Assembly (NCBI RefSeq): GCF_000058485.1
Contig: NC_008278.1
Coordinates: 4,458,962-4,522,961 of the forward strand
Direction: 5' to 3'
DNA from: Frankia alni ACN14a
Lineage (GTDB): Bacteria; Actinomycetota; Actinomycetes; Frankiales; Frankiaceae
Length of the DNA: 64,000 nt
How positions within the stretch are numbered: position 1 is the stretch's first letter; every line of letters begins with the position of its first letter. The notes below the pieces were generated by a model. The model was not told the origin of the DNA, did no database searches, and saw only the letters and a list, made by a program, of their open reading frames with translations. Positions 1-64,000 of this stretch are shown one piece after another. The position numbers and the translations under genes are program-made.

Positions 1-297
1 GGGGAGCTCCGCCGGTCCGGCCGCCTACCGCGCTTCCCGGGGGGCGTCGTCGCCCGTCTTCTTGTAGTACCTGCCCAGGTGGTTCCTGGCCCGGGTGATG
101 TCGGCCGCGGCGCAGATATGCCTCGACGGCCGGGTTAGCGGCCCGATGCCGGGTATGGCGTCGCCGACCGGAGGCCCACGCAGCGACAGAACGGCCCACG
201 AGACAGTACGACCCGCGGAAAGAGGCGGAAAGAGAACGACCCACCGAAAAGAGAACGACCCACGGAGCGGTTCCGACCTGCACATGTACGAGGGGCG

Positions 298-537
298 CAC
301 GAACACCGCCACCCCGACCGGTTGCGGCTGGCCGAGAAGATCGGCGCGATCGCGGTCGACGACGCGTTGGGCGACCCGGTCGAGCAGGTCCTCGACCTGA
401 CCGGCGGTGAAGGCGCGGACAAGGGGTGCGAATGCGTCGGCTGGCAGGCCCATGACCCCCACGGCCACGCCTACCGCCACTTCGACGACCGCGAGGACGG
501 CTGGACCAAGGTCGTTCTCCATCCGACGCATGGCTGA
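298..537 (+). pseudogene. Fragment of a zinc-dependent alcohol/formaldehyde dehydrogenase
   Basis: The frame through TTG 322 reads HPDRLRLAEKIGAIAVDD, then DPVEQVLDLTGGEGADKGCE and CVGWQAHDPHGH. This is the nucleotide-binding part of glutathione-independent formaldehyde dehydrogenase-like medium-chain alcohol dehydrogenases. Similarity stops at about position 470, and the remaining residues to the stop at 537 look unrelated. The catalytic N-terminal domain, the zinc ligands and the C-terminus are all missing, so it cannot be a working enzyme. I read it as a relic of a larger gene broken by deletion. It lies 70 bp before the DUF72 gene and shares no obvious function with it. A short chance match is unlikely because the similarity runs for about 50 residues. 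Confidence 0.6.
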
Positions 538-606
538 CCCGCCGCGATCGCGGTCGCGGTCGCGCGCGGGGCACGGCGCACATCGACCTGAGGAGGCTGA
601 GCGTCG

Positions 607-1335
607 ATCGCGATCCACATCGGTACCTCGGGATGGAGTTACGGCCACTGGGACGGCGTGCTCTACCCGCCGGGGACGCCGCCCGGTCGCCGCCTTGCGC
701 TCTACGTGGCCGAGTACGACACGGTCGAGTTGAACGCCAGTTTCTACCGCTGGCCGGCCGACGCGACGTTCGCCGGTTGGCGCCGCCGGCTGCCGCCGGG
801 CTTCGTGATGTCGGTGAAGGCGTCCCGCGGCCTGACCCACGCCAAGCGGCTCTACGCACCGGAGGCGTGGACGAGTCGGATCGCGGGCGCCTGGCAGGAG
901 CTGGCCGACCGGCGAGCGGCCGTGCTGGTGCAGCTCGACGGACGCCAGAGCCGCGACGACGCCCGGTTGGAGTACTTCCTGGCCGGGGTGCCGCCGTGGA
1001 TGCGGGTGGCGGTCGAGTTCCGCCATCCGAGCTGGCACGACGAGGCGGTCTACCGGATCCTCGAACGGTACGGCGCGGCCTACTGCGTCATGAGCGGCGC
1101 CGGCCTGCCGTGTGTCCTGCGGGCCACCGCGCCGTTCGTGTACGTGCGCCTGCACGGCCCCGACCCCACGACCCTCTACGCCGGTTCCTACGACGACGAC
1201 GCGCTGCGCTGGTGGGCCGCCCGCATCGACGAATGGGCGCGCGCCGGCCTGGACGTCTACGCCTACTTCAACAACGACGGCCACGGCTACGCCGTCGAGG
1301 ACTCCCGCCGCCTGCGCCGCCTGTGCGGCGTGTGA
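607..1335 (+). CDS. DUF72 (YecE-like) family protein
   Basis: The protein starts IAIHIGTSGWSYGHWDGVLY, the hallmark N-terminus of DUF72 (YecE-like TIM-barrel) proteins, and continues with family motifs SVKASRGLTH, VAVEFRHPSW and YVRLHGP. About 240 residues is the normal family length. No biochemical role is firmly established for the family. The start is a puzzle. An in-frame TGA lies at 598-600, and no ATG, GTG or TTG occurs between it and the conserved motif. A good ribosome site, AGGAGG, lies at 591-596, ten bases before ATC 607. I place the start there as a non-standard ATC start. The first conventional start, GTG 658, would remove the conserved motif. A sequencing error or a recent mutation is the alternative. 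The next gene follows after 57 bp on the same strand. Confidence 0.8.
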   Translation: MAIHIGTSGWSYGHWDGVLYPPGTPPGRRLALYVAEYDTVELNASFYRWPADATFAGWRRRLPPGFVMSVKASRGLTHAKRLYAPEAWTSRIAGAWQELADRRAAVLVQLDGRQSRDDARLEYFLAGVPPWMRVAVEFRHPSWHDEAVYRILERYGAAYCVMSGAGLPCVLRATAPFVYVRLHGPDPTTLYAGSYDDDALRWWAARIDEWARAGLDVYAYFNNDGHGYAVEDSRRLRRLCGV

Positions 1336-1392
1336 GCGGTGCTCGACCAGGCACGGTCTGCGGGGAGATGCCCGGACGAGAAGACTGGGCGG

Positions 1393-2145
1393 ATGATGAC
1401 CACCGAGCCGTCGCGGCATCCGGCGCAGGGCCCCTGGACCACCCTGGACGTGCGCGTCGGTGCGCCGGTCGCCTGGGTCCGGTTCCACCGCCCGGACGCG
1501 CACAACACCGTCACCACGACCATGATGATCGAGATGCACGCCGTGCTCACGGAGCTCGCCCGGGACGACACGCTGTCCGTCGTCGTCCTCACCGGCGCCG
1601 GCCGGGTGTTCTGCCCGGGGGCGGATCTGACGGCGGTGCTCGCCGACCGCGACCGCGGCCCCGACCTCCCGCCGGTGGCGGCCTACCAGTCGGCGACCCT
1701 GCTGCACGAGATGCCGCAGCTCACCATCGCCGCGGTCAACGGCGGGTGCGCCGGTGCCGGGTTCGCCTGGGCGGCGGCGTGCGATCTGCGGGTCGCCGCC
1801 GCCCGCGCCCGTTTCTCCGTCGCGTTTCCCCAGCTCGGCCTCACCAGCGAGCTCGGCCTGCCGTGGACGTTGTCCCGCGCGCTCGGTGGGGCCGCGGCCC
1901 GTGACCTCTGCTTCCTACCGGCAAAACTGACCGCGGACGATGCCCGGCGGATCGGGCTGGTGGCCCGGGTGTTTCCCGACGACCGGTTCGAGGCGGAGGT
2001 GGCCGCGATGGTCACCGAGCTGGGATCGCGCCCGCTGAGTTCCGTGCGCGGAACGAAGGCCAATCTCCTGTTGGCCGAACGCAGCGGCCTGGCGGAGTTC
2101 GTCGACGCCGAAGCTCGGCGCCACCAGAGTTTCTTCACCGGGTGA
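1393..2145 (+). CDS. Enoyl-CoA hydratase/isomerase family protein
   Basis: A crotonase-fold protein of about 250 residues, the usual family length. The oxyanion-hole segments are visible as GRVFCPGADLTAV and NGGCAGAGFAWAAACDLR, followed by FPQLGLTSELGLPWTLSRAL, where the family carries active-site acids. Members hydrate, isomerise or hydrolyse acyl-CoA thioesters in the cytosol; the exact substrate cannot be read from sequence. Start choice: two adjacent ATGs at 1393 and 1396 give MMTTEPSRH, just before the first conserved strand. An upstream in-frame start at 1339 would add unconserved residues. The gene converges with the XRE regulator, with about 50 bp between them containing a small GGCGG/CCGCC inverted repeat. 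No CoA ligase or dehydrogenase lies nearby to suggest a pathway. Confidence 0.9.
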   Translation: MMTTEPSRHPAQGPWTTLDVRVGAPVAWVRFHRPDAHNTVTTTMMIEMHAVLTELARDDTLSVVVLTGAGRVFCPGADLTAVLADRDRGPDLPPVAAYQSATLLHEMPQLTIAAVNGGCAGAGFAWAAACDLRVAAARARFSVAFPQLGLTSELGLPWTLSRALGGAAARDLCFLPAKLTADDARRIGLVARVFPDDRFEAEVAAMVTELGSRPLSSVRGTKANLLLAERSGLAEFVDAEARRHQSFFTG

Positions 2146-2195
2146 GACCCCGACCGGCCGGCGGCACCGCCGACCAGGCGGGCAAAGGGCGGGAC

Positions 2196-3014
2196 TCAGG
2201 CGACCCTCGGATACTGCTTCTTGAGCCGCTCGATGAGGGCGAGCGAGGTCTGCTCGTCCCGGGCCACGGCACCCCACCCCTCGATGAACATGCCGTCGTA
2301 GCTCAGCCCGACCCACCGCCCGGTGAGACGGTCGCCGTGCGGATTCAACGACAGGAACAGCGAGCCCTTCGAACGAACCGGACCCTCCGAACTGACGTAC
2401 CAACCCATGATGATCTCTTCGTCGAAGATCTGTAGTTCACCCCACCAGAGGTAGCCACCCTCCTCGGTGGAAAGGCCGCGGGTGACCGCCTCGATGTGGA
2501 TCTTCGTGCCGGCCTGCTCCAGAGCCGCCTCCTGCGAGGAATGAATCTCCTCGCCGTCCCGGAACGTCTGCCAGGCCGTCCACCAGCGCCCGGACAGGTT
2601 GACGCCGCCACCGGCCCGACGACCCACGCCGCCCGGGGACGGCACGGTTGCGGGCGGTTGCGGACTCGCGGCGGGACCGACGGCGGCGGCACTTCCCCCC
2701 ACCATGAGCTGTCGACGATCCGTGGTGTCCACCTCCTCCAGTGCTCGTGGCCAGGTGATGCCCTCCTGGCTCCCCTTGTCCTCCAACCAGGCGTGCCGCC
2801 GCAGCTCGACCAGCCGACCGCCGGCGTTCAGCTCGGCGTCGATCGCGCTGACGAGCGACTGGGACGGCACCCCGAGCAGGCCGCGCTCGGCCTTGGACAG
2901 GTAGCTGGGCTGATAGCGGACCCGGCTGGCGAGCTGGGCCTGGCTCAGCCCGGCCGCCTTCCTCAGCCCGACGATGCTCGCCAGGAGGGTGGCAAGGCAC
3001 GGTTGCATGTCCAT
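2196..3014 (-). CDS. XRE-family helix-turn-helix transcriptional regulator
   Basis: A 272-residue protein. Residues about 10-65 form an XRE-type helix-turn-helix: LRKAAGLSQAQLASRVRY followed by PSYLSKAERGLLGVPS. This matches the actinomycete class in which a short N-terminal repressor-like domain precedes a lineage-specific C-terminus. A low-complexity Ala/Pro/Gly linker (about 110-150) leads to a C-terminal domain I do not recognise, with LSGRWWTAWQTF, GGYLWWGELQIF and DGMFIEGWGAVARDEQTS; it may be a ligand- or partner-sensing beta domain. I chose ATG 3014 because it begins just before the HTH; reading further upstream adds unconserved sequence. The gene diverges from two very small coupled genes, and the shared control region carries three 11-bp direct repeats that may be its operator. 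Confidence 0.8.
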   Translation of the reverse strand: MDMQPCLATLLASIVGLRKAAGLSQAQLASRVRYQPSYLSKAERGLLGVPSQSLVSAIDAELNAGGRLVELRRHAWLEDKGSQEGITWPRALEEVDTTDRRQLMVGGSAAAVGPAASPQPPATVPSPGGVGRRAGGGVNLSGRWWTAWQTFRDGEEIHSSQEAALEQAGTKIHIEAVTRGLSTEEGGYLWWGELQIFDEEIIMGWYVSSEGPVRSKGSLFLSLNPHGDRLTGRWVGLSYDGMFIEGWGAVARDEQTSLALIERLKKQYPRVA

Positions 3015-3345
3015 CACATCGTCTACCCGGAGTCCTCGGTTCTGGTTCGTCGCCGGACTTTTCCACCTGGTCTGCTTGTTGTCACACCCCTCAGCGGGCG
3101 CGGGCTGCCAGGCCGGACCGGCTCGTCGACTGATTGTCGACCGATTGTCGGCTGATCGTCGCACGCAACCAGGTCTCCCCCGCACCACGGGTGGCCCACT
3201 GCCGTCAGGCCGCCGGAGCGGCCTTTCCTTACCCAGTATGACGGCTCTCACACCCTCGCCAAGCGGGCCGCCATCCGCGAGCGTCGTAGGTGCACCCAGG
3301 CGGGTGACAGCCGTAACCGGCACTCCCAAGGACGAGGAGGGGAGC
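3015..3345. other. Divergent control region between XRE regulator and small-gene pair
   Basis: About 330 bp without a gene. It should hold the promoters for the regulator (leftward) and the two small genes (rightward). The only structure I see is the set of 11-bp direct repeats at 3130-3162, listed separately. I could not define convincing -35/-10 elements by eye. Confidence 0.5.
3130..3162. promoter_or_regulatory. Three contiguous 11-bp direct repeats, candidate operator
   Basis: Three imperfect 11-mers lie head to tail: CTGATTGTCGA, CCGATTGTCGG and CTGATCGTCGC. The period is close to one DNA turn, so proteins bound to each copy would sit on the same face of the helix. The location, between the divergent XRE regulator and small genes, suggests an operator. 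This is an inference from spacing and position only. Confidence 0.35.
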
Positions 3346-3486
3346 ATGGCGAGAACGTACCGGCTTGCCGAGGCCGGCAAGGTGGCATTTCATTTCTTCG
3401 GCGAGGGCAAATTAGTTCACCTTTTCGCGGAGGCGCCGGCGAGAGCCCGGTCCCTGCCGCTGCGACCCGGCGCAGGGTCGGTATGA
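3346..3486 (+). CDS. Small hypothetical protein (46 aa)
   Basis: A 46-residue open frame beginning MARTYRLAEAGKVAFHFFGE. A strong ribosome site, GAGGAGGGG, ends three bases before ATG 3346. It overlaps the next small gene by four bases (ATGA at 3483), the signature of translational coupling. The pair diverges from an XRE regulator, an arrangement common in actinomycetes where a regulator sits beside one or more very small partner proteins. I recognise no domain, so the function is unknown. The strong ribosome site and the coupling are the reasons for calling it real. Confidence 0.55.
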   Translation: MARTYRLAEAGKVAFHFFGEGKLVHLFAEAPARARSLPLRPGAGSV

Positions 3487-3719
3487 CAGCGCCCCGCCGT
3501 CCCGCTCGGCCCGACGCAGGCTGGACCCGCGCCGAGTCCCCCCTCTGCGGCAGATGCTCCGCGCCGGACTCCTACGCCGTCGTCTTCGTCGACGACGACG
3601 GTTCACCCACGTCGGTCGGGGCCACGTTTCCCGGGCCGATGTCGGCGGAGATGTACGGCAGAATCGTGGGCGGCAGGTTCCGCGTCGTCCCCGCCGACCC
3701 GGCCCGCCTCGCCCCGTAG
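3483..3719 (+). CDS. Small hypothetical protein (78 aa)
   Basis: A 78-residue protein whose ATG overlaps the stop codon of the preceding 46-residue gene (ATGA), so the two are probably translated together. Its middle reads CGRCSAPDSYAVVFVDDDGS, with a CxxC pair that could bind a metal or form a disulfide, followed by an acidic stretch. No family recognised. The gene pair may belong functionally with the divergent XRE regulator, by analogy with regulator/small-protein pairs in related bacteria. A gap of 178 bp separates it from the glutathione S-transferase gene, so it is probably not in that transcript. Confidence 0.55.
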   Translation: MTAPRRPARPDAGWTRAESPLCGRCSAPDSYAVVFVDDDGSPTSVGATFPGPMSAEMYGRIVGGRFRVVPADPARLAP

Positions 3720-3897
3720 GGCACCGCCACGGGTCGCGCCTCGATGCCGCCGGCAGCCGGGAAGGTCGCCCCCTCGAAGACCGCCGCGGCCGGTATCTCT
3801 GCTCACCCGATCGGAATAGCGCAGAGCTCGTCGGCCTTGAGCAGGGCGGGCCCGTGATCGGCGTGGCCCCGCCAGCCGCGCCCCGAGGAGGACCCGG

Positions 3898-4869
3898 ATG
3901 TCCCAGGCCACCGCCGTCTCCCAGACCACCACCGTCTCCCAGACCACCACCAGCGCCACCGGGACCACCAGCGCCACCGGGACCACGACGCCGGTGTACG
4001 CCAGCCCGACCGACGTGGCGACCTACGGCGAGTACACGATCAACCGCGATCCCGCGGACACCCGGCCGCTCTACCGGTTCGCCGGGCGGATCACCGCGGA
4101 CGGGTCGAGTGGATTCCTGGCGGAGCCGGGCCGCTACCACATCTACTCCGGCTGGTTCTGCCCCTGGGCCCACCGCGTCCTGCTCGAACGCGCGTTGCAC
4201 GGGCTCGAGGACGTCATCAGCGTCTCCTACGTCGACGGCAGCCGCGACGCCCGCGGCTGGGGGTTCCGCGAGAGCTACGGCCCGGACCCGGTCAACGGCT
4301 TCACCCTGCTGCGCGACGCCTACGAGCGCACCGAGCCGGGCTTCGACGGCCACGTCTCCGTCCCGACGCTGTGGGACCGCCAGACCGGTCAGGTCGTGTC
4401 CAACGACTTCACCAGCCTCGGCATCGACCTCGCCACCCAGTTCGGCCGCTGGTCGAACGGCGCCGACACCTACCCCGAGCACCTGCGCGCCGAGATCGCC
4501 GAGCTCGACTCCTGGATCGGCCCGGCGGTGAACCACGGGGCGCACCGGGCGGCCCACGACGACGACGTCCGCGCGACGCTGCTCGACGCGTTCGCGAAGC
4601 TCGACACCCGGCTCGCCGACGCCCCCTACCTGGTCGGCGGCCAACTGACCGAGGCCGACGTGCGCCTGTGGGTCTCCCTCGTCCGCTACCGCGGCCGCCG
4701 CCACGACCTGGCGGCTCTGCCGCCGCTGTCGGACTACCCGCACCTGTGGGCCTACGCCCGCGCCCTCTACCAGCTCCCCGCCTTCCGTGCGACGACCGAC
4801 TTCGCCACCTTCACGGAGCCGGACGCCGTCCTGGCGGGCTGGGACGTCGCGCCCGGCGACGACGCGTAG
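3898..4869 (+). CDS. Xi-class glutathione S-transferase / glutathionyl-hydroquinone reductase-like
   Basis: A 323-residue protein with the Xi-class signature SGWFCPWAHRVLLERAL. Cys88 in CPWAHR is the predicted catalytic thiol. The thioredoxin-like N-domain ends near VSVPTLWDRQTGQVVSNDF and is followed by an all-helical C-domain with EIAELDSWIGPAVNHGAH and a conserved YRGRRHDL segment. Members reduce glutathionyl-hydroquinones. Actinomycetes mostly lack glutathione, so here a mycothiol conjugate is the likely natural partner (inference). The first 30 residues are a Thr/Ser-rich repeat (VSQTTT, SATGTT) not found in the family core. GGAGG at about 3887 supports ATG 3898. A 9-bp inverted repeat follows the stop codon. 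Confidence 0.88.
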   Translation: MSQATAVSQTTTVSQTTTSATGTTSATGTTTPVYASPTDVATYGEYTINRDPADTRPLYRFAGRITADGSSGFLAEPGRYHIYSGWFCPWAHRVLLERALHGLEDVISVSYVDGSRDARGWGFRESYGPDPVNGFTLLRDAYERTEPGFDGHVSVPTLWDRQTGQVVSNDFTSLGIDLATQFGRWSNGADTYPEHLRAEIAELDSWIGPAVNHGAHRAAHDDDVRATLLDAFAKLDTRLADAPYLVGGQLTEADVRLWVSLVRYRGRRHDLAALPPLSDYPHLWAYARALYQLPAFRATTDFATFTEPDAVLAGWDVAPGDDA

Positions 4870-4880
4870 CCGCCTCGGCA

Positions 4881-4912
4881 CGGCAGCCGTCGCCGCAGCG
4901 CCGCGGCTGCCG
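4881..4912 (+). terminator. Hairpin downstream of the GST gene
   Basis: The arms CGGCAGCCG (4881-4889) and CGGCTGCCG (4904-4912) are perfectly complementary over nine bases with a 14-base loop, starting 12 bases after the GST stop. There is no T-run, as is usual for actinomycete terminators. Further GGCTGCCGTCG copies follow as direct repeats. Confidence 0.5.
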
Positions 4913-5038
4913 TCGCCATACCGGCAGCACGCACGGCTGCCGTCGCTGTACCGCGCTTCTGTCAGCTATCCGGCAGCAGTGACCTTCCGGGGTCGACCGC
5001 GCGTAACCTCCCGCCCATCGAGGCACGTGGGGGCGGGT

Positions 5039-5845
5039 GTGAAGCGCAGGACCGTGGTTGCGTTGCCGGTGGCCGTCGCGGCCGGGTTGCTGTTCGCCGG
5101 TGGGTGCGGAGGTTCCCCGGGCTCGCGCGGGGACGCGTCGACGGCCCCGCGCACGTCGCGCGCCGCCGCGACAGCCCAGCCGGCGGCGAGCACGCCGTCG
5201 GCGGACCCGTCCGCGTCGGCGCTGCCGCCCGGAGCTCAGCCCGGTCTGCATGACGTCACCGGCGACGGCACGCCCGACCCCACGTGCGGCACCCAGGACT
5301 TCGGCGCCGGGCTGGTGCTGCGGCTGCCCTGCGGGGACTTCAGCCAGTACGCGCACACCCCGGAGGACGGGACGAGGCTGGTGGCGAACTCGCTCTACCG
5401 GCTGCCCGGGCCCGACGACGTCGACCTCACCGGCATCTCCGGCGAGAACCTCGCCGCCACCGACGCCGCGGGCCGCGAGACCTTCATCCTGATCTTCAAC
5501 AGTGACGCCCTGTTCGACACCGGCAGCTTCGCCATCGGCAGCACCGACACGCTGGACGCGACCATCAGGCTGATCAACTCCCACTACGCCGGCGGCGACA
5601 TCCAGGTGCGCGGCCACACCGACGCGACCGGATCGGCCGCTTCCAACCAGACCCTGTCGGAGCGACGGGCCGACACCGTCCGGCGCTACCTCGTCGATCA
5701 CGGGATACGGGCGTCCTCGGTCACCTCGGTCGGCCTCGGCAGCACCCACCCCCTGGCCGAGGAGGCCAACCCCGACGGCTCCCCCGACCCCGAGGGCCAA
5801 CGCTTCAACCGTCGCGTCGAACTCGTCGTCCGCAGCCACCAGTAA
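5039..5845 (+). CDS. OmpA-family (peptidoglycan-binding) lipoprotein
   Basis: A 268-residue exported protein. The N-terminus VKRRTVVALPVAVAAGLLFA ends at a lipobox-like GGC near residue 21, so it is probably a lipoprotein on the outer face of the membrane. A Ser/Thr/Pro/Ala-rich linker follows. The C-terminal 110 residues are an OmpA domain: LIFNSDALFDTGSFAIGSTD, then IQVRGHTDATGSAASNQTLS, ERRADTVRRYLVDHGI and RFNRRVELVV. The Asp and Arg positions that grip diaminopimelate in peptidoglycan (HTD, NRRVE) are present. It likely tethers the membrane to the wall. GTG 5039 was chosen because it gives a compact signal peptide; an in-frame GTG at 5027 is possible. No partner genes are evident nearby. 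Confidence 0.82.
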   Translation: MKRRTVVALPVAVAAGLLFAGGCGGSPGSRGDASTAPRTSRAAATAQPAASTPSADPSASALPPGAQPGLHDVTGDGTPDPTCGTQDFGAGLVLRLPCGDFSQYAHTPEDGTRLVANSLYRLPGPDDVDLTGISGENLAATDAAGRETFILIFNSDALFDTGSFAIGSTDTLDATIRLINSHYAGGDIQVRGHTDATGSAASNQTLSERRADTVRRYLVDHGIRASSVTSVGLGSTHPLAEEANPDGSPDPEGQRFNRRVELVVRSHQ

Positions 5846-6100
5846 CCGAACCCGGCCGAAGGGCCAGGAGTCCGCAGGATGAGAGCGGTCTTGCGCGGGA
5901 CGGCGTCCTGAACACGGCTACGTCGCGGTGCGGCGGGCCGCCTCGTCGGCGAGCGCGACCGCGAGGAGGCGGGTCAGCGCGGGCGTGTCCTGGGTGTCGA
6001 GCATCGTGATGTAGGCGGGTCGCCGAGTTCCCGATCGTGACGCCGGGCCGGCAGACGGCGCTGCGGTGCAGGCGCCGGGAAGGGTGCACGCCCGGGGTGC

Positions 6101-6991
6101 TCAGGTGGGGGTGGGGGGCACGTAGACCTGCACGACGCCGTCGACCTCGCGGACGATGAGGCTGGGCAGCGGGCGCGGCGGGGTGCGGATCTTGTAGTTC
6201 ACGACCTCACCGGCCAGGGAGAAGGCCATGCGGTGGCAGGGGCAGTTCAGCCGCTGCTGCGCCGGGTCCAGGGCCAGCCGGCAGCCCTGATGCGTGCAGA
6301 TGCCCGACGTCGCGCGGACGCGCCCGCCGGTCCGCCGCACGAACCCGACCACGGTGCCGGTGTCGAAGGCCCGCACGCCGCCCTCGGGCAGGTCCGGCGT
6401 GGTGGCGACGGTCCGCCAGATGCCGGCCGCGGGAACCAGGGTGCCGCCGGGCCCGGCCGCCGGCTCCGGTCCGGCCACCGCCGGGTCCGCCCGGTCACCG
6501 CCGCCGGGGCCACGCTCGCCGACAGCCCGATCCACCCCGGCCCCGATCGCCGCCGAGCCGGCCGCGAGCGAGGTGACCTGGACGAACCGGCGCCGCGTAC
6601 CACGTCGCCGCCCCGCGCCCGCCCCACCGCCGGCCGCGATGCCCGACGCGGCCCGGTCCGACGCGGCCCGGTCCGACGCGGCCCGGTCCGAGGCCGCGCT
6701 GTCTGAGGCCGCGCTGTCTGAGGCGGCCCGGTCCGAGGCGGCCCAGGCAGGGCCGGCCTGGTCACGGGCGGCCTCGTGGGAGCTGGTCTGGTCGGAAAGG
6801 GCCTGGTCGGCGAGACGCCGGTGCAGCCGGGCGACGAACTCCTCGCTCGGCACGTCGCTGCCGGGTCGGGCTGCCCGCAGCGTGATCGCCGCGCGCAGGG
6901 CGGCGGCGTCCTGCGGGCCCGCGTCGAACCGCCTGGGCCGCCGGTGGCCGAGGAGGTCCTCGACGAACCGGCGCAGTCCCCGCCCGATCAC
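6101..6991 (-). CDS. Rieske [2Fe-2S] protein with Tat-like segment and Ala/Ser repeat linker
   Basis: A 296-residue protein. Residues 1-60 form a helical region (AALRAAITLRAARPG). A linker of tandem AASDRAASD units follows, then a twin-arginine-like segment (RRRFVQVTSLAAG, hydrophobic AGSAAIGAG), then a Rieske domain. The cluster ligands are seen as CTHQGC and CPCHRMAF; the extra cysteines match the disulfide pair of bc1-type Rieske proteins. GTG 6991 overlaps the stop codon of the upstream sigma factor gene (GTGA), so the two are coupled. The pairing of a sigma factor with a Rieske protein of this layout suggests a redox-related regulator or electron carrier, with the N-terminal part possibly binding the sigma factor (inference). 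The Tat-like motif lies far from the N-terminus, so it may act as a membrane anchor. Confidence 0.82.
   Translation of the reverse strand: MIGRGLRRFVEDLLGHRRPRRFDAGPQDAAALRAAITLRAARPGSDVPSEEFVARLHRRLADQALSDQTSSHEAARDQAGPAWAASDRAASDSAASDSAASDRAASDRAASDRAASGIAAGGGAGAGRRRGTRRRFVQVTSLAAGSAAIGAGVDRAVGERGPGGGDRADPAVAGPEPAAGPGGTLVPAAGIWRTVATTPDLPEGGVRAFDTGTVVGFVRRTGGRVRATSGICTHQGCRLALDPAQQRLNCPCHRMAFSLAGEVVNYKIRTPPRPLPSLIVREVDGVVQVYVPPTPT
6644..6748 (-). repeat. 15-bp in-frame tandem repeat in the Rieske gene linker
   Basis: About seven 15-bp units. Units of the form GACGCGGCCCGGTCC are followed by GAGGCCGCGCTGTCT variants. Read on the minus strand they encode five-residue units of the AASDR/AASDS type. 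The multiple-of-three period keeps the frame. Confidence 0.75.
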
Positions 6992-7500
6992 GGGGTCATC
7001 TCGTCGCCGAGCCGGGCCGCCTGGCGCAGCGCGCGGTGCTGAAGAACCTTCGCGTTCCCGACCGTGATCCCGAGCTCGTCGGCGGCCTCCCGCAGCGTGC
7101 ACGCCTCCAGGAACCGCAGCCGCAGGATGCGGGCGTACCGGTCGGGCAGCGCGGCCAGGATCGCCTCCGCGCGGGCGGGGTTGTCCCGCGCCGGGCCGAC
7201 CGGGGCGCCCACGGTGGCGAACATCGTCTGAGCGAAATCCTCGTCGAGCGTCGTGACGGCGACTCCCAGGGTGCGCCGCCAGTGCGCGGCGAGCACCGTC
7301 CGGGCCGTCGCGACCAGGTACGCCCGCACCTCACCGACGCTAGCCGACACCCGCAGGGGACGCAGCGCCGCCATGAACACCTCGGCCGTCAGGTCCTCGG
7401 CGTCCGGACGGTTCCCCACCTTCGCGAACATGATCTTATACACCCGCTCCACGTTGTCGCGATAGATCTCCTCCCAGCCGGGATAGACGTCATCGGACAC
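6988..7500 (-). CDS. RNA polymerase ECF-type sigma factor
   Basis: A sigma-70 family factor of about 170 residues with region 2 (EEIYRDNVERVYKIMFAKVG followed by NRPDAEDLTAEVFMAAL) and region 4 (LPDRYARILRLRFLEACTLR followed by EAADELGITVGNAKVLQHRA). Regions 3 and 1.1 are absent, typical of ECF factors. GTG 7500 gives VSDDVYPGWEE directly before region 2; a longer frame to 7737 would add Gly-rich low-complexity sequence, so I reject it. Its stop overlaps the start of the Rieske protein gene. It should direct transcription of a small regulon; the target promoters are not visible. The coupled Rieske protein is the best candidate for a partner or anti-sigma-like sensor. Confidence 0.85.
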   Translation of the reverse strand: MSDDVYPGWEEIYRDNVERVYKIMFAKVGNRPDAEDLTAEVFMAALRPLRVSASVGEVRAYLVATARTVLAAHWRRTLGVAVTTLDEDFAQTMFATVGAPVGPARDNPARAEAILAALPDRYARILRLRFLEACTLREAADELGITVGNAKVLQHRALRQAARLGDEMTP

Positions 7501-7834
7501 CACCCGCAACCGCGGCGGGTCAGGACGCGACAACACGCCGACGCCAGCGCCGCCGCCCCGGCCGGTTCCGACGCCGGTTCCGGCTCGGCCACCCTCGCCA
7601 CCCAGGTCACCGCCGTCACAGCCGCCACAGCCGTCGCCCGACGCGCCGCCGCCGGTGCCGCCGACCGCCTCCTCCTCCGCCAGGGTGCGTCGTCGGATCC
7701 ACGCCCGACCACCCGCCACCGGTCGCCACCGCCTCACAGCTCGCCATCGTCGCCGATCTCTCGCCTCACCCGTACAGATAGACGGCAGGGTTACACCTCG
7801 GCACGACCACGTCGGATGGGCGGGTCGGCGGCGC
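7501..7834. other. Gene-poor stretch upstream of the sigma factor gene
   Basis: Between the sigma factor start and the terminator of the two-component operon. It is Gly/Ala-codon-like low complexity on the minus strand (7501-7737) with no conserved protein. It should contain the sigma factor promoter, but I saw no clear element. Confidence 0.4.
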
Positions 7835-7860
7835 GCACGGGCCCGAACCTCGGCCCGTGC
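7835..7860 (-). terminator. Hairpin after the two-component operon
   Basis: A perfect 9-bp stem, GCACGGGCC (7835-7843) with GGCCCGTGC (7852-7860), and an 8-base loop, beginning about 20 bases after the response-regulator stop codon. A good candidate terminator for the leftward DUF418/kinase/regulator operon. Confidence 0.6.
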
Positions 7861-7879
7861 ATCCCGGCGCGGGCAGGCG

Positions 7880-8527
7880 CTACCCCTCCAGGTAGGCGAG
7901 GACGGCGAGCACCCGCCGGTTGTCGTCCTCGGACGGCTGCAGTCCGAGCTTGGTGAAGATGCTGGCCGTGTGCTTGCCGACCGCCTTCTCGGTGATCACC
8001 AGGCTGGCCGCGATCGCCGCGTTCGAGCGGCCCTGGGCCATGTGGGCGAGCACCTCGCGCTCCCGCGGGCTGAGCCGGTCCAGCGGCCGGCGGCGGCTGT
8101 CGAGCAGCTTCGCCACGACGCTCGGGTCGAGCGCCGTGCCGCCGGCCGCGACGCGCCGCACCGCCGCGATGAACTGCCCGACATCCGAGACCCGGTCCTT
8201 GAGCAGGTAGCCGATGCCGCCGAGCCCGTCGGCCAGCAGCTCCCGGGCGTAGAGCTGCTCGACGTACTGGGACAGCACGAGCACCGGCAGGCCGGGAACC
8301 TGCTGGCGGGCGGCGAGCGCCGCCCGCAGGCCCTCGTCGGTGTGACCGGGTGGCAGGCGGACGTCGACCACCGCGACGTCCGGGCGCAGCGCGACGAGAT
8401 CCCGCACGAGCTGCGGACCGTTGTCGACCGCCGCGACGACCTCGAAGTCGTGCGCCTGGAACAGCCGGATGAGCCCGTCGCGCAGCAGGGTCAGATCCTC
8501 GGCGAGCACGATGCGCAGCCGGCTCAC
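7880..8527 (-). CDS. LuxR/NarL-family response regulator
   Basis: A 215-residue two-component regulator. The receiver domain shows the acidic pair LAEDLTLLRDGLIRLF, the phospho-acceptor Asp in RPDVAVVDVRLPP, and the conserved Lys in GYLLKDRV. The output domain is a LuxR HTH: LDRLSPREREVLAHMAQGRS followed by NAAIAASLVITEKAVGKHTA. GTG 8527 overlaps the kinase stop (GTGA), so the two partners are coupled. It should bind DNA after phosphorylation by the adjacent kinase. Targets are unknown; autoregulation or control of the DUF418 membrane protein encoded first in the operon is plausible. A hairpin 20 bp downstream closes the operon. Confidence 0.92.
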   Translation of the reverse strand: MSRLRIVLAEDLTLLRDGLIRLFQAHDFEVVAAVDNGPQLVRDLVALRPDVAVVDVRLPPGHTDEGLRAALAARQQVPGLPVLVLSQYVEQLYARELLADGLGGIGYLLKDRVSDVGQFIAAVRRVAAGGTALDPSVVAKLLDSRRRPLDRLSPREREVLAHMAQGRSNAAIAASLVITEKAVGKHTASIFTKLGLQPSEDDNRRVLAVLAYLEG

Positions 8528-9597
8528 GGCAGGCGGCCCGGACCGTGGGGCACGGTGATCGTGATGACGGTGGGCCCGCCCGGCGGGCTGTCGAGGTCGA
8601 GCCGGCCGTCGAACGTCTCGAGCCGGCGCCTGACGCCGCGTAGCCCCAGCCCCGCCGCGGGGTCGGCGCCGCCGATCCCGTCGTCGGTGACGACGATCCG
8701 CAGAACGGCCCCGTCGTGCCGCAGGCTGATCCCGCCGGCCGTGGCCTGGCTGTGCTTGACGGCGTTGGCGAGACACTCGGCGGTGGCAAAGTAGGCGGCC
8801 GACTGCACCGCCGCGGGCAACTGCGCCGGGGCGTCGCCGTCGACGGTCACCGGCAGCGCGAGGTCCAGGGCGAGGGCCCGAAGCGCGCCGGCGAGGCCGC
8901 GGTCGGCAAGCACCGCGGGGTGGATGCTGTGCATGACGGTACGCAGGTCGTCCAGGGCGCTGACCGCGGTGGACCGGGCCTCTCGCAGCAGCCGCGCGGT
9001 CGCCTCGGGGTCCGCGCGGACCAGGTCCTCCGCCATGCCGAGGCTGAGCGCGAGGGAGACCATGCGCGCCTGGGCACCGTCATGCAGATCCCGTTCGACC
9101 CTCGCGAGTTCGGCGGCCTGCCCGTCCAGCGCCGCGCGCCTGGTGTGCGCCAGGACGGCGACCCTGGTGGTGAGCTCCTGCTCCCGCCTGTCCGGCAGGC
9201 GGCTGACCACCCAGACATACCCGCCGAAGAGGATCGACCACGCGGTGATGCTCCACAGCGGCCAGAAGTACCCACCCCCGGACAGCGCCCACACCGTCAC
9301 GTCGACCGGCACGATGAGCACCAACACCGCTCGCCCGGCCGCGAGTCGGCGCCGCCGGCCCGGCGGTTGGCGCCGTGTCCAACCCAGGAGGAACGCGGCG
9401 GCAGCGGTGGTGGCGACCCCGAACCAGACCCATCGAGGCCAGAAGTAGCCGCCGCCGGCCACCGCCCACGCGATCGCGACCGCCGCGCACACCACCGCGG
9501 CGACCACGGCGACCACGGCGACCACGGCGACCGCGGCCACCGCCGGGGCGGTCGGGACCCGCGGGTCGGCCGTCGACCGCCCCGCCGTCCCGCTCAC
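8524..9597 (-). CDS. Sensor histidine kinase (NarL-partner, HisKA_3 type)
   Basis: A 357-residue membrane kinase. Four hydrophobic segments lie before about residue 130; two of them end in the same motif, GGGYFWP, consistent with an internal duplication of a two-helix (2TM) unit. The dimerisation/phosphorylation box is ARVERDLHDGAQARMVSLAL near residue 170. The ATP-binding domain shows CLANAVKHSQA (N box), VTDDGIGGADPAAGLGLRGV (G boxes) and PPGGPTVITITVP. It phosphorylates the overlapping response regulator. The first helix is encoded by a 9-bp tandem repeat (AVVAVVAVV). GTG 9597 lies two bases from the upstream gene stop, so DUF418, kinase and regulator form one operon. Confidence 0.92.
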   Translation of the reverse strand: MSGTAGRSTADPRVPTAPAVAAVAVVAVVAVVAAVVCAAVAIAWAVAGGGYFWPRWVWFGVATTAAAAFLLGWTRRQPPGRRRRLAAGRAVLVLIVPVDVTVWALSGGGYFWPLWSITAWSILFGGYVWVVSRLPDRREQELTTRVAVLAHTRRAALDGQAAELARVERDLHDGAQARMVSLALSLGMAEDLVRADPEATARLLREARSTAVSALDDLRTVMHSIHPAVLADRGLAGALRALALDLALPVTVDGDAPAQLPAAVQSAAYFATAECLANAVKHSQATAGGISLRHDGAVLRIVVTDDGIGGADPAAGLGLRGVRRRLETFDGRLDLDSPPGGPTVITITVPHGPGRLP

Positions 9598-9598
9598 C

Positions 9599-10816
9599 TC
9601 ACACCGCCCGGTGCGCGGGTCGCGCGGGGACGCCGTAGGCGATGCGGCGCAGCACCGTCTCGGCCGGCCCCCGGCGGCCGCGCCGATCCATCGCGTAGGC
9701 CCACCCCACCGACCCGGTCCAGACGAGCAGGCCGGCGACGGTGGCGACGTAGGTGGAACCGCCGAGGTCGAGCGCCCACCGGGAGAACAGTGCCAGCCAC
9801 GCCACCGACTGGGCCAGGTAGGCCGTCAGCGACCGCCGTCCCAGCGCCGCCACGGCGTCCACGCAGCGCACGGCCCGATCCGAGTGTGGGTGCCGCGGCC
9901 GGGCCAGTCGTGCCGCCGCGAGGCCGAACAGGGCCACGTAACCGGGGCCGGCATACTCGCCCGTGACCGCGTGGAGCCACGACATGCGGTGCACTGTACC
10001 CGCGTCGACATGCGCGATACCGGCCGAAACGAAGGCGTACGGCAGCGCGCCGACGATGGCGACACCCAGGCCGGCGCAGGCGACCCGACGCAGGAGCGGC
10101 CGGTGCGCGGCCGGGTCCTCGAGGATGCGCCGCCGCGCTGCCCAGATGCCCAGCCAGACGATGACGATGAAGGGAATCACGGTCGCGGTGTGGACGGGCC
10201 ACTCGGCGAGCCGGTCGAGGACCGAGCGCCCGTAGGACGACGCCGCCAGCGACGGGTCGGCCGCGTTGGTCAGCGTCGCAGGTCCCCGTCGCCACCGCAG
10301 GACGACCGCCACCGCGACGGCCGCCGCCTCCAGCGTCTGGATCCCCCAGAGCCAGAGCACGAGCCGGTGGAAGCGGTCGCCCCGAGGGAGCAGGACACAG
10401 GTCGCGACGATGCCGACGATGCCGTAGGCACCGAGGAAGTCGCCGAAGTAGAGCAGCGTCGCGTGCACGAAGCCGAATCCGACGAGGCAGGCGTTGCGGC
10501 GCAGCAGAATGCGCCGTCCGCCGTCGGGATCGGTCGCCCGGCGGCGGGCAAGTTGGACGAGGCTGTAGCCGAACATGACCGCGAAGACCGGGTACGCCCG
10601 GCTGTTCACCAGCGTGATCATCAGGAAGTCCACGACCCGCTCCGCGCCATGCGGCGTGCTGTCGATGCCGGGCTGGCCGGCGAAGGCGCAGTTCCCGGCG
10701 TTGGCGAGCGCGATAAACAGTAGCATCGCGCCGCGGGCCAGGTCGGGGGCCAGCGCGCGCTGCGGGGAGTGCCGGGGTCCGGGCGGGGCGGCCGTCGCGG
10801 GAGGCGTCTGCGTCAT
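9599..10816 (-). CDS. DUF418 domain-containing integral membrane protein
   Basis: A polytopic membrane protein of 405 residues with about ten hydrophobic helices. The start region, RALAPDLARGAMLLFIALAN, and the C-terminal segment, GRRSLTAYLAQSVAWLALFS, are characteristic of DUF418/YeiB-like proteins, which resemble membrane acyltransferases. Function is unproven; a transport or acyl-transfer role is assumed. ATG 10816 (MTQTPPATAAPP) begins just before the conserved block; longer frames add a charged unrelated N-terminus. It is the first gene of a leftward operon with a kinase and response regulator, suggesting the signal sensed concerns the envelope (inference). It diverges from the phosphotransferase gene. 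Confidence 0.82.
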   Translation of the reverse strand: MTQTPPATAAPPGPRHSPQRALAPDLARGAMLLFIALANAGNCAFAGQPGIDSTPHGAERVVDFLMITLVNSRAYPVFAVMFGYSLVQLARRRATDPDGGRRILLRRNACLVGFGFVHATLLYFGDFLGAYGIVGIVATCVLLPRGDRFHRLVLWLWGIQTLEAAAVAVAVVLRWRRGPATLTNAADPSLAASSYGRSVLDRLAEWPVHTATVIPFIVIVWLGIWAARRRILEDPAAHRPLLRRVACAGLGVAIVGALPYAFVSAGIAHVDAGTVHRMSWLHAVTGEYAGPGYVALFGLAAARLARPRHPHSDRAVRCVDAVAALGRRSLTAYLAQSVAWLALFSRWALDLGGSTYVATVAGLLVWTGSVGWAYAMDRRGRRGPAETVLRRIAYGVPARPAHRAV

Positions 10817-10991
10817 GACCCTCAGACTCGTGGCGCCCGGCCACCGCCACGAGGGGCCTGGACACCCTCTTCGGCGGGGGCCTGAACCCCCTGCGCACTC
10901 GGACAGGTCCATCCGTGATGCGCGCATCCGGCGTGACATCCGGTGCCAGGACGCTCATGATGACCTTTCGCGATGAAGCGGGGAGGTCGGG

Positions 10992-12338
10992 TTGTCTGCA
11001 TCCGGCGACGGACACGGCGAGTGGATAACCGGCTGGTTGGAACGTGAGGTGGGCGGGAAGGTCGTCCGCATCGAGCGGCAGGCGCGGTGGCGCCCGGCCT
11101 GGTGGGTCGACGTCGAACGCGACGGCGAGATCCTGCCCCTGTATGTGCGGGGCGAGCGGGTCGACTCGCCGTCGGCGTTCCCGCTCCGGCACGAGATGCG
11201 TTTCCAGTCGGTCCTCCAGGAGCACGGCATTCCGGTGCCGGCCGTGTACGGCTGGTCGGAGGAGCCCCGGGCGTATGTGATGGCGCGCGTCGAGGGACGG
11301 GACTCCTTCGAGGGGGTGCCGGACGACGAACGCCGCCGGGCGATGGAGGACTACATCGACATTCTCGTCCGGCTGCACGCGCTCGACGTGGCGCCGTTCG
11401 TCGACGCGGGCATCGTGCGCGCCGGTCCCGGCGAGGATCCCGGCGCGGTGGGCCTGCGGCACTTCGAGGACAGTGCCTACCGGAAGCTGAAGAAGCGGCC
11501 CGACCCCTTCCAGGAGTTCGTGCTGGGTTGGCTGTCACGGCATCGTCCCGACTCCCGCGGCCGCGAGTCGGCCATCGTCTGGGACGCCGGCCAGCTGCTA
11601 CATTCCGACGGTCGCATCACCGCGCTGCTCGATCTGGAGTTCGGGCACGTCGGCGACCCCATGCAGGATCTCGGGGGCATGTGGGTGCGCAGCCCGTTCG
11701 TCGCCCTCGGCGACCTCGCCCCCCTCATGCGCCGCTACGAGGAGCGCAGCGGCACCGCGGTGGACCTCCAGGCCGTCCACTACCACTACATTCTGTGGGC
11801 CCTGTCGAACCAGCTCGAGTTCCACTCCGTGCTCGCCGACCCGGTGCCCGGCACGGACTACATGCTCAACCTGCACTGGTGCATCGAGACCAACCTGATG
11901 GCGCTCGAGGGAATCGCCACCGTCGTCGGGGTGGACCTCGTGGAGGTGGACGAACCCGAGCCGGTCGGGTCGGCCTACGGCCCGGCGCACCGGCATCTGA
12001 CCCGCTCCCTCGAGCGGCAGGACCTCGGCGCCGGCGCGCAGCGGTACCACAACCGCATGTCCGTGCGGCTCGCCCGACACCTGCAGCGGATCGACGAGAT
12101 CGGGGCCGCGGTCGTCGCCGCGGACCTCGACGACACGGCCGCCCTGATCGGTCGGCGCCCGCGGTCCTGGGCGGACGGCGGGCGGGAGCTGGAGGACTTC
12201 GTCCTCGCCGACGACGGCCGCCACGACGCCGAGCTCGTCGCGCTGTTCCACCGCCGCCTCCACCGGGCCCGCATGCTCAACGGCCCGGCGGGATCGTGGA
12301 TCACCCAGCACCGAAACGTCGCGCAGCCCAGCCTGTAG
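10992..12338 (+). CDS. Aminoglycoside-phosphotransferase-fold family protein with atypical catalytic loop
   Basis: A 448-residue protein of the APH/choline-kinase fold. The N-lobe shows PLYVRGERVD and HEMRFQSVLQEHGIPVPAVY; the C-lobe shows ITALLDLEFGHVGDPMQDL, the metal-binding loop. The usual HGDxxxxN catalytic loop is replaced by IVWDAGQLLHSDG: the Asp is kept but the His, Gly and Asn are not, so activity may differ or be lost. Related actinomycete proteins, often near fatty-acid genes, have unknown substrates. TTG 10992 is the start, preceded by GGGAGGTCGGG. The C-terminal 150 residues extend past the APH core and carry ARHLQRIDEIGAAV. It diverges from the DUF418 operon. Confidence 0.8.
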   Translation: MSASGDGHGEWITGWLEREVGGKVVRIERQARWRPAWWVDVERDGEILPLYVRGERVDSPSAFPLRHEMRFQSVLQEHGIPVPAVYGWSEEPRAYVMARVEGRDSFEGVPDDERRRAMEDYIDILVRLHALDVAPFVDAGIVRAGPGEDPGAVGLRHFEDSAYRKLKKRPDPFQEFVLGWLSRHRPDSRGRESAIVWDAGQLLHSDGRITALLDLEFGHVGDPMQDLGGMWVRSPFVALGDLAPLMRRYEERSGTAVDLQAVHYHYILWALSNQLEFHSVLADPVPGTDYMLNLHWCIETNLMALEGIATVVGVDLVEVDEPEPVGSAYGPAHRHLTRSLERQDLGAGAQRYHNRMSVRLARHLQRIDEIGAAVVAADLDDTAALIGRRPRSWADGGRELEDFVLADDGRHDAELVALFHRRLHRARMLNGPAGSWITQHRNVAQPSL

Positions 12339-12403
12339 GGACCGCCACGATCGTCAAGGCCGGGTCTCCCGGAGCCGGACTCGGAGCACGTGATCAATCC
12401 CCC

Positions 12404-12472
12404 GGGCCGGGGCTGTGATCGGGGCCGGGGCTGTGATCAGGGCCGGGGCCGGGGCCGGGGCCGGGGCTGTGG
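12404..12472. repeat. GGGGCCGGGGCTGTGATC-type tandem repeat
   Basis: Several copies of a GGGGCCGGGGCTGTGATC-like unit, collapsing into four GGGGCC hexamers, between the converging phosphotransferase and DoxX genes. It may act as a transcription block or be simple slippage DNA. Confidence 0.6.
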
Positions 12473-12504
12473 TGGGGTCGGGGTCGGAGGGTAGCGACGG
12501 TTCG

Positions 12505-12912
12505 TCAGGCGGCGCGGCGGGAGCTGGACAGAACTGCGCGGATCATCGGGATCTGCAGCGGCAGGCGAGCCCACATGGCGGCGGCCCGAGCGACGTCGCG
12601 GGGCCGGCTGTCGCTGCGGCGGGCCTTGGCCGTCGCGTCGAGCGCCGAGTGCAGGTTCCCCGGCCACACCCCGACGAGCAGGGCGGCGCTGGCCGGTCCC
12701 GCCCACCGGGCCTTCGTCAGCAACCCGGCCGCGCAGACCAGTTCGGCGACGCCGCTGGCGTAGACGACCGCCCGGGGACCGGGCAGCGCCCGGGGGATCA
12801 GCGGCTCGAAGACGGCGGGACGCACCAGGTGCGTCACCCCGCTGACCAGGAAGGCCCCGCTCATCAGCAACGGGCCGGGCGGGGTGAATCGTGAAGACGT
12901 CACGAGTCCCAT
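12505..12912 (-). CDS. DoxX-like integral membrane protein
   Basis: A 135-residue membrane protein with four hydrophobic stretches. Typical DoxX-like features are LLMSGAFLVSGVTHLVRP, PGPRAVVYASGVAELVCAAG, LLTKARWAGPASAALLVGVW and, near the end, RLPLQIPMIRAVL. DoxX-like proteins are associated with redox and membrane stress functions, but no activity is settled. ATG 12912 (MGLVTSSRF) precedes the first helix; upstream in-frame starts add Arg-rich, unconserved sequence. It converges with the phosphotransferase gene. About 290 bp of GC-rich DNA with no visible gene separates it from the next rightward gene. Confidence 0.8.
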   Translation of the reverse strand: MGLVTSSRFTPPGPLLMSGAFLVSGVTHLVRPAVFEPLIPRALPGPRAVVYASGVAELVCAAGLLTKARWAGPASAALLVGVWPGNLHSALDATAKARRSDSRPRDVARAAAMWARLPLQIPMIRAVLSSSRRAA

Positions 12913-13205
12913 CGAACCATCGCGGGGTCCCGCAGGTCGCCGGCCACGACGAGGACCCAGCCAGCAGCCGCGCCGCCGCCACGTGCCGATCCCGACCCTC
13001 ACTCCCCCGACCCCTCACTTCCCCGGCCCGCAGCACTCCTCCCGCACCCGAAGCACTCGCCCCGCCCGCAGCACTCCCCGCCCGCGGCCGATCCTGTCCG
13101 TCCAAGCCGCCGCCGACCGTCCCTCGGCCGTCTGACCCTCGGCCGCCCGACGGACCGGCCGCAGTGGGATCATTACCGGCGGTGCCAGCCACAGGGAGGA
13201 TCTCC

Positions 13206-13700
13206 GTGTCCAGTTCCCCGACCGACCCCGGCCCCGACGAGGCTCCCGAGGCCGACCGGGACGCCGTCCCGTCCCCGCCGGCCGACCATGGTGGCGCCGG
13301 CCCCGAGCCGGCCGAGCCACCGCGGGGCGGTTCCGCGGAACCGCCGGATGCGTCGTCCGCGGCCCGCCCGCCGCTACGCCCGGTTGACTGGGACGGCTCG
13401 TTCACCCGCACCTGGCAGTCCCGCGACGACAACGACCTGGCAAACCGTCTCGCTTCGGAACAGGAGCGGAAATGGAGCCAGAACGAGCTCGATCAGATGA
13501 TGCGGGAGTTTCGGGATAAGGCGAACGCGGCGGCGGACGCGCGGGCGCGTGAGGAGCGCGAGCGTGCCGCCGAGCCGTCGCATCCTGCTGATGATGCGCG
13601 GTCACGGTTGTTCGACAAGTTGGCGGGGCTTGGCCGTCCCTCCGACGACACGGACACCTCCCCGAACGCTGACGGCGATGGGCCCCCGGACACGCGTTGA
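13206..13700 (+). CDS. Hypothetical acidic, disordered protein (164 aa)
   Basis: The first 70 residues are Pro/Glu/Asp/Ala-rich and probably disordered. A helical, highly charged core follows, with WDGSFTRTWQSRDDNDLANR and ERKWSQNELDQMMREFRDKA, and then an acidic tail. The core looks amphipathic and could form a coiled coil. No known family. GTG 13206 has a clear ribosome site (AGGGAGGA, six bases upstream). The gene converges with the TIR-STAND gene, with about 37 bp between stops and a weak GGCCGG/CCGGCC hairpin there. Confidence 0.65.
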   Translation: MSSSPTDPGPDEAPEADRDAVPSPPADHGGAGPEPAEPPRGGSAEPPDASSAARPPLRPVDWDGSFTRTWQSRDDNDLANRLASEQERKWSQNELDQMMREFRDKANAAADARAREERERAAEPSHPADDARSRLFDKLAGLGRPSDDTDTSPNADGDGPPDTR

Positions 13701-13737
13701 CGGAACGACGTGATTGGCCGGTGACAGGCCCGGCCGG

Positions 13738-16700
13738 TTAAGGGCCGACGCGGGATTCCCCGATGTCGGCTGCCGGCGACCGTTCGGGCCTAGGCGGCTT
13801 CTCCGCGCTCTGGTGGTGGATGGTGTCGGTGAGAGCGCGGCGGGCGTGGATGGTGTCCGGGTGGTAGGGGCCATGGTCGCGCATCGCGTCGGTCAAGGCG
13901 TCACGGTTGAGAGGAGCGGCGTCGGCGTGCCGGCCGGCCTGGCGGTAGGTGTCGGCGAGTGTGGTCCGGCTGGCGCGGGTTTCGGGATGGTCCGGGCCAA
14001 GGGTGTGGGCCCGGAGGGCGTGAACACGCTCGCTGAGGTCCACGGCCTGGGTTAGCCGACCGGTGTCGCGGCACACCTCGGCGAGGCCGGTGGCCGTGCA
14101 CAGGGTGCGTTCGTCGGCGACGCCGTCGGTCCGGGCGCGCGCGACGAGCTGGCGTTCAAGATGGTGGCGGGCGGCTTCAGGTTGACCCGCGTCGCGATAG
14201 TGCGCTGCAAGATCATCACGGACTTCCATGGCGTATAGGTGCGCCTGACCGAGAACGCGTTCGTGGCGGTCGAGGACGCGTTCGAGGTGGATGACAGCCT
14301 CGCCTGGCCGGCCTTCCGCCAGATGGGCCGCAGCGAGACTTTCCCGCGTTTCCGTGGTCTCGGGATGATCTGATCCGAGGGTCCGTTCGCGACCGGTCAA
14401 GGCCCGGTCCAACAGGGGCACGGCGGATTCAGGCCGTCCAGCCCTGAGATGGGTACGGGCGAGGGCGTGGGCGCTTTCGAAGGTACCGGGATGATCAGGA
14501 CCGAGGATACGTTCGCGGCCGGTGAGCGCTTGGCCGAGTTCCCGGGTGGCGTCGTCGACGCGGCCGGCCTGGTGGTAGGTGACGCCGAGTTGGTGGCGGC
14601 TGTCGAGCGTGTGGGGGTGGTCCGGGCCGAGAACGCGTTCGCGGGCGGTGAGGGTGGGTTCGGCGTGAGCGACGGCGTCGCCGGTGGCGCCGATGCGGCG
14701 GTAGGTGGCGGCGAGTTGGTGGCGGGTCGTGAGGGTGTCGGGGTGGTCGGCGCCGAGGAGGCGTTCGCGGTCGGTGAGGGTGGGTCGCAGGATGCGAGTT
14801 GCGTCGTCGCCGCGGCCGGCGTCGTCGAGGGCGGCGCCGAGGCGGTGGCGGCTTTCCAGGGTGGCGGGATGGTCGGGGCCGAGGACGCGGTGGCGGTCGG
14901 CGAGGTTCTGCTGGAACAGGTCGGTGGCGTGGTCGAGGTGGCCGGCCTGCTGGTAGGCGCGGGCGAGGGTTTCGCGGCTGGTGAGGGTGTCGGGGTGGTC
15001 GGGGCCGAGGAGGCGTTCGCGGTCGGTGGCGTTGCGTTCGGCCAGCGGGCCGGCGACGGCAAGGTGGTCGGCGTTGAGGGCGGCGCGGATGTGGGTTTCG
15101 CGGGCGGTGAGGGTGTCGGGATGGTCGGCGCCGTCGAGGCGTTCGTGGGCGGCGACCGCCCGGGCGGCCAGCGGCTCGGCCTGCTCCGGGTGGCCCTGTT
15201 CGGTGAGGTAGGCGGCGGCGTGCTCGGCGAGCCAGGCGGTGTGGGGTGTGTCGGCGGTGGAGTCGGTGGCCTCGACGGTGCCGAGGACGTGCGGGAGGAG
15301 TTCGCGCCAGGCCGGCCAGGCCTGCGGGTTGGCGATGACATCCTCGGGCAGGGTCGCGTGCAGCGCCCGGCCGAGCGTGGCGGCGAGCCGGTCGGCGTGC
15401 TCGGCGCTCGTGTCGGCGCGAACGGCCGCGCGGACCAGGGGATGCACGGCCAACGCGAAGCCGTCCCGATGGGCGAGACCGGACCGTTCCAGGGTCGCCA
15501 CGGTGTCGGCCAGCTCCAGCGGGTCGCCCGCGACCGCGCGCAGCGCCCCGCCGTCGATCGCCTCCGGGTCGGCCGCGAGCAGCCGCAGCGGCAGCGGCGC
15601 GGAGCCGTCGCCGTGCGCCGCGAGACGCAGCAGCTCACCGGCGGCCGGCGCGTCCGCTTCCAGGCGGCGCAACGGCTCCGCCCACAGCGTCGCCGCGGTG
15701 ACCCCGGGCCGGCCGGGCACCTCGCCCTGCCCGAGCACGACCGCCGGCCGCTCGATCAACGCCGCCAGGTACGTCTCCGCCGGCGCCCGGGCCTCGCGGA
15801 TGCGATGCGCCGCCTGATCGAGAGCAAGGGGATGATCACCGAGCCGGTCCGCGATCCGTCCGGCGACGGTCCGCTCGACCGCCGGGAGCCGGTCGGTGAG
15901 CAGGGCCACCGACTCCGCCCGTTCCATCGGCCCGAGTGGGACGACCACCCCGGCGTCATCCCAGCCGTCAATGCGCGACGTCACCAGGATCCGACCCGCC
16001 CCGCTCGACGCCCGCAGCCAGCCGGGCAGCTCGCCGGGGCCGGCCGCGTCGTCGAGGACGAGCAGCCAGCGGCCGTCCGCGGCATCGAGCCGGGCCAGGA
16101 CCGCCGCCGGTTCCGCCTGCGCCGGCAGGCCGAGGGCGGGGGCGAGCGCCCGCACCCGTTCACCGACCAGCTCCGGGCGCCCCGCCGGCACCCACCACAC
16201 CGCGTCGAACCCCCTCCGCTGCTGGTGGACGTACTCGACGGCCAGACGCGTCTTGCCGATCCCCGCCAGTCCCGTCACGGCGACCAGCCCGCCGTCACGC
16301 GCCATCGCCTCGTCGAGGCGGCCCAGCGCCGGCGCCCGACCGACGAAGCGCGCCGCCACCCGCGGCACGTTCCACACCGCCGGCAACTCCCCGGGAAACA
16401 CCACCCCGCCAGAGGCGCCCTGGCGGTCCGGGAGCCTCCGACCGTCCCCCGCCTCACCGAGAGTCGCCCCACCGCGCGCCGTCTCGCCCCACCCCACCGC
16501 GCCCCGCCCCGCCTCGCCGGGCGGTGCCTCACCGCGCGTCGCCGCGAGCAGCATGGTCTGCGCGGCGAGCGGGCTGCGGCCGATCAGGTCGATCGGGACG
16601 AGCTGGCCGAGCAGGCCGGGAATCGGCCGGTCCGTCACCCGCGCGACCAGCAGTCGGCGCTCGCCGCCCATGATCCGCGGGGACCAGGCCGCGCCCCACT

Positions 16701-16944
16701 CCGCCGGCGCCGTCGGCGAGTCCAGGTAGCCGTCCGAGACCACCGCGATGGTGTGGCTTGCCCGCCGCGTCACCCCGTCCAGCCAGGAAACCCGATGGGT
16801 GCCGGGCACCGCATCCCAGGCGCCGAGCTGGACGCGATGCCCGGCGTCCTCCAGCGTCGCCGCGATCCACTCAGCCCAGCCGAGCCCGTCCGCGGCGCAG
16901 GACACGAAGACATCGAGAGCGCGACCATCGCCCCCGCCCGTCAC
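13738..16944 (-). CDS. TIR-NB-ARC-TPR (STAND) protein, candidate immune sensor
   Basis: A 1068-residue protein. Residues 1-130 are a TIR domain: LDVFVSCAADGLGWAEWIAA, then QLGAWDAVPGTHRVSW and SPTAPAEWGAAW. Glu82 in PAEW aligns with the catalytic Glu of NAD-cleaving TIRs. A Gly/Glu-rich linker precedes an NB-ARC ATPase (about 200-500) with P-loop VTGLAGIGKTRLAVEYV and Walker B RWLLVLDDA. The C-terminal half is about eleven 42-residue TPRs with the motif LGPDHPDTL and variants; the eighth and ninth are degenerate. The layout matches bacterial NLR-like proteins that sense invaders through the repeats and then deplete NAD or signal through TIR; this role is inferred. GTG 16944 starts right before the TIR domain. 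No obvious partner gene. Confidence 0.87.
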   Translation of the reverse strand: MTGGGDGRALDVFVSCAADGLGWAEWIAATLEDAGHRVQLGAWDAVPGTHRVSWLDGVTRRASHTIAVVSDGYLDSPTAPAEWGAAWSPRIMGGERRLLVARVTDRPIPGLLGQLVPIDLIGRSPLAAQTMLLAATRGEAPPGEAGRGAVGWGETARGGATLGEAGDGRRLPDRQGASGGVVFPGELPAVWNVPRVAARFVGRAPALGRLDEAMARDGGLVAVTGLAGIGKTRLAVEYVHQQRRGFDAVWWVPAGRPELVGERVRALAPALGLPAQAEPAAVLARLDAADGRWLLVLDDAAGPGELPGWLRASSGAGRILVTSRIDGWDDAGVVVPLGPMERAESVALLTDRLPAVERTVAGRIADRLGDHPLALDQAAHRIREARAPAETYLAALIERPAVVLGQGEVPGRPGVTAATLWAEPLRRLEADAPAAGELLRLAAHGDGSAPLPLRLLAADPEAIDGGALRAVAGDPLELADTVATLERSGLAHRDGFALAVHPLVRAAVRADTSAEHADRLAATLGRALHATLPEDVIANPQAWPAWRELLPHVLGTVEATDSTADTPHTAWLAEHAAAYLTEQGHPEQAEPLAARAVAAHERLDGADHPDTLTARETHIRAALNADHLAVAGPLAERNATDRERLLGPDHPDTLTSRETLARAYQQAGHLDHATDLFQQNLADRHRVLGPDHPATLESRHRLGAALDDAGRGDDATRILRPTLTDRERLLGADHPDTLTTRHQLAATYRRIGATGDAVAHAEPTLTARERVLGPDHPHTLDSRHQLGVTYHQAGRVDDATRELGQALTGRERILGPDHPGTFESAHALARTHLRAGRPESAVPLLDRALTGRERTLGSDHPETTETRESLAAAHLAEGRPGEAVIHLERVLDRHERVLGQAHLYAMEVRDDLAAHYRDAGQPEAARHHLERQLVARARTDGVADERTLCTATGLAEVCRDTGRLTQAVDLSERVHALRAHTLGPDHPETRASRTTLADTYRQAGRHADAAPLNRDALTDAMRDHGPYHPDTIHARRALTDTIHHQSAEKPPRPERSPAADIGESRVGP

Positions 16945-17396
16945 CCGAACAGGATGACACAGTCACCCAAACCACTCGATCCCGACGTGACGTCCGATCG
17001 GCGGGGTCGCCACCGGAGGACGTGCTGTCGCGGGACCGCACCTCAGCGGGGGTCCCCGAACCCGCCCCGCTGATCGGCAGCTGTCAGGAGTGGCGGTAGG
17101 GGAGAAACGTGCCGCTCATCGCGATGTTCACCCGGTCGCCGGCCGTGTCGGGCTCCGACCGAGCGCAGGTGCTGGACGGTGTAGCTGTTGCGACCGCGGT
17201 TGCGCAACTCGCCGCCAGGTCGAGCATGTCCGCCAGGGCGATCTCCGCGCCCGCGTCTGCGAGCGAGCCGGCGATCAGAACCGTCTTCGCGACTCGGACA
17301 TGACGATTTTCCCTCGAGCAGTCCGGCGGAAGACGACGCAGGCCCTCCTCGCGATGGACGCCCGAACTGTCGGAGGCCGCGTCTACCCTGGTCCCC
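16945..17396. other. Gene-poor region between TIR-STAND and winged-helix genes
   Basis: About 450 bp between two divergent genes. It must carry both promoters. A minus-strand frame ending at 17084 (AEIALADMLDLAASCATAVA near its middle) has good third-position GC but no ribosome site or nearby start codon, so I do not call it a gene. The right edge holds a probable leaderless promoter (17384-17389). Confidence 0.45.
17384..17389 (+). promoter_or_regulatory. Probable -10 element of a leaderless promoter
   Basis: TACCCT ends seven bases before ATG 17397. In actinobacteria a TAnnnT hexamer at this distance usually places the transcription start at the A of the start codon. No ribosome site precedes the ATG, which fits. 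The -35 region is not clear. Confidence 0.5.
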
Positions 17397-18497
17397 ATGG
17401 TCGACGCGGTCACGCGGGCGGAGGTCCTGGCCTTCCGGGCGCGCGCCCAGCAGCTCGACAGCGCGTCCACCGCGCTGGCCGACGCGGCCGTCCTGGACTT
17501 CGGCGTCCAGGACACCGGTCCCGACGGCGGCCGGTGGGCACTGGCGGTGCGCGGGGTCGACGTTCCGGCCGAGGGCGGCGACGAGCTCGCGACGGTCTGG
17601 ACGCTGCGCGGGGCACCGCACCTTTACCGCCGAGGCGATCTGCCCGCCGTCGCCGCGGCCGTCGAGCCCTTCTCCGAGGTCGACGCCGCACGACGCATCT
17701 TCGATGCGGCCAAGCCGCTGCGAGCCGCCGGCATCAGCCCGCTGACCGCGCTGGACGTCGTCGCCGCGGCGATGCGCGAGCTGGTCACCGGCCCGATGGG
17801 CAAAGGCGAGGTGTCGGGCCGGCTGGCGGAGGTGATGGACGAGCCGTACCTGCGGGCCTGCCGGTCCTGTCAGGCCACTCACCTCTACGAGCAGCCGTTC
17901 CGGCTGGCCGCGCTGCGCGCCGGCCTGGAGCTGGCGGCCGGCACCTCTCCCCCGGTCCTGCAGCCCCTTCCCGGGTTCACCCGCGCCGCCTCGGTGCCCG
18001 AGCGGTTCGACGTCGTCCGCGCCTGCCTACGGCTGCTCGGCCCGGCGACCCCGAAGCAGGTGGCGGAGCTCCTCGACTCCCCGGTGAAGGAGGTGAAGGC
18101 CCGCTGGCCGGCGGACGCCGTCGAGGTGGCCGTCGGCGGTGAGTCCCGGTGGGTGCTGGCCGCCGACGAAAAGCGGCTGGCCGCGGGACCGGTGCGCACC
18201 GTCCGCCTGCTGGGGCCGTTCGACCTGTTCCTGCAGGCCCGGGACAGGTCGCTGCTGGTCGGCGATCAGGCACGGGCGAAGGCCCTGTGGCCGGTGCTGG
18301 GCCGCCCCGGCGCCGTGCTCGTGGACGGCGAGATCGCCGGCCTGTGGCGCCCCCGCGCGTCGGGCGCGAAGCTGCGGCTGCTGGTGACCCCGTGGCGGCC
18401 GGTCCCACCGGCCCTACGCGCGTCGATCACCGACCAGGCCGAGCGGCTCGCCGCATTCCGCCAGGCCCGGCTCGTCAGCGTCGACTTCGACGACTGA
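17397..18497 (+). CDS. Winged-helix DNA-binding domain protein (HTH_42 / YcaQ-AlkX-like)
   Basis: A 366-residue protein of the HTH_42 superfamily (winged-helix DNA-binding domain-containing, YcaQ/AlkX-like). Family marks include RAEVLAFRARAQQL at the start, the segment RRGDLPAVAAAVEPF, the central CRSCQATHLYEQPFRLAAL, ARLLGPFDLFLQARDRSLLV-type sequence (here LLGPFDLFLQARDRSLLVGD) and the C-terminal VDGEIAGLWRPR with LLVTPWRPV. Some relatives are DNA glycosylases acting on crosslinks or alkylated bases, so a DNA-repair role is possible. However, the QxR/QxQ glycosylase motif is not clear here. It starts at ATG 17397 immediately after a leaderless-type promoter and converges with ctaD. Confidence 0.85.
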   Translation: MVDAVTRAEVLAFRARAQQLDSASTALADAAVLDFGVQDTGPDGGRWALAVRGVDVPAEGGDELATVWTLRGAPHLYRRGDLPAVAAAVEPFSEVDAARRIFDAAKPLRAAGISPLTALDVVAAAMRELVTGPMGKGEVSGRLAEVMDEPYLRACRSCQATHLYEQPFRLAALRAGLELAAGTSPPVLQPLPGFTRAASVPERFDVVRACLRLLGPATPKQVAELLDSPVKEVKARWPADAVEVAVGGESRWVLAADEKRLAAGPVRTVRLLGPFDLFLQARDRSLLVGDQARAKALWPVLGRPGAVLVDGEIAGLWRPRASGAKLRLLVTPWRPVPPALRASITDQAERLAAFRQARLVSVDFDD

Positions 18498-18582
18498 CTC
18501 CGGACGACTGACTCCGGACGACTGACACCGGCAGCTGGGCCCGGCGGCTGGGCCCGGCGGCTGGCACTGACGGGCGACACCT

Positions 18583-18618
18583 GAACCGCCCCGGGTTCGT
18601 GGGAAGCCGGGGCGGTTC
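18583..18618. terminator. Bidirectional hairpin terminator
   Basis: A perfect 12-bp stem, GAACCGCCCCGG (18583-18594) with CCGGGGCGGTTC (18607-18618), around a 12-base loop. It lies between the converging winged-helix gene and ctaD, so it can serve both. Two families of 13-14 bp direct repeats (ACTGACTCCGGACG-like, GCTGGGCCCGGCG-like) precede it from 18488. Confidence 0.75.
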
Positions 18619-18653
18619 GGTGGCGTGCGGGTGCGGGTGCGGGTGCGTGGTTC

Positions 18654-20372
18654 CTATTCCTTGCGCCGTGGGAGCTGGGTGTGCGCGCCGCCGAGCTCCG
18701 GTGTCGCGTGGTAGTCGACGAGGCCGACGACCTCCGGGTAGTGCAGGTCGAACGCGGGCCGCTCGGAGCGGATCCGCGGCAACGTCTTGAAGTTGTGCCG
18801 CGGCGGCGGGCAGGACGTCGCCCACTCCAATGAGTTTCCGTAGCCCCACGGGTCGTCCACCGTGACGATCGGACCCTTCCGGTAGGACGACCAGAGGTTG
18901 TACAGGAACGGCAGGGTGGACAGCGCCAGCACGAAGCTGCCGGCGGTGGCGATGGTGTTCAGGGTGGTGAAGCCGTCGGCCGGGCTGTAGTCGGCGTACC
19001 GGCGCGGCATGCCCCGGACGCCGAGCCAGTGATCGACCAGGAAGGTCGTGTGGAAGCCGACGAGCATCGTCCAGAAGTGAATCTTCGCGAGCCGCTCGTT
19101 CATCATCCGACCGGTGACCTTCGGGAACCAGAAGTACACCCCGCCGAAACCGGCGAACAGCAGGCCGGCGACGACGTAGTGGAAGTGGCCGACGACGAAG
19201 TAGCTGTCCGAGACGTGGAAGTCGATCGGCGGGCTGGCCAGCAGAACACCGGTCAGACCGCCGAACAGGAACGTCACCAGGAAGCCGACGGCGAACAGCA
19301 TCGGCGCCTCGAAGGTGATCTGCCCGCGCCACATCGTGCCGATCCAGTTGAAGAACTTGACCCCGGTCGGCACCGCGATGAGGAACGTGAGGAAGGCGAA
19401 GAACGGCAGCAGCGCCGCGCCGGTGACGTACATGTGGTGCGCCCACACGGCGATCGCCAGCGCCCCGATGCCGATGGTCGCGTAGACCAGCCCCTTGTAG
19501 CCGAACAGCGGCTTGCGGGAGAACACCGGGAGAATCTCGGTGATCATCCCGAAGAAGGGCAGCGCGATGATGTAGACCTCGGGATGGCCGAAGAACCAGA
19601 ACAGGTGCTGCCAGAGGATGGCACCACCGTTGCTGGCGTCGAAGATGTGCGTACCGAACCGGCGGTCGGCCTCCAGGGCGAGCAGCGCGGCCGCGAGCAC
19701 CGGGAAGGCGATCAGCACCAGGATCGACGTCACCAGCAGGTTCCAGCAGAAGATCGGCAGCCGGAACATCGTCATGCCGGGCGCCCGCAGGCACAGGATC
19801 GTCGTGATGAAGTTGACGGCGCCCAGGATGGTGCCCAGACCGGAGACCGTCAGGCCCACCACCCACAGGTCGCTGCCGACACCCGGCGAGTAGGCGGTGT
19901 TCGACAGCGGCGCATAGGCGAACCAGCCGAAGGAGGCGGCACCGTTCGGCGTGAGAAAGCCCGCGGTGACCGTCAGGCTGCCGAAGAACCAGAACCAGAA
20001 CGACAACGCGTTCAGCCGTGGGAACGCCACGTCCGGCGAGCCGATCTGTAGCGGGACCAGGTAGTTCGCGAACGCAAAAGCGATCGGCGTCGCGAACATC
20101 AGCAGCATCAGCGTGCCGTGCATCGTGAACAGCTGGTTGTACTGCTCGTTCGAGATGTACTGCAGGCCCGGCCGGGTGAGCTCGGCCCGCATGAACATCG
20201 CCAGAACTCCGGCGAACGCGAAGAACAGCAGCGAGACGATGAAGTACATCAGGGCGATGTCCTTGTGGGACGTCGTCCGCACGTACTGCAACAGGTTCCT
20301 CACGACCCTGGGCGGGGCCTCGTCCACCGGCGGGTCCGAATGCCCGGCCGGCGTATCGTGCACGAGTGTCAC
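18654..20372 (-). CDS. ctaD: Cytochrome c oxidase subunit I
   Basis: A 572-residue aa3-type oxidase subunit I with twelve predicted membrane helices. The heme/copper ligand segments are clear: [15 protein letters not shown] (low-spin heme His), [15 protein letters not shown] (CuB His and the cross-linked Tyr), [10 protein letters not shown] (CuB His pair) and [11 protein letters not shown] (both heme irons). The D-channel entry GAVNFITT is present. It reduces oxygen to water and pumps protons as the core of terminal oxidase. GTG 20372 has GGAG seven bases upstream. No other oxidase subunit gene lies in the window, so it is a detached ctaD, as occurs in other actinomycetes. Confidence 0.96.
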
Positions 20373-20918
20373 ATTCCACTCCCGATCGTGTTGCCGCTGC
20401 CGGCGGTGGCGCGCGCGGTCCCGGCGACGGGTGTCACGACCGCCGCCGGGCAGCCCACAATGAATGTGTCGTCACCGTCGGCGGGAACGGGCCCGACGGA
20501 TAGACGGCCCCGGGCCGCGCGGCTCGGCGCACCGGCTGAAAACCTGCCGGCGCTGGTCACGTTATCCACGCACCGGTTGCCCCGACCCTGCCTGACGACC
20601 CACAATCGGGGGAACTCCGGCACCCGGGCCAGGCGCACAACGTCCTATTGCCGGCCGGTCCGCCCGTGACCGGCCCGACCGCCGCCGGTGTTTCGGCTCG
20701 GCTCACGGCCCGCCACCAGCATGTTCCATGACGCGGAACGAGCAACGCGGGTCGTCACCCCGCCCGGGACGACGTCCGCGGACGATCAGATCAGCCGTGA
20801 CGGCCGGCCGGCGGGCCGAACCTCCGAACTTCCGGTTCTCCACCCGAACGGGCGGCCCGCCCGACCGGCTGCGCGAGGCCGCGACGACGATCGCGCGCCT
20901 CGCGCGCCTCACGCGCCG
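20373..20918. other. Intergenic region upstream of ctaD
   Basis: About 545 bp with no supportable gene on either strand. It should hold the ctaD promoter. The right part borders a broken copy of the FHA-ABC transporter gene. Confidence 0.5.
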
Positions 20919-21135
20919 CTATTTCGCCGGACCGGCGGTCTGCGGGGCCCGCCGTCGTTTCCTGCCCTTCTTCGGGTCCAGGCGACGCAGCAGTAGGTAG
21001 GTGATGCCGATGTAGACCGCGGCGGCACCGCTTCCCGCACCGATGTCGATCACGTACTGCCGGCGGGAGTGTTCGAACAGCCTGTCCGGCTCCGGGGCGC
21101 GCGGGTTGACCGGCACGGTCTGCCCGTCCGCGCCG
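20919..21135 (-). pseudogene. Orphan C-terminal fragment of the FHA-ABC transporter
   Basis: The minus strand encodes [20 protein letters not shown] and then AAAVYIGITYLLLRRLDPKK. The intact transporter encoded at 27037-29919 ends with [20 protein letters not shown] and AAAVYIAITYLLLRRLDPKR. About 65 codons remain: the periplasmic-side segment, the last membrane helix and the basic tail. Upstream similarity stops near 21135, eight bases from a transposase relic on the opposite strand. It is most simply the remnant of a second or duplicated transporter gene cut by an insertion or deletion event. The GTG at 21116 could in principle start a 65-residue membrane peptide, but no ribosome site is evident. 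Confidence 0.75.
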
Positions 21136-21142
21136 GCCTGCT

Positions 21143-21262
21143 GTCCGCGACGTCACCTTCACCGAGGACCTCAGCCAAGCCAGGACCGGCAACGGCCCCC
21201 GCGTACTGGCCAGCCTGCGCAACATCGCCATCACCGCGCTGCGTCTCACCGGCGTCGGGCGG
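21143..21262 (+). mobile_element. C-terminal relic of an ISAs1-type transposase
   Basis: The frame beginning GTC 21143 reads [20 protein letters not shown] followed by [18 protein letters not shown], the conserved C-terminal block of ISAs1-family DDE transposases. The catalytic domain and start codon are missing, and the similarity fades after about 40 codons. It directly abuts the orphan transporter fragment, so an insertion element probably took part in forming this junction. Confidence 0.7.
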
Positions 21263-21536
21263 GTTGACGAGGGCCCGCAGGCGGCTGGGACCGGAGCCGA
21301 TGGCCGCACTGTTCTCCCGGGCCGCACTCAGAACAGCGCCCAGATGGGTCGCGAGTTGGGCCTTCCCGGACGGAACCGGGGGTACGGATCGGTGTCGGCG
21401 GTCTCGTGATAGCGTTCGTCTCCGATCGGACACGTTGCATATTCGCGCTGTCCACTGCTTGCCTCAGGTTGATACCTGACGGGATTTCGCGGGCCTGCCC
21501 GACACCTGACGTGCTCATGAAAATGGGGAACTGGGC
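21263..21536. other. Region upstream of the caspase-STAND gene
   Basis: About 270 bp, continuing an open but unrecognisable frame after the transposase relic to a stop near 21407. The promoter of the rightward caspase-STAND gene should lie here; no clear hexamers seen. GGGGA about ten bases before ATG 21537 is the likely ribosome site. Confidence 0.4.
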
Positions 21537-24500
21537 ATGGCGAGTCGACGTTGGACGAGCGCTGATCTGGCGGGTGAGGGAAGCCGGATCCTCGTGGTTG
21601 GCGCCGCGAGTCACCGGCCGGGCTCGCTGCTGCCCGATCTGCCGCCAGTGTCGACCACCATCGGCGATCTCGTGACAACCCTGGTGACCGACTGCGGAGT
21701 TCCGCCCACATCGATCACGACCATCCTCGATCCGGCGTGGCCTCATGACGTGGGTTCGGCACTCACCATCGCCGCGCGGGAAGCGACTGACGTCCTGGTC
21801 GTCTGGTACGTCGGACACGGTCTCGTCGATGCCCGGGGCGAGCTGTACCTGGCGACGCATGCGACCATCGACCTCAACAACGACGACCTACCGCCCGAGT
21901 ACCAGGCATTGCCGTACCGCATTGTTCAGGATGCACTCTCCCGGTCTTCGGCGAGGGCTGTCGTGGTCATCCTGGATTGCTGCTTCTCCGCCCGAGCCAC
22001 ACCGGCGCAGGTCACCGGTGCGGACGACGTCTACGGTTTCGCTGGGGCACAGGCTGGGTTTCTGCTGACGGCGGCGGCCCGGAACTCACGAGCGCTCGCC
22101 CCAGCCGGCGAGCGGCGGACCGCGTTCACCGGCTCGCTGATCGACTTCATGCAATCCGGTGAGCCCGGTGGACCTCCGTGGATCACGTTGGAACGGGCCT
22201 TCCGGCATCTCGCCAGGACGCTACCCGCGGCCGGCCACCCACGGCCGCATCGGCACAGCGCGGATCTCGGCGGTGACCTCGTCCTCGGCCCGAACCACGC
22301 CTATCGGCCTCCCCCGTACGACGAGGAGCAGCCGTCCCGCGAGCAGCCCGCGGACCCGCAGGGCACCCCCCATGACGAGGAGATCTGCCCATACCCAGGC
22401 TTGGAGCCGTTCGACACTGCCTCGGCGAGATACTTCTTCGGCCGCGACGATCTGGTCGCCGACGTCCTTCGCCGGATTGGCGAACGGCTGACCGAACCAA
22501 AACCATTGATCGTCATCGGCCCGTCGGGGGCCGGGAAGTCTTCGCTGCTGCGTGCCGGTGTCGTGCCCGCGCTGCGTGCCGGTGTTCCCGCCCTCGCCGG
22601 ATCATCGGGTTGGCCACAGCTCACCATCCGGCTCCGGGTCGACCCTCTGGACGCGCTGGCCGAGCCCCTCGCCGAGGTGCTGGGCGCTGACGCGGCCGAG
22701 CTGCGCGCGCGGCTCGCCGCAGACCCCGCGACAGCCCGCGAGCTGGCCCGCGCGACGCTGGGCAGGCGCGCCTCGGCGGACGGCGGCAAGGAGCCGCACT
22801 CGACGGCGGACCCCTCATACCCGCACGCGCCGTCGGATTCTCTGAACCCGTCGGACCGGCCTGACGTCGGTCACCGGGATCCCCGGCTCCTGCTGATCGT
22901 CGACCAGTTTGACGAGCTGTTCGACGAGTCGATTCATGAGGCGGACCGCACGGCGTTCGTGCGCGCGCTGATCGCCGTCGCGACGCCAGGTGAAGCAGCT
23001 CACGCGCCAGCCGGCAGGGAGGCGGTGGCCGCGGGGCGACCGGCCCCCGCCGTCGTCCTGATCGGGGTCCGGGCGGACTTCTATGGCCGCTGCGCCGAGT
23101 TCCCCGAACTGCGGGACGCCCTGGAGGACGGGCTCGTCGTCGTCGGGCCGATGAGCCAGGACCAGGTCCGCCACGCTATCGAGGGGCCGGCCCGCGAGGT
23201 CGGCCTCGGGTTGCAGGCGGGGCTCGTCGAACTGCTGCTGCGCGACATCGGCATGCATGCCCGCAGCACCAAACACGACCCGGGGGCGCTCCCGCCGCTC
23301 GCGCACGCGCTTCGCGCCACCTGGCAGAACAGGTCCGGCGACCTCCTGACCGTGCGGGGCTACCAGGCCACCGGCGGTATTGACGGCGCCATCGCGGCCA
23401 CCGCCGACCGCGTGTACCAGGCGTTGCGCGAAGCCGACCGCGTGGTCGCCCGCGGCCTGATGCTCGGGATGGTCCGGGTCACCGCCGGGGGCTCGGACGA
23501 CATCCGTCGCAGTCGGGACCGGGCGGACCTGCTGTCCGAACATGCCGACCCCGACCGGGCCGGAGTGATCCTCGCCGCCTTCGCCGAGCCCAGCGCGCGG
23601 CTGGTCACCGTCGATCGGGACACCGTCGAAATCGCGCATGAGGCACTCATCCGTTCCTGGCCGACGCTGCGGAGCTGGATCGACGAGGACCGGGCGGGAA
23701 CGCTGGTCGAACTGCGCCTCACCGAGGACGCCCACTCCTGGGAGATGGACGGCCGCGACCCCGCCGCGTTGTACCGCGGCAACCGGCTCGCTCTCGCCGT
23801 CGAGCGGTTCTCCCCCGCTGGCAGCGCCTCACGCGAACGCCATCGGCCGACCGGGAGAGCAGTTTCAGCGGACGACACCGCGGCCGGTAGACGGACTCTA
23901 GGCGCGATCGCCAGCGACTTTCTCGCCGCGAGCGAGAATGCCGAGCGCCGCCGGACGCTCGTGCGTCGCGGCGTCTTCACCGGACTGGCAGTCCTGCTCG
24001 TCCTGTCGCTGCTCGCGTCCGGCCTCGCGCTGGCGCAGTGGCGCAGTGCCCTGCACCAACGCCGGGTCGCGACGGCCCGCGGCCTGACCGCGCAGGCCGA
24101 CACCCTGCGTAGCAGCGACCTGCGAACGTCGCTGCGGCTCGGCGCGGCGGCGATGGCCCTCGACCCCACCGACGCGACCCGGGCCAGCCTGCTCACGACG
24201 CTCGCCCAGCCGTACAGGACTGGCGCCACCAGCAAGCACCCGAAGATGGTCACCGCGCTGGCGGTCACCTCCAACGGCCGGCTCATGGCGAGCGCCTCCT
24301 GGGACCAGGGCGCCCACGGCACCGCCGGGCTGGTCTACCTGTGGGACGTCAGCGACCCCGCCCGTCCGGTACTCAGGGCGACCATGCGTGAGCACCAGGG
24401 TTTGCTCTCGGCGCTCACGTTCACGCCGGACGGCATCTACCTGATCGGCGCCGGACGCGACGACGGCCGCACCGTCGTGTGGGACGTCGCCAACTCCCGC

Positions 24501-26240
24501 CGGCCCACGGTGACAGCGGCGATCACTGTGGACAGCCACGTCAACGACATCGCGCTGGCCGCCGACGGGCACACCCTCGCACTCGCCGCCGACGATGGCA
24601 GAGCCAGTGTTTGGGACTTCACGGATCGCGCCCATCCGCACCTACGCGCCGTAACGCCGCCTCTCCCGGAGGAGGTCCGCGCAGTGGCCTTCCTCGACGA
24701 CGGAGATCTCCTTGCTACCGGCTCACGCGAGGCCGGCATTGCAGTGTGGTCTCTTTTCGGCACGAAGCCGCGCCTACTGACCCGGACCAGCGATCCAGCC
24801 TCAGGATCCGTAGCCCAGATCGCGATCTCACCAGATCGGCGCACACTCGCCACCGCATCAGAGGATCGGACCGCTGCCACGTCCTCGGTACTGTTCAACA
24901 TCTCGCCTGGAGGCGATCTTCGCAAACTCGGCACCGTGGCCAGTAACGCGGCGATCGCCGCCGTCGCGTTCACGCCGGACAGCCGCACGCTGGTGACGAC
25001 ATCACCATCGGATCAACGCATCACGACGTGGGACATCACCGATCGCGGCCGGCCGGTCCGCGGCCCCGAACTCAGCGGCCACACCGGCGAGATCGGGGAA
25101 CTGGCCTTCAGCGCTGACGGGCGGATGCTCGCGAGCGGCGGGGATGACGGCTCGGTGCTGCTCTGGAGTGTCGACCGGGCGCGTCCGACACCACTGGTTG
25201 ATCTGGTCGGCGGCGGTGGCGCGCCCGCACTCGGGGGGGAGGACCCGATCGCAGCGATCGCGGACGGCCCCACTGCCACCCTGTGGGACCTCGTCGACCC
25301 GCGGCGTCCGTCTCGCCGCGGCACCGTCGCCGATCCGGCCGACAACATCGCCGCAATGGCGATCAGTCAAAGCGGCCGACTCCTGGTCACGTCGAGCATC
25401 GGAAGAGCGAGCGGGCTCGTGCTGCTCTGGGACATCACCAACCCGGCGCGACCAGTCCGACGGGCCACGCTGACGGGACTAGATCACATCGAATCGGTGT
25501 CCATCGCACCGAGCGGGAACGTGATGATGCTCGGCGCAGCGGGGGCCAACGCCACGGAACTGTGGGAGGTCACCGATCCCGCACGGCCCAGGCGGCTGTC
25601 TCGGCTACCAGGCGTCAGCCAGAAGGGCGGCGGCGGGCTGGCCCTCTCACCGGACGGTCGGACCCTCGCGGCTCCGAAGGACGACGGGATCGCGCTCTGG
25701 GACATCGGGGATCCGCGCCGGCCGGTGTTGCGCTCGATCGCTGGCGGATACACCGAATGGGTCACGGCGCTGGCGTTCTCGCCGGACGGACACAGTCTCG
25801 TCAGCGGAGACAGTGGGGGCGTCGCGATCATCTGGGAGGTCGCCGATCCGGCGCATCCGGTTCGCCGGGCGACGCTGGCTGTGAATCAGAGCGGACTCAC
25901 ATCGGTCGCATTCATGCCCGATTCGAAGACCCTCGTTACGTCGGGCTACGATGGAGATACCGTACTCTGGGATGTCTCCGACCTCTCCGATCCGGCCCGA
26001 CGCAGCACGCTGGTCACCGGCAACAGCGCCTGGACCACCAGTCTGATCGCGGCCAACGGTCGGTTTGTCCTCACCACGGGCGTGGGGCGTCCCGCCCGTT
26101 TGTGGGATCTGACGACCTATACGGAGTCCCATCGAGATCCGGTCCGACTGGCGTGCGTTGCCGCGGGCGGCGGCCCCGACCGGCAGGAATGGGCTCGCTA
26201 CGCGCCGGGAATGCCCTACCAGCGCATCTGCCCGAAGTAG
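21537..26240 (+). CDS. Caspase-like / STAND ATPase / WD40 multidomain protein
   Basis: A 1567-residue protein. Residues 15-240 form a caspase (peptidase C14) domain with His94 in WYVGHG and Cys149 in VVILDCCFSA as the predicted catalytic dyad. Residues about 290-780 are an nSTAND ATPase: PYPGLEPFDTASARYFFGRD, P-loop IGPSGAGKSSLLRAGVVPAL, Walker B LLLIVDQFDELFDE and IAHEALIRSWPTL. A single membrane helix lies near residues 813-835 (VFTGLAVLLVLSLLASGLAL). The C-terminal half has about fourteen WD40 blades, each ending LWDxx-like, enough for two seven-bladed propellers. Proteins of this design are predicted to sense a signal by WD40, oligomerise by STAND, and release protease activity, giving cell suicide or signalling (inference). 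It converges with the EACC1-like gene, five bases apart. Confidence 0.9.
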   Translation: MASRRWTSADLAGEGSRILVVGAASHRPGSLLPDLPPVSTTIGDLVTTLVTDCGVPPTSITTILDPAWPHDVGSALTIAAREATDVLVVWYVGHGLVDARGELYLATHATIDLNNDDLPPEYQALPYRIVQDALSRSSARAVVVILDCCFSARATPAQVTGADDVYGFAGAQAGFLLTAAARNSRALAPAGERRTAFTGSLIDFMQSGEPGGPPWITLERAFRHLARTLPAAGHPRPHRHSADLGGDLVLGPNHAYRPPPYDEEQPSREQPADPQGTPHDEEICPYPGLEPFDTASARYFFGRDDLVADVLRRIGERLTEPKPLIVIGPSGAGKSSLLRAGVVPALRAGVPALAGSSGWPQLTIRLRVDPLDALAEPLAEVLGADAAELRARLAADPATARELARATLGRRASADGGKEPHSTADPSYPHAPSDSLNPSDRPDVGHRDPRLLLIVDQFDELFDESIHEADRTAFVRALIAVATPGEAAHAPAGREAVAAGRPAPAVVLIGVRADFYGRCAEFPELRDALEDGLVVVGPMSQDQVRHAIEGPAREVGLGLQAGLVELLLRDIGMHARSTKHDPGALPPLAHALRATWQNRSGDLLTVRGYQATGGIDGAIAATADRVYQALREADRVVARGLMLGMVRVTAGGSDDIRRSRDRADLLSEHADPDRAGVILAAFAEPSARLVTVDRDTVEIAHEALIRSWPTLRSWIDEDRAGTLVELRLTEDAHSWEMDGRDPAALYRGNRLALAVERFSPAGSASRERHRPTGRAVSADDTAAGRRTLGAIASDFLAASENAERRRTLVRRGVFTGLAVLLVLSLLASGLALAQWRSALHQRRVATARGLTAQADTLRSSDLRTSLRLGAAAMALDPTDATRASLLTTLAQPYRTGATSKHPKMVTALAVTSNGRLMASASWDQGAHGTAGLVYLWDVSDPARPVLRATMREHQGLLSALTFTPDGIYLIGAGRDDGRTVVWDVANSRRPTVTAAITVDSHVNDIALAADGHTLALAADDGRASVWDFTDRAHPHLRAVTPPLPEEVRAVAFLDDGDLLATGSREAGIAVWSLFGTKPRLLTRTSDPASGSVAQIAISPDRRTLATASEDRTAATSSVLFNISPGGDLRKLGTVASNAAIAAVAFTPDSRTLVTTSPSDQRITTWDITDRGRPVRGPELSGHTGEIGELAFSADGRMLASGGDDGSVLLWSVDRARPTPLVDLVGGGGAPALGGEDPIAAIADGPTATLWDLVDPRRPSRRGTVADPADNIAAMAISQSGRLLVTSSIGRASGLVLLWDITNPARPVRRATLTGLDHIESVSIAPSGNVMMLGAAGANATELWEVTDPARPRRLSRLPGVSQKGGGGLALSPDGRTLAAPKDDGIALWDIGDPRRPVLRSIAGGYTEWVTALAFSPDGHSLVSGDSGGVAIIWEVADPAHPVRRATLAVNQSGLTSVAFMPDSKTLVTSGYDGDTVLWDVSDLSDPARRSTLVTGNSAWTTSLIAANGRFVLTTGVGRPARLWDLTTYTESHRDPVRLACVAAGGGPDRQEWARYAPGMPYQRICPK

Positions 26241-26245
26241 CGCTG

Positions 26246-26947
26246 TCAACTCCGCGGCGCGCGGGCGAACGCCGGATTACCCGGGTACTCGCTCTTCGCC
26301 GTGTCGAGCAGGCGACGCGCGCCGCCCGGGGCCCGGCCGTGAGCGAGTTCGACGGCGACGGCGGCCCAGAAACCCTCCGCGTGGGGGGCGGCGTCGAAGG
26401 TCGGGAAACGCTCCGGCGCAAGTCCCGCGTGGCGCAGCAGCCGCACCGCCGCCATCGGGGTGCTGAACAGTTCCGCGAGCAGGCGCACCTGCTCCGGGGT
26501 GAGCACGTCTGCAGCCGCGCCGTCCTGCACCGTGGCTGACGTCGGACGAACCGGCTCAGCGGCGAGCTGCGCCTGCGCGAACCGAGCAAGGTCCTCGAAA
26601 TGCTGGCGTACCGCGGGGTCCGTCATCCCGATGGTGTCGGTCGACAGCTCGAAGCTGTGGTCCGAGGTACGCACGGTCATTCGCACGGATCCGGTCCCGT
26701 CCGGGCCCCGCCGCTGCGCGGCGAGCCACTCGGTCAGTGCTTCCTCCAGGGCTCGCACTGAGCGGCCGGCGGAGGAACGCAGCGTGACGACGACCGCGTC
26801 GAGCTTCGGCCCCATCTCCCCGGCGGCCGGCGGCGACTCACGGAGACGGACGAGACCTCGCAGGTCCGGTTCCCGGCCCAGCCAGTTCCACAGGCTGCGC
26901 ATTGCGTCCTCATGGAACGCACCGGCCATTACCAGCTCGATGTCCAC
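26246..26947 (-). CDS. EACC1-like protein with C-terminal effector-associated domain (EAD1-like)
   Basis: A 233-residue protein. Residues 1-105 (MDIELVMAGAFHEDAMRSLW, then SSAGRSVRALEEALTEWLAA and RTSDHSFELSTDT) resemble the effector-associated constant component EACC1. Residues about 150-233 (VLTPEQVRLLAELFSTPMAA, RRLLDTAKSEYPGNPAF) resemble EAD1, a helical adaptor domain, with its YPGN end. These modules were described in predicted bacterial conflict systems, where matching EADs bring caspase, STAND or other effectors together. The neighbouring caspase-STAND-WD40 gene ends five bases away on the other strand, and the FHA-ABC transporter gene ends 89 bp upstream on the same strand, so the gene may be co-transcribed with the latter. 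No EAD was seen in the caspase protein. GTG 26947 is the start. Assignment is from memory of the families. Confidence 0.65.
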   Translation of the reverse strand: MDIELVMAGAFHEDAMRSLWNWLGREPDLRGLVRLRESPPAAGEMGPKLDAVVVTLRSSAGRSVRALEEALTEWLAAQRRGPDGTGSVRMTVRTSDHSFELSTDTIGMTDPAVRQHFEDLARFAQAQLAAEPVRPTSATVQDGAAADVLTPEQVRLLAELFSTPMAAVRLLRHAGLAPERFPTFDAAPHAEGFWAAVAVELAHGRAPGGARRLLDTAKSEYPGNPAFARAPRS

Positions 26948-27000
26948 CTCGCCACCCTACGGATGGCCCAGGTGGATCGCTTCGAGCTCGGCTACTGGAT

Positions 27001-27045
27001 GGCCGGTCACTGGGTGGCCGGTCACTGGGTGGCCGGTCACTGGGT
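27001..27045. repeat. 15-bp tandem repeat at the transporter stop codon
   Basis: Three perfect copies of GGCCGGTCACTGGGT, plus partial flanks. The stop codon of the FHA-ABC transporter gene (27037-27039, minus strand) is inside the array, so repeat gain or loss could alter the protein end. The orphan fragment at 20919 has a different tail and no repeats. Confidence 0.8.
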
Positions 27046-29919
27046 GGCCGGCTTTCGTCTCCTGCTCCGCTTCGGGTCCAGGCGGCGCAGCAGCAGGTAG
27101 GTGATGGCGATGTAGACCGCGGCGGCGGCGAACCCGGCGCCAAGGTCGGTCAGATACTGCTTTTTTGTGTGACTGAACAGCCTGTCCGGCTCCGGCGCGC
27201 GCGGGTTGACCGGCACGGTCTGCCCGGCGACGGGCACACCGTTGACGGTCTTCGGCCGCTGGACGCCGGCCCGGGTGATCGTGTTGAAGTCCGCGTCCGC
27301 GGCCATCGCGGCGAAGCCCCACCGGGCCGGCGAGACCACGGCGACCTGCTCCAGGCCCGCCTTCCCCCCGATCGGCACGATGCCGGCGGAGAACACCAGC
27401 TGCACCATCGTGACGATGACCAGCAGCGGCATCGTCTTGTCGGCGTTGTCCACCAACGCCGAGATCATCAGCCCGATCATGCCGGAGGCGAAACCCACCA
27501 CGAACACCGCGAGCATGCATTCCAGCAGCGTGTTACCGAACACCAGGTGGCCCGGGGGTTGCCGGCCGACGAGGCCGATGAGCGTGAACGGGATCACCTG
27601 CAGGACGGTGATGATGAACAACACTCCGACCTTCGAGCCGACATAGGCCCCTCTCGACAGGCCGATCGCACGTTCTCGCTGATAGATCGCCCGTTCCTTG
27701 ACGATCTCGCGCACCGAGTTCGACATTCCCATGAAGCAGGCACACAGCACCATGATCAGGAAGATGGTGGGCCCGTCCGAGTTCGGCGTGAACCTGTCGT
27801 GGGTGTCGGCGAAATTCCCGTTGATCGCCCGCGGGATCAGGCCCAACACGAACGGGAACGCGACCGCGAGGCGCAGGTATCCCTTGTCGGACGCGATGAC
27901 CGCCAACGTCCGTCTGCTCAGCGTGACGAGCTGCGAGAGCACCGACTGCTGCCGAATGCTCGGCAGCTCCTCCGGCGCGGGCCGGGCCGAGGGGGCGGTC
28001 ACCGACGCCGGCACGTAATGCCGGGACTGGCGGAAACGCGCCGCCGACTCGGCCCCCGGGGTCTCCTGCAGGCGCAGGAAGACCCACGGGTAGCCCTGCT
28101 CGCCGAAGAACGGCAGTGCGTCGCGTGGCGGACCGAAGTAGGCGACGTAGCCGCCCGGCGCGAGCACCAGGACGTAGTCGCACAGGTCGAGCTGCGCCAC
28201 CGAGTGCGTGACGACGATGACCGTGCGGCCGTCGTCGGCGAGCGTGCGCAGCGACTGCATGACCTGCAGGTCCATGCCCGGGTCGAGGCCCGAGGTCGGC
28301 TCGTCCAGGTACAGCAGCGTGGGCCGGGTGAGCAGTTCCAGCGCCACGGAGACCCGCTTGCGCTGGCCGCCGGACAGCTTGGCGACGACGGTGTCCGCGT
28401 GCGGGGTGAGGTTCAGCTCGGCGAGGACCTCGTCGATCCGCCTGGCGCGCTCCGACTCCGTCACGTCCGGGGGGAACCGCAGCGTGGCGCCGAACTCCAG
28501 CGCCTTACGCACGGTCAGCGAGGCGTGCAGGATGTCGTCCTGCGGCACGTAGCCGATCCGGCGGCGAAGTTCGTCGTACTCGGTGTAGAGGTCCCGCCCG
28601 GCGTACCGGACGGCGCCGGAGTCCGCCGGCCGGAAGCCGGTCAGCGCGTTGAGCAGCGTCGATTTTCCGGCGCCCGACGGGCCGACGACGCCGAGCAGCG
28701 CGCGGCCGGGCAGTCGGAAGGTCATGTCGTGCATGAGCTGCTTCTCGCCGGCCCACACGTTGAGGTGCTCGGCCTCGAAGCTGACGTCGCCGGAGTCGAG
28801 GTACTCGACGAGCAGGTTGCCCTCGAGCTGGAAGACGTGATGGCCGATGGCGATGATGTCGCCCTGTTCGACCTGTGCGCGCTGGATGCGCCGGCCGTCG
28901 TGGAACGTGCCGTTGGCGGAGTCCAGGTCGACGAGCTCGACGCTCGGACCCTGGACGGTCAGCGAGGCGTGGTGGCGGGAGGCAAGCAGGTCGGAGATGA
29001 CGATGTCGTTGTCGCGAGCGCGACCGATCGTCATCGTCCCCGGGCGCAGCGGGTAGGTGGTGCCACGCTCGTGCTCACGGTCCAGGCGGGCGTGGCCGCC
29101 ACGCTCGGCCTGGCCACCGTCACCCTGCCCGCCGTCACCCTGGCCGCCGTCGGCCTGGCCGCGCTCGGCCTGGTCGTGGGCGGCGCCGGCGGGGACGGCG
29201 CCGGCAGAGGACGCACCGACGGGGGTGGCACCAGCGGAGGAGGCGCCGCCGGGAACGGCCCTGGCGGAGGAGGCCCCGACGGGGGTGGCACCGGCGGAGG
29301 AGGCGCCGATGGGGGTGGCATCGGCGGAGGAGGCGCCGGCGGGGGTGGCACCGGCGGGGGTGGCACCGGCGGGGGTGGCACCGGCGGGGGTGGCGCGGCG
29401 GCCGGCGTCGAGGTCTTCGCGCCGCGGCGGGCGGGTGGCCTGGTTCGCCGTGCGCGGCGGGAGGTATCCGGTCTGGTGGGGCAGCATGGTCTGCATGTCC
29501 GCGCCCCCGCCGGGGAGCTCGTCGGGGGCGGACCGCGGCGAGGGGGGCTCGGTGCGGATGACGACCTCGGGGCCTGTCGACGTGCCGAGCCGGAACCGGG
29601 CCTCGCCGCGACTCACCACCGGGCTCGCCCCGACCGGGCCCACCTCGACCGCCTGCGGCTCGACCGCGTGCAGGCCGGCCGCGTGCAGCTCGACCGTGTG
29701 CAGCATCCGGCTGCCGTCGACCCAGGTGCCGTTGGAGCTGACGTCCCGCACGGCCCAGCCGCGGTCCGTCTCCTCGATCATCAGGTGCTGCCGGGAGACC
29801 CGGCCGTCCGCGATCACATGGTCCGCGTTGCGCGCTCGGCCGATGATGAACCGCGGTCGCCCCGCGGGCACGATCACCTCGCCGGCCTCGCTCGTCACCG
29901 TCAGAACTGCCGTGGACAC
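27037..29919 (-). CDS. FHA-domain ABC transporter (ATPase and permease in one chain)
   Basis: A 960-residue protein. FHA domain 1 (about 10-85) has IIGRARNADHVIADGRVSRQ and SSNGTWVDG; FHA domain 2 (about 290-360) has IGRARDNDIVISDLLASRHH and SANGTFHDG. Between them lies a repetitive Ala/Gly/Ser/Pro/Thr linker. The ABC domain carries GVVGPSGAGKSTLLNALTG, signature LSGGQRKRVSVALELLT and Walker B LLYLDEPTSGLDPG. Six C-terminal helices form an ABC-2 permease. FHA domains bind phosphothreonine, so a Ser/Thr kinase probably controls it; mycobacterial Rv1747 has this layout. The transported substrate is unknown, perhaps an envelope lipid. GTG 29919 has GGGGGAG five bases upstream. A truncated extra copy of its C-terminus lies at 20919. 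Confidence 0.92.
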   Translation of the reverse strand: MSTAVLTVTSEAGEVIVPAGRPRFIIGRARNADHVIADGRVSRQHLMIEETDRGWAVRDVSSNGTWVDGSRMLHTVELHAAGLHAVEPQAVEVGPVGASPVVSRGEARFRLGTSTGPEVVIRTEPPSPRSAPDELPGGGADMQTMLPHQTGYLPPRTANQATRPPRREDLDAGRRATPAGATPAGATPAGATPAGASSADATPIGASSAGATPVGASSARAVPGGASSAGATPVGASSAGAVPAGAAHDQAERGQADGGQGDGGQGDGGQAERGGHARLDREHERGTTYPLRPGTMTIGRARDNDIVISDLLASRHHASLTVQGPSVELVDLDSANGTFHDGRRIQRAQVEQGDIIAIGHHVFQLEGNLLVEYLDSGDVSFEAEHLNVWAGEKQLMHDMTFRLPGRALLGVVGPSGAGKSTLLNALTGFRPADSGAVRYAGRDLYTEYDELRRRIGYVPQDDILHASLTVRKALEFGATLRFPPDVTESERARRIDEVLAELNLTPHADTVVAKLSGGQRKRVSVALELLTRPTLLYLDEPTSGLDPGMDLQVMQSLRTLADDGRTVIVVTHSVAQLDLCDYVLVLAPGGYVAYFGPPRDALPFFGEQGYPWVFLRLQETPGAESAARFRQSRHYVPASVTAPSARPAPEELPSIRQQSVLSQLVTLSRRTLAVIASDKGYLRLAVAFPFVLGLIPRAINGNFADTHDRFTPNSDGPTIFLIMVLCACFMGMSNSVREIVKERAIYQRERAIGLSRGAYVGSKVGVLFIITVLQVIPFTLIGLVGRQPPGHLVFGNTLLECMLAVFVVGFASGMIGLMISALVDNADKTMPLLVIVTMVQLVFSAGIVPIGGKAGLEQVAVVSPARWGFAAMAADADFNTITRAGVQRPKTVNGVPVAGQTVPVNPRAPEPDRLFSHTKKQYLTDLGAGFAAAAVYIAITYLLLRRLDPKRSRRRKPATQ
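29105..29400 (-). repeat. In-frame repeats in the inter-FHA linker
   Basis: Imperfect 15-bp and 30-bp units encode ATPAG and ASSAGATPVG-like peptides, followed by GGQGD-type units. All periods are multiples of three, so the reading frame is kept. Probably a flexible spacer whose length can change by slippage. Confidence 0.7.
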
Positions 29920-30095
29920 GGGTCTCCCCCTTCAGGACGAAACACCGGGCGGTCAGCCCCGCCGAGTTCCACGAATCCTTTCGGTCCCGCGGTCGTCGAA
30001 CAAGCCCCGTGTGGGGCCCACGCAGGAAAACACCCACCCTGTCGGCCCGCGACGGGCCCGCCCGCACCAGTCCCGCGGGACCGGTGCACGACCGC

Positions 30096-30553
30096 TCAGC
30101 CCGCGAGCGACGCCGACCACGCGGTCCGCCGAGCGGCCCGCCGGGCGTCGCGGGGCAGCAGCGTCCAGGCGGCGAGCAGGCCGGCCGCGACCACGGCGAC
30201 CGTGACCCAGAAGCCGGCGGCCATGCGTGCGCCGTGTCCTGCACGACGTGTCCGGGTGCGGAGTGCGGCTCTGCCGGGCGAGGATCACCGATCCGATCAC
30301 AGCCACCCCGAGCGTGCCACCCAGTTGCCGAACCGTCACGTCTGGACGAGGCCGGATGCCTGCGGACGGTCGTCGGCGCTGACGCGACTCGGCGCGTCGG
30401 TGGTGAGCGGTGAGAGGACCAGGCCGAGCCCGAGGCCCGTCAGCGCCATGCCGGGGATCTTCGAGGGGTAGGCGATGGCGGGTAGTGCCAACGTCCACAG
30501 GGCCGCGCCGACGGCGGCGAGCTGGGCAAGGACCGTCAGCGCACCGGTGGGAG
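30096..30553 (-). pseudogene. Decayed DHA2-type (EmrB/QacA) MFS drug transporter
   Basis: Three reading frames on the minus strand together give the C-terminal part of a DHA2-family MFS exporter: GMALTGLGLGLVLSPLTTDA then ADDRPQASGLVQT followed by a stop; in another frame VRQLGGTLGVAVIGSVILAR; and in a third AAGFWVTVAVVAAGLLAAWT ending at a stop at 30096. The order is right but a stop and at least two frameshifts break it, and the N-terminal helices are gone. No function is likely. The upstream end runs into a 9-bp tandem repeat. The rest of the 29920-30734 interval holds no gene I can support. Confidence 0.7.
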
Positions 30554-30554
30554 T

Positions 30555-30594
30555 GGCGGAAGCGGCGGAAGCGGCGGAAGCGGCGGAAGCGGCG
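30555..30594. repeat. 9-bp tandem repeat GGCGGAAGC
   Basis: Four to five head-to-tail copies of GGCGGAAGC next to the decayed MFS gene. No coding or regulatory role seen. Confidence 0.75.
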
Positions 30595-30717
30595 GGTCCG
30601 ATAGAATCGGGGTGCGACGTGCGCGGATAACTGACGTGCGCAGATGACAGACATTCGCGGATAACAGCGGCGGGGCGTGCGGACCGCCGGCGGAATTCTC
30701 GGGATTTCGCTCGACCC

Positions 30718-30723
30718 TAGGAT
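30718..30723 (+). promoter_or_regulatory. Candidate -10 element for the MOSC gene
   Basis: TAGGAT lies eleven bases before ATG 30735, giving a predicted leader of only a few bases. No ribosome site is seen, so the transcript may be near-leaderless. The -35 region is weak. Confidence 0.35.
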
Positions 30724-30734
30724 AGTGGCCCCTG

Positions 30735-31388
30735 ATGGGATGTGTCCTCACTGTCAACGTCGCCGTGGTCCGGACCGACGCGTGGACCGGGAGGCAGGGG
30801 CGCAGCGGGATCGACAAGCGTCCCGTCGAGGGGCCGGTGCACGTCGGCCGGGTCGGCCTGCGCGGAGACACCATCTGCGACCTGACGTTTCACGGCGGTG
30901 TCGACCGGGCCGTGTACGTGTTCGCGCACGAGGACTTCTCCTGGTGGTCGAGTCTCCTCGACCGCGATATTCCTCCCGGTGGCTTCGGTGAGAACCTGAC
31001 CTCGGTGGGAATGGACGTCACCGGCGCGCGGATCGGCGAGATCTGGGCCGTCGGGTCCGCCGTGGTCCAGGTGACCGCGCCGCGCACCCCGTGCCGCGTC
31101 TTCGCCGGGTTCTGGGATGTCCCCGATCTCGTTGCGCGCTTTTCGCGGCGCGGTACGCCCGGCGCATACCTGCGGGTGCTGACCGTAGGCGAGGTCGCCG
31201 CCGGGGACCCGGTCACCGTCCTGCACCGTCCCGATCACGGGATCACCGTCGGGCAGGTCTTCCGGGCGGTCATGACCGACCCCGACGAGCTGCCCGCGCT
31301 CGGCGGCATCACGGACCTGCTCCCGGAGGACATCCGCCACCGGGTCCAGCGCCGGCTGGCCCGATCCGCCGCCAGCACCGGCGGGTAG
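30735..31388 (+). CDS. MOSC domain-containing protein (YiiM-like)
   Basis: A 217-residue MOSC-domain protein. Characteristic blocks are DKRPVEGPVHVGRVGLRGDT, DLTFHGGVDRAVYVFAHED, PPGGFGENLTSVGMDVTGAR, IGEIWAVGSAVVQVTAPRTP and then CRVFAGF, whose Cys is the conserved residue thought to bind molybdenum cofactor or carry sulfur. YiiM-like stand-alone MOSC proteins reduce N-hydroxylated compounds in E. coli. ATG 30735 starts the first strand. It converges with the siderophore locus, which begins 72 bp further on the other strand. The N-hydroxy chemistry of that locus makes the neighbour worth noting, but the opposite orientation gives no evidence of shared function. Confidence 0.88.
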   Translation: MGCVLTVNVAVVRTDAWTGRQGRSGIDKRPVEGPVHVGRVGLRGDTICDLTFHGGVDRAVYVFAHEDFSWWSSLLDRDIPPGGFGENLTSVGMDVTGARIGEIWAVGSAVVQVTAPRTPCRVFAGFWDVPDLVARFSRRGTPGAYLRVLTVGEVAAGDPVTVLHRPDHGITVGQVFRAVMTDPDELPALGGITDLLPEDIRHRVQRRLARSAASTGG

Positions 31389-31460
31389 CCGCGCCGGCGG
31401 GTAGCCGCGCCGGTCGCGCGAGGCCGGGAGCGCGGGCGGCATCGCCCGACCGGCGCGCGC

Positions 31461-34400
31461 TCAGAACTTCAGGTACATGTCGTCCGGGATGATCGGCTGG
31501 TGGTAGGTGCACGATCCGGACAGCACGGTGGATCCGTGCAGCCGGGACCTGGGAATGAGAATCTTGTCGCCGTCACGCAACGCGATCTTGTGGGTGACGT
31601 TGTTCCAGAAGTGCATGTCGCCTGACTCGATCATGACCAGTCGGTGCTCGTCGTGGACGTGCGTCGTCGACGTCTCGTCGCACGACTCGACGAACGTGTC
31701 CAGGTCGACCTCGATCCCCTCGGTCGTGAGGTAGGCGTCGATGGCCCGCGCCTTCGCCTTGTACTCCTCGATCGAGTCCGCCCAGGCGATCTGCGCGGCG
31801 AGGTCGCGGTCCCACCGGCGGGCGAGTTCGGCGGCGTCGACGAAGCCGGCGTGGAAGGCGGCCAGGGCCGCGTCGCCCGACAGCGCGACCAGCGGGGTGA
31901 GCAGCCGGCCGACCAGGTCGTCCAGGGCGTCCGGGGTCACCGCCGGCGGTCGCGTGGTGAACAGGGCCGGCCGCTCGCCGAGGCCGTCCTCGACCGCGTC
32001 CGCCCAGGCGGTGGCGACGACCGCGTCGTCGATGCGCTGGTGCACGAACGCGCCGAGCAGTTCGGCGTGCCGGTGCGGCGCGCGGGACAGCAGGTGCAGA
32101 TGGTTGCCGCGGGCCAGCGAGGTGTTCAGGTGGAGCTGCCAGTACGCCCCGACCGTCGGGGTGAGCCCGGCCGCGGCGAGCAGGGCCGTCCACGCCGACG
32201 AGTCCGCCACCCAGCGCCGGTAGTCGTCGAGCAGCAGTTCCCGGGCGGCCGCGTGGGCGGGCCCGTACTCGCCGAGCGACGCGCGGGCGGTCGCCGTGCG
32301 TGCCGCGGGCAGGAACGCCGAGAGCTGCAGCAGCGCGAACGTCGTCGCCTCGCGGCGCTCACGGGTGCCGCGCAGCACCGCGAACGCCTCTCCCGGACGG
32401 TCCCGGCGTTCCTCCCAGTAGCCGCGCAGCTCGCCCAGCACCCCGTCGACCGACGGGCCGGCCGGGCCGGCCGGGCGGGACGGGCGCTGGGACGCCAGGA
32501 ACGAGAACAGGTGGCGTTCGAGGACCGGCTGGGCGAGCGCGCCGCGCAGCCGGTTGCCCGCGCCGTAGAAGTCCGCGCCGTCGCGATCGGCCGCCGCATT
32601 GCGGTTCGGCGGCAGGTACAGCAGGTCCGCGTCGTAGATGTTGCGCAGCATCCGGTGCCCGAGCAGGCCCGAGAGCTTCAGCGTGTCGTCCGGTCGCAGC
32701 GCGGTGCCGTAGTCCAGCCAGGCCAGGTCGGCGGGCCGGACCGGGCGGCGGTACGGGTCGTCCTCGGTCGTCAGCTCCTCCCATGCGGCCGGGCGGAAGG
32801 CGGGGTTCGAGGCGAACGAGCGCACCAGCGCGTGCGCGCCCGGGCCGTCCTGGGCGGCCTCGACCCGGCGGGCCAGCTCGTCGAACCCGGCCGGCTCGAC
32901 GGGTTCCAACGGGCCGGTCTGCTCGGCCGGCGCCGTGATCCGCTCGGCCGGCGCCGGCGCCGTGATCTGGTCGGCCGGCGCCGGCGCCGTGAACTGGTCG
33001 GAAAGCATGGAGTTCCCTCCCGTACGGGGTTGGTCGTGGGCGGCGGGTGGGCCGGCTGCGGCGAGCGCGCGCCGGTCGATCTTGCCGGCCGCGGTCAGCG
33101 GCAGCTCGGCGACGTCGACGAAGGTGTCCGGGACCATGTGCGCAGGCAGCTGGCCGGCCAGCACGGCGCGCAGGTTCGCCGGCCCGCCCGCCCCCGCGCG
33201 CACGCAGTACGCCCGCAGCTCGTCGTCGACCGACTCGCCGTCGCCCGCACTGCCGTCGCCCGCACTGCCATCGCCCGCACTGCCATCGCCCGCCGCGCCG
33301 TTGCCCGCCGCGCGGGGGACGACGACGACGGCGGCGTGGCGGATGCCGGGCTGACCGCACAGCACGTTCTCGATCTCCTCCAGCTCCACCCGGAAGCCGC
33401 GGATCTTCACCTGGTTGTCGGCCCGGCCGAGGAACTCGATCTCCCCGTCGGCGCGGAAGCGGCCCAGGTCCCCGGTGGCGTACATCCGGCTGCCGGGAAC
33501 CGGGCTGAACGGGTCGGGCACGAACTGGTCCGCGGTGCGACGCGGATCGTTGAGGTAGCCCCGGGCCAGCGGCAACCCGCTGATGAACAGCTCGCCGGTG
33601 GCGCCGAGGGGCACTGGGTTGTAGTCGGCGTCCAGGACCCGGATCTGGGTGTTCGGGTTCGGCCGGCCGATCGACACGCGGGCGGTGGCCTGGTCCGGGT
33701 CGAACACCCGGCAGGAGACGCCGATCGTCGCCTCGGCCGGGCCGTAGCCGTGGTAGAGCCGGGCCCGCCACCGCTGCCGAAATCGCCGGTAGGCCTCGTC
33801 GCGCAGAACCTCGCCGCCGCACCAGACGTGCCGCAGCGACCGTCCCGCCTCCTCGGCGTCCGGACGTTCGAGCATCGCGCCGAGCATGGCCGGCCCGACA
33901 TAGCAGAACGTCACCGCCTGCGCGTGCACGATCGCGAGCAACGCGCCCGGCTCCGTCTCGGCTCCGGGCGGCGCGATCACGATGCGCGCCCCGGCGACCA
34001 GCGGCAGGAAGATCTCGTTGATCGAGATGTCGATGCTCAGCGGCGCCTTGTGTAGGACCGTGTCGTCGCCGGTGAGGCCCAGCAGGTCGACCTGCCAGCG
34101 CAGCCGGTTGCAGATCGCCTGATGACGGATCATCACGCCCTTGGGCGTCCCGGTCGATCCGGAGGTGTAGATGACGTAGGCGAGGTTCTCCAGATCCACA
34201 GCGGAGTAGGGGCCCCCAGCCGAGTAGGGGCCCCCAGCCGAGTGCGGGTCCGCGCCGGAGCTCGGGTCCACGGCCGGTACCGCCCGGGCGGACGTGCCGG
34301 CGGTGGCGAGCCGGCCGGCGGGGTCCAGCCGCAGCAGCGGCACGAAGCCGGCGCCGGCCGACAGCTGCGGCGGGGCGCCGGCCGTCCCGGCCACCACCGC

Positions 34401-34853
34401 CGAGATCCGGGCCTCGTCGGCCACCGCGCTGATGCGCCGGGCCGGCCAGGAGGCGTCCAACGGGACGAACGCGCCGCCGGCACGCAGCACGCCGAGCAGG
34501 GCCACCACCTGAGCGGCCGAACGTGGCAGGCACACGCCGACGGTCACCTCCGGGCCGACGCCGACTGCGCGCAACGACGCGGCGAGGGCCTCGGCCCGTC
34601 GTTCGAGGTCGGCGTAGGTGAGGGTGACGGCTCCGTCCGCCTCCCGGTCGACCAGGTCGACGATGGCGGTTGCGTCCGGTGTCCGGCGGGTCGCCTCGGC
34701 CACCAGGGCGGTGAGCGAGCGCCCGACAAGCGGGTCCACCCGCCCGGTGGAGAAGTCCTCCGCGTCCGCTTCCCGCCGGCCGAGGTCGATGCCGCCCTGG
34801 GCGGCGTCGCCGGGGGAACCCGGCGTGGGGCTGGAAGGCCGGCTCGTGACCAT
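31461..34853 (-). CDS. Adenylation domain fused to SznF/GrbD-like helical domain and cupin
   Basis: A 1130-residue fusion. Residues about 35-600 are a complete NRPS adenylation domain ([43 protein letters not shown]). Its pocket reads D-I-N-Y-W-G-G-I-G-K by eye, the code known for N5-formyl-N5-hydroxyornithine in coelichelin synthetase. There is no carrier protein. Residues about 650-1050 align with the N-terminal and heme-oxygenase-like domains of SznF (ASNPAF, DDPYRRPVRP, IYDADLLYLP, LGEYGPAHAA, YWQLHLNTSL), but most diiron ligands appear replaced. The cupin keeps its three His: His1065 and His1067 in THVHDEH, His1106 in RSRLHG. By analogy the cupin would form the N-N bond of graminine. It follows the YcgG-MbtH gene by 15 bp, with GGGGAG before ATG 34853. 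Confidence 0.85.
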   Translation of the reverse strand: MVTSRPSSPTPGSPGDAAQGGIDLGRREADAEDFSTGRVDPLVGRSLTALVAEATRRTPDATAIVDLVDREADGAVTLTYADLERRAEALAASLRAVGVGPEVTVGVCLPRSAAQVVALLGVLRAGGAFVPLDASWPARRISAVADEARISAVVAGTAGAPPQLSAGAGFVPLLRLDPAGRLATAGTSARAVPAVDPSSGADPHSAGGPYSAGGPYSAVDLENLAYVIYTSGSTGTPKGVMIRHQAICNRLRWQVDLLGLTGDDTVLHKAPLSIDISINEIFLPLVAGARIVIAPPGAETEPGALLAIVHAQAVTFCYVGPAMLGAMLERPDAEEAGRSLRHVWCGGEVLRDEAYRRFRQRWRARLYHGYGPAEATIGVSCRVFDPDQATARVSIGRPNPNTQIRVLDADYNPVPLGATGELFISGLPLARGYLNDPRRTADQFVPDPFSPVPGSRMYATGDLGRFRADGEIEFLGRADNQVKIRGFRVELEEIENVLCGQPGIRHAAVVVVPRAAGNGAAGDGSAGDGSAGDGSAGDGESVDDELRAYCVRAGAGGPANLRAVLAGQLPAHMVPDTFVDVAELPLTAAGKIDRRALAAAGPPAAHDQPRTGGNSMLSDQFTAPAPADQITAPAPAERITAPAEQTGPLEPVEPAGFDELARRVEAAQDGPGAHALVRSFASNPAFRPAAWEELTTEDDPYRRPVRPADLAWLDYGTALRPDDTLKLSGLLGHRMLRNIYDADLLYLPPNRNAAADRDGADFYGAGNRLRGALAQPVLERHLFSFLASQRPSRPAGPAGPSVDGVLGELRGYWEERRDRPGEAFAVLRGTRERREATTFALLQLSAFLPAARTATARASLGEYGPAHAAARELLLDDYRRWVADSSAWTALLAAAGLTPTVGAYWQLHLNTSLARGNHLHLLSRAPHRHAELLGAFVHQRIDDAVVATAWADAVEDGLGERPALFTTRPPAVTPDALDDLVGRLLTPLVALSGDAALAAFHAGFVDAAELARRWDRDLAAQIAWADSIEEYKAKARAIDAYLTTEGIEVDLDTFVESCDETSTTHVHDEHRLVMIESGDMHFWNNVTHKIALRDGDKILIPRSRLHGSTVLSGSCTYHQPIIPDDMYLKF

Positions 34854-34868
34854 GGTTCTCCCCGCCGA

Positions 34869-36155
34869 TCAGACGGAACTCGTGGCGACCGGCCCGCGGC
34901 CCGCCGCCGGATCCGGGCCGCCGACCACGCCGTACCGGCCGAAGCGCACCCGCGGCGCACCGCCGGACGAGCCGGCGCCGCCGGACGAGCCGGCGCCGGC
35001 GTGTCCCGACATCCGCCGGCGCAGGCTGCGTGGCCGCATGTCGGCCCAGGTCAGCTCGATGTTGTCCAGGCAGTGCTGCCGGCTGCCCGTGACGGAGGTG
35101 TCGAACCAGCCGAGCGCGTTGGGTCGCCCGTGCGGCCACACCGAGTACTGCTGCTCCTGGTTGACGACCACCTTGAACGGACCCGTCGCGCCCGGCTCGG
35201 TCGGCGCCGGCCGCGCCGACTCGGCCACCGATTCCCCGGCCACCGATTCCCCGGCCACAGATGCCCCGGCCACAGATGCCCCGGCCATCGCCCGGGGCGT
35301 TTCGACGGTCGCCTTCCCGGCGGCGGTGTCGGCCGACCGGCGGCCGGCTCCGGCGTGGAACGGGCAGCTGTCGGCGACCGAGGCGTCGTCGCGCAGGTAG
35401 TACTGCTTCCATTCCCGGTTGGCCGGGTCGCCGTAGGAGCCGAGCAGCGGCGTCGAATCCACCTCGTCCGTCCGGGCGAGGCGTTCGCGAATGACTTTCC
35501 GTGCGGCCGCGCCCCGCGGGCTGGTCGGTTCCAGCCCGGTGAAGACCCAGCGCGGCTGGAACGTGATGGTGAAGACCGGACCGCTGCGGCTGCGCAGCCG
35601 CCGGTGCGCCGGCGTGTTGCAGACGACGAAGATGGGGGTGCCGCGGAAGCTGAACTCCCAGCCGGGATCGTCGGTGTCGGTCGGGATGTCCGACGGCCAG
35701 GGCTCGCCGTCACGGTCGTGCAGGTAGCTCAGGATCGACCAGAACCGCTGCTCGTAGGACAGGACGTCGTCGTTGTCCTGCCCCGCCGCCCCCTCGCCGG
35801 ATCCGAAGAACACGACCAGCGAGGTGTCCCGCGATATCGACTGGTAGACCGACAGGTAGGTGGCCAGGATGTCCGGCAGGACGGACCAGGTCCGCTCGTC
35901 GCGCAGATCCTCGACGAAACCGAACCGCAGCCCGCCCCTGTGGGCCGCGGCCACCGCGAAGACGCAGGGAAAGGGCTCGCTGTCGGACTTCAGCGTCGCC
36001 ATGATGTCCCGCGCGCATCCGGTGCCCCAGCCCGGCATCGGGCCGATGGCCAGATCCAGGATCTCCTCGCGCAACGCGTCGGTCGCGCCCGTCTGGCCGG
36101 TCTGGCCGGTCGCGCCGGCCGTGCTGCGCCCGCTGGCTTTCGGCGTGTCTCGCAC
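34869..36155 (-). CDS. YqcI/YcgG-family heme-type N-hydroxylase fused to MbtH-like domain
   Basis: A 428-residue fusion. Residues about 25-270 are a YqcI/YcgG (PF08892, GntA-like) domain: PCVFAVAAAHRGGLRFGFVE, LVVFFGSGEG, PIFVVCNTPAHRRLRSR, FQPRWVFTGLEP and the ending DSCPFH, with Cys264 and His267. Characterised members are heme enzymes that N-hydroxylate guanidine groups, including arginine. A linker of ASVAG/ESVAG units leads to an MbtH domain (about 325-390): FKVVVNQEQQYSVWPHGRP, then LGWFDTSVTGSRQHCLDNIE and LTWADMRPRSLRR. MbtH domains chaperone adenylation domains. The likely role is hydroxylating arginine for graminine while supporting the A domain encoded next. The start is GTG 36155. 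The C-terminal tail is Gly/Ser-rich and unrecognised. Confidence 0.85.
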   Translation of the reverse strand: MRDTPKASGRSTAGATGQTGQTGATDALREEILDLAIGPMPGWGTGCARDIMATLKSDSEPFPCVFAVAAAHRGGLRFGFVEDLRDERTWSVLPDILATYLSVYQSISRDTSLVVFFGSGEGAAGQDNDDVLSYEQRFWSILSYLHDRDGEPWPSDIPTDTDDPGWEFSFRGTPIFVVCNTPAHRRLRSRSGPVFTITFQPRWVFTGLEPTSPRGAAARKVIRERLARTDEVDSTPLLGSYGDPANREWKQYYLRDDASVADSCPFHAGAGRRSADTAAGKATVETPRAMAGASVAGASVAGESVAGESVAESARPAPTEPGATGPFKVVVNQEQQYSVWPHGRPNALGWFDTSVTGSRQHCLDNIELTWADMRPRSLRRRMSGHAGAGSSGGAGSSGGAPRVRFGRYGVVGGPDPAAGRGPVATSSV

Positions 36156-36177
36156 TGTTTGTTCTCTCTTTGCTCAG

Positions 36178-36201
36178 CCGCGGGCCGATCCCGACCCGCG
36201 G
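36178..36201. other. Inverted repeat upstream of the YcgG-MbtH gene
   Basis: CCGCGGG and CCCGCGG form a 7-bp stem around a 10-base loop in the 262-bp gap between the salicyl-AMP ligase gene and the YcgG-MbtH gene. It could attenuate or process the transcript at this point. The gap has no iron box that I can see. Confidence 0.45.
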
Positions 36202-36417
36202 TCGTGGGGTGCACTCAGTTCGAGCCGGCCGACGCGACTGCCGGTGAGGGAGGTGGTGCGGCTTCGTGTGGCCGTCCCTGGGAGGCGGGCACGGCCACGG
36301 GATGGCGGCGCGCGGCGCGGTTGCGCAGACCGGTGCAGACCCGGGCAAAACCGCTCAGATCCGCGCAGGCCTGCGCGGATCTGTCCAGGTCCGCGTCCGC
36401 GGCGGCGCCGGGCGGCG

Positions 36418-38150
<1,733 letters not shown>

Positions 38151-38154
<4 letters not shown>

Positions 38155-41100
38155 CGTTCGCTCCCGGCCGTGCGGGCAGCGTCGGGCAGTCCAGCGTCGT
38201 CGGACAGGCCGGCCCTGTCGAGGATGGCGACGGGGTCGAGGATGGCGACGGGGTCGAGGATCGCGGCGGGGTCGGGCGTGTCGGCGGGGCCGGGCGGCCC
38301 GACCGGGTCGAGCAGCCGCGCCTCGATCTCGTCGTCGGAAAGGCAGGCGATCTCCCAGATGATCGCCGCGACACGATCGAGCCGGCCGGGGGTGGACTCG
38401 GCCGCGCGCATGGCCTGCGCAAGCGCGGCGACCGTCGGCGCGCCGAAGAGCATGCGGACCGTCACTTCTCCGGTGTCGAGCTCGTCGCGCAGCCGGGCCA
38501 CCATCGCGGTGGCGAGCACGGAGTCGCCGCCGAGGGCGAAGAACTCGTCGGTGACTCCGAACGCTCCGGAGACCCCGAACTCCCCGGCGGCACCGACCGT
38601 GTCGGCGGCTCGGACTGTGTCGGCGGCTCGGACTGTGTCGGCGGCTCGGACTGTGTCGGCGGCTCGGACTGTGTCGGCGGCTCGGACTGTGTCCGTCACC
38701 CCGACCGTGTCGCGAGGCAGGATCTCCCGCCAGACTGAGAGGATCACCCGTTCCAGGTCGGAGGTCGGCGCGGTGGCGGCCGGCCGGGTCCCGTCCAGAT
38801 CGCGCTCGAGCAGGGCGCCGACCGCCTTGCGGTCGATCTTCCCATTGGCGCTCAGCGGGAGTTCGGCCACCGCGACGACCCGGTCGGGCACCATGTGCGG
38901 GGGCAGGACGGCCCGCAGGCCGGCGCGGACCGTCGCCAGGTCCGTCTGGTCGGCCAGGTCCGTCTGGTCGGCCGGATCCGTCTGGTCGGCCGGATCCGTC
39001 TGGTCGGCCGGGCGCGTCTGGTCGGCCGGGCGCGGTGGCCCCTCCGCCGCGGTCAGGACGACGACGGCCCCGAGCGCGCTCGGATGTCCGTCCGCGCCAC
39101 CGGTCAGCGCGGCCACCCCGGCGCGGACGCCGGGCACCGACGCGAGCGCCGCCTCGATCTCGCCCAGCTCCACCCGGAAGCCTCTGATCTTGACCTGATG
39201 GTCGCGGCGCCCCAGGAACTCGACGGTGCCGTCCAGAAGGTAGCGGGCGAGGTCGCCGGTGCGGTACCACCGCTCGCCCGCGTGGCGGACGAACCGGTCG
39301 GCCGTGCGCTCCGGGTCGCCCCGGTAGCCGCGGGCGACGCCGGCCCCGCCGATCCACAACTCGCCGACGACGTGGTCGGGGCAGTCGCGGCCCAGACCAT
39401 CGACCACGCGCAGCCGCACGCCCCGCAGTGGGGTGCCGTAGGGCACCGAGCGCCACGCGGGCGGCACCGGCCCGCCCCCGACGACCTCGCAGACGGTGGA
39501 GTGGATGGCCGTCTCGGTCGTGCCGCCGAGCCCGAGGAACCGGCAGCCGGCGACGGCGGCCTCAAGCCGGCCGGGCAGGTCGACCCCGACCCGGTCCCCG
39601 CCGAGGAGCACCGCGCGCAGGCTGGCCCCCAGCGGCACCCCGGTGGCCAGGACCAGGTCCAGCACCGCCGGCACGCAGTTGAGGATCGTGACCCGGTGGG
39701 CCGCGATGAGCTCGGCCCAGCGGGTGGCCTCGCGCCGGGACTCCTCGTCCACGACGACCACCGCGCCGCCGGACGACAGCGGGGCGAAGACGTCGAAGAC
39801 CGACAGGTCGAAGTCGAGAGCCGACACGCCCAGCGTGCGGTCGCCCGGGCCGAGGCCGAGCCGGTCGGCCAGGTCGTCAATGGTGTTCATCGCGGCCCGG
39901 TGGCTGACCTCGACGCCCTTGGGCTGCCCGGTCGAGCCCGAGGTGAACAGCACGTAGGCCGGTTCGTCCAGGCGGGCGGGATCGTCGGCCGCGCTCAGCG
40001 TGAGCGCCCCGGACGCAGTGGCCGCGCCGGCGGCGAGCGCGTCGTCGAGGCTGAGCGGCCGGACGCCGACCGGCCAGTCCGGCCCGGACGGTGCCGCCGA
40101 CCCATCGGCGGACGAGGCGCGATCGGCAGACGAGGCCCGATCGGCAGACGAGGCGGTGGACGGCACGGTGATGACCGTGCGCAGGCCGGCGGTGTCGACG
40201 ATCCGCGCGACCCGGGCCGCCGGCTGCTCCACCCCGATCGGCACGTAGGTCGCCCCGGCCGCCAGCACGCCGAGGATGGCGACGACCTGCTCCGGCCCCT
40301 TCGGCAGGCTGACGCCGACCAGGTCGCCCGGCCGCACGCTCCGGGCGACGAGCGCGCCGGCCACCGCCGTCGCCTGCCCGGCGAGCTCGCCGTAGGACAG
40401 CGACCGGCGCACCGGCGACTGTGCGCCGCCGGCCGGTGCGTCCCACACCAGGGCGGGTGCGTTCGGGTCGTCGCGGGCCGCCGCGAAGAACCCCTCGTGG
40501 AGCAGGCGGGTGGACAGCGGCCCGGCGATCGTGTTGACCCGGGCGCGCACCGCCCTCGTCGAGGCGTCGAGCAGGCCGTCGACGGGCTGGTCCCAGGCGA
40601 CGGCGGCCGCGCCGGTCACCGCGCTCCCGTCGGTCGGGCCGAGGTCGGCCAGGCCGCGCACGAGCCGTTCGAACACGCTGAACATCGCGTCGACGACGCC
40701 GGGCGCGAAGGTGTCCTCGCGGACGTCCCAGTTGACCAGCATGCCCCCGTCGAGCTCGGTGACCTGGGCGTCGAGCAGGACCTGCGGGCCCTGCGAGATG
40801 ATCCACTCCGGCTCGCCGAACTCCCGGCGCACCGAGGCGTCGAACAGCTCGCCGAGGCCGAGCGCGCTGGTGAACACGACCGGCGCGAGCACCGGTTCGC
40901 CGCGCAGGCGGCCCAGGTCACGCAGCACCTCGACGCCGGAGTAGTCGGCGTGGGCGGCGTCGGCGTGCAGCCGCGCCTGGAGGCGGCGGGCCCGCTCGAC
41001 GAACGGGATGCTGTCGGTCAGGTCGACCTCCAGCAGCACCGAGCTGGTGAAGTCGCCGACGATCCGGTTGACGTCGGGGTGGATCGGCTCGCGGTCGAAC

Positions 41101-43739
41101 AGGGGGACGTTGAGGAGGAATCGCGGCTGCGCGCTCCAGCCGCCGAGCACCTCGGCGAACGCGGTCGCGACGGCCATGGCCGGGGTGAGTCCGTGGCGGT
41201 GGGCCGCCCGGCCGAGGGCCGCACGGGCCGACGGCGGCAGCCGGAAGTGCCGCCGGGACACCCGGGGCGCTCCGCTCGGCGCGCCGGCGGCGCCCGGCTG
41301 CGGTGCCAGCGGGAGCTGCGGTGCCAGCGGGAGATGCGGTGCCAGCGGGAGCTGCGGTGCCCCCGGCAGGCCGGGCAGGCGGTCGAGCCAGGCCCGCCGG
41401 GCCTGCTCGGCCGCCGCGCGTGCGTCGACGTCGCGCTCCGCCCGGTAACGGCGGTAGGTGAAGGCCGGTGCCGGAGCCGGAGCGACCTCGTCCGGGCGCC
41501 CGTACTCCTCGGCCAGGTCGGCCAGCAGGACGCGGTAGCTGACCGCGTCGGCGGCGACCATGTCGACGTCGAGGTGGAACCGGGTGGTGCCGTCGGGCCG
41601 CAGGCTCAGCGCGGTCGAGAAGACCTCGCCCCGTTCGATGTCGAGCATCTGGTGGGACAGCCGGTCGCGCACCGCGGCCAGGCGCGCGGTGACCTCGTCG
41701 GCGTCCAGCTCGCGCAGGTCGTGCACGGTCAGGCCGCGCCAGCCCGAGCGCGCCTCGACGATCTGAGCGCCGTTGTCGGTGATCCGGGTCCGCAGCGCCT
41801 CGTGCCGCTCGACGAGACGCTCGATCGCGGCGGTCAGCCGGGCCGGCTCAAGACCGCTGCCGTCGAACTCCGTGTAAAGGTGGGCGGCGACGCCGCCGTA
41901 GGTCTGCCCGTCGCCGCGCCCGATCCAGTAGGCGTGCTGCATGTGCGCCAGCGGGAACTCGGCGCCGTCCATCTCGCCCTCGCCGGCCTCGACCCCGGCC
42001 ACCTCGACCCCGTTCGCCTCCGCTCCGGCGTGGGGCGTCGCGACGGTCGTCGGGCCGGCCGGGGCCGGCTCGCCGGCAGGTCCTTCGGCCCCTGGCTGGC
42101 GCGCGGCTGCGGGCTGCCGGCTGGCCAGCAGCGTGAACCAGCCGTCCACAGTCGGGTTCTCGGCCAGCTCCGCGAAGTTGACCTCGATGCCGGCCCGCCG
42201 CCACTGCCCGACCGCGCGGATGAGCGCGATCGACTCCAGGCCGCGCTCGAAGAGGTTGTCGTCGTCGGCGAGATCGGCCGGGTCCTCCTCGACGAGCTCG
42301 GCGGCGATGCACCGGAGCCTCTCGAGATCGTCGACCGCGGTCGCCGACGCCGACGCCGGGACCGGGACCGGGTCCGCCTGGACGGGTTGGGCTGACGGGA
42401 CCGGCTGGGCCGGCACGAGGAAGCGGCTGACGCTGCGCAGCTTCTCCTTCGTCTCCGTCAGCTCCCGCTCCGGGCGCGACGCCCCGACGACCCCGGCCCC
42501 GGCGCGCAGCCAGGTCCGGCCGCCGCGCTGGAACACCGTCCGCAGGACGAGGGCGGCGTCGAGGGCGCCGTCCGAGGTCGCGCTGATCACGGCACCGCTG
42601 TAGAGGCCGCGCGGCGACGGCTCGTAGCGCCGGATCGCCGCGCAGGCGGCGTCCTTGGGCACCCCGCTGGCGGTGACGGACGGGAAGACGGCCCCCAGGG
42701 CGTCCCACCCGTCGAAGCCGGCGGCGAGCCGGCCGCTGACCCGCGAGGCCAGGTGCTGCACGCTGCCCCGCTCGAGGACGGTCAGGAACTCGTCGACGAC
42801 CAGCGTGCCCGGCGCGCACAGCGGCCGGAGCTCGTCCTGAGCCACCTGCACCGACACCGCGTGCTCGTAGATCTCCTTCGGGTCGCGCAGCAGCGCCTCC
42901 CGCCGGGCCCGGTCGCCGCCCGGGCCGTCCGGCCCGACACCGCCGTCGAACGCCGTCGTGCCGGCCAGCGGCTGGGTGGAAACCCGGCCGTCGGCGCCGA
43001 CCTCGACCACGGTCTCCGGGCTGAACCCGATCGCGCGCACGCCGTCCAGATCGAGCAGGAAGGACCGGGCCGGGGTGTTGCCGCGCCGCCCCCGCTCGTA
43101 GGTCGCGACCAAGTCGATCTCGCCCTCGACGGGGACGACCCGGGAGAGGATCACCTTGCGGAACCGGCCGGCCTGGATGTCCTCGACGGCACCCGCCACG
43201 ATCCGCCGGTAGTCCTCGGCGCCGTGGTCGAGATCGGCCAGCGGCTGCGCCGGCCCCGGCTGCGCGTCGGCCGGACCGCCGATGGTCTCGGCCAGCGTGT
43301 CGAGGTCGGCCGCCTCGGCCGCGCGCAGCAGCGCGCCGTCCGCCGCCAGCCGCGCCTCGCGGGCCGGGATGACCAGGTGGACGAGCGGGTCGGGGCCGAC
43401 CGGCCCGGGCAGCCCGAGCGCCCGGGGTCCGAGTTCGAAGCCGGCCCAGCCGGCCGCCCGCCAGTCGGCGACCGGCAGGTTCGCCAGGACGCGGGCCAGG
43501 ACGCGCAGCGGCGCGCCGTCGACCGCCTCGACTCGCCAGTCCTCCCCGCCCGCGCGGTACCGGATCTCGTCCCAGGACAGGACGATCTCGGCCAGGACGC
43601 CCGAACCGCACAGCCAGGCGCCGTCGTGCTCGTAGACGCTCACCGGTGCCGCGGCGTGGCGGGCGAACCGCGCCGCCGCCGCCAGCGGATCGCCGGCGAG
43701 CGGCACCGTCCGTTCGTGGTAGACCACCGACGCCGTCAT
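38151..43739 (-). CDS. Salicylate synthase-ArCP-Cy-A-PCP fusion NRPS
   Basis: An 1862-residue fusion. Residues 1-445 are an MbtI-like salicylate synthase ([44 protein letters not shown]), converting chorismate to salicylate. An aryl carrier domain follows, with phosphopantetheine Ser503 in [10 protein letters not shown]. Next is a cyclisation domain with the DxxxxD motif ([12 protein letters not shown], near 727), then an adenylation domain with a pocket read as D-L-F-N-L-G-L-I-H-K. That pocket is nearest Cys codes but Ser or Thr cannot be excluded. A PCP with Ser1740 in GGDSVLA follows. Five DTVRAA repeats are inserted just before this PCP core. The product should be a hydroxyphenyl-thiazoline or -oxazoline unit. 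ATG 43739 overlaps the mbtH stop (ATGA). Confidence 0.92.
38601..38690 (-). repeat. Five 18-bp in-frame repeats inside the PCP domain
   Basis: Five tandem copies of GTCGGCGGCTCGGACTGT encode DTVRAA units in the loop before the carrier-protein serine. Similar in-frame repeats lie at about 38937-39025 (PADQTD units) and 41290-41360 (PLAPQL units) in the same gene. Confidence 0.85.
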
Positions 43740-44029
43740 CGCGCAGCGCCGGAGTCGACATCGCCGCGATTACCCTGCGCGTCCAGATCGCCCGCCGCCC
43801 CGCAGGCGGCCGCGCGGTCGGCCTCCATCCGGGTGATCAGGCTCGCCGGGCGTAGATCCGTCCAGTGGGCCTCGACGTACTCGAGGCAGGACGACCGGCT
43901 CGCGGCGCCGTGCACGCTCGTCCACCCGGCCGGTACGGGCGCGAATGTCGGCCACAGCGAGTGCTGACCCTCGGTGTTGGTCAGGACGAAGAAGCTGCCC
44001 TTGTCGTCATCGAACGGGTTGGTCGACAT
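43736..44029 (-). CDS. mbtH: MbtH family protein
   Basis: A 97-residue MbtH-like protein that binds and activates NRPS adenylation domains. The family core is complete: [33 protein letters not shown] and [18 protein letters not shown]. The last 25 residues extend beyond the usual 70-residue core. AGGAGA lies eight bases before ATG 44029. Its stop overlaps the start of the salicylate synthase-NRPS fusion gene. It is the first gene after an iron box, so it leads the iron-controlled biosynthetic transcript running down to 31461. A second MbtH domain occurs fused to the YcgG-type enzyme in the same operon. Confidence 0.95.
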
Positions 44030-44079
44030 GAGGTGCCGTCTCCTTGAATCTCAGCCCGCGACATCCGTCGCCGTTTCCC

Positions 44080-44098
44080 TTAAGTAAGGTTTACCTAA
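44080..44098 (-). promoter_or_regulatory. DtxR/IdeR-type iron box before mbtH
   Basis: The 19-mer TTAAGTAAGGTTTACCTAA (plus strand) is a near-palindrome resembling the actinobacterial iron box TTAGGTTAGGCTAACCTAA; on the minus strand it reads TTAGGTAAACCTTACTTAA. It lies about 50 bp upstream of mbtH. Iron-loaded DtxR/IdeR bound here would repress the operon. It is strikingly AT-rich against its surroundings. Confidence 0.8.
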
Positions 44099-44166
44099 AA
44101 TTGACACCTTCGTCTACCCCCCGCCCGCCGCCGACAATCTCCCGTTCTCGGCGCGCGCCGGCCGGC

Positions 44167-45342
44167 TCAGCCTCGGCGTAGCTCTCCGCTGAGCAGCCAG
44201 ATCAGGTAGAGACCGCCGATCGCGCCGGTGCTGAGCCCGACGGGCAGCTGGATCGCGTGCGGCAGCCGCTGCCCGGCGAAGTCCGCGGCCACCATGATCA
44301 GCGATCCCGTCAGCGCGGCGGGCACCAGGGACGTCGTCCCGGCCCGCACCAACCGGCGGGCTGTCTGCGGCGCGGCCAGCGCCACGAAGGCGATCGGACC
44401 CGCCGCCGCCGTGGCCACCGCGGTCAGGGCCACCCCGCAGACCACCAGCGACAGGCGCACCCGCTCGACCGGGATCCCCAGCGCGAGCGCGAGATCGTCC
44501 CCCAGCTCCACGATCTCGATGCGGCGGGCGAGGAGCAGGGTGATCGGCAGCAGGACGGCGAGTGCCGCCCACAGCGGGCCCGCGTACTCCCAGCTCCGGC
44601 CGTTGAGGCTGCCGACCAGCCAGCGCTGGGCCTCCTGCGCGGCGTCGAGCGAGGAGCGGCTGAGCAGGTAGGAGTTCACCGCCTCGGCGACCGCGGACAC
44701 CCCGATCCCGACGAGGATCAGCCGCGTCCCCTGCATGCCGCGGCGGTAGGCCAGGGCGTACACGAGCAGGGCCGTGACGAGCCCGCCGAGGATCGCGCCG
44801 GCCGGGGTGCCGATCGGACTGTCGGGGAAGACCAGGATGACCAGAAGCGCACCCGTCGCCGACCCCGTGGTGAAACCGATGATGTCGGGGCTGCCGAGCG
44901 GGTTGCGGGACAGGCTCTGGAACAGCGCTCCGGCCACGCCGAGCGCGGCACCCACCCCGATGCCGATCACCAGCCGGGGCAACCGGAACCGCGTCACGAT
45001 GATCTCCGCGCCCGGTGGGCCCGCGCCGAACAGGGTGCGCAGCACCTCGCCCACCGTCGCCGGGTACTCGCCGGTCATCAACGTCCAGACACCGAAGATC
45101 AGTACCAGCGCCGCCAGCACGACGCCGACCACGACGGCGCGCGGCCGGACCCGGATCGACACGCGGCCCGACAGCAACCGCACGGCCCGCCACGGAACCG
45201 GTTGAACCGGCTGAACCGGCTGAACCGGCGGCACCGGCGGCACCGGCGGCACCGGCGATCCAGTGTCGGCGGCGACCGCCCGGGTGCCTCCCACAGCGCC
45301 CCTGGCAGCGCCCCTCACAGCGCCACGGTCCGGCGGCGGCAC
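44167..45342 (-). CDS. FecCD-family iron-siderophore ABC transporter permease
   Basis: A 391-residue permease with about nine to ten membrane helices. Family marks: FRLPRLVIGIGVGAALGVAG, LFQSLSRNPLGSPDIIGFTT, LVGSLNGRSWEY and PIAFVALAAPQTARRLVR. It would pair with the adjacent FecCD protein to import the ferric siderophore delivered by the lipoprotein encoded at 55228. The first 50 residues contain Pro-Val-Gln repeats (PVPPVPPVQPVQPV) not typical of the family, so the start may lie further in. As drawn, GTG 45342 overlaps the upstream permease gene by 28 bases. No ATPase gene for this importer lies in the window. Confidence 0.92.
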   Translation of the reverse strand: MPPPDRGAVRGAARGAVGGTRAVAADTGSPVPPVPPVPPVQPVQPVQPVPWRAVRLLSGRVSIRVRPRAVVVGVVLAALVLIFGVWTLMTGEYPATVGEVLRTLFGAGPPGAEIIVTRFRLPRLVIGIGVGAALGVAGALFQSLSRNPLGSPDIIGFTTGSATGALLVILVFPDSPIGTPAGAILGGLVTALLVYALAYRRGMQGTRLILVGIGVSAVAEAVNSYLLSRSSLDAAQEAQRWLVGSLNGRSWEYAGPLWAALAVLLPITLLLARRIEIVELGDDLALALGIPVERVRLSLVVCGVALTAVATAAAGPIAFVALAAPQTARRLVRAGTTSLVPAALTGSLIMVAADFAGQRLPHAIQLPVGLSTGAIGGLYLIWLLSGELRRG

Positions 45343-46361
45343 AGGGCGATCAGGACGGGGGCTCCGATGAGGGCCGTGACGATCCCCGCCTCCAGCTCGC
45401 TCGGGGCCACGACGACCCGGCCGATCACGTCGGCCAACAGCACCAGGCCGGGCGCCAGCACCGCGGAGTAGGCCAGCACCCAGCGGTTGTCCGGCCCGGT
45501 GACCAGGCGGGCGGCATGCGGCACGGCCAGCCCCACGAACCCGATCGGCCCCGCGATCGCGGTGGCCGCCCCGGACGTCAACGTCACCGCGAGCGCGGCG
45601 ACGGCCCGGACCGTCCCGACCCGAACACCCAGCGCCCGCCCGGTCTCCTCCCCCAGCGCCAGCGCGTTGAGGCTCGAGCCGAGACCCAGGGCAAGCAGCG
45701 CGCCGACCACGGCGAAGGGGCCGACCTCCCAGACGATGGTCATCGGCCGACCCGCGAGCGACCCGACGGCCCAGAACCGGTAGCGGTCGAACGCCTGCCC
45801 GTCGATCAGGAGGACGGCCCCGATGAATGCGGTCAGTGCGGCGCTGACCGCGGCGCCGGCCAGCACCATGCGCTCGGGCGACGCGGCCCGGCCGAGCGAA
45901 CCGAGCGTGTGGACCACGACGGCGCTCGCCGCGGTGCCCGCCAGCGCGAACCAGACGTAGCCGGCCGGGGTGGACACTCCCAGGATCGCGATGGCGACGA
46001 CGACCGCCGCCGAGGCGCCGGTCTCGAGCCCCAGCAGGCCGGGATCGCCCAGCGGGTTGCGGGTCAGCCCCTGGATGACCGCCCCGGCCAGGCCCAGCGC
46101 GAGGCCGACCAGCACGCCGAGCACCGTGCGCGGCAGCCGCAGCTCGCGCACGATGAACGCGTCGTCGCTGCCGTCGTCGTGGCCGAGCGCGTGCCAGACG
46201 GTACCCAGGTCGATCTGCTTGGCGCCCACGGCGAGGCTGAGCGCGACGGCGCAGGCGAGGACGCCCAGCGCGACGACGAACCCGAGGCCGCGCACGAGCG
46301 GACGGTGCCGGTCGGCCCCGCCGCCGGCCGTGGCGCTGCGCACCTCGGTCGAGGTCAGCAT
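45315..46361 (-). CDS. FecCD-family iron-siderophore ABC transporter permease
   Basis: A 348-residue membrane permease of the FecCD family. Marks are RELRLPRTVLGVLVGLALGL, VIQGLTRNPLGDPGLLGLET, FWAVGSLAGRPM and GPIGFVGLAVPHAARLVTGP. It is the heterodimer partner of the next permease. ATG 46361 overlaps the end of the upstream ABC exporter gene by seven bases, tying import and export genes into one transcript. Predicted substrate is the ferric form of the siderophore made by this locus (inference from context). Confidence 0.93.
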   Translation of the reverse strand: MLTSTEVRSATAGGGADRHRPLVRGLGFVVALGVLACAVALSLAVGAKQIDLGTVWHALGHDDGSDDAFIVRELRLPRTVLGVLVGLALGLAGAVIQGLTRNPLGDPGLLGLETGASAAVVVAIAILGVSTPAGYVWFALAGTAASAVVVHTLGSLGRAASPERMVLAGAAVSAALTAFIGAVLLIDGQAFDRYRFWAVGSLAGRPMTIVWEVGPFAVVGALLALGLGSSLNALALGEETGRALGVRVGTVRAVAALAVTLTSGAATAIAGPIGFVGLAVPHAARLVTGPDNRWVLAYSAVLAPGLVLLADVIGRVVVAPSELEAGIVTALIGAPVLIALCRRRTVAL

Positions 46362-48190
46362 CGGTGTGCCGACCAGGTGCGCCAGAGCTGGGCGTACCGG
46401 CCGGACGCGGCCAGCAGGTCCTCGTGCGAGCCCCGCTCGACGACGTGGCCGTCGTCGAGGACGAGGATCAGGTCGGCGTCGGCGGCCTGGCTGAGCCGGT
46501 GCGCCACGACGACCGAGGTGCGTCCCGCCAGCACCCGCTGGGCGGCGGCCTCCAACTGCCGGGCGCCGCTGCTGCCCGCCTCCGCCGTGGCCTCGTCCAG
46601 GATCGCCACCGCCGGGTCCGCCAGCTGCAGGCGGGCCAGGGCCAGGTGCTGCGCCCGCGCCGGGTCGAGGGCCAGGCCGCCGTCACCGACGACGGTGTCG
46701 AGCCCGTCCGGCAGGGCGCCCACCCAGTCGGCCGCGCCGGCGGCGGCCAGCGCGTTCCACAGCTCCGTCTCGCTTGCCCGGGTCGCCGCGAGCCGGAGGT
46801 CCTCCGCGAGGGTGCCGGCGAAGACGTGGACCTCCTGGGTGACCAGGGCGACGGTCGCTCGCAGGGTGACCGGATCCGTCCCGGTGCCGCCGCTGCCGCC
46901 GACCCGGATCGTCCCCGCGCTCGGCGCGTGCACCCCGGCGAGCAGCTTGGCCAGCGTGGTCTTCCCGCCGCCGCTGCCGCCGACCAGCGCCACCGACCCG
47001 CCCGCCGGGACGTCGAAGCTCACGCCGTGCAGCACCTCCTGACCGGGCAGGTAGGTGTAGCGCAGGTCCCGCACCGCCAACGAGCCGTCGGCGGGCGCCG
47101 CGTCCAGGTCCGCCGGCGAGTCCGCCCCCGCGGAGGTGACCGGGTCCGGCGGGCGCGGTGGCGCGGGCAGGTCGGTCACCCCGACTATCCGGGCCAGGCT
47201 CGCGGTGGCGGACTGCAGGGTGTCGAGGAGGAACAGCGCCGAGTTCACCGGCCCGAACAGGTTCGCGAAGTACAGCGCCGCGGCGCTGGCCGCGCCGATG
47301 GTCACCGCGCCGTCGTCGACGAGCAGGAACCCGGTCACCAGGACGGCGCTGAGCCCCACCGCCTCGGCGATGTTGAGCCGGCCGAAGAAGCGGGTGTGCA
47401 GGCGGGTGAGCGCGACGGTCGCGGAGATGCTGCGGTCGATCCGGCGTTCCACCTGGTCGACGTGCGCGCCGGCCAGGCCGAACGCGCGGACGGTGGCCGC
47501 CCCGCCGACGGTCTCCAGCAACTGTTGCTGCTCCCCGCCCGCGGCCCGGCGGCGCGCACCGTAGATCGGGCCCGACCGCTGCACGTACCACCGTGCGGTC
47601 AGGGCCTGGATGGGCAGTGCGACCAGCGCGGCGACGGCGAAACGCCAGTCGAGGGCGGTGAGGCCGGCCAGGGTGAGGGCGATGATCAGCGCCGACTGGA
47701 CGAACTCCGGGACGGCGCCGCGGACGGCCTCGCTGACCATCGCGATGTCCTCGGTGACGCGCGAGGTCAGGTCACCCGAGCCGCCCCGCTCGATGCGCTC
47801 CAGCGGCAGGTCGAGCGCACGGTCGACGAACGTCTCCCGGGTCGTCGCGAGGACCTCCTCGCCGAGGCGGGCGACGGCCGCCATCCCGGCGTAGGCCAAC
47901 GCCCCCTGCCCGATCGCCGCCCCGGCCAGCAGCAGCACCGGCCTGGTCAGACCGGACGCGTCGCCGTCGGCGGCGAGGTCCACGATCCGCCCGAGCAGCG
48001 GAGCCGCCGCCAGGCTGCACGCCGCCGCGGCGAGCAGGCAGACCGCGGCGAACGCCGCCCGGGCCCGGTGCGCGGCCAGCAGCACGCGCACCGCGGCCCG
48101 GGTGGTGCGCGCGTCGGCGACCGGCAGAAGCCCAGCGTCCGGCAGGGGCTCGCCGGCCGGCACGCGCCCGGCGTCCGCGGGTGTGCTCAT
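46355..48190 (-). CDS. ABC exporter half-transporter (ATPase-competent, atypical signature)
   Basis: A 611-residue half transporter with six helices in an ABC type-1 membrane domain (SGDLTSRVTEDIAMVSEAV, TVGGAATVRAFGLAGAHV) and a C-terminal ATPase. Walker A is intact (VGGSGGGKTTLAKLLAG) and Walker B is intact (VAILDEATAE). However, the LSGGQ signature is replaced by GLALDPARAQHLALARL. Its partner, encoded immediately upstream, has the opposite pattern, so the pair should form a heterodimer with one working ATP site. Siderophore clusters commonly carry such pairs for export or IrtAB-like uptake; I favour export because FecCD permeases serve import. ATG 48190 overlaps the partner stop (ATGA). 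Confidence 0.9.
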   Translation of the reverse strand: MSTPADAGRVPAGEPLPDAGLLPVADARTTRAAVRVLLAAHRARAAFAAVCLLAAAACSLAAAPLLGRIVDLAADGDASGLTRPVLLLAGAAIGQGALAYAGMAAVARLGEEVLATTRETFVDRALDLPLERIERGGSGDLTSRVTEDIAMVSEAVRGAVPEFVQSALIIALTLAGLTALDWRFAVAALVALPIQALTARWYVQRSGPIYGARRRAAGGEQQQLLETVGGAATVRAFGLAGAHVDQVERRIDRSISATVALTRLHTRFFGRLNIAEAVGLSAVLVTGFLLVDDGAVTIGAASAAALYFANLFGPVNSALFLLDTLQSATASLARIVGVTDLPAPPRPPDPVTSAGADSPADLDAAPADGSLAVRDLRYTYLPGQEVLHGVSFDVPAGGSVALVGGSGGGKTTLAKLLAGVHAPSAGTIRVGGSGGTGTDPVTLRATVALVTQEVHVFAGTLAEDLRLAATRASETELWNALAAAGAADWVGALPDGLDTVVGDGGLALDPARAQHLALARLQLADPAVAILDEATAEAGSSGARQLEAAAQRVLAGRTSVVVAHRLSQAADADLILVLDDGHVVERGSHEDLLAASGRYAQLWRTWSAHRC

Positions 48191-49857
48191 GCCAGCACCA
48201 GCTCGCGGTAGGAGGTGTTGGCGTGCACCAGGGTGTCGTGGCGGCCGTCGGCGCCGACCCGGCCGCCCTCGACGAACACCACCCGGTCGGCCACGGCCAG
48301 CAGCCCCGGGCTGCTGGTGACGATCAGGGTGGTGCGCCCGGCCCGCAGCGCGCGCAGGCCGGCGCCGATCTCCGTCTCGGTGACCGTGTCCACCGCCGTC
48401 GTCGGATCGTGCAGGACGAGCACCGGCGGGTCGGCGTGCAGCGCCCGCGCGAGCGCGACGCGCTGACGCTGGCCACCCGACAGCGACCGGCCCCGCTCGG
48501 CGACGGGGGTGTCCAGCCCGGCCGGGAAGACGGCGGTCATCTGGTCGACCCGGGCGGCCCGCACCGCGCGGGCCGGGTCGCCGGGACGACCCGCGACGAT
48601 GTTCTCCCGCATCGTTGCCTCGAACAGGCTCGCGTCGTGCGGGGACACCAGGACGGCCTGGCGCAGCGCGCTGGGCGCCAGCGCGGTGAACGGCGTCCCG
48701 TCGAGCAGGATCCGCCCGTCGGACGGGTCCGCCTCGCGGGCGAGATAGCGCACGAGGGCGCCGGCGGTGGCCGGGTCGGCGCAGACCACGCAGACCAGCT
48801 CGCCGGCCTCGACGGTGAGGGTGACGCCGTCGAGGCCGCCGCCGCGCACCTCCGCCAGGGTGATCTCGCCGGTGATCGACGGGCCGAGCCCGGCCTGCCC
48901 GAGCGGGGTCGCCGGCGCCGCCTCCAGAACACCGCCGATTCGCGTGGCGGACGCCCGGCCGGCGGCGAGCACCGCGATGATCTCCCCGAACGTGCTCAGC
49001 GGCGTCAGCAGGAACTGGGCGAGCCCCACCGCGGACACCAGCTGACCGACGGAGATCTCGCCCGACGCCGCCAGCCGGCCGCCGACCAGCGCGACCAGCG
49101 CGAGGAACAGCCCCGTCACCGTGGACAGCGCGCCGGCGTGCCCGGCCTCGGCGCGGGTGGTCGGCAGCGTCGCCGCCAGCGAGTCGCGGCTGACGGCCCG
49201 GTAGCGGGCCCGCCCGGCCTCCTCGGCGCGGATGCCCTTGAGGACTCGCACGCCGCGGACCAGGTCGACGGCGACGCCCGCCGCCCGCGCGGCGCTGTCC
49301 TGCTGCACCTCCGCCCGGCGTTCCAGCGGGATGCTCAGCCACCGCGCCACCAGCAGCAGCACGGGCGTGCCGAGCAGGACGAGCAGGCCGAGCGGCACCG
49401 AGACGACCAGCAGCGCGATGCTGGCGACCCCGATGCCGACCACCGCGGCGACGCCGTGCGGCAGCAGGAAGTTCACCCTCGTCGTGCGCCGGACGTCCGC
49501 GGTGGCGATGCTCACCAGGGCGCCCGCCGGCAGGTCCGTCCGGGTGGTGCCGCGGTCGTCGAGGGCCCGCGCGGTGACGGCCAGGCGCAGGTCCCGATCG
49601 GCCCGGACGCCGCCGAGCAGCGCGACGCGCATCCCGAACCGCCAGCACAGCGACAGCACGGCGAAGTCCACGACCAGCACGGCCAGCCAGAGCAGCAGCC
49701 GGGCCCGGTCCCCGGTGGCCGTGGCCTGGTCGACGGCCACGCCGATGAGGACGGGGACGAGCGCCTCGCCGCTCTGGTAGCCGATGAGCAGCGTCGCGGC
49801 GGCCACGATCCGCCGCCGGTGCGCGAGCATCGACCGGCGCAGCACGGCGGGGGTCAT
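48187..49857 (-). CDS. ABC exporter half-transporter (degenerate Walker A/B, canonical signature)
   Basis: A 556-residue half transporter. The membrane domain has six helices and the coupling segment DLVRGVRVLKGIRAEEAGR. In the ATPase domain Walker A is lost (VVCADPATAGALVRYL), and Walker B lacks the catalytic Glu (VLVLHDPTTAVDTV), while the signature is perfect (SLSGGQRQRVALARAL). It should thus contribute the signature half of the one working ATP site to its partner, encoded next. ATG 49857 overlaps the stop of the dioxygenase gene (ATGA). It likely helps move the siderophore or its precursor across the membrane. Confidence 0.9.
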   Translation of the reverse strand: MTPAVLRRSMLAHRRRIVAAATLLIGYQSGEALVPVLIGVAVDQATATGDRARLLLWLAVLVVDFAVLSLCWRFGMRVALLGGVRADRDLRLAVTARALDDRGTTRTDLPAGALVSIATADVRRTTRVNFLLPHGVAAVVGIGVASIALLVVSVPLGLLVLLGTPVLLLVARWLSIPLERRAEVQQDSAARAAGVAVDLVRGVRVLKGIRAEEAGRARYRAVSRDSLAATLPTTRAEAGHAGALSTVTGLFLALVALVGGRLAASGEISVGQLVSAVGLAQFLLTPLSTFGEIIAVLAAGRASATRIGGVLEAAPATPLGQAGLGPSITGEITLAEVRGGGLDGVTLTVEAGELVCVVCADPATAGALVRYLAREADPSDGRILLDGTPFTALAPSALRQAVLVSPHDASLFEATMRENIVAGRPGDPARAVRAARVDQMTAVFPAGLDTPVAERGRSLSGGQRQRVALARALHADPPVLVLHDPTTAVDTVTETEIGAGLRALRAGRTTLIVTSSPGLLAVADRVVFVEGGRVGADGRHDTLVHANTSYRELVLA

Positions 49858-50885
49858 CGGGCCCCCGCGGACGGCTCGGCCATCGCCACCGCGATCCGGC
49901 GTGGGCCGGTGTAGGGCTCCCGGCCGTGGGCGACGGACATGTTGTCGACGACGAGCAGGTCGTCGCGCGCGTAGTCGAAGCGCACGGACGCGGCCCGGTA
50001 GCACTGCCGCAGGTGCGCGACGACGTCGTCCGGGATCACCCCGCCGTCGCCGTAGCGGGAGTTGTTCGGGAAGCCGTCCGGTCCGTAGGCGTCGAGCAGC
50101 ACCTCGCGGACGTCCGCGGGCAGGCTGCTCTCGTGAAAGATCACGACGTGGTTGAACCACACCGGCAGGCCCGTGACCGGATGGCGGTGCACGGCGTCGC
50201 GCACGGCGGTGGTCCGCAGCCCGTCGGCGCCGAGCCACGTCGGCGTCAGCCCGCCGCGGGCGCACAGCCGCTCGACCTGCGCGCGGCTGTCGGTGTCGAA
50301 GGCGGTCCGCCACCTCAGGCCGACGTCCTCGCCGTAGGTGCGCACGGCCATCCAGCGGCGGCGCTCGAACTCCGCGCGGACGTCCGGGTCGATCATCTCG
50401 TGCACCGCGTGGACGTGGGCCAGCGGCGTCGCGCCCTGGGTCAGCGCCGGCTCGACGCAGTGGAAGAACAGGGTCAGCGGCCAGGTCGCCTGGTAGGACA
50501 TCTCGTTGTGCAGCGGGATCTCCGCGGCCGGCGGGTAGTCCGTCGAGGTGTAGACGTTGCCCTTGATCACGCTGCGGGGTGAGGACTGCTCGGTGTACGG
50601 CAGCGGCGTGCCGGACAGCGCCCGCACCGCCTCCTCCAGCCCCTCGGCCCCGCCGACGTCGAACCCGCGCAGCAGGACCGCCCCGCGGGCGGCGAGGTGG
50701 TCGCGCAGCCGGTCCCGGTCGCGGCGCAGCAGGTCGACGACGGGCCCGTCGCCCTCGACGACCAGGGGAAGCCCGGTGGCGCCGGGACCGCCCGCCGGCC
50801 ACCCGATCGCGTCCGTCATGGCGGGTTCGGCCCTTCTCGCTCGGCTGTGCGGATCGGTCGTTGCGGTGGAGGGGAGGTTCGTCAC
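49854..50885 (-). CDS. TauD/TfdA-family (SyrP-like) Fe(II)/2-oxoglutarate dioxygenase
   Basis: A 343-residue non-heme iron oxygenase. Iron ligands are seen as IPLHNEMSY (HxE variant) and the distal His in [10 protein letters not shown], with GPRRIAVAM supplying the 2-oxoglutarate Arg. NRPS-linked SyrP-like members beta-hydroxylate carrier-bound amino acids, often aspartate, giving iron-binding hydroxy-acids. The substrate here is not determined. GTG 50885 overlaps the upstream NRPS stop (GTGA), in keeping with the rest of the operon. An alternative ATG at 50819 ([11 protein letters not shown]) would shorten it by 22 unconserved residues and may be the true start. Confidence 0.88.
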
Positions 50886-53800
50886 GGGCGCAACGCCTGC
50901 GCGACGAGGGGGCCGACGGCCGGCAACGCCGCCGGGGACAGCAGGTCCTCGTGGGCGAGGTCCACGGCATGGACGCGCAGCCCGCCGGCGACGTAAGGCG
51001 CCCAGTCCGTCGGGTCGGCCGGTGTCTCACCGGGCTCGGGCAGGGCCCGGACGAACTCCACCCGCCCGCCGTACCGCCGGGGCTTCACGCCGGTGTCGAC
51101 CGACGCGACGGCCAGCAGGCTGCGGGCCGCCGCGCCGATGCGCCGCTCACCGGCGCCGGCCAGCAGGCTGCCGGTCCGCTCGGCGAGGGCGTGGGCGACG
51201 GCGGGGGTGACCTCGTCCGGGTGCAGGTCGTCGACCGGATGCCCGGAGCGTTGCAGCAGGGTGTGCAGAAAGCGGGAGACCGTGTTCACCGGCTCGGCGG
51301 ACGCGGCGCCGCCTGATGCGGCACCCTGGCCGCCTCCCCCGCCTCCCCCGCCTCCCCCGGCGTCCCCGGCGCCACCGGCGTCCCCGGCGCCACCGTCCAG
51401 CTCGGGATAGCCGTCCAACATGACGATCGACGGAACCTCGCGGCCCCGCGCCTCAAGCTCGCAGGCGACCGCGTGGGCCAGCACGGCGCCCAGGGACCAG
51501 CCGAGCAGGTGGATCGGTCCGCTGGGTTCGGCCGCAGCCGCGACGTCGGCGTAGCGCTCGGCGATCGCGCGGACCGTGGGCGGCACGTCCGGGTCGATCT
51601 CGGTCGCCTGCAGGCCGTAGACCGCCCGCTGCGGGCCGAGATAGCGCAGCAGTCCGGCATAGGTCCAGCTCAGGCCCAGGCCTGGATGCACGCAGAACAG
51701 CGGGGCCGCCGTCGTGCCCCGGTCCCGCGACGGCGGGCGTTGCAGCGGCAGGAGGGTGTCCAGGGCGGTGTCCGCCACCAGGTCCGCGGTCCCGTCCAGG
51801 CGACCGGCGATGCCGGCGGGCGTGGGCGCGCGCAGGATAGCGCTCAGCGGCAGGTCGGCGCTCAGGTCCCGGCGGATGCGCACGACGAGGCGGGCGGCGA
51901 GCAGGGAGTGCCCGCCGAGGGCGAAGAACGAGTCGTCCGGGCCGACCTCCGGCAGACCGAGCAGATCGGCGAAGATCTCGCACAGCGCCCGCTCCGTGTC
52001 GTTCGCCGGGGCTCGGCCGGTGGTGGCCCCGCCGGTGAACGTCGGCGCGGGCAACGCCCGGCGGTCCAGCTTGCCGTTCGGCGAAACCGGAAACGCCGCC
52101 AACACGACCACGGCCGCAGGCACCAGATAGTCCGGCAACACCACCGCCGCAGCGGCACGAAGCCCATCAGGGTCGACCGTGCTGGCGTGATCGGCGGTGA
52201 CGTAGCCGACCAGACGGGTGACACCACTGTCGGTACGAGCAACCACCACCGCCTGGCCCACCCCAGGCAGCCCACCCAACACCGCCTCGACCTCACCGGG
52301 TTCCACCCGATAGCCACGGATCTTCACCTGCTCGTCCGCTCGGCCCAGGAACTCCAACGTGCCCTCGGGCTGCCACCGCACCAGATCCCCCGTCCGGTAC
52401 AGCCGCACCCCATCCCCGAACGGATCCGCCACGAACCGCGACGCCGTCTCCCCCGACCGACCCGCATAACCACGCGCCACACCCGCACCACCCACATACA
52501 ACTCTCCCGGCACCCCGACCGGCACCGGCAACAACCCGCCGTCCAACACAAACGTCCGCAGCCCCGCGACCGCCCGGCCAATATGCGGCCCTGAACCGCT
52601 TTCCACGGATGTCCACGTCGCATCCACCGTGCACTCCGTCGGACCATAAAAATTCAACCCCAGCACACCCGCCGAACCCAGCGCATCCCACAACCGGGTA
52701 CCCACCGCCTCCGCCCCCGTCGCCACCACCGAAGGCACCCACTCACCGGACAGCAGACCGTCGTCGACCAGCAGTTCCAACAACGACGGAGGCACATCCA
52801 CGAAATCGATCCGCTCGTCGCGGACCAACCGCACGATCCCCGCCGCATCCCCCATCAGACCATCCGGCAGAACATGCATCGCATGCCCCGCCAACATCCA
52901 CACCAGCGGATCCAACGACCCGTCAAACGCGAACGACAAAACATTGAGAACCCGCAACCGCCGGCCACCCAGCCGCCCCACCACCGGATCGATCACCGTT
53001 GCCCGATGCGCCAACGCCAGATTCACCAGACCACCATGCGTACCCACCACACCCTTCGGCCGCCCCGTCGACCCCGACGTGAACACCACATACGCCGCCG
53101 AACCCGCACCCACCCCCGCGCCACAACCCGAACCCGAACCCGCATTCGTATTCGTATTCGTATTCACCTCCGGCCAGGAACCCGGGTCGTCCACCAAAAT
53201 CGTCCGACCCGAGAATCCCGCCTGCGCCACCCGATCCGCCACCACCGACGACGTCACCACCACCAACGGAGCCGCCTCCCCCACCACCACACCCACCCGC
53301 GACACCGGATGCGCCGGATCCACCGGCACCACCACACCCCCCGCCTTCCACACCGCCACCATCACCACCACCACCTCCACACCCCGCGGCACCACCACCC
53401 CCACCCGCACCTCAGGCCCCACCCCCACCGACACCAGACACGCCGCCAACCGCGACGCAACCTGATCCACCTCACCAAACGACAACGACACACCCCCACA
53501 CACCACCGCCACCTCACCACCACCAGCAGCCACCACCCCATCCCACACACCCACCACCGACGAGAACGAAACCGGATGCTCCGGCCCCACGTTCTCGGCG
53601 GCGTTCTCCGCCGCGAACCGCGGCGGTGCGGGGACGGCGAGCCGGGCGACCGGCAGCGCGTCGGGGGCCTCCACCATCGCCGCGAACACCTCGCCTAGCA
53701 GCTCGCCCACCTCGCGTGCGCGGTGCGGGGCGAGGAGCCCGCGATGGTGCTCCAGCTGCAGTCGCAGCTCGGCGCCGGGGTCGGCGACCAGCGTGAGGGG

Positions 53801-55078
53801 GTAGTGGGTCGCGTCCTCGGTGCGCGCGGCGGTGATCTCGACGCCGAGGGCCGCCCGGACCCGGTCGATCGCGGCGTTGTCGACCGGATAGGACTCGACC
53901 ACCACCAGGGTGTCGAACAGCGCTCCGAGCCCGGTCAGCGCCTGGACCTCGGCGAGCCCGAGGTGGTGATGGTCCAGTGTCTCGCTCTGGGTCCGGTGCA
54001 GCCGTCCCAGCAGGGCGGCGACCGTCTCCGCCGGGTCCACCGTGACCCGGACGGGGACGGTGTTGATGAACAGGCCGACCATCGACTCCACCCCGGCGAT
54101 CTCCGGCGGGCGGCCCGAGACCGTCGCGCCGAACACCACGTCACCGCGCCCGACGAACCGGCTCAGTGTGATCGCCCAGGCCGCCTGGACGACGGTGCTC
54201 AGCGTGACGCCGCTGTCGCGCGCCAGGCCCCGCAGGCGTTGCTGGATGTCCGCGGCGAGCGGGACCGGGATATGGTCCGGCGCCGCCGCCGTGACGTCCC
54301 CGCCCGGAGCCCCGGCTCCGGCCTCGCCCGCGTTCCCGACCATGGGAGTGGGCGGGGCGGCGGGAGTGCGTGGCACGGTGGCAGGAGTCGGTGGCACGGT
54401 GGCAGGAGTCGGTGGGGCGGTGGCGGCCAGCAGCGTCGGCTCGGTCAGCCCGTCGAGGACCCGACGCCAGACCGCCAGGGACTCGTCGCGGTTCCTGGCC
54501 GCCAGCCACGTCAGGTAGTCCCGGTAGGGCCGGGGCCGTGGGGCCGGCACCCCGGCGTAGAGGGAGAAAAGGTCTCTGAGCAGCAGGGGCGCCGACCAGC
54601 CGTCCAGCAGGATGTGATGACTGGTGATCACCAGCCGGTGTGCCCGCGGCCCCGTCCGGATGAGCAGGAAACGGATCAGCGGCGGCGCGTCCATGACGAA
54701 CGGCCGGGCCCGCTCCGCCGCCGCCAGTCCCCGAACCCCCGGACCGGAGCCACCCGAGCCGGCACCGGCACCGGCACCGGCACCGGCACCGGCACCGGCC
54801 ACAGTTTCGGCCTCAGCCTCGGTCCAGGGCACGTCGACCTGGCGCAGCACCACCTGCACCGCTCCGGTGGGGACGACGACGAACGCCGTCCGCAGGTTGG
54901 CATGCCTGTCCACGAGGGCCTGCGCGGCGGCCCGCAGCCGCGCGGGGTCCAGTGCCCCCTCGAGTTCGAGGATCGTCTGGACGGTGTACGCGGCGTCGCT
55001 GTCCGCCATCGCGTGGAAGAACAGGCCTTCCTGTAGGGGGGCGAGGGGAAGGACCTCCTCGATGTTGGAGCGGTTCAC
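50882..55078 (-). CDS. NRPS C-A-PCP-TE, terminal module
   Basis: A 1398-residue synthetase. The N-terminus [20 protein letters not shown] is typical of a condensation domain following an epimerisation domain; its active site is [10 protein letters not shown] near residue 155. The adenylation domain (about 490-1000) has a pocket read as D-G-D-D-V-T-F-V-D-K. It shares Asp278, Val299 and Asp331 positions with the arginine code, but I do not assign a substrate. The PCP serine is Ser1058 (GGHSLLAAR). The thioesterase (about 1110-1398) has Ser1195 in GWSLGAV and should release the peptide. Gly/Ala repeats occur in the C domain (near 54770) and the thioesterase. The A domain is almost identical in DNA to one at 61660-63333. 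It lies 149 bp below the receptor gene. Confidence 0.92.
52015..53574 (-). repeat. Duplicated adenylation-domain DNA, copy 1
   Basis: Long runs are identical to 61660-63333, in the same orientation, covering nearly the whole A domain. The block is unusual in composition, rich in CCACCAC-like runs, unlike flanking NRPS DNA. It suggests recent duplication or gene conversion. Confidence 0.88.
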
Positions 55079-55227
55079 GGGTACGCCATCTCTCCTCGAA
55101 CGCGTGGAGCGGGCTCCAGTCGAGCGCCGTCATACGGGCCTTCGGCCATTCGGTTGCACGGCCATTCGGTTGCACGGCCATTCGGCCGACGGGGCGGCCG
55201 GTCACCGGGCTGGCCAGGTAGCCGGGC

Positions 55228-56259
55228 CTACCGCAGCGCGTCCCCGATCTGGGGCACCAGAGCCTTGATGGCGTAAGGGATGCTCAGCACCGAGGCGAAC
55301 GAGAGCGCGAGCCCGGTGTTGTTGTCCGGGAAGACCGCCCGGTTCTCCGTGACGGCCGCCATCCGCGCGATCTGCGGGTACTCGGCGAGCGTCTTCTCCT
55401 TCGGCAGACCCTGCTGGCTCAGGACGATGACCACGTCGGCGTCCGCGTCGGCCATCCGTTCCGCGGACAGGCTCACGAAGGCCTCCTCCGTGCCCAGGCT
55501 CGTCACATATTTCGACGGGGTGAGCCCGAGTGCCGTCACGACCTGCGTGCGGGTGTCCGCCGACGAGTAGACGGCGACCTCTCCCTCCCAGGCCAGCAGA
55601 ATGGTGACGGTGCGACCGGCGAACGTGGGGTTGTCCGCCGCCGCCTTCTTGAGGAGTGCCTCGGTCCTGCTGACCAGCGCCGCACCGTCGGTCTTGCGGC
55701 CGACCGCGGTGGAGATGACGTCCGTGGACTGCTGCCACGGCACGGAGTTCGGGTCGCGGTCCGGCGGCAGGCCGACGGTCGGTGCGAACGCGGTCAGCGA
55801 CTTGTACTCGTCCTTGTCGCCTCGGGACTGCACGTCCAGAATCAGATCCGGATGCAGCCGGCCGACCTGCTCGTAGTCGAACGGCGGGCTGAAGAACTCC
55901 GGTGTGACGGTGCCCAGCTTCGATTCCGCCCAGACGCCGACGCCGCGCTTCATCTCCTCGGTGAACTGGAACACGCCGATCGGCACGATACCCAGGGCGA
56001 GCAGGACGTCGTGATCGGTGCGGCCGAGCGAGAGGATCCGGCTCGGCGCCTTCGGGATGGTCACCGTCCCGAACGTGTCCCTGATGGTGACCGGAAACGC
56101 TCCCGCGGCCGTTCCGGCTGTTCCGGCCGTGCTGGTCGCCGTCGGACCCGTGGTGTCCCCGCCGCAGGCGCTCAGCAAAGCGGTGGAACCCAGGGCAGCG
56201 CCGAAGAACAGGATGTCGCGACGACTCCGTGGGCGTCCACCAGTCACGGGGATGTGCAT
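55228..56259 (-). CDS. Iron-siderophore ABC transporter substrate-binding lipoprotein (Tat-exported)
   Basis: A 343-residue receptor of the FepB/FhuD-like class. The signal peptide has a twin-arginine motif (SRRDILFFGAALGSTALL) and a lipobox ending LLSAC, so it is exported folded and lipid-anchored. The mature protein shows the family start FPVTIRDTFGTVTIPKAPSR, then DHDVLLALGIVPIGVFQF and HPDLILDVQSRGDKDE. It should capture the ferric siderophore and deliver it to the FecCD permeases at 44167-46361. GAGGA lies about eight bases before ATG 56259. An iron box at 56409 precedes the gene, so it is probably iron-repressed. Confidence 0.93.
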   Translation of the reverse strand: MHIPVTGGRPRSRRDILFFGAALGSTALLSACGGDTTGPTATSTAGTAGTAAGAFPVTIRDTFGTVTIPKAPSRILSLGRTDHDVLLALGIVPIGVFQFTEEMKRGVGVWAESKLGTVTPEFFSPPFDYEQVGRLHPDLILDVQSRGDKDEYKSLTAFAPTVGLPPDRDPNSVPWQQSTDVISTAVGRKTDGAALVSRTEALLKKAAADNPTFAGRTVTILLAWEGEVAVYSSADTRTQVVTALGLTPSKYVTSLGTEEAFVSLSAERMADADADVVIVLSQQGLPKEKTLAEYPQIARMAAVTENRAVFPDNNTGLALSFASVLSIPYAIKALVPQIGDALR

Positions 56260-56651
56260 GCGTTTGTCCTCGTCTCGTGGCAGTCGTCAGGATCTGCCAG
56301 CAACTAGGAGTAGCTAAGGAGAGCCGGTCTCATTGCTCTTGACGGGGAGCCGACCGCCGGGTTCACGGCGCATCGTCGAACACTCCGGCCCGGTTGACCA
56401 CCCGTCACTAAGGTGAGCCTAACCCCACCATCTGCGGTTTCGCAACGTTGGTGACGGATAGCCGAGTCGAGCCATTGTTGGAGGGCCACGAAAAAAGGGC
56501 GCACGAAATCGCCGAATCGGCCTGGCCGTGTTCGGAGGAAGATGCTGGCTGAGAATCGCCGCCGGCGGCGGCGCACGGGGACGGAAAAGCCGTCCGGGAA
56601 CGGCCGGCACACCGTCGGGACAGCGGTGACGGGCGTCCGGAGCCGGCCCGC
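56260..56651. other. Control region between NRPS and receptor gene
   Basis: About 390 bp without a gene. It contains the iron box at 56409-56427 and a weaker half-site-like CTAAGGAGAGCC at about 56314. The promoter of the receptor gene, and probably of the genes below it, lies here. Confidence 0.6.
56409..56427 (-). promoter_or_regulatory. DtxR/IdeR-type iron box before the receptor gene
   Basis: On the minus strand the 19-mer reads TGGGGTTAGGCTCACCTTA, matching TTAGGTTAGGCTCACCTAA at 16 of 19 positions by eye. It lies 150 bp upstream of the receptor gene start. Confidence 0.75.
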
Positions 56652-59600
56652 TCACAGGATCCGCCACCGTTCTTCGAAGGCGTCCAGGGTGCTCTGGTCG
56701 AGGTCGACCAGGGGCATGTCCGACGGGGTGTGCCCGCTGCCGGCGCCGCCGACGCGGCCGGTGCCCCTGGTGACGTGTTCGGCGAGGGAGGCGAGCGCGG
56801 TGCCCCACGCCGCGGCGAGGGCGTCGACCTCACCGTCGCCGAACAGCTCGGCGGGGTAGGACCAGGAGGAGCGCAGGACGGGGCCGGCGTCGGTGTCCTG
56901 CGTGAGCGCGGTGACCGTCAGGCAGGCGGCGGCCGGGGCCGACTCGTCGGAGAAGCCGGCGAGATCGGCGAAGCCGGCCGCCGTCGACCACGGGCCCCGA
57001 TCGGCCTCGCCGCTGGACCGACCCAGGTAGTTGAAGACGATCTGCGGCGCCGGGGACCGGCCCAGCTCGGCGCCGGCCGCCGGGTTGAGGTACCGCAGCA
57101 GCCCGTAGCCCAGGCCGTGGTCGGCCATCGCCCGCCGGTTCTCCTTGACCGCCTTGACCAGCCGTCCCGCGGAGGCACCACCCGCGAGGGCGTCGTCGAG
57201 ATCGACGTCGGTCAGGTCCAGCCGCACGGGGTACACGGTGGTGAACCAGCCGACCGTCCGGGACAGGTCGGCGCCGGGCACGGCCTCCTCCTCCCGCCCG
57301 TGGCCCTCGAGCGCGATGCGCAGGTGGGGGGCGTGGCGGCCGCGGTCGCGGCCCCAGCTCGCGACGGCGAGGCCCAGGGCCGCGAGCAGGACGTCGTCCA
57401 CTCCGGTGAAGAACGCCTCGGGGACGTCGGTGAGCAGGGGGCGGGTCGTCCCGGCCGCCAGCTCCGCCCGGGCGGTGCGCAGCGTGGAGTTCAGGTCGCG
57501 GCTCGGGTCCAGGTGCCGCGCGCCCAGTGGGGCCTCGTCGCCGCCGGTCATCTCCCGCCACATCGGCAGCTCGGCGACCCGGGCCGGCAGGACCGCCGCG
57601 TCGGCCAGGCCGAGCGCCCAGTGCCGGAACGACGTCCCGATCGGCGTGTCGTCGGGTGCGAGCCCGGTCCGCACACGCCGCAGGGCGTCGGCGAGATCGG
57701 GCACGAGGATCCGCCAGGACACCTCGTCGACGGCGAGGTGATGCGCGACCACCGAGATCAGACCGCCCGCCGGCCCGCCGTCGAACCAGACCACCTGGAG
57801 CAGCAGTCCCGCCGTCGGGTCCAGCCGGTCCGCCGCCGCGGCCGTTTCGGCGCGGACGACCGCGGCACTCGACGGCGCATCCGGGCCGTCGCCGAGCACG
57901 ATGCGGCGCACGACCGGCCGCTGCGGCTCGGCGAAGGGCGGGACGACCATGGCCCAGCCGTCCACGTCCGGGGTGACGACGGCGCGCAGGACGTCGTGGC
58001 GGCGCAGCAGAGCGCCCGCCGCCGCCTCGATCGCGGCGAGGTCGAACCCGTCCGGCGCCACCAGCACCGCCGTCTGGGCGAACCGGGACCGCAGGCCGTC
58101 GCGTTCGAGGACCGCACGCATGACCGGGGTGAGGGGCACCGGTCCCGTCGCCGGGTGGGTGGCGGCGGGCGGTCCCGCGGGCTCGGCGGCCGCCCTGGCG
58201 TCGGCGGCTGCGGCGATCTCGGCGATGGTGCGATGCGTGAACACGTCGCCGGGGGTGATCCGCAGCCCGGCCGCGCGGGCTCGGGCGACGAGCTGGATCG
58301 AGACGATGCTGTCCCCGCCGAGGGCGAAGAAGGAGTCGTCGGGGCCCACCTCCGCCACCGCCAGCAGGTCCGCAACCAGACCGGCGAGCGTCTTCTCCGT
58401 CGCCGAGCCCGCCTCCCGGCCGGTGCCCCGCAGCTGCGGGGCCGGCAGGGCCCGCCGGTCGACCTTGCCCGCGGGCGTCAGCGGGATGGCGTCCAGCGAC
58501 TGGATGATCGTCGGCACCATGTGGTCGGGCAGCCGGCCCGCCAGCCACCGGCGCAGGCCCTCGACGTCCGGCTCCGCACCGGGCACGCCGGGCACGCCGG
58601 GCAGGCCAGGGACGCCGGGCAGGCCGGTGACGTAGCCGACGAGATGCGCGGCGCCGCCAGGGTTGCGGTGCACCGTGACGACCGCCTGCCGCACGTGGTC
58701 GTGCTCGCCGAGCGCGGCCTCGATCTCCTGGAGCTCGACCCGCATCCCCCTGATCTTGACCTGGTGGTCGGCCCGCCCGACGAACTCCAGCGTGCCGACG
58801 GCCGTCCACCGGGCGAGGTCGCCGGTGCGGTAGAGCCGGGCCCCGGGCGTCCACGGGTCGGCCACGAACCGGGCCGCGGTCTGACACGGGTCGCCGACGT
58901 AGCCGCGGCCGAGCGGGAGGCCGCCCGCGTACAGCTCGCCCTGCACCCCCACGGGCGCCGGGTTCAGCACCTCGTCGAGCACGTACAGGCGGGTGTTCGG
59001 GTTGGGCCGGCCGATGCTGATGCCGAACCGTTCGGCGTCGTCGCGGTAGATGTCGTGGCTGACGCCGATGGTGGCCTCCGCCGGGCCGTACCCGTGGTAC
59101 ATCACCGCGTTGAGCGTCGCGCGGAAGCGCCCGAACAGTTCGGGGGTGAGGGCCTCGCCGCCGCACCAGACGTGGCGCAGCGTGCCGGCGGCCCCGTCGA
59201 TGCCGGGCAGCTGCAGGAGCATGTCCAGCATCGAGGCGACCAGGTAGGTGAAGGTGACCCGGTGCCGGGTGATCAGCTCGAGCAGGTAGTCGACGTCCCG
59301 CTCGCCGCCCGGTCTGGCGATCACCAGGGTGGCGCCGGTCACCAGCGGCAGGAAGACTTCGTTGACCGAGATGTCGAAGCCGAGCGGGGCCTTGAACAGG
59401 ACGGCATCGCCGGGGCCGAAGTCCAGCAGCCCGCGCTGCCACAGCAGCCGGGCGGCGATCGCCTGGTGGCCGATCATCGCCCCCTTCGGGGTGCCGGTCG
59501 AACCCGAGGTGTAGATGACGTAGGCGAGGCCGTCCGGGTGCAGGGGCGCGACCGGGACGGGTGCCGACGCGGCCGGGAGGTCGCCGACGAGGAGGACGGG

Positions 59601-62600
59601 CACGTCGAGCTCGTCGGGCAGCCCGGTTCCGGTGGCGCTGACCACGGCGCGCAGCCGGGCCGTGCGGTGGATGTCGGCGATCCGGCGGGCGGGCCAGCCG
59701 GGTTCCAGCGGTACGAAGGCCGCGCCGACCCGTTGGATGCCGAGCAGCGTCGCGACCAGGTCGGCGCAGCGGTCGAGGTGGGCGCCGACGACGTCCTCGG
59801 TGCCGACGCCGAGGGCGAGCAGCCCGGCGGCGACGGCGTCGGCCCGGCGGTCGAGGTCGGCGTAGCTCAGCCGGGCGTCGCCGTCGACGAGGGCGAGCGC
59901 GCCCGGGGTGCGGGCCGCCTGCGCGGCGAACAGCACGGGCACCGTCGTGTCGGCCACCGGGGTGGCGGTGTCGGTCCACTCGACGAGCAGACGCTGCCGC
60001 TCGTCGGGGCTGAGCACGTCCAGCGCGGACAACCGCGTCTCGGCGGCGGTGCCGAGGATCCGCATCGTGTGGACGAGCCGTGCGGCGAAACCCTCGATCG
60101 TGGCCCGGTCGAACAGGTCGGCGTCGTACTCCACGCAGCCGTCGTAGGTGCCGTCCGCACGCGGCGTGAAGTCGAACGCGAGATCGAACTTCGCCCCACC
60201 GGTCGTGCCGCCGTCGCCTGTCGTGTCGTCGCCGCCTGTCGTGTCGCCGTCGCCGTCGGTGGTGGCGTCGCCGGCGGTCATGGCGGAGACGTCGATCCCG
60301 GCGAGCCCGGCCGCCGCGGTCCCGGCCTCACGGAAGTCGACCATGGTCTGGAACAGGGGGTGCCGCCGCGCGGCCCGCTCCGGGTTGACCGCGTCGACGA
60401 CCCGGTCGAAGGGCGCGTCGGCGTGGGCGTAGGCGTCCAGCGCCGTCTCCCGCACGTCGAGCAGCAGGTCGCGCAGCGTCGGGTCGCCGTCCAGGCGGGT
60501 GCGCAGCACCACGGTGTTGACGAAGAAGCCGACGAGGTGGTGCAGCGCCTCGTCGCCGCGGCCCGCGGACAGCGCACCGAGCGGGATGTCGCGGCCGGCG
60601 CCGAGCTTGTGGAGCAGGACCGTCACGGCGGCGCACGCGGTCATGAACTCCGTCGTGCCCGTGTCGCGGCCGAGGTCGCGCAGGCCCTGGACGACACCGG
60701 CGGGAACCGGGAAACGCACCTCCCCGCCGCGCGGTGGCGACCCGGCGCGGCGCGGGCGGTCGACGGGCAGCGGGATCTCCTCGGGAAGCTCCGCGAGGGT
60801 CCGCGTCCAGTACCGCAGCTGGCCGGCGAGGACGCTGTCGGGGTCGTCGGGATCACCGAGCAGCTCCTGCTGCCACAGCGTGTAGTCGGCGTACTGGACG
60901 GGCAGCGGCCGCCACGCCGGCGCGGCGCCCGCCGAGCGGGCCGCGTACGCGGTCGCCAGGTCGGTGAGCAGCGGGTCGGTCGACCACTCGTCCCCGGCGA
61001 TGTGGTGCACCACCAGCCCGAGCACGTGGTCGTCGGCCGCGAGGCGGAACAGGTGCACGCGCAGCGGCGGCTGCGTCTCCAGGTCGAACGGCCGACCGAC
61101 GGCCTCGGCGACCAGGGCGGGCAGCTCTCCCTCGCCGGTCTCGACGAGGCTGACCGCCGCCCGGCACTCGGTCAGGATCCGTTGGTAGGGCGTGCCACCG
61201 TCGTCGGGGAAGACGGTGCGCAGGGACTCGTGCCGGGCGACGACGTCGTCGAACGCGGCGGTGAGGGCGGCGACGTCGAGGTCGCCGCGCAGCCGGGCCA
61301 CGAAGGGGACGTTGTAGGTGCTCGACGGGCCTTCGAGCCGGTCGAGGAACCACAGCCGACGCTGGGCGGCGGACAGCGCCAGCCGCTGCGGCCGGGGCCG
61401 GGGGCCGAGCGGAATCCGCGCCGAGGGGGGTCGCTCGGCGTCCAGCACCGCCGCGAGGCCGGCCACGGTGGGGGTGTCGAAGACGGCGCGGACAGGCGTC
61501 TCCGCGCCGGTCTCGGTCCGGATCCGGGCGATGAGGCGGGCGGCGAGCAGGGAGTGCCCGCCCAGGGCGAAGAACGCGTCGTCGAGGCCGACGTCGTCGA
61601 CGCCGAGCAGCTCCCCGAACAGCCCCGCGAGCAGACGCTCGGTCGGCGTCACCGGCACCCGGCCGGTGGTGGCCCCGCCGGTGAACGTCGGCGCGGGCAG
61701 GGCCCGGCGGTCCAGCTTGCCGTTCGGCGAAACCGGAAACGCCGCCAGGACAAGTACGGCCGCGGGCACCAGATGGTCCGGAAGAACCACCGCGGCGGCA
61801 GCCCGAAGCTGATCGGGATCAAGCGATCCACCCCGATCCCCTGCGGAGGCGTCCCCACGATCCGCCGCGCGAGCGCCACCCCGGTCGGAGTCGACCGTGG
61901 TGGGCTGGTCGGCGGTGACGTAGCCGACCAGGCGGGTGACCCCGTTGTCGGTGCGGGCGACCACCACCGCCTGGCCCACCCCCGGCAGCCCACCCAGCAC
62001 CGCCTCGACCTCACCCGGCTCCACCCGATAGCCACGGATCTTCACCTGCTCGTCCGCGCGGCCCAGGAACTCCAGCGTGCCGTCGGCCTGCCACCGCACG
62101 AGATCCCCCGTCCGGTACAGCCGCTCCCCATCCCCGAACGGATCCGCGACGAACCGCGACGCCGTCTCCCCCGGCCGACCCGCATACCCGCGGGCCACCC
62201 CGACACCGCCGACATACAGTTCCCCAGCCACACCGACCGGCACCGGCAACAACGCACCATCCAGCACAAAGGTCCGCAGCCCCGCGACCGGCCGGCCGAT
62301 ATGCGGCCCCACCCCGAATTCCACCGGCGTCCAGGTGGCATCCACCGTGCATTCCGTCGGCCCGTAGAAATTCAACCCCAGCACACCCGGCGCCGAACCC
62401 AGCGCATCCCACAACCGGGAACCCACCGCCTCCGCCCCCGTCGCCACCACCGACGGCACCCACCCACCGGACAGCAAACCGTCATCCACCAGCAGTTCCA
62501 ACAACGACGGCGGCACGTCCACAAAATCAATCCGCTCGTCGCGGACCAACCGCACGATCCCCGCCGCATCCCCCATCAGACCATCCGGCAGAACATGCAT

Positions 62601-64000
62601 CGCATGCCCCGCCAACATCCACACCAGCGGATCCAACGACCCGTCAAACGCGAACGACAACACGTTCAACACCCGCAACCGCCGGCCCCCCAGACCCACC
62701 ACCGCCGGATCGATCACCGCCGCCCGATGCGCCAACGCCAGATTCACCAGACCACCATGCGTACCCACCACACCCTTCGGCCGCCCCGTCGACCCCGACG
62801 TGAACACCACATACGCCGCCGCCCCCAACCCCACCGAACCCGACCCCGCCGTCGAAACCGAATCCGAACCCGCCTGCACATACACATCCGAGCCCGAATC
62901 CGCCTCCGACCCTGCCCCCGCACTCGTCCTCGGCCAGGAATCCGGGTCATCCACCAAAATCGTCCGACCCGAGAATCCCGCCTGCGCCACCCGATCCGCC
63001 ACCACCGACGACGTCACCACCACCAACGGAGCCGCCTCCCCCACCACCACACCCACCCGCGACACCGGATGCACCGGATCCACCGGCACCACCACACCCC
63101 CCGCCTTCCACACCGCCACCATCACCACCACCACCTCCACACCCCGCGGCACCACCACCCCCACCCGCACCTCAGGCCCCACCCCCACCAACCGCAACAC
63201 CCCCGCCAACCGCGACGCAACCTGATCCACCTCACCAAACGACAACGACACACCCCCACACACCACCGCCACCTCACCACCACCAGCAGCCACCACCCCA
63301 TCCCACACACCCACCACCGACGAGAACGAAACCGGATCCGCGCCGACAGCCTCGGCGGAATCGGAGCCGGCGGGCAGCGCGGCCGGATTCGGTGCCGCAA
63401 CCCCGCTCCACTCGCGCAGCAGCAGCTCGCGCTCCTCGGCGGAAAGAACACCCACTCCGGACAGGGAAAGGTCCGGGTTCCCCGCGAAGGCGGCGAGCAC
63501 GCGACCGAGACGCGCCAGAATGCGTTCGACACTCACCCGGTCGAACAGGTCGGCGTCGTACTCGACGGAGGCGAGCAGGCCACCACCGCGAGCGGCCGGG
63601 GTGAAGGTGAACCCAAGGTCGAACTTCGCGGCCGCCGGTTCGGCCGATTCCAGCGGTGCCAGGTCGAGACCGTCGAGCCCCGGGTTCCCGGTCGCCGGGT
63701 TCCAGTAGTCCACGAGGGTCTGGACGAGCGGATGGCGGCCCGCGGCGCGCTCGGGGTTGACCCGTTCCACCACGCTGTCGAACGGGACGTCGGCGTGGGC
63801 GTAGGCGTCCAGCGAACTACGCCGGACCCGGGAGAGCAGCTCGCGCAGGGTCGGGTCACCGGAGAGGTCGAGTCGGACCACCACCGTGTTCACAAAAAAG
63901 CCCACCAGGGGCTCCAGGGCGGGGTCGACGCGGCCGGCAACCAGTGCGCCCAGGGGAATGTCGGCGCCGGCGCCGAGCTTGTGCAGGGTGACCGCGACGG
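56652..64000 (-). CDS. NRPS (C)-A-PCP-C-A-PCP-E, 5' end outside the window
   Basis: A partial synthetase of more than 2440 residues; its frame stays open to the window edge, so the start lies beyond 64000. In order: end of a C domain ([20 protein letters not shown]), an A domain (pocket D-G-D-D-V-T-F-V-D-K) duplicated from the terminal NRPS, a PCP ([14 protein letters not shown]), a C domain ([16 protein letters not shown]), an A domain with pocket D-I-N-Y-W-G-G-I-G-K (the formyl-hydroxyornithine code), a PCP ([14 protein letters not shown]), and an epimerisation domain ([26 protein letters not shown]). The C-terminal tail, [18 protein letters not shown], looks like a docking segment for the C-A-PCP-TE protein. 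The second residue should be D-configured, plausibly D-graminine (inference). Confidence 0.92.
61660..63333 (-). repeat. Duplicated adenylation-domain DNA, copy 2
   Basis: Near-identical counterpart of 52015-53574. It differs mainly by a short insertion at about 61815-61880 (encoding an Asp/Arg/Gly-rich stretch) and by variable repeats near 62820-62940. The same pocket residues are encoded, so both modules should load the same amino acid. Confidence 0.88.

Follow-up and report, generated by a model that had tools for sequence, protein, structure and literature searches.

An adenylation domain joined in frame to a SznF-like protein in a siderophore cluster of Frankia alni ACN14a

Introduction

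What is an adenylation (A) domain doing in one reading frame with a SznF-like protein, with no carrier of its own to load? The question is raised by a gene in the 64,000-nucleotide stretch of the Frankia alni ACN14a chromosome analysed here (the window). We propose, with a probability of about 0.5, that its product, encoded in a phenolate-type siderophore cluster, is bifunctional and both makes and activates graminine (N-delta-hydroxy-N-delta-nitroso-ornithine). The component parts are already known; the joined A-SznF-like arrangement appears to be young.

Results

The gene and its immediate neighbor comprise the following features.

31461..34853 (-), A-SznF-like fused ORF, 1130 aa
33078..34703 (-), adenylation domain, code DINYWGGIGK; motifs A2, A3, A4, A5, A6, A7, A8 and A10 found
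33016..33021 (-), GGGAGG, likely the Shine-Dalgarno sequence of a once separate SznF-like gene; same in Frankia sp. AiPs1
33006..33008 (-), internal ATG, likely the original SznF-like start (515 aa onward); also kept in AiPs1
31461..33008 (-), SznF-like region: degenerate HDO plus cupin
31500..31697 (-), cupin strands with HxH...H triad (model residues 1053-1118)
34869..36155 (-), YqcI/YcgG haem N-oxygenase type protein fused to MbtH, 428 aa (PF08892 9.4e-72, PF03621 7e-14)

The initial annotation described the gene as an A domain joined directly to a complete SznF N-N module, helical and cupin parts together, and lacking PCP and C domains. The direct fusion is borne out. The frame is single and uninterrupted, starts with ATG and has a GC3 of 0.94; Pfam matches AMP-binding at residues 53-434 (4.6e-89) and AMP-binding_C at residues 547-591 (26.6 bits against a cut-off of 24.5), with the NRPS core motifs and the A10 lysine present, and residues 616-1130 align to residues 21-461 of the SznF chain (6m9r; E 1.2e-43). 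A domain search of the ORF likewise found neither a C nor a PCP domain, as had been claimed. The predicted structure resolves the SznF part alone, which matches SznF chains with target-normalised TM scores of 0.87-0.89; pLDDT is below 50 for the majority of A residues, a probable effect of poor alignment of the A rows.

The complete N-N module did not survive closer analysis, since the HDO half is degenerate while the cupin triad is intact. Pfam is silent on the helical part (PF14518, Haem_oxygenas_2, has four matches in the genome and none within the window) and the cupin part scores 19.2 bits to Cupin_2, below the 27.2 cut-off; the HDO/cupin assignment is therefore based on comparison with SznF, using the ligand residue numbers of SznF. 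The six HDO diiron-ligand columns read A, D, R, R, V and D, with H225 falling in a gap, and at most two of the six are retained in any of 39 aligned rows, whereas all three cupin histidines are present in 39 of 39 rows covering them. Loss of the diiron ligands excludes an active HDO and places the protein in the ChmM-type degenerate-HDO subgroup, not among SznF-type N-oxygenases.

Presumably, by analogy with ChmN and ChmM, the adjoining YqcI/YcgG-MbtH protein replaces the HDO for hydroxylation. Its gene holds the single PF08892 match in the whole genome, and the protein carries an invariant FPC motif whose Cys64, judged by Cys47 of ChmN, is a candidate haem ligand. It scores 59.6 bits against NCBIfam GntA, under that family's own cut-off of 145, and is thus not GntA; its structure model is weak (mean pLDDT 62.6). 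A YqcI gene accompanies the SznF-like gene at 34 of 39 loci, the remaining five lying on short or broken contigs.

How the two halves came together can be read from related genomes. Far from finding many proteins with the same architecture, the objection that the initial annotation had anticipated, we found the complete fusion in F. alni ACN14a only, 1 of 42 genomes examined (our own, 38 relatives and three further genomes). Frankia sp. AiPs1 has the same in-frame junction, which argues against a sequencing error at this point, but its A domain is split over two contigs. F. torreyi CpI1 has an A domain that is 93% identical, yet A and SznF are two genes with overlapping stop and start, an arrangement also present in AgB1.9 and G099. 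Long frames in CpI1 (1115 aa), AgKG'84/4 (1571 aa), G099 (1064 aa), AgB1.9 (813 aa) and L058 (1226 aa) were rejected as fusions, as none has an A domain in frame with SznF. In relatives, a C-A-PCP gene or a separate A gene precedes a separate SznF gene; the first His of the C motif is lost in all six C-A-PCP genes read, partly by eye, and the second is kept in three. Seen against these relatives, adjacent genes have merged in frame, and the absence of C and PCP has the look of a lineage-specific loss, the ancestral gene having been of C-A-PCP type. The join looks recent: SznF is a gene of its own in relatives, and its start site persists within the fused ORF, where it possibly still serves to translate a separate SznF-like protein as well.

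The same junction leaves a sizeable, though lesser, chance that the fused frame is incidental and has no biochemical meaning, the SznF-like protein being made mainly or only from the internal start while the A domain acts separately. Retention of GGGAGG and the ATG in both genomes and the separate, overlapping genes of CpI1, AgB1.9 and G099 are what this explanation would predict, and tightly packed genes should share a frame about one third of the time by chance. Against it, the join is still without a stop codon in two genomes, although high GC makes stops rare. Its odds overlap with those of our preferred reading, as the two are not mutually exclusive.

The surrounding genes place the fused ORF in a siderophore cluster.

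36418..38150 (-), stand-alone aryl-AMP ligase, probably salicylate (start inferred; domain 36451-37998)
38151..43739 (-), NRPS: chorismate-binding (salicylate synthase type)-carrier-C/Cy-A-PCP
43736..44029 (-), separate MbtH protein
44167..46361 (-), two FecCD iron-siderophore permeases
50882..55078 (-), NRPS C-A-PCP-TE
55228..56259 (-), siderophore-binding protein type (Peripla_BP_2)
56652..63905 (-), part of a large NRPS that runs past the window end
Last module of the large NRPS (-), C-A(58461-59930)-PCP(58206-58394)-C/E(56781-58145), A code DINYWGGIGK, E-like motif

Salicylate is suggested as the ligase substrate by the neighboring salicylate synthase type domain, and the last module of the large NRPS appears to be a graminine-type module with its own A domain. 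The cluster holds no orphan carrier: all eight PCPs have an in-module A domain or, for the aryl carrier, an adjoining ligase. Seven small free carrier ORFs (87-121 aa) occur elsewhere in the genome.

Graminine, raised as a substrate in the initial annotation, now seems likely on the strength of the A code and its co-occurrence with SznF-like genes. Among actinobacterial SznF-like loci, 29 had an A domain that could be read; the code D[IV]NYWGGI was found at 23 of them (22 of 28 genomes) and was absent from the other six; a further 10 of the 39 loci had no readable A domain. This recurrence makes graminine the probable substrate of the A domain in the fused protein. In a tree, sampled A domains with DINYWGGIGK-type codes are separate from two others of the cluster, a Thr-type and a Cys-type domain, with a joining support for the code-bearing group (89/98) that is below the starred level. 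In G012 an A domain of this code is present, yet there is no SznF match.

DINYWGGIGK-type codes are associated with N-hydroxy-N-formylornithine, which is nearly isosteric with graminine. That compound is less likely as the substrate, because a genome search found no ornithine N-oxygenase in the cluster (~4.49-4.54 Mb); the matches lie at 2.82 and 6.98 Mb (strong) and at 6.46 and 6.68 Mb (weak). It keeps some probability, as a homologue of ornithine N-oxygenase is encoded on the CpI1 contig carrying that strain's cluster. The string DINYWGGIGK itself was not found in the open-access papers searched. According to PMC11085572, the ChmO A domain was likewise predicted to use N-hydroxyformylornithine and was assigned graminine. 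The gramibactin-type graminine code is DVHRTGLVAK, according to PMC10391617; the ChmO code is unlike the gramibactin type, and the authors of PMC10849742 consider that dihydroxyarginine could instead be loaded and rearranged on the carrier.

The initial annotation also had the A domain hand its product to a carrier in trans, and here the relatives give a divided answer. Eight related genomes have A-less C-PCP-C/E modules, which makes trans-loading of a carrier by the fused A domain plausible; however, a further stand-alone A domain with the same code is present in each of the eight, three keep a mere remnant of the A domain orthologous to the fused one, and F. alni itself has no orphan PCP. 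In a related cluster from a genome without a SznF match, the corresponding module has an A domain of another code.

Is the A domain still in use? Its dN/dS is 0.23 (0.14-0.34) between our genome and AiPs1 and 0.25 (0.16-0.40) between ours and CpI1, and 0.23-0.30 among all three; in the same comparison set the in-module graminine-type A domain gives 0.25 and YqcI 0.26-0.29. As far as these sequence comparisons reach, purifying selection acts on the A domain in the nearest relatives. In some relatives it is seen, from the same kind of data, to decay. Values for our genome or CpI1 against AgB1.9, R82, F. canadensis and F. gtarii rise to 0.39-0.61 (0.29-0.44 for the SznF part of these distant pairs), the A10 lysine is gone in four orthologues (R82, AiPa1, F. 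canadensis and AgKG'84/4), A3/A8 changes occur in those of two genomes, and in L033, L035 and L107 a remnant alone is left.

It is accordingly conceivable, but in our view improbable, that the A domain is the leftover of a decaying module, like the remnants in Pseudofrankia-type genomes, and that graminine is loaded instead by the A domain at 58461-59930, which has the same code and lies in its own module. The remnants in L033, L035 and L107, the lost lysines and the elevated distant dN/dS values would fit such a leftover; the A3, A5, A7, A8 and A10 motifs present in ACN14a, the single residue by which the CpI1 A8 stretch differs, and the low dN/dS values among ACN14a, AiPs1 and CpI1 argue against it.

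Equally doubtful is a mainly structural role, in which the A domain is a docking platform that binds the MbtH part of YqcI-MbtH and keeps oxygenase and cupin side by side for channelling of labile dihydroxyarginine; the substrate is possibly carrier-bound in relatives that keep a PCP. MbtH proteins have A domains as their partners, and YqcI is in frame with MbtH at 17 of 38 YqcI-bearing loci in several genera (13 of 34 loci, our own and three further loci), as against 21 where it is not. Catalytically doubtful A orthologues persist as long reading frames, and dihydroxyarginine degrades on standing according to PMC10849742.

Discussion

Under our preferred reading, in which the fused protein makes and activates graminine, the YqcI/YcgG-MbtH protein would N-hydroxylate arginine to its N-delta,N-omega-dihydroxy form, as ChmN suggests. 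The cupin would rearrange dihydroxyarginine to graminine, a predicted catalysis, with the HDO part, given its ligand loss, retained as structure only. The A domain would then form graminyl-AMP and load graminine in trans onto a carrier, for which the likeliest candidate in ACN14a is the PCP at 58206-58394 in the graminine-type module; this is the least certain step. The gene itself would descend from a C-A-PCP gene that, having lost C and PCP, came to continue in frame into the SznF-like gene downstream of it.

SznF, from streptozotocin biosynthesis, resembles the Frankia protein in full-length similarity, fold and cupin triad, but has HDO ligands and no fused A domain, and it yields a nitrosourea instead of a probable diazeniumdiolate amino acid. 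Further parallels are ChmM/ChmN (chalkophomycin) and GrbD/GrbE (gramibactin), in which an arginine hydroxylase, of YqcI/YcgG type or related to it, likewise accompanies a SznF-like protein within the NRPS cluster of a metallophore, and we find the ChmM/ChmN-type pairing here, with the SznF-like gene adjoining a YqcI/YcgG gene. ChmM also has a degenerate HDO. According to PMC10849742, ChmN makes dihydroxyarginine, ChmM is without HDO ligands and N-N formation by ChmM is still unreconstituted; the accessible accounts of both pairs describe no A fusion or YqcI-MbtH fusion, unlike the Frankia proteins. MobF of tistrellabactin, a GrbE homologue fused to the start of an NRPS (PMC10391617), is another graminine-forming enzyme physically joined to NRPS machinery; there the hydroxylase is the fused part, whereas in Frankia it is the SznF-like protein, attached to a carrier-less A domain. 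WS9326A, and capreomycin with CmnI loaded by CmnA-A1, offer precedents for trans-acting A domains and A-less modules served in trans, with no fused tailoring enzyme in the portions of their descriptions available, unlike Frankia.

SznF-like matches occur in 15 of 35 genomes of the family and in at least 16 of 393 drawn from the class (E <= 1e-20), a survey that scored three candidates per genome and may miss members. One scan of relatives, using two peptide patterns, reaches close relatives only and may leave out the window's own genome. Searches of chiefly open-access literature, with subscription papers largely outside their scope, found no paper on YqcI together with MbtH or on SznF together with Frankia.

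Less likely, in our estimate, is that YqcI-MbtH and A-SznF form a two-protein particle, with MbtH docking the oxygenase on the A domain, the cupin carried on the A domain's own chain, and arginine leaving as graminyl-AMP, the labile dihydroxyarginine never being released. If so, what ChmM lacked when it proved inactive by itself on free substrates would be coupling to an A domain or, in relatives, to its carrier, and the repeated fusion of YqcI with MbtH would be a general mark of such coupling.

PMC10849742 asks whether the N-N bond forms while the amino acid is free or once it is carrier-bound, and the fused protein would offer a compact system for testing the arginine-to-graminine route in both forms. 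The fusion may provide a handle on how graminine reaches the siderophore assembly line, the YqcI-MbtH fusion a hint about the placing of the hydroxylase, and the DINYWGGIGK code a search handle for diazeniumdiolate metallophores of actinobacteria.

Results

In the fused gene, an adenylation (A) domain runs directly into a SznF-like protein, as the initial annotation had proposed, with neither a carrier nor a condensation domain found inside the ORF by domain search:

31461-34853 (-): A-SznF fused ORF, uninterrupted, 1130 aa

The A domain occupies the first ~600 residues (Pfam AMP-binding, 4.6e-89), and motifs A2, A3, A4, A5, A6, A7, A8 and A10, the last with its lysine, were detected in it. 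Residues 616-1130 align with residues 21-461 of the SznF chain over nearly its full length (E 1.2e-43), and the predicted model of this part (blockwise pLDDT of 72-97, counted from residue 651) reaches a target-normalised TM of 0.87-0.89 against SznF chains. Because the Pfam HDO model PF14518 has four matches genome-wide and none in the window, and the Cupin_2 score of the ORF falls below the Pfam cut-off, the family assignment depends on similarity to SznF. Directly downstream on the opposite strand lies a gene for a MOSC-domain protein (30735-31388, +).

The further proposal of a helical plus cupin module for N-N bond formation stands for the cupin, whose histidines are kept, but not for the HDO part, whose ligands are lost. 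With the SznF metal-ligand numbering, the HDO residues counted match the expected letters in the SznF alignment; E189, E215, E281, H311, D315 and H318 correspond to A, D, R, R, V and D in the fused protein, and H225 aligns to a gap. Across this genome and 39 loci (39 rows covering each region), at most two of the six HDO columns read are kept in any row, and none of 39 rows lacks any of the three cupin histidines. The same pattern of HDO loss with a retained cupin is described for an NRPS/PKS-associated SznF group that includes the chalkophomycin protein ChmM (PMC10849742).

The ten-residue code of the fused A domain, at the positions defined for PheA, is DINYWGGIGK, a code associated with N-hydroxy-N-formylornithine. 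Graminine is nearly isosteric with that residue. The A domain of the chalkophomycin NRPS ChmO likewise draws an N-hydroxyformylornithine-type prediction and has been assigned to graminine (PMC11085572); the authors of the ChmM study left open dihydroxyarginine as a substrate of such an A domain (PMC10849742). The in-module A domain at 58461-59930 also carries DINYWGGIGK. Among 39 loci surveyed, 29 were readable (first eight code positions of at least one A domain) and ten yielded none; D[IV]NYWGGI occurs in 23 of the 29 (two of the 23 from one genome) and in 27 of 45 readable A domains. Three of the six loci lacking it are represented by an A domain that, from inspection of its code, is of aryl-ligase type. 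One genome, G012, has an A domain of DINYWGGIGK type and no SznF match. Co-occurrence of the code with SznF-like loci is an association, not proof, with a single control cluster, that of G004.

SznF-like genes are found in 9/13 genomes of the genus and 15/35 of the family. In five of these 15 (R82, AiPa1, F. canadensis, F. gtarii and G132), a C-A-PCP gene precedes a SznF gene of its own frame; AgKG'84/4 has an A-PCP arrangement, and F. tisae a PCP just upstream of the SznF gene at a contig end. Three (CpI1, AgB1.9 and G099) pair an A gene lacking C and PCP with a separate SznF gene, and three (L033, L035 and L107) retain only an A remnant, in frame with SznF in L035 and L107. The complete fusion is confined to this genome among the 15. 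Frankia sp. AiPs1 has the in-frame junction, but its A core sits on a contig (L087, C486) that passes into unrelated sequence close to a low-complexity stretch; this break may be an insertion, a rearrangement or a misassembly. At none of 26 loci outside the family do an A domain and SznF share a frame. One ORF (L022:15113-17602) joins DUF7134 and HisKA_3, of histidine-kinase type, to A-PCP, and is possibly a rearrangement or chimera.

In the A-domain tree the fused A domain nests within the clade of these A domains (13 rows, support 100/100). Since C-A-PCP and A-PCP lineages separate the clade of this genome, AiPs1 and CpI1 from that of AgB1.9 and G099, loss of C and PCP with retention of A probably occurred twice. 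Pairwise dN/dS (custom NG86 script) for the A domain is 0.23 (this genome-AiPs1), 0.25 (this genome-CpI1) and 0.30 (AiPs1-CpI1), with 0.38-0.42 for the SznF part and 0.22-0.29 for YqcI in the same comparison, and 0.25 for the in-module graminine-type A domain between this genome and AiPs1. When this genome and CpI1 are compared with more distant relatives, the A domain has values of 0.39-0.61 and the SznF part 0.29-0.44. Orthologues from R82, AiPa1, F. canadensis and AgKG'84/4 have no A10 lysine, and the one from AiPa1 no A8 region. AgB1.9 and G099 show altered A3/A8 sequences, TSGSTNEPKG and KIGG (dN/dS between them: A domain 0.29, SznF 0.27, YqcI 0.07, second stand-alone A domain 0.13). Judged by these ratios and motif changes, the closest genomes maintain the A domain, while elsewhere it decays. 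C-A-PCP or A-PCP genes at L037, L038, L060 and L055 lack the A10 lysine in the A domain and retain GGHS in the PCP, which is possibly loaded by a different A domain.

Immediately upstream of the fused gene, a YqcI/YcgG protein of haem N-oxygenase type is itself fused with MbtH (34869-36155), the single PF08892 match in this genome. Its FPC cysteine is invariant in 23/23 aligned sequences. In-frame YqcI-MbtH occurs in 17/38 loci (13/34 YqcI loci, this genome and three more, L106-L108), spread over several genera. MbtH proteins bind A domains, so their fusion to YqcI is a hint that the hydroxylase docks on one. The YqcI/YcgG-family enzyme ChmN yields N-delta,N-omega-dihydroxyarginine (PMC10849742). 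We found no paper in the open-access literature searched that names YqcI and MbtH together. In Nocardia (L061-L064, L068) a PCP domain lies ~100 bases past YqcI in a different frame.

The surrounding cluster encodes a chorismate-binding-carrier-C-A-PCP NRPS, further NRPSs, an aryl-AMP ligase, MbtH, two FecCD permeases and a binding protein; we infer a phenolate-type siderophore as its product. Three A domains (52067-53503, 61713-63263 and L024:4047-5582) share the code DGDDAGFVDK, an apparent module duplication. Conflict-type systems (Pfam) adjoin the cluster: TIR-TPR (13738-16944), nSTAND1-WD40 (21537-26240) and EACC1-EAD1 (26246-26947).

Discussion

The suggestion that the fused enzyme hands its product to a carrier in trans gains from relatives but not from this cluster, where no PCP is partnerless: all eight have an A domain or ligase. 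The genome has 59 PP-binding matches, seven of them small ORFs (87-121 aa) outside the cluster. The PCP of the graminine-type module would be the likeliest candidate acceptor for the fused A domain. Eight family genomes (CpI1, R82, AiPa1, L033, L035, L106, L107 and L108) have an NRPS upstream of YqcI that contains a module without an A domain:

L016:6068-9289: A-less C-PCP-C/E module near the siderophore-NRPS end; also in L037, L038, L033, L035 and L106-L108

The last C was read in CpI1, R82, AiPa1 and F. canadensis and has an E-like motif there; in L107 it lies in a different frame. G004, a genome with no SznF match, has a related NRPS whose PCP-E part, in two pieces, shares 66% identity with its CpI1 counterpart and whose last-module A domain has the code DVWIVGAVNK (L085:10778-12271); YqcI, SznF and a DINYWGGIGK domain are all absent within 55 kb around it. 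That the relatives are A-less while the G004 module has an A domain suggests that a graminine cassette, through trans loading, took the place of the in-module A domain. A second A domain, stand-alone and of DINYWGGIGK code, is also present in all eight A-less-module genomes; it forms a clade of its own (100/100) and, rather than the fused-type A domain, would be the better candidate loader there. Streptomyces clusters with SznF-like and YqcI genes (L056, L058 and L067) include C-PCP without an intervening A domain.

The fusion is specific to one lineage and is an apparently recent merger of two neighbouring genes within a known type of graminine pathway. Because GGGAGG and the ATG of the SznF gene persist inside the frame in this genome and AiPs1, the SznF part could possibly also be translated on its own. 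The main interest of the merger lies in its use as a test system, together with the cassette that surrounds it.
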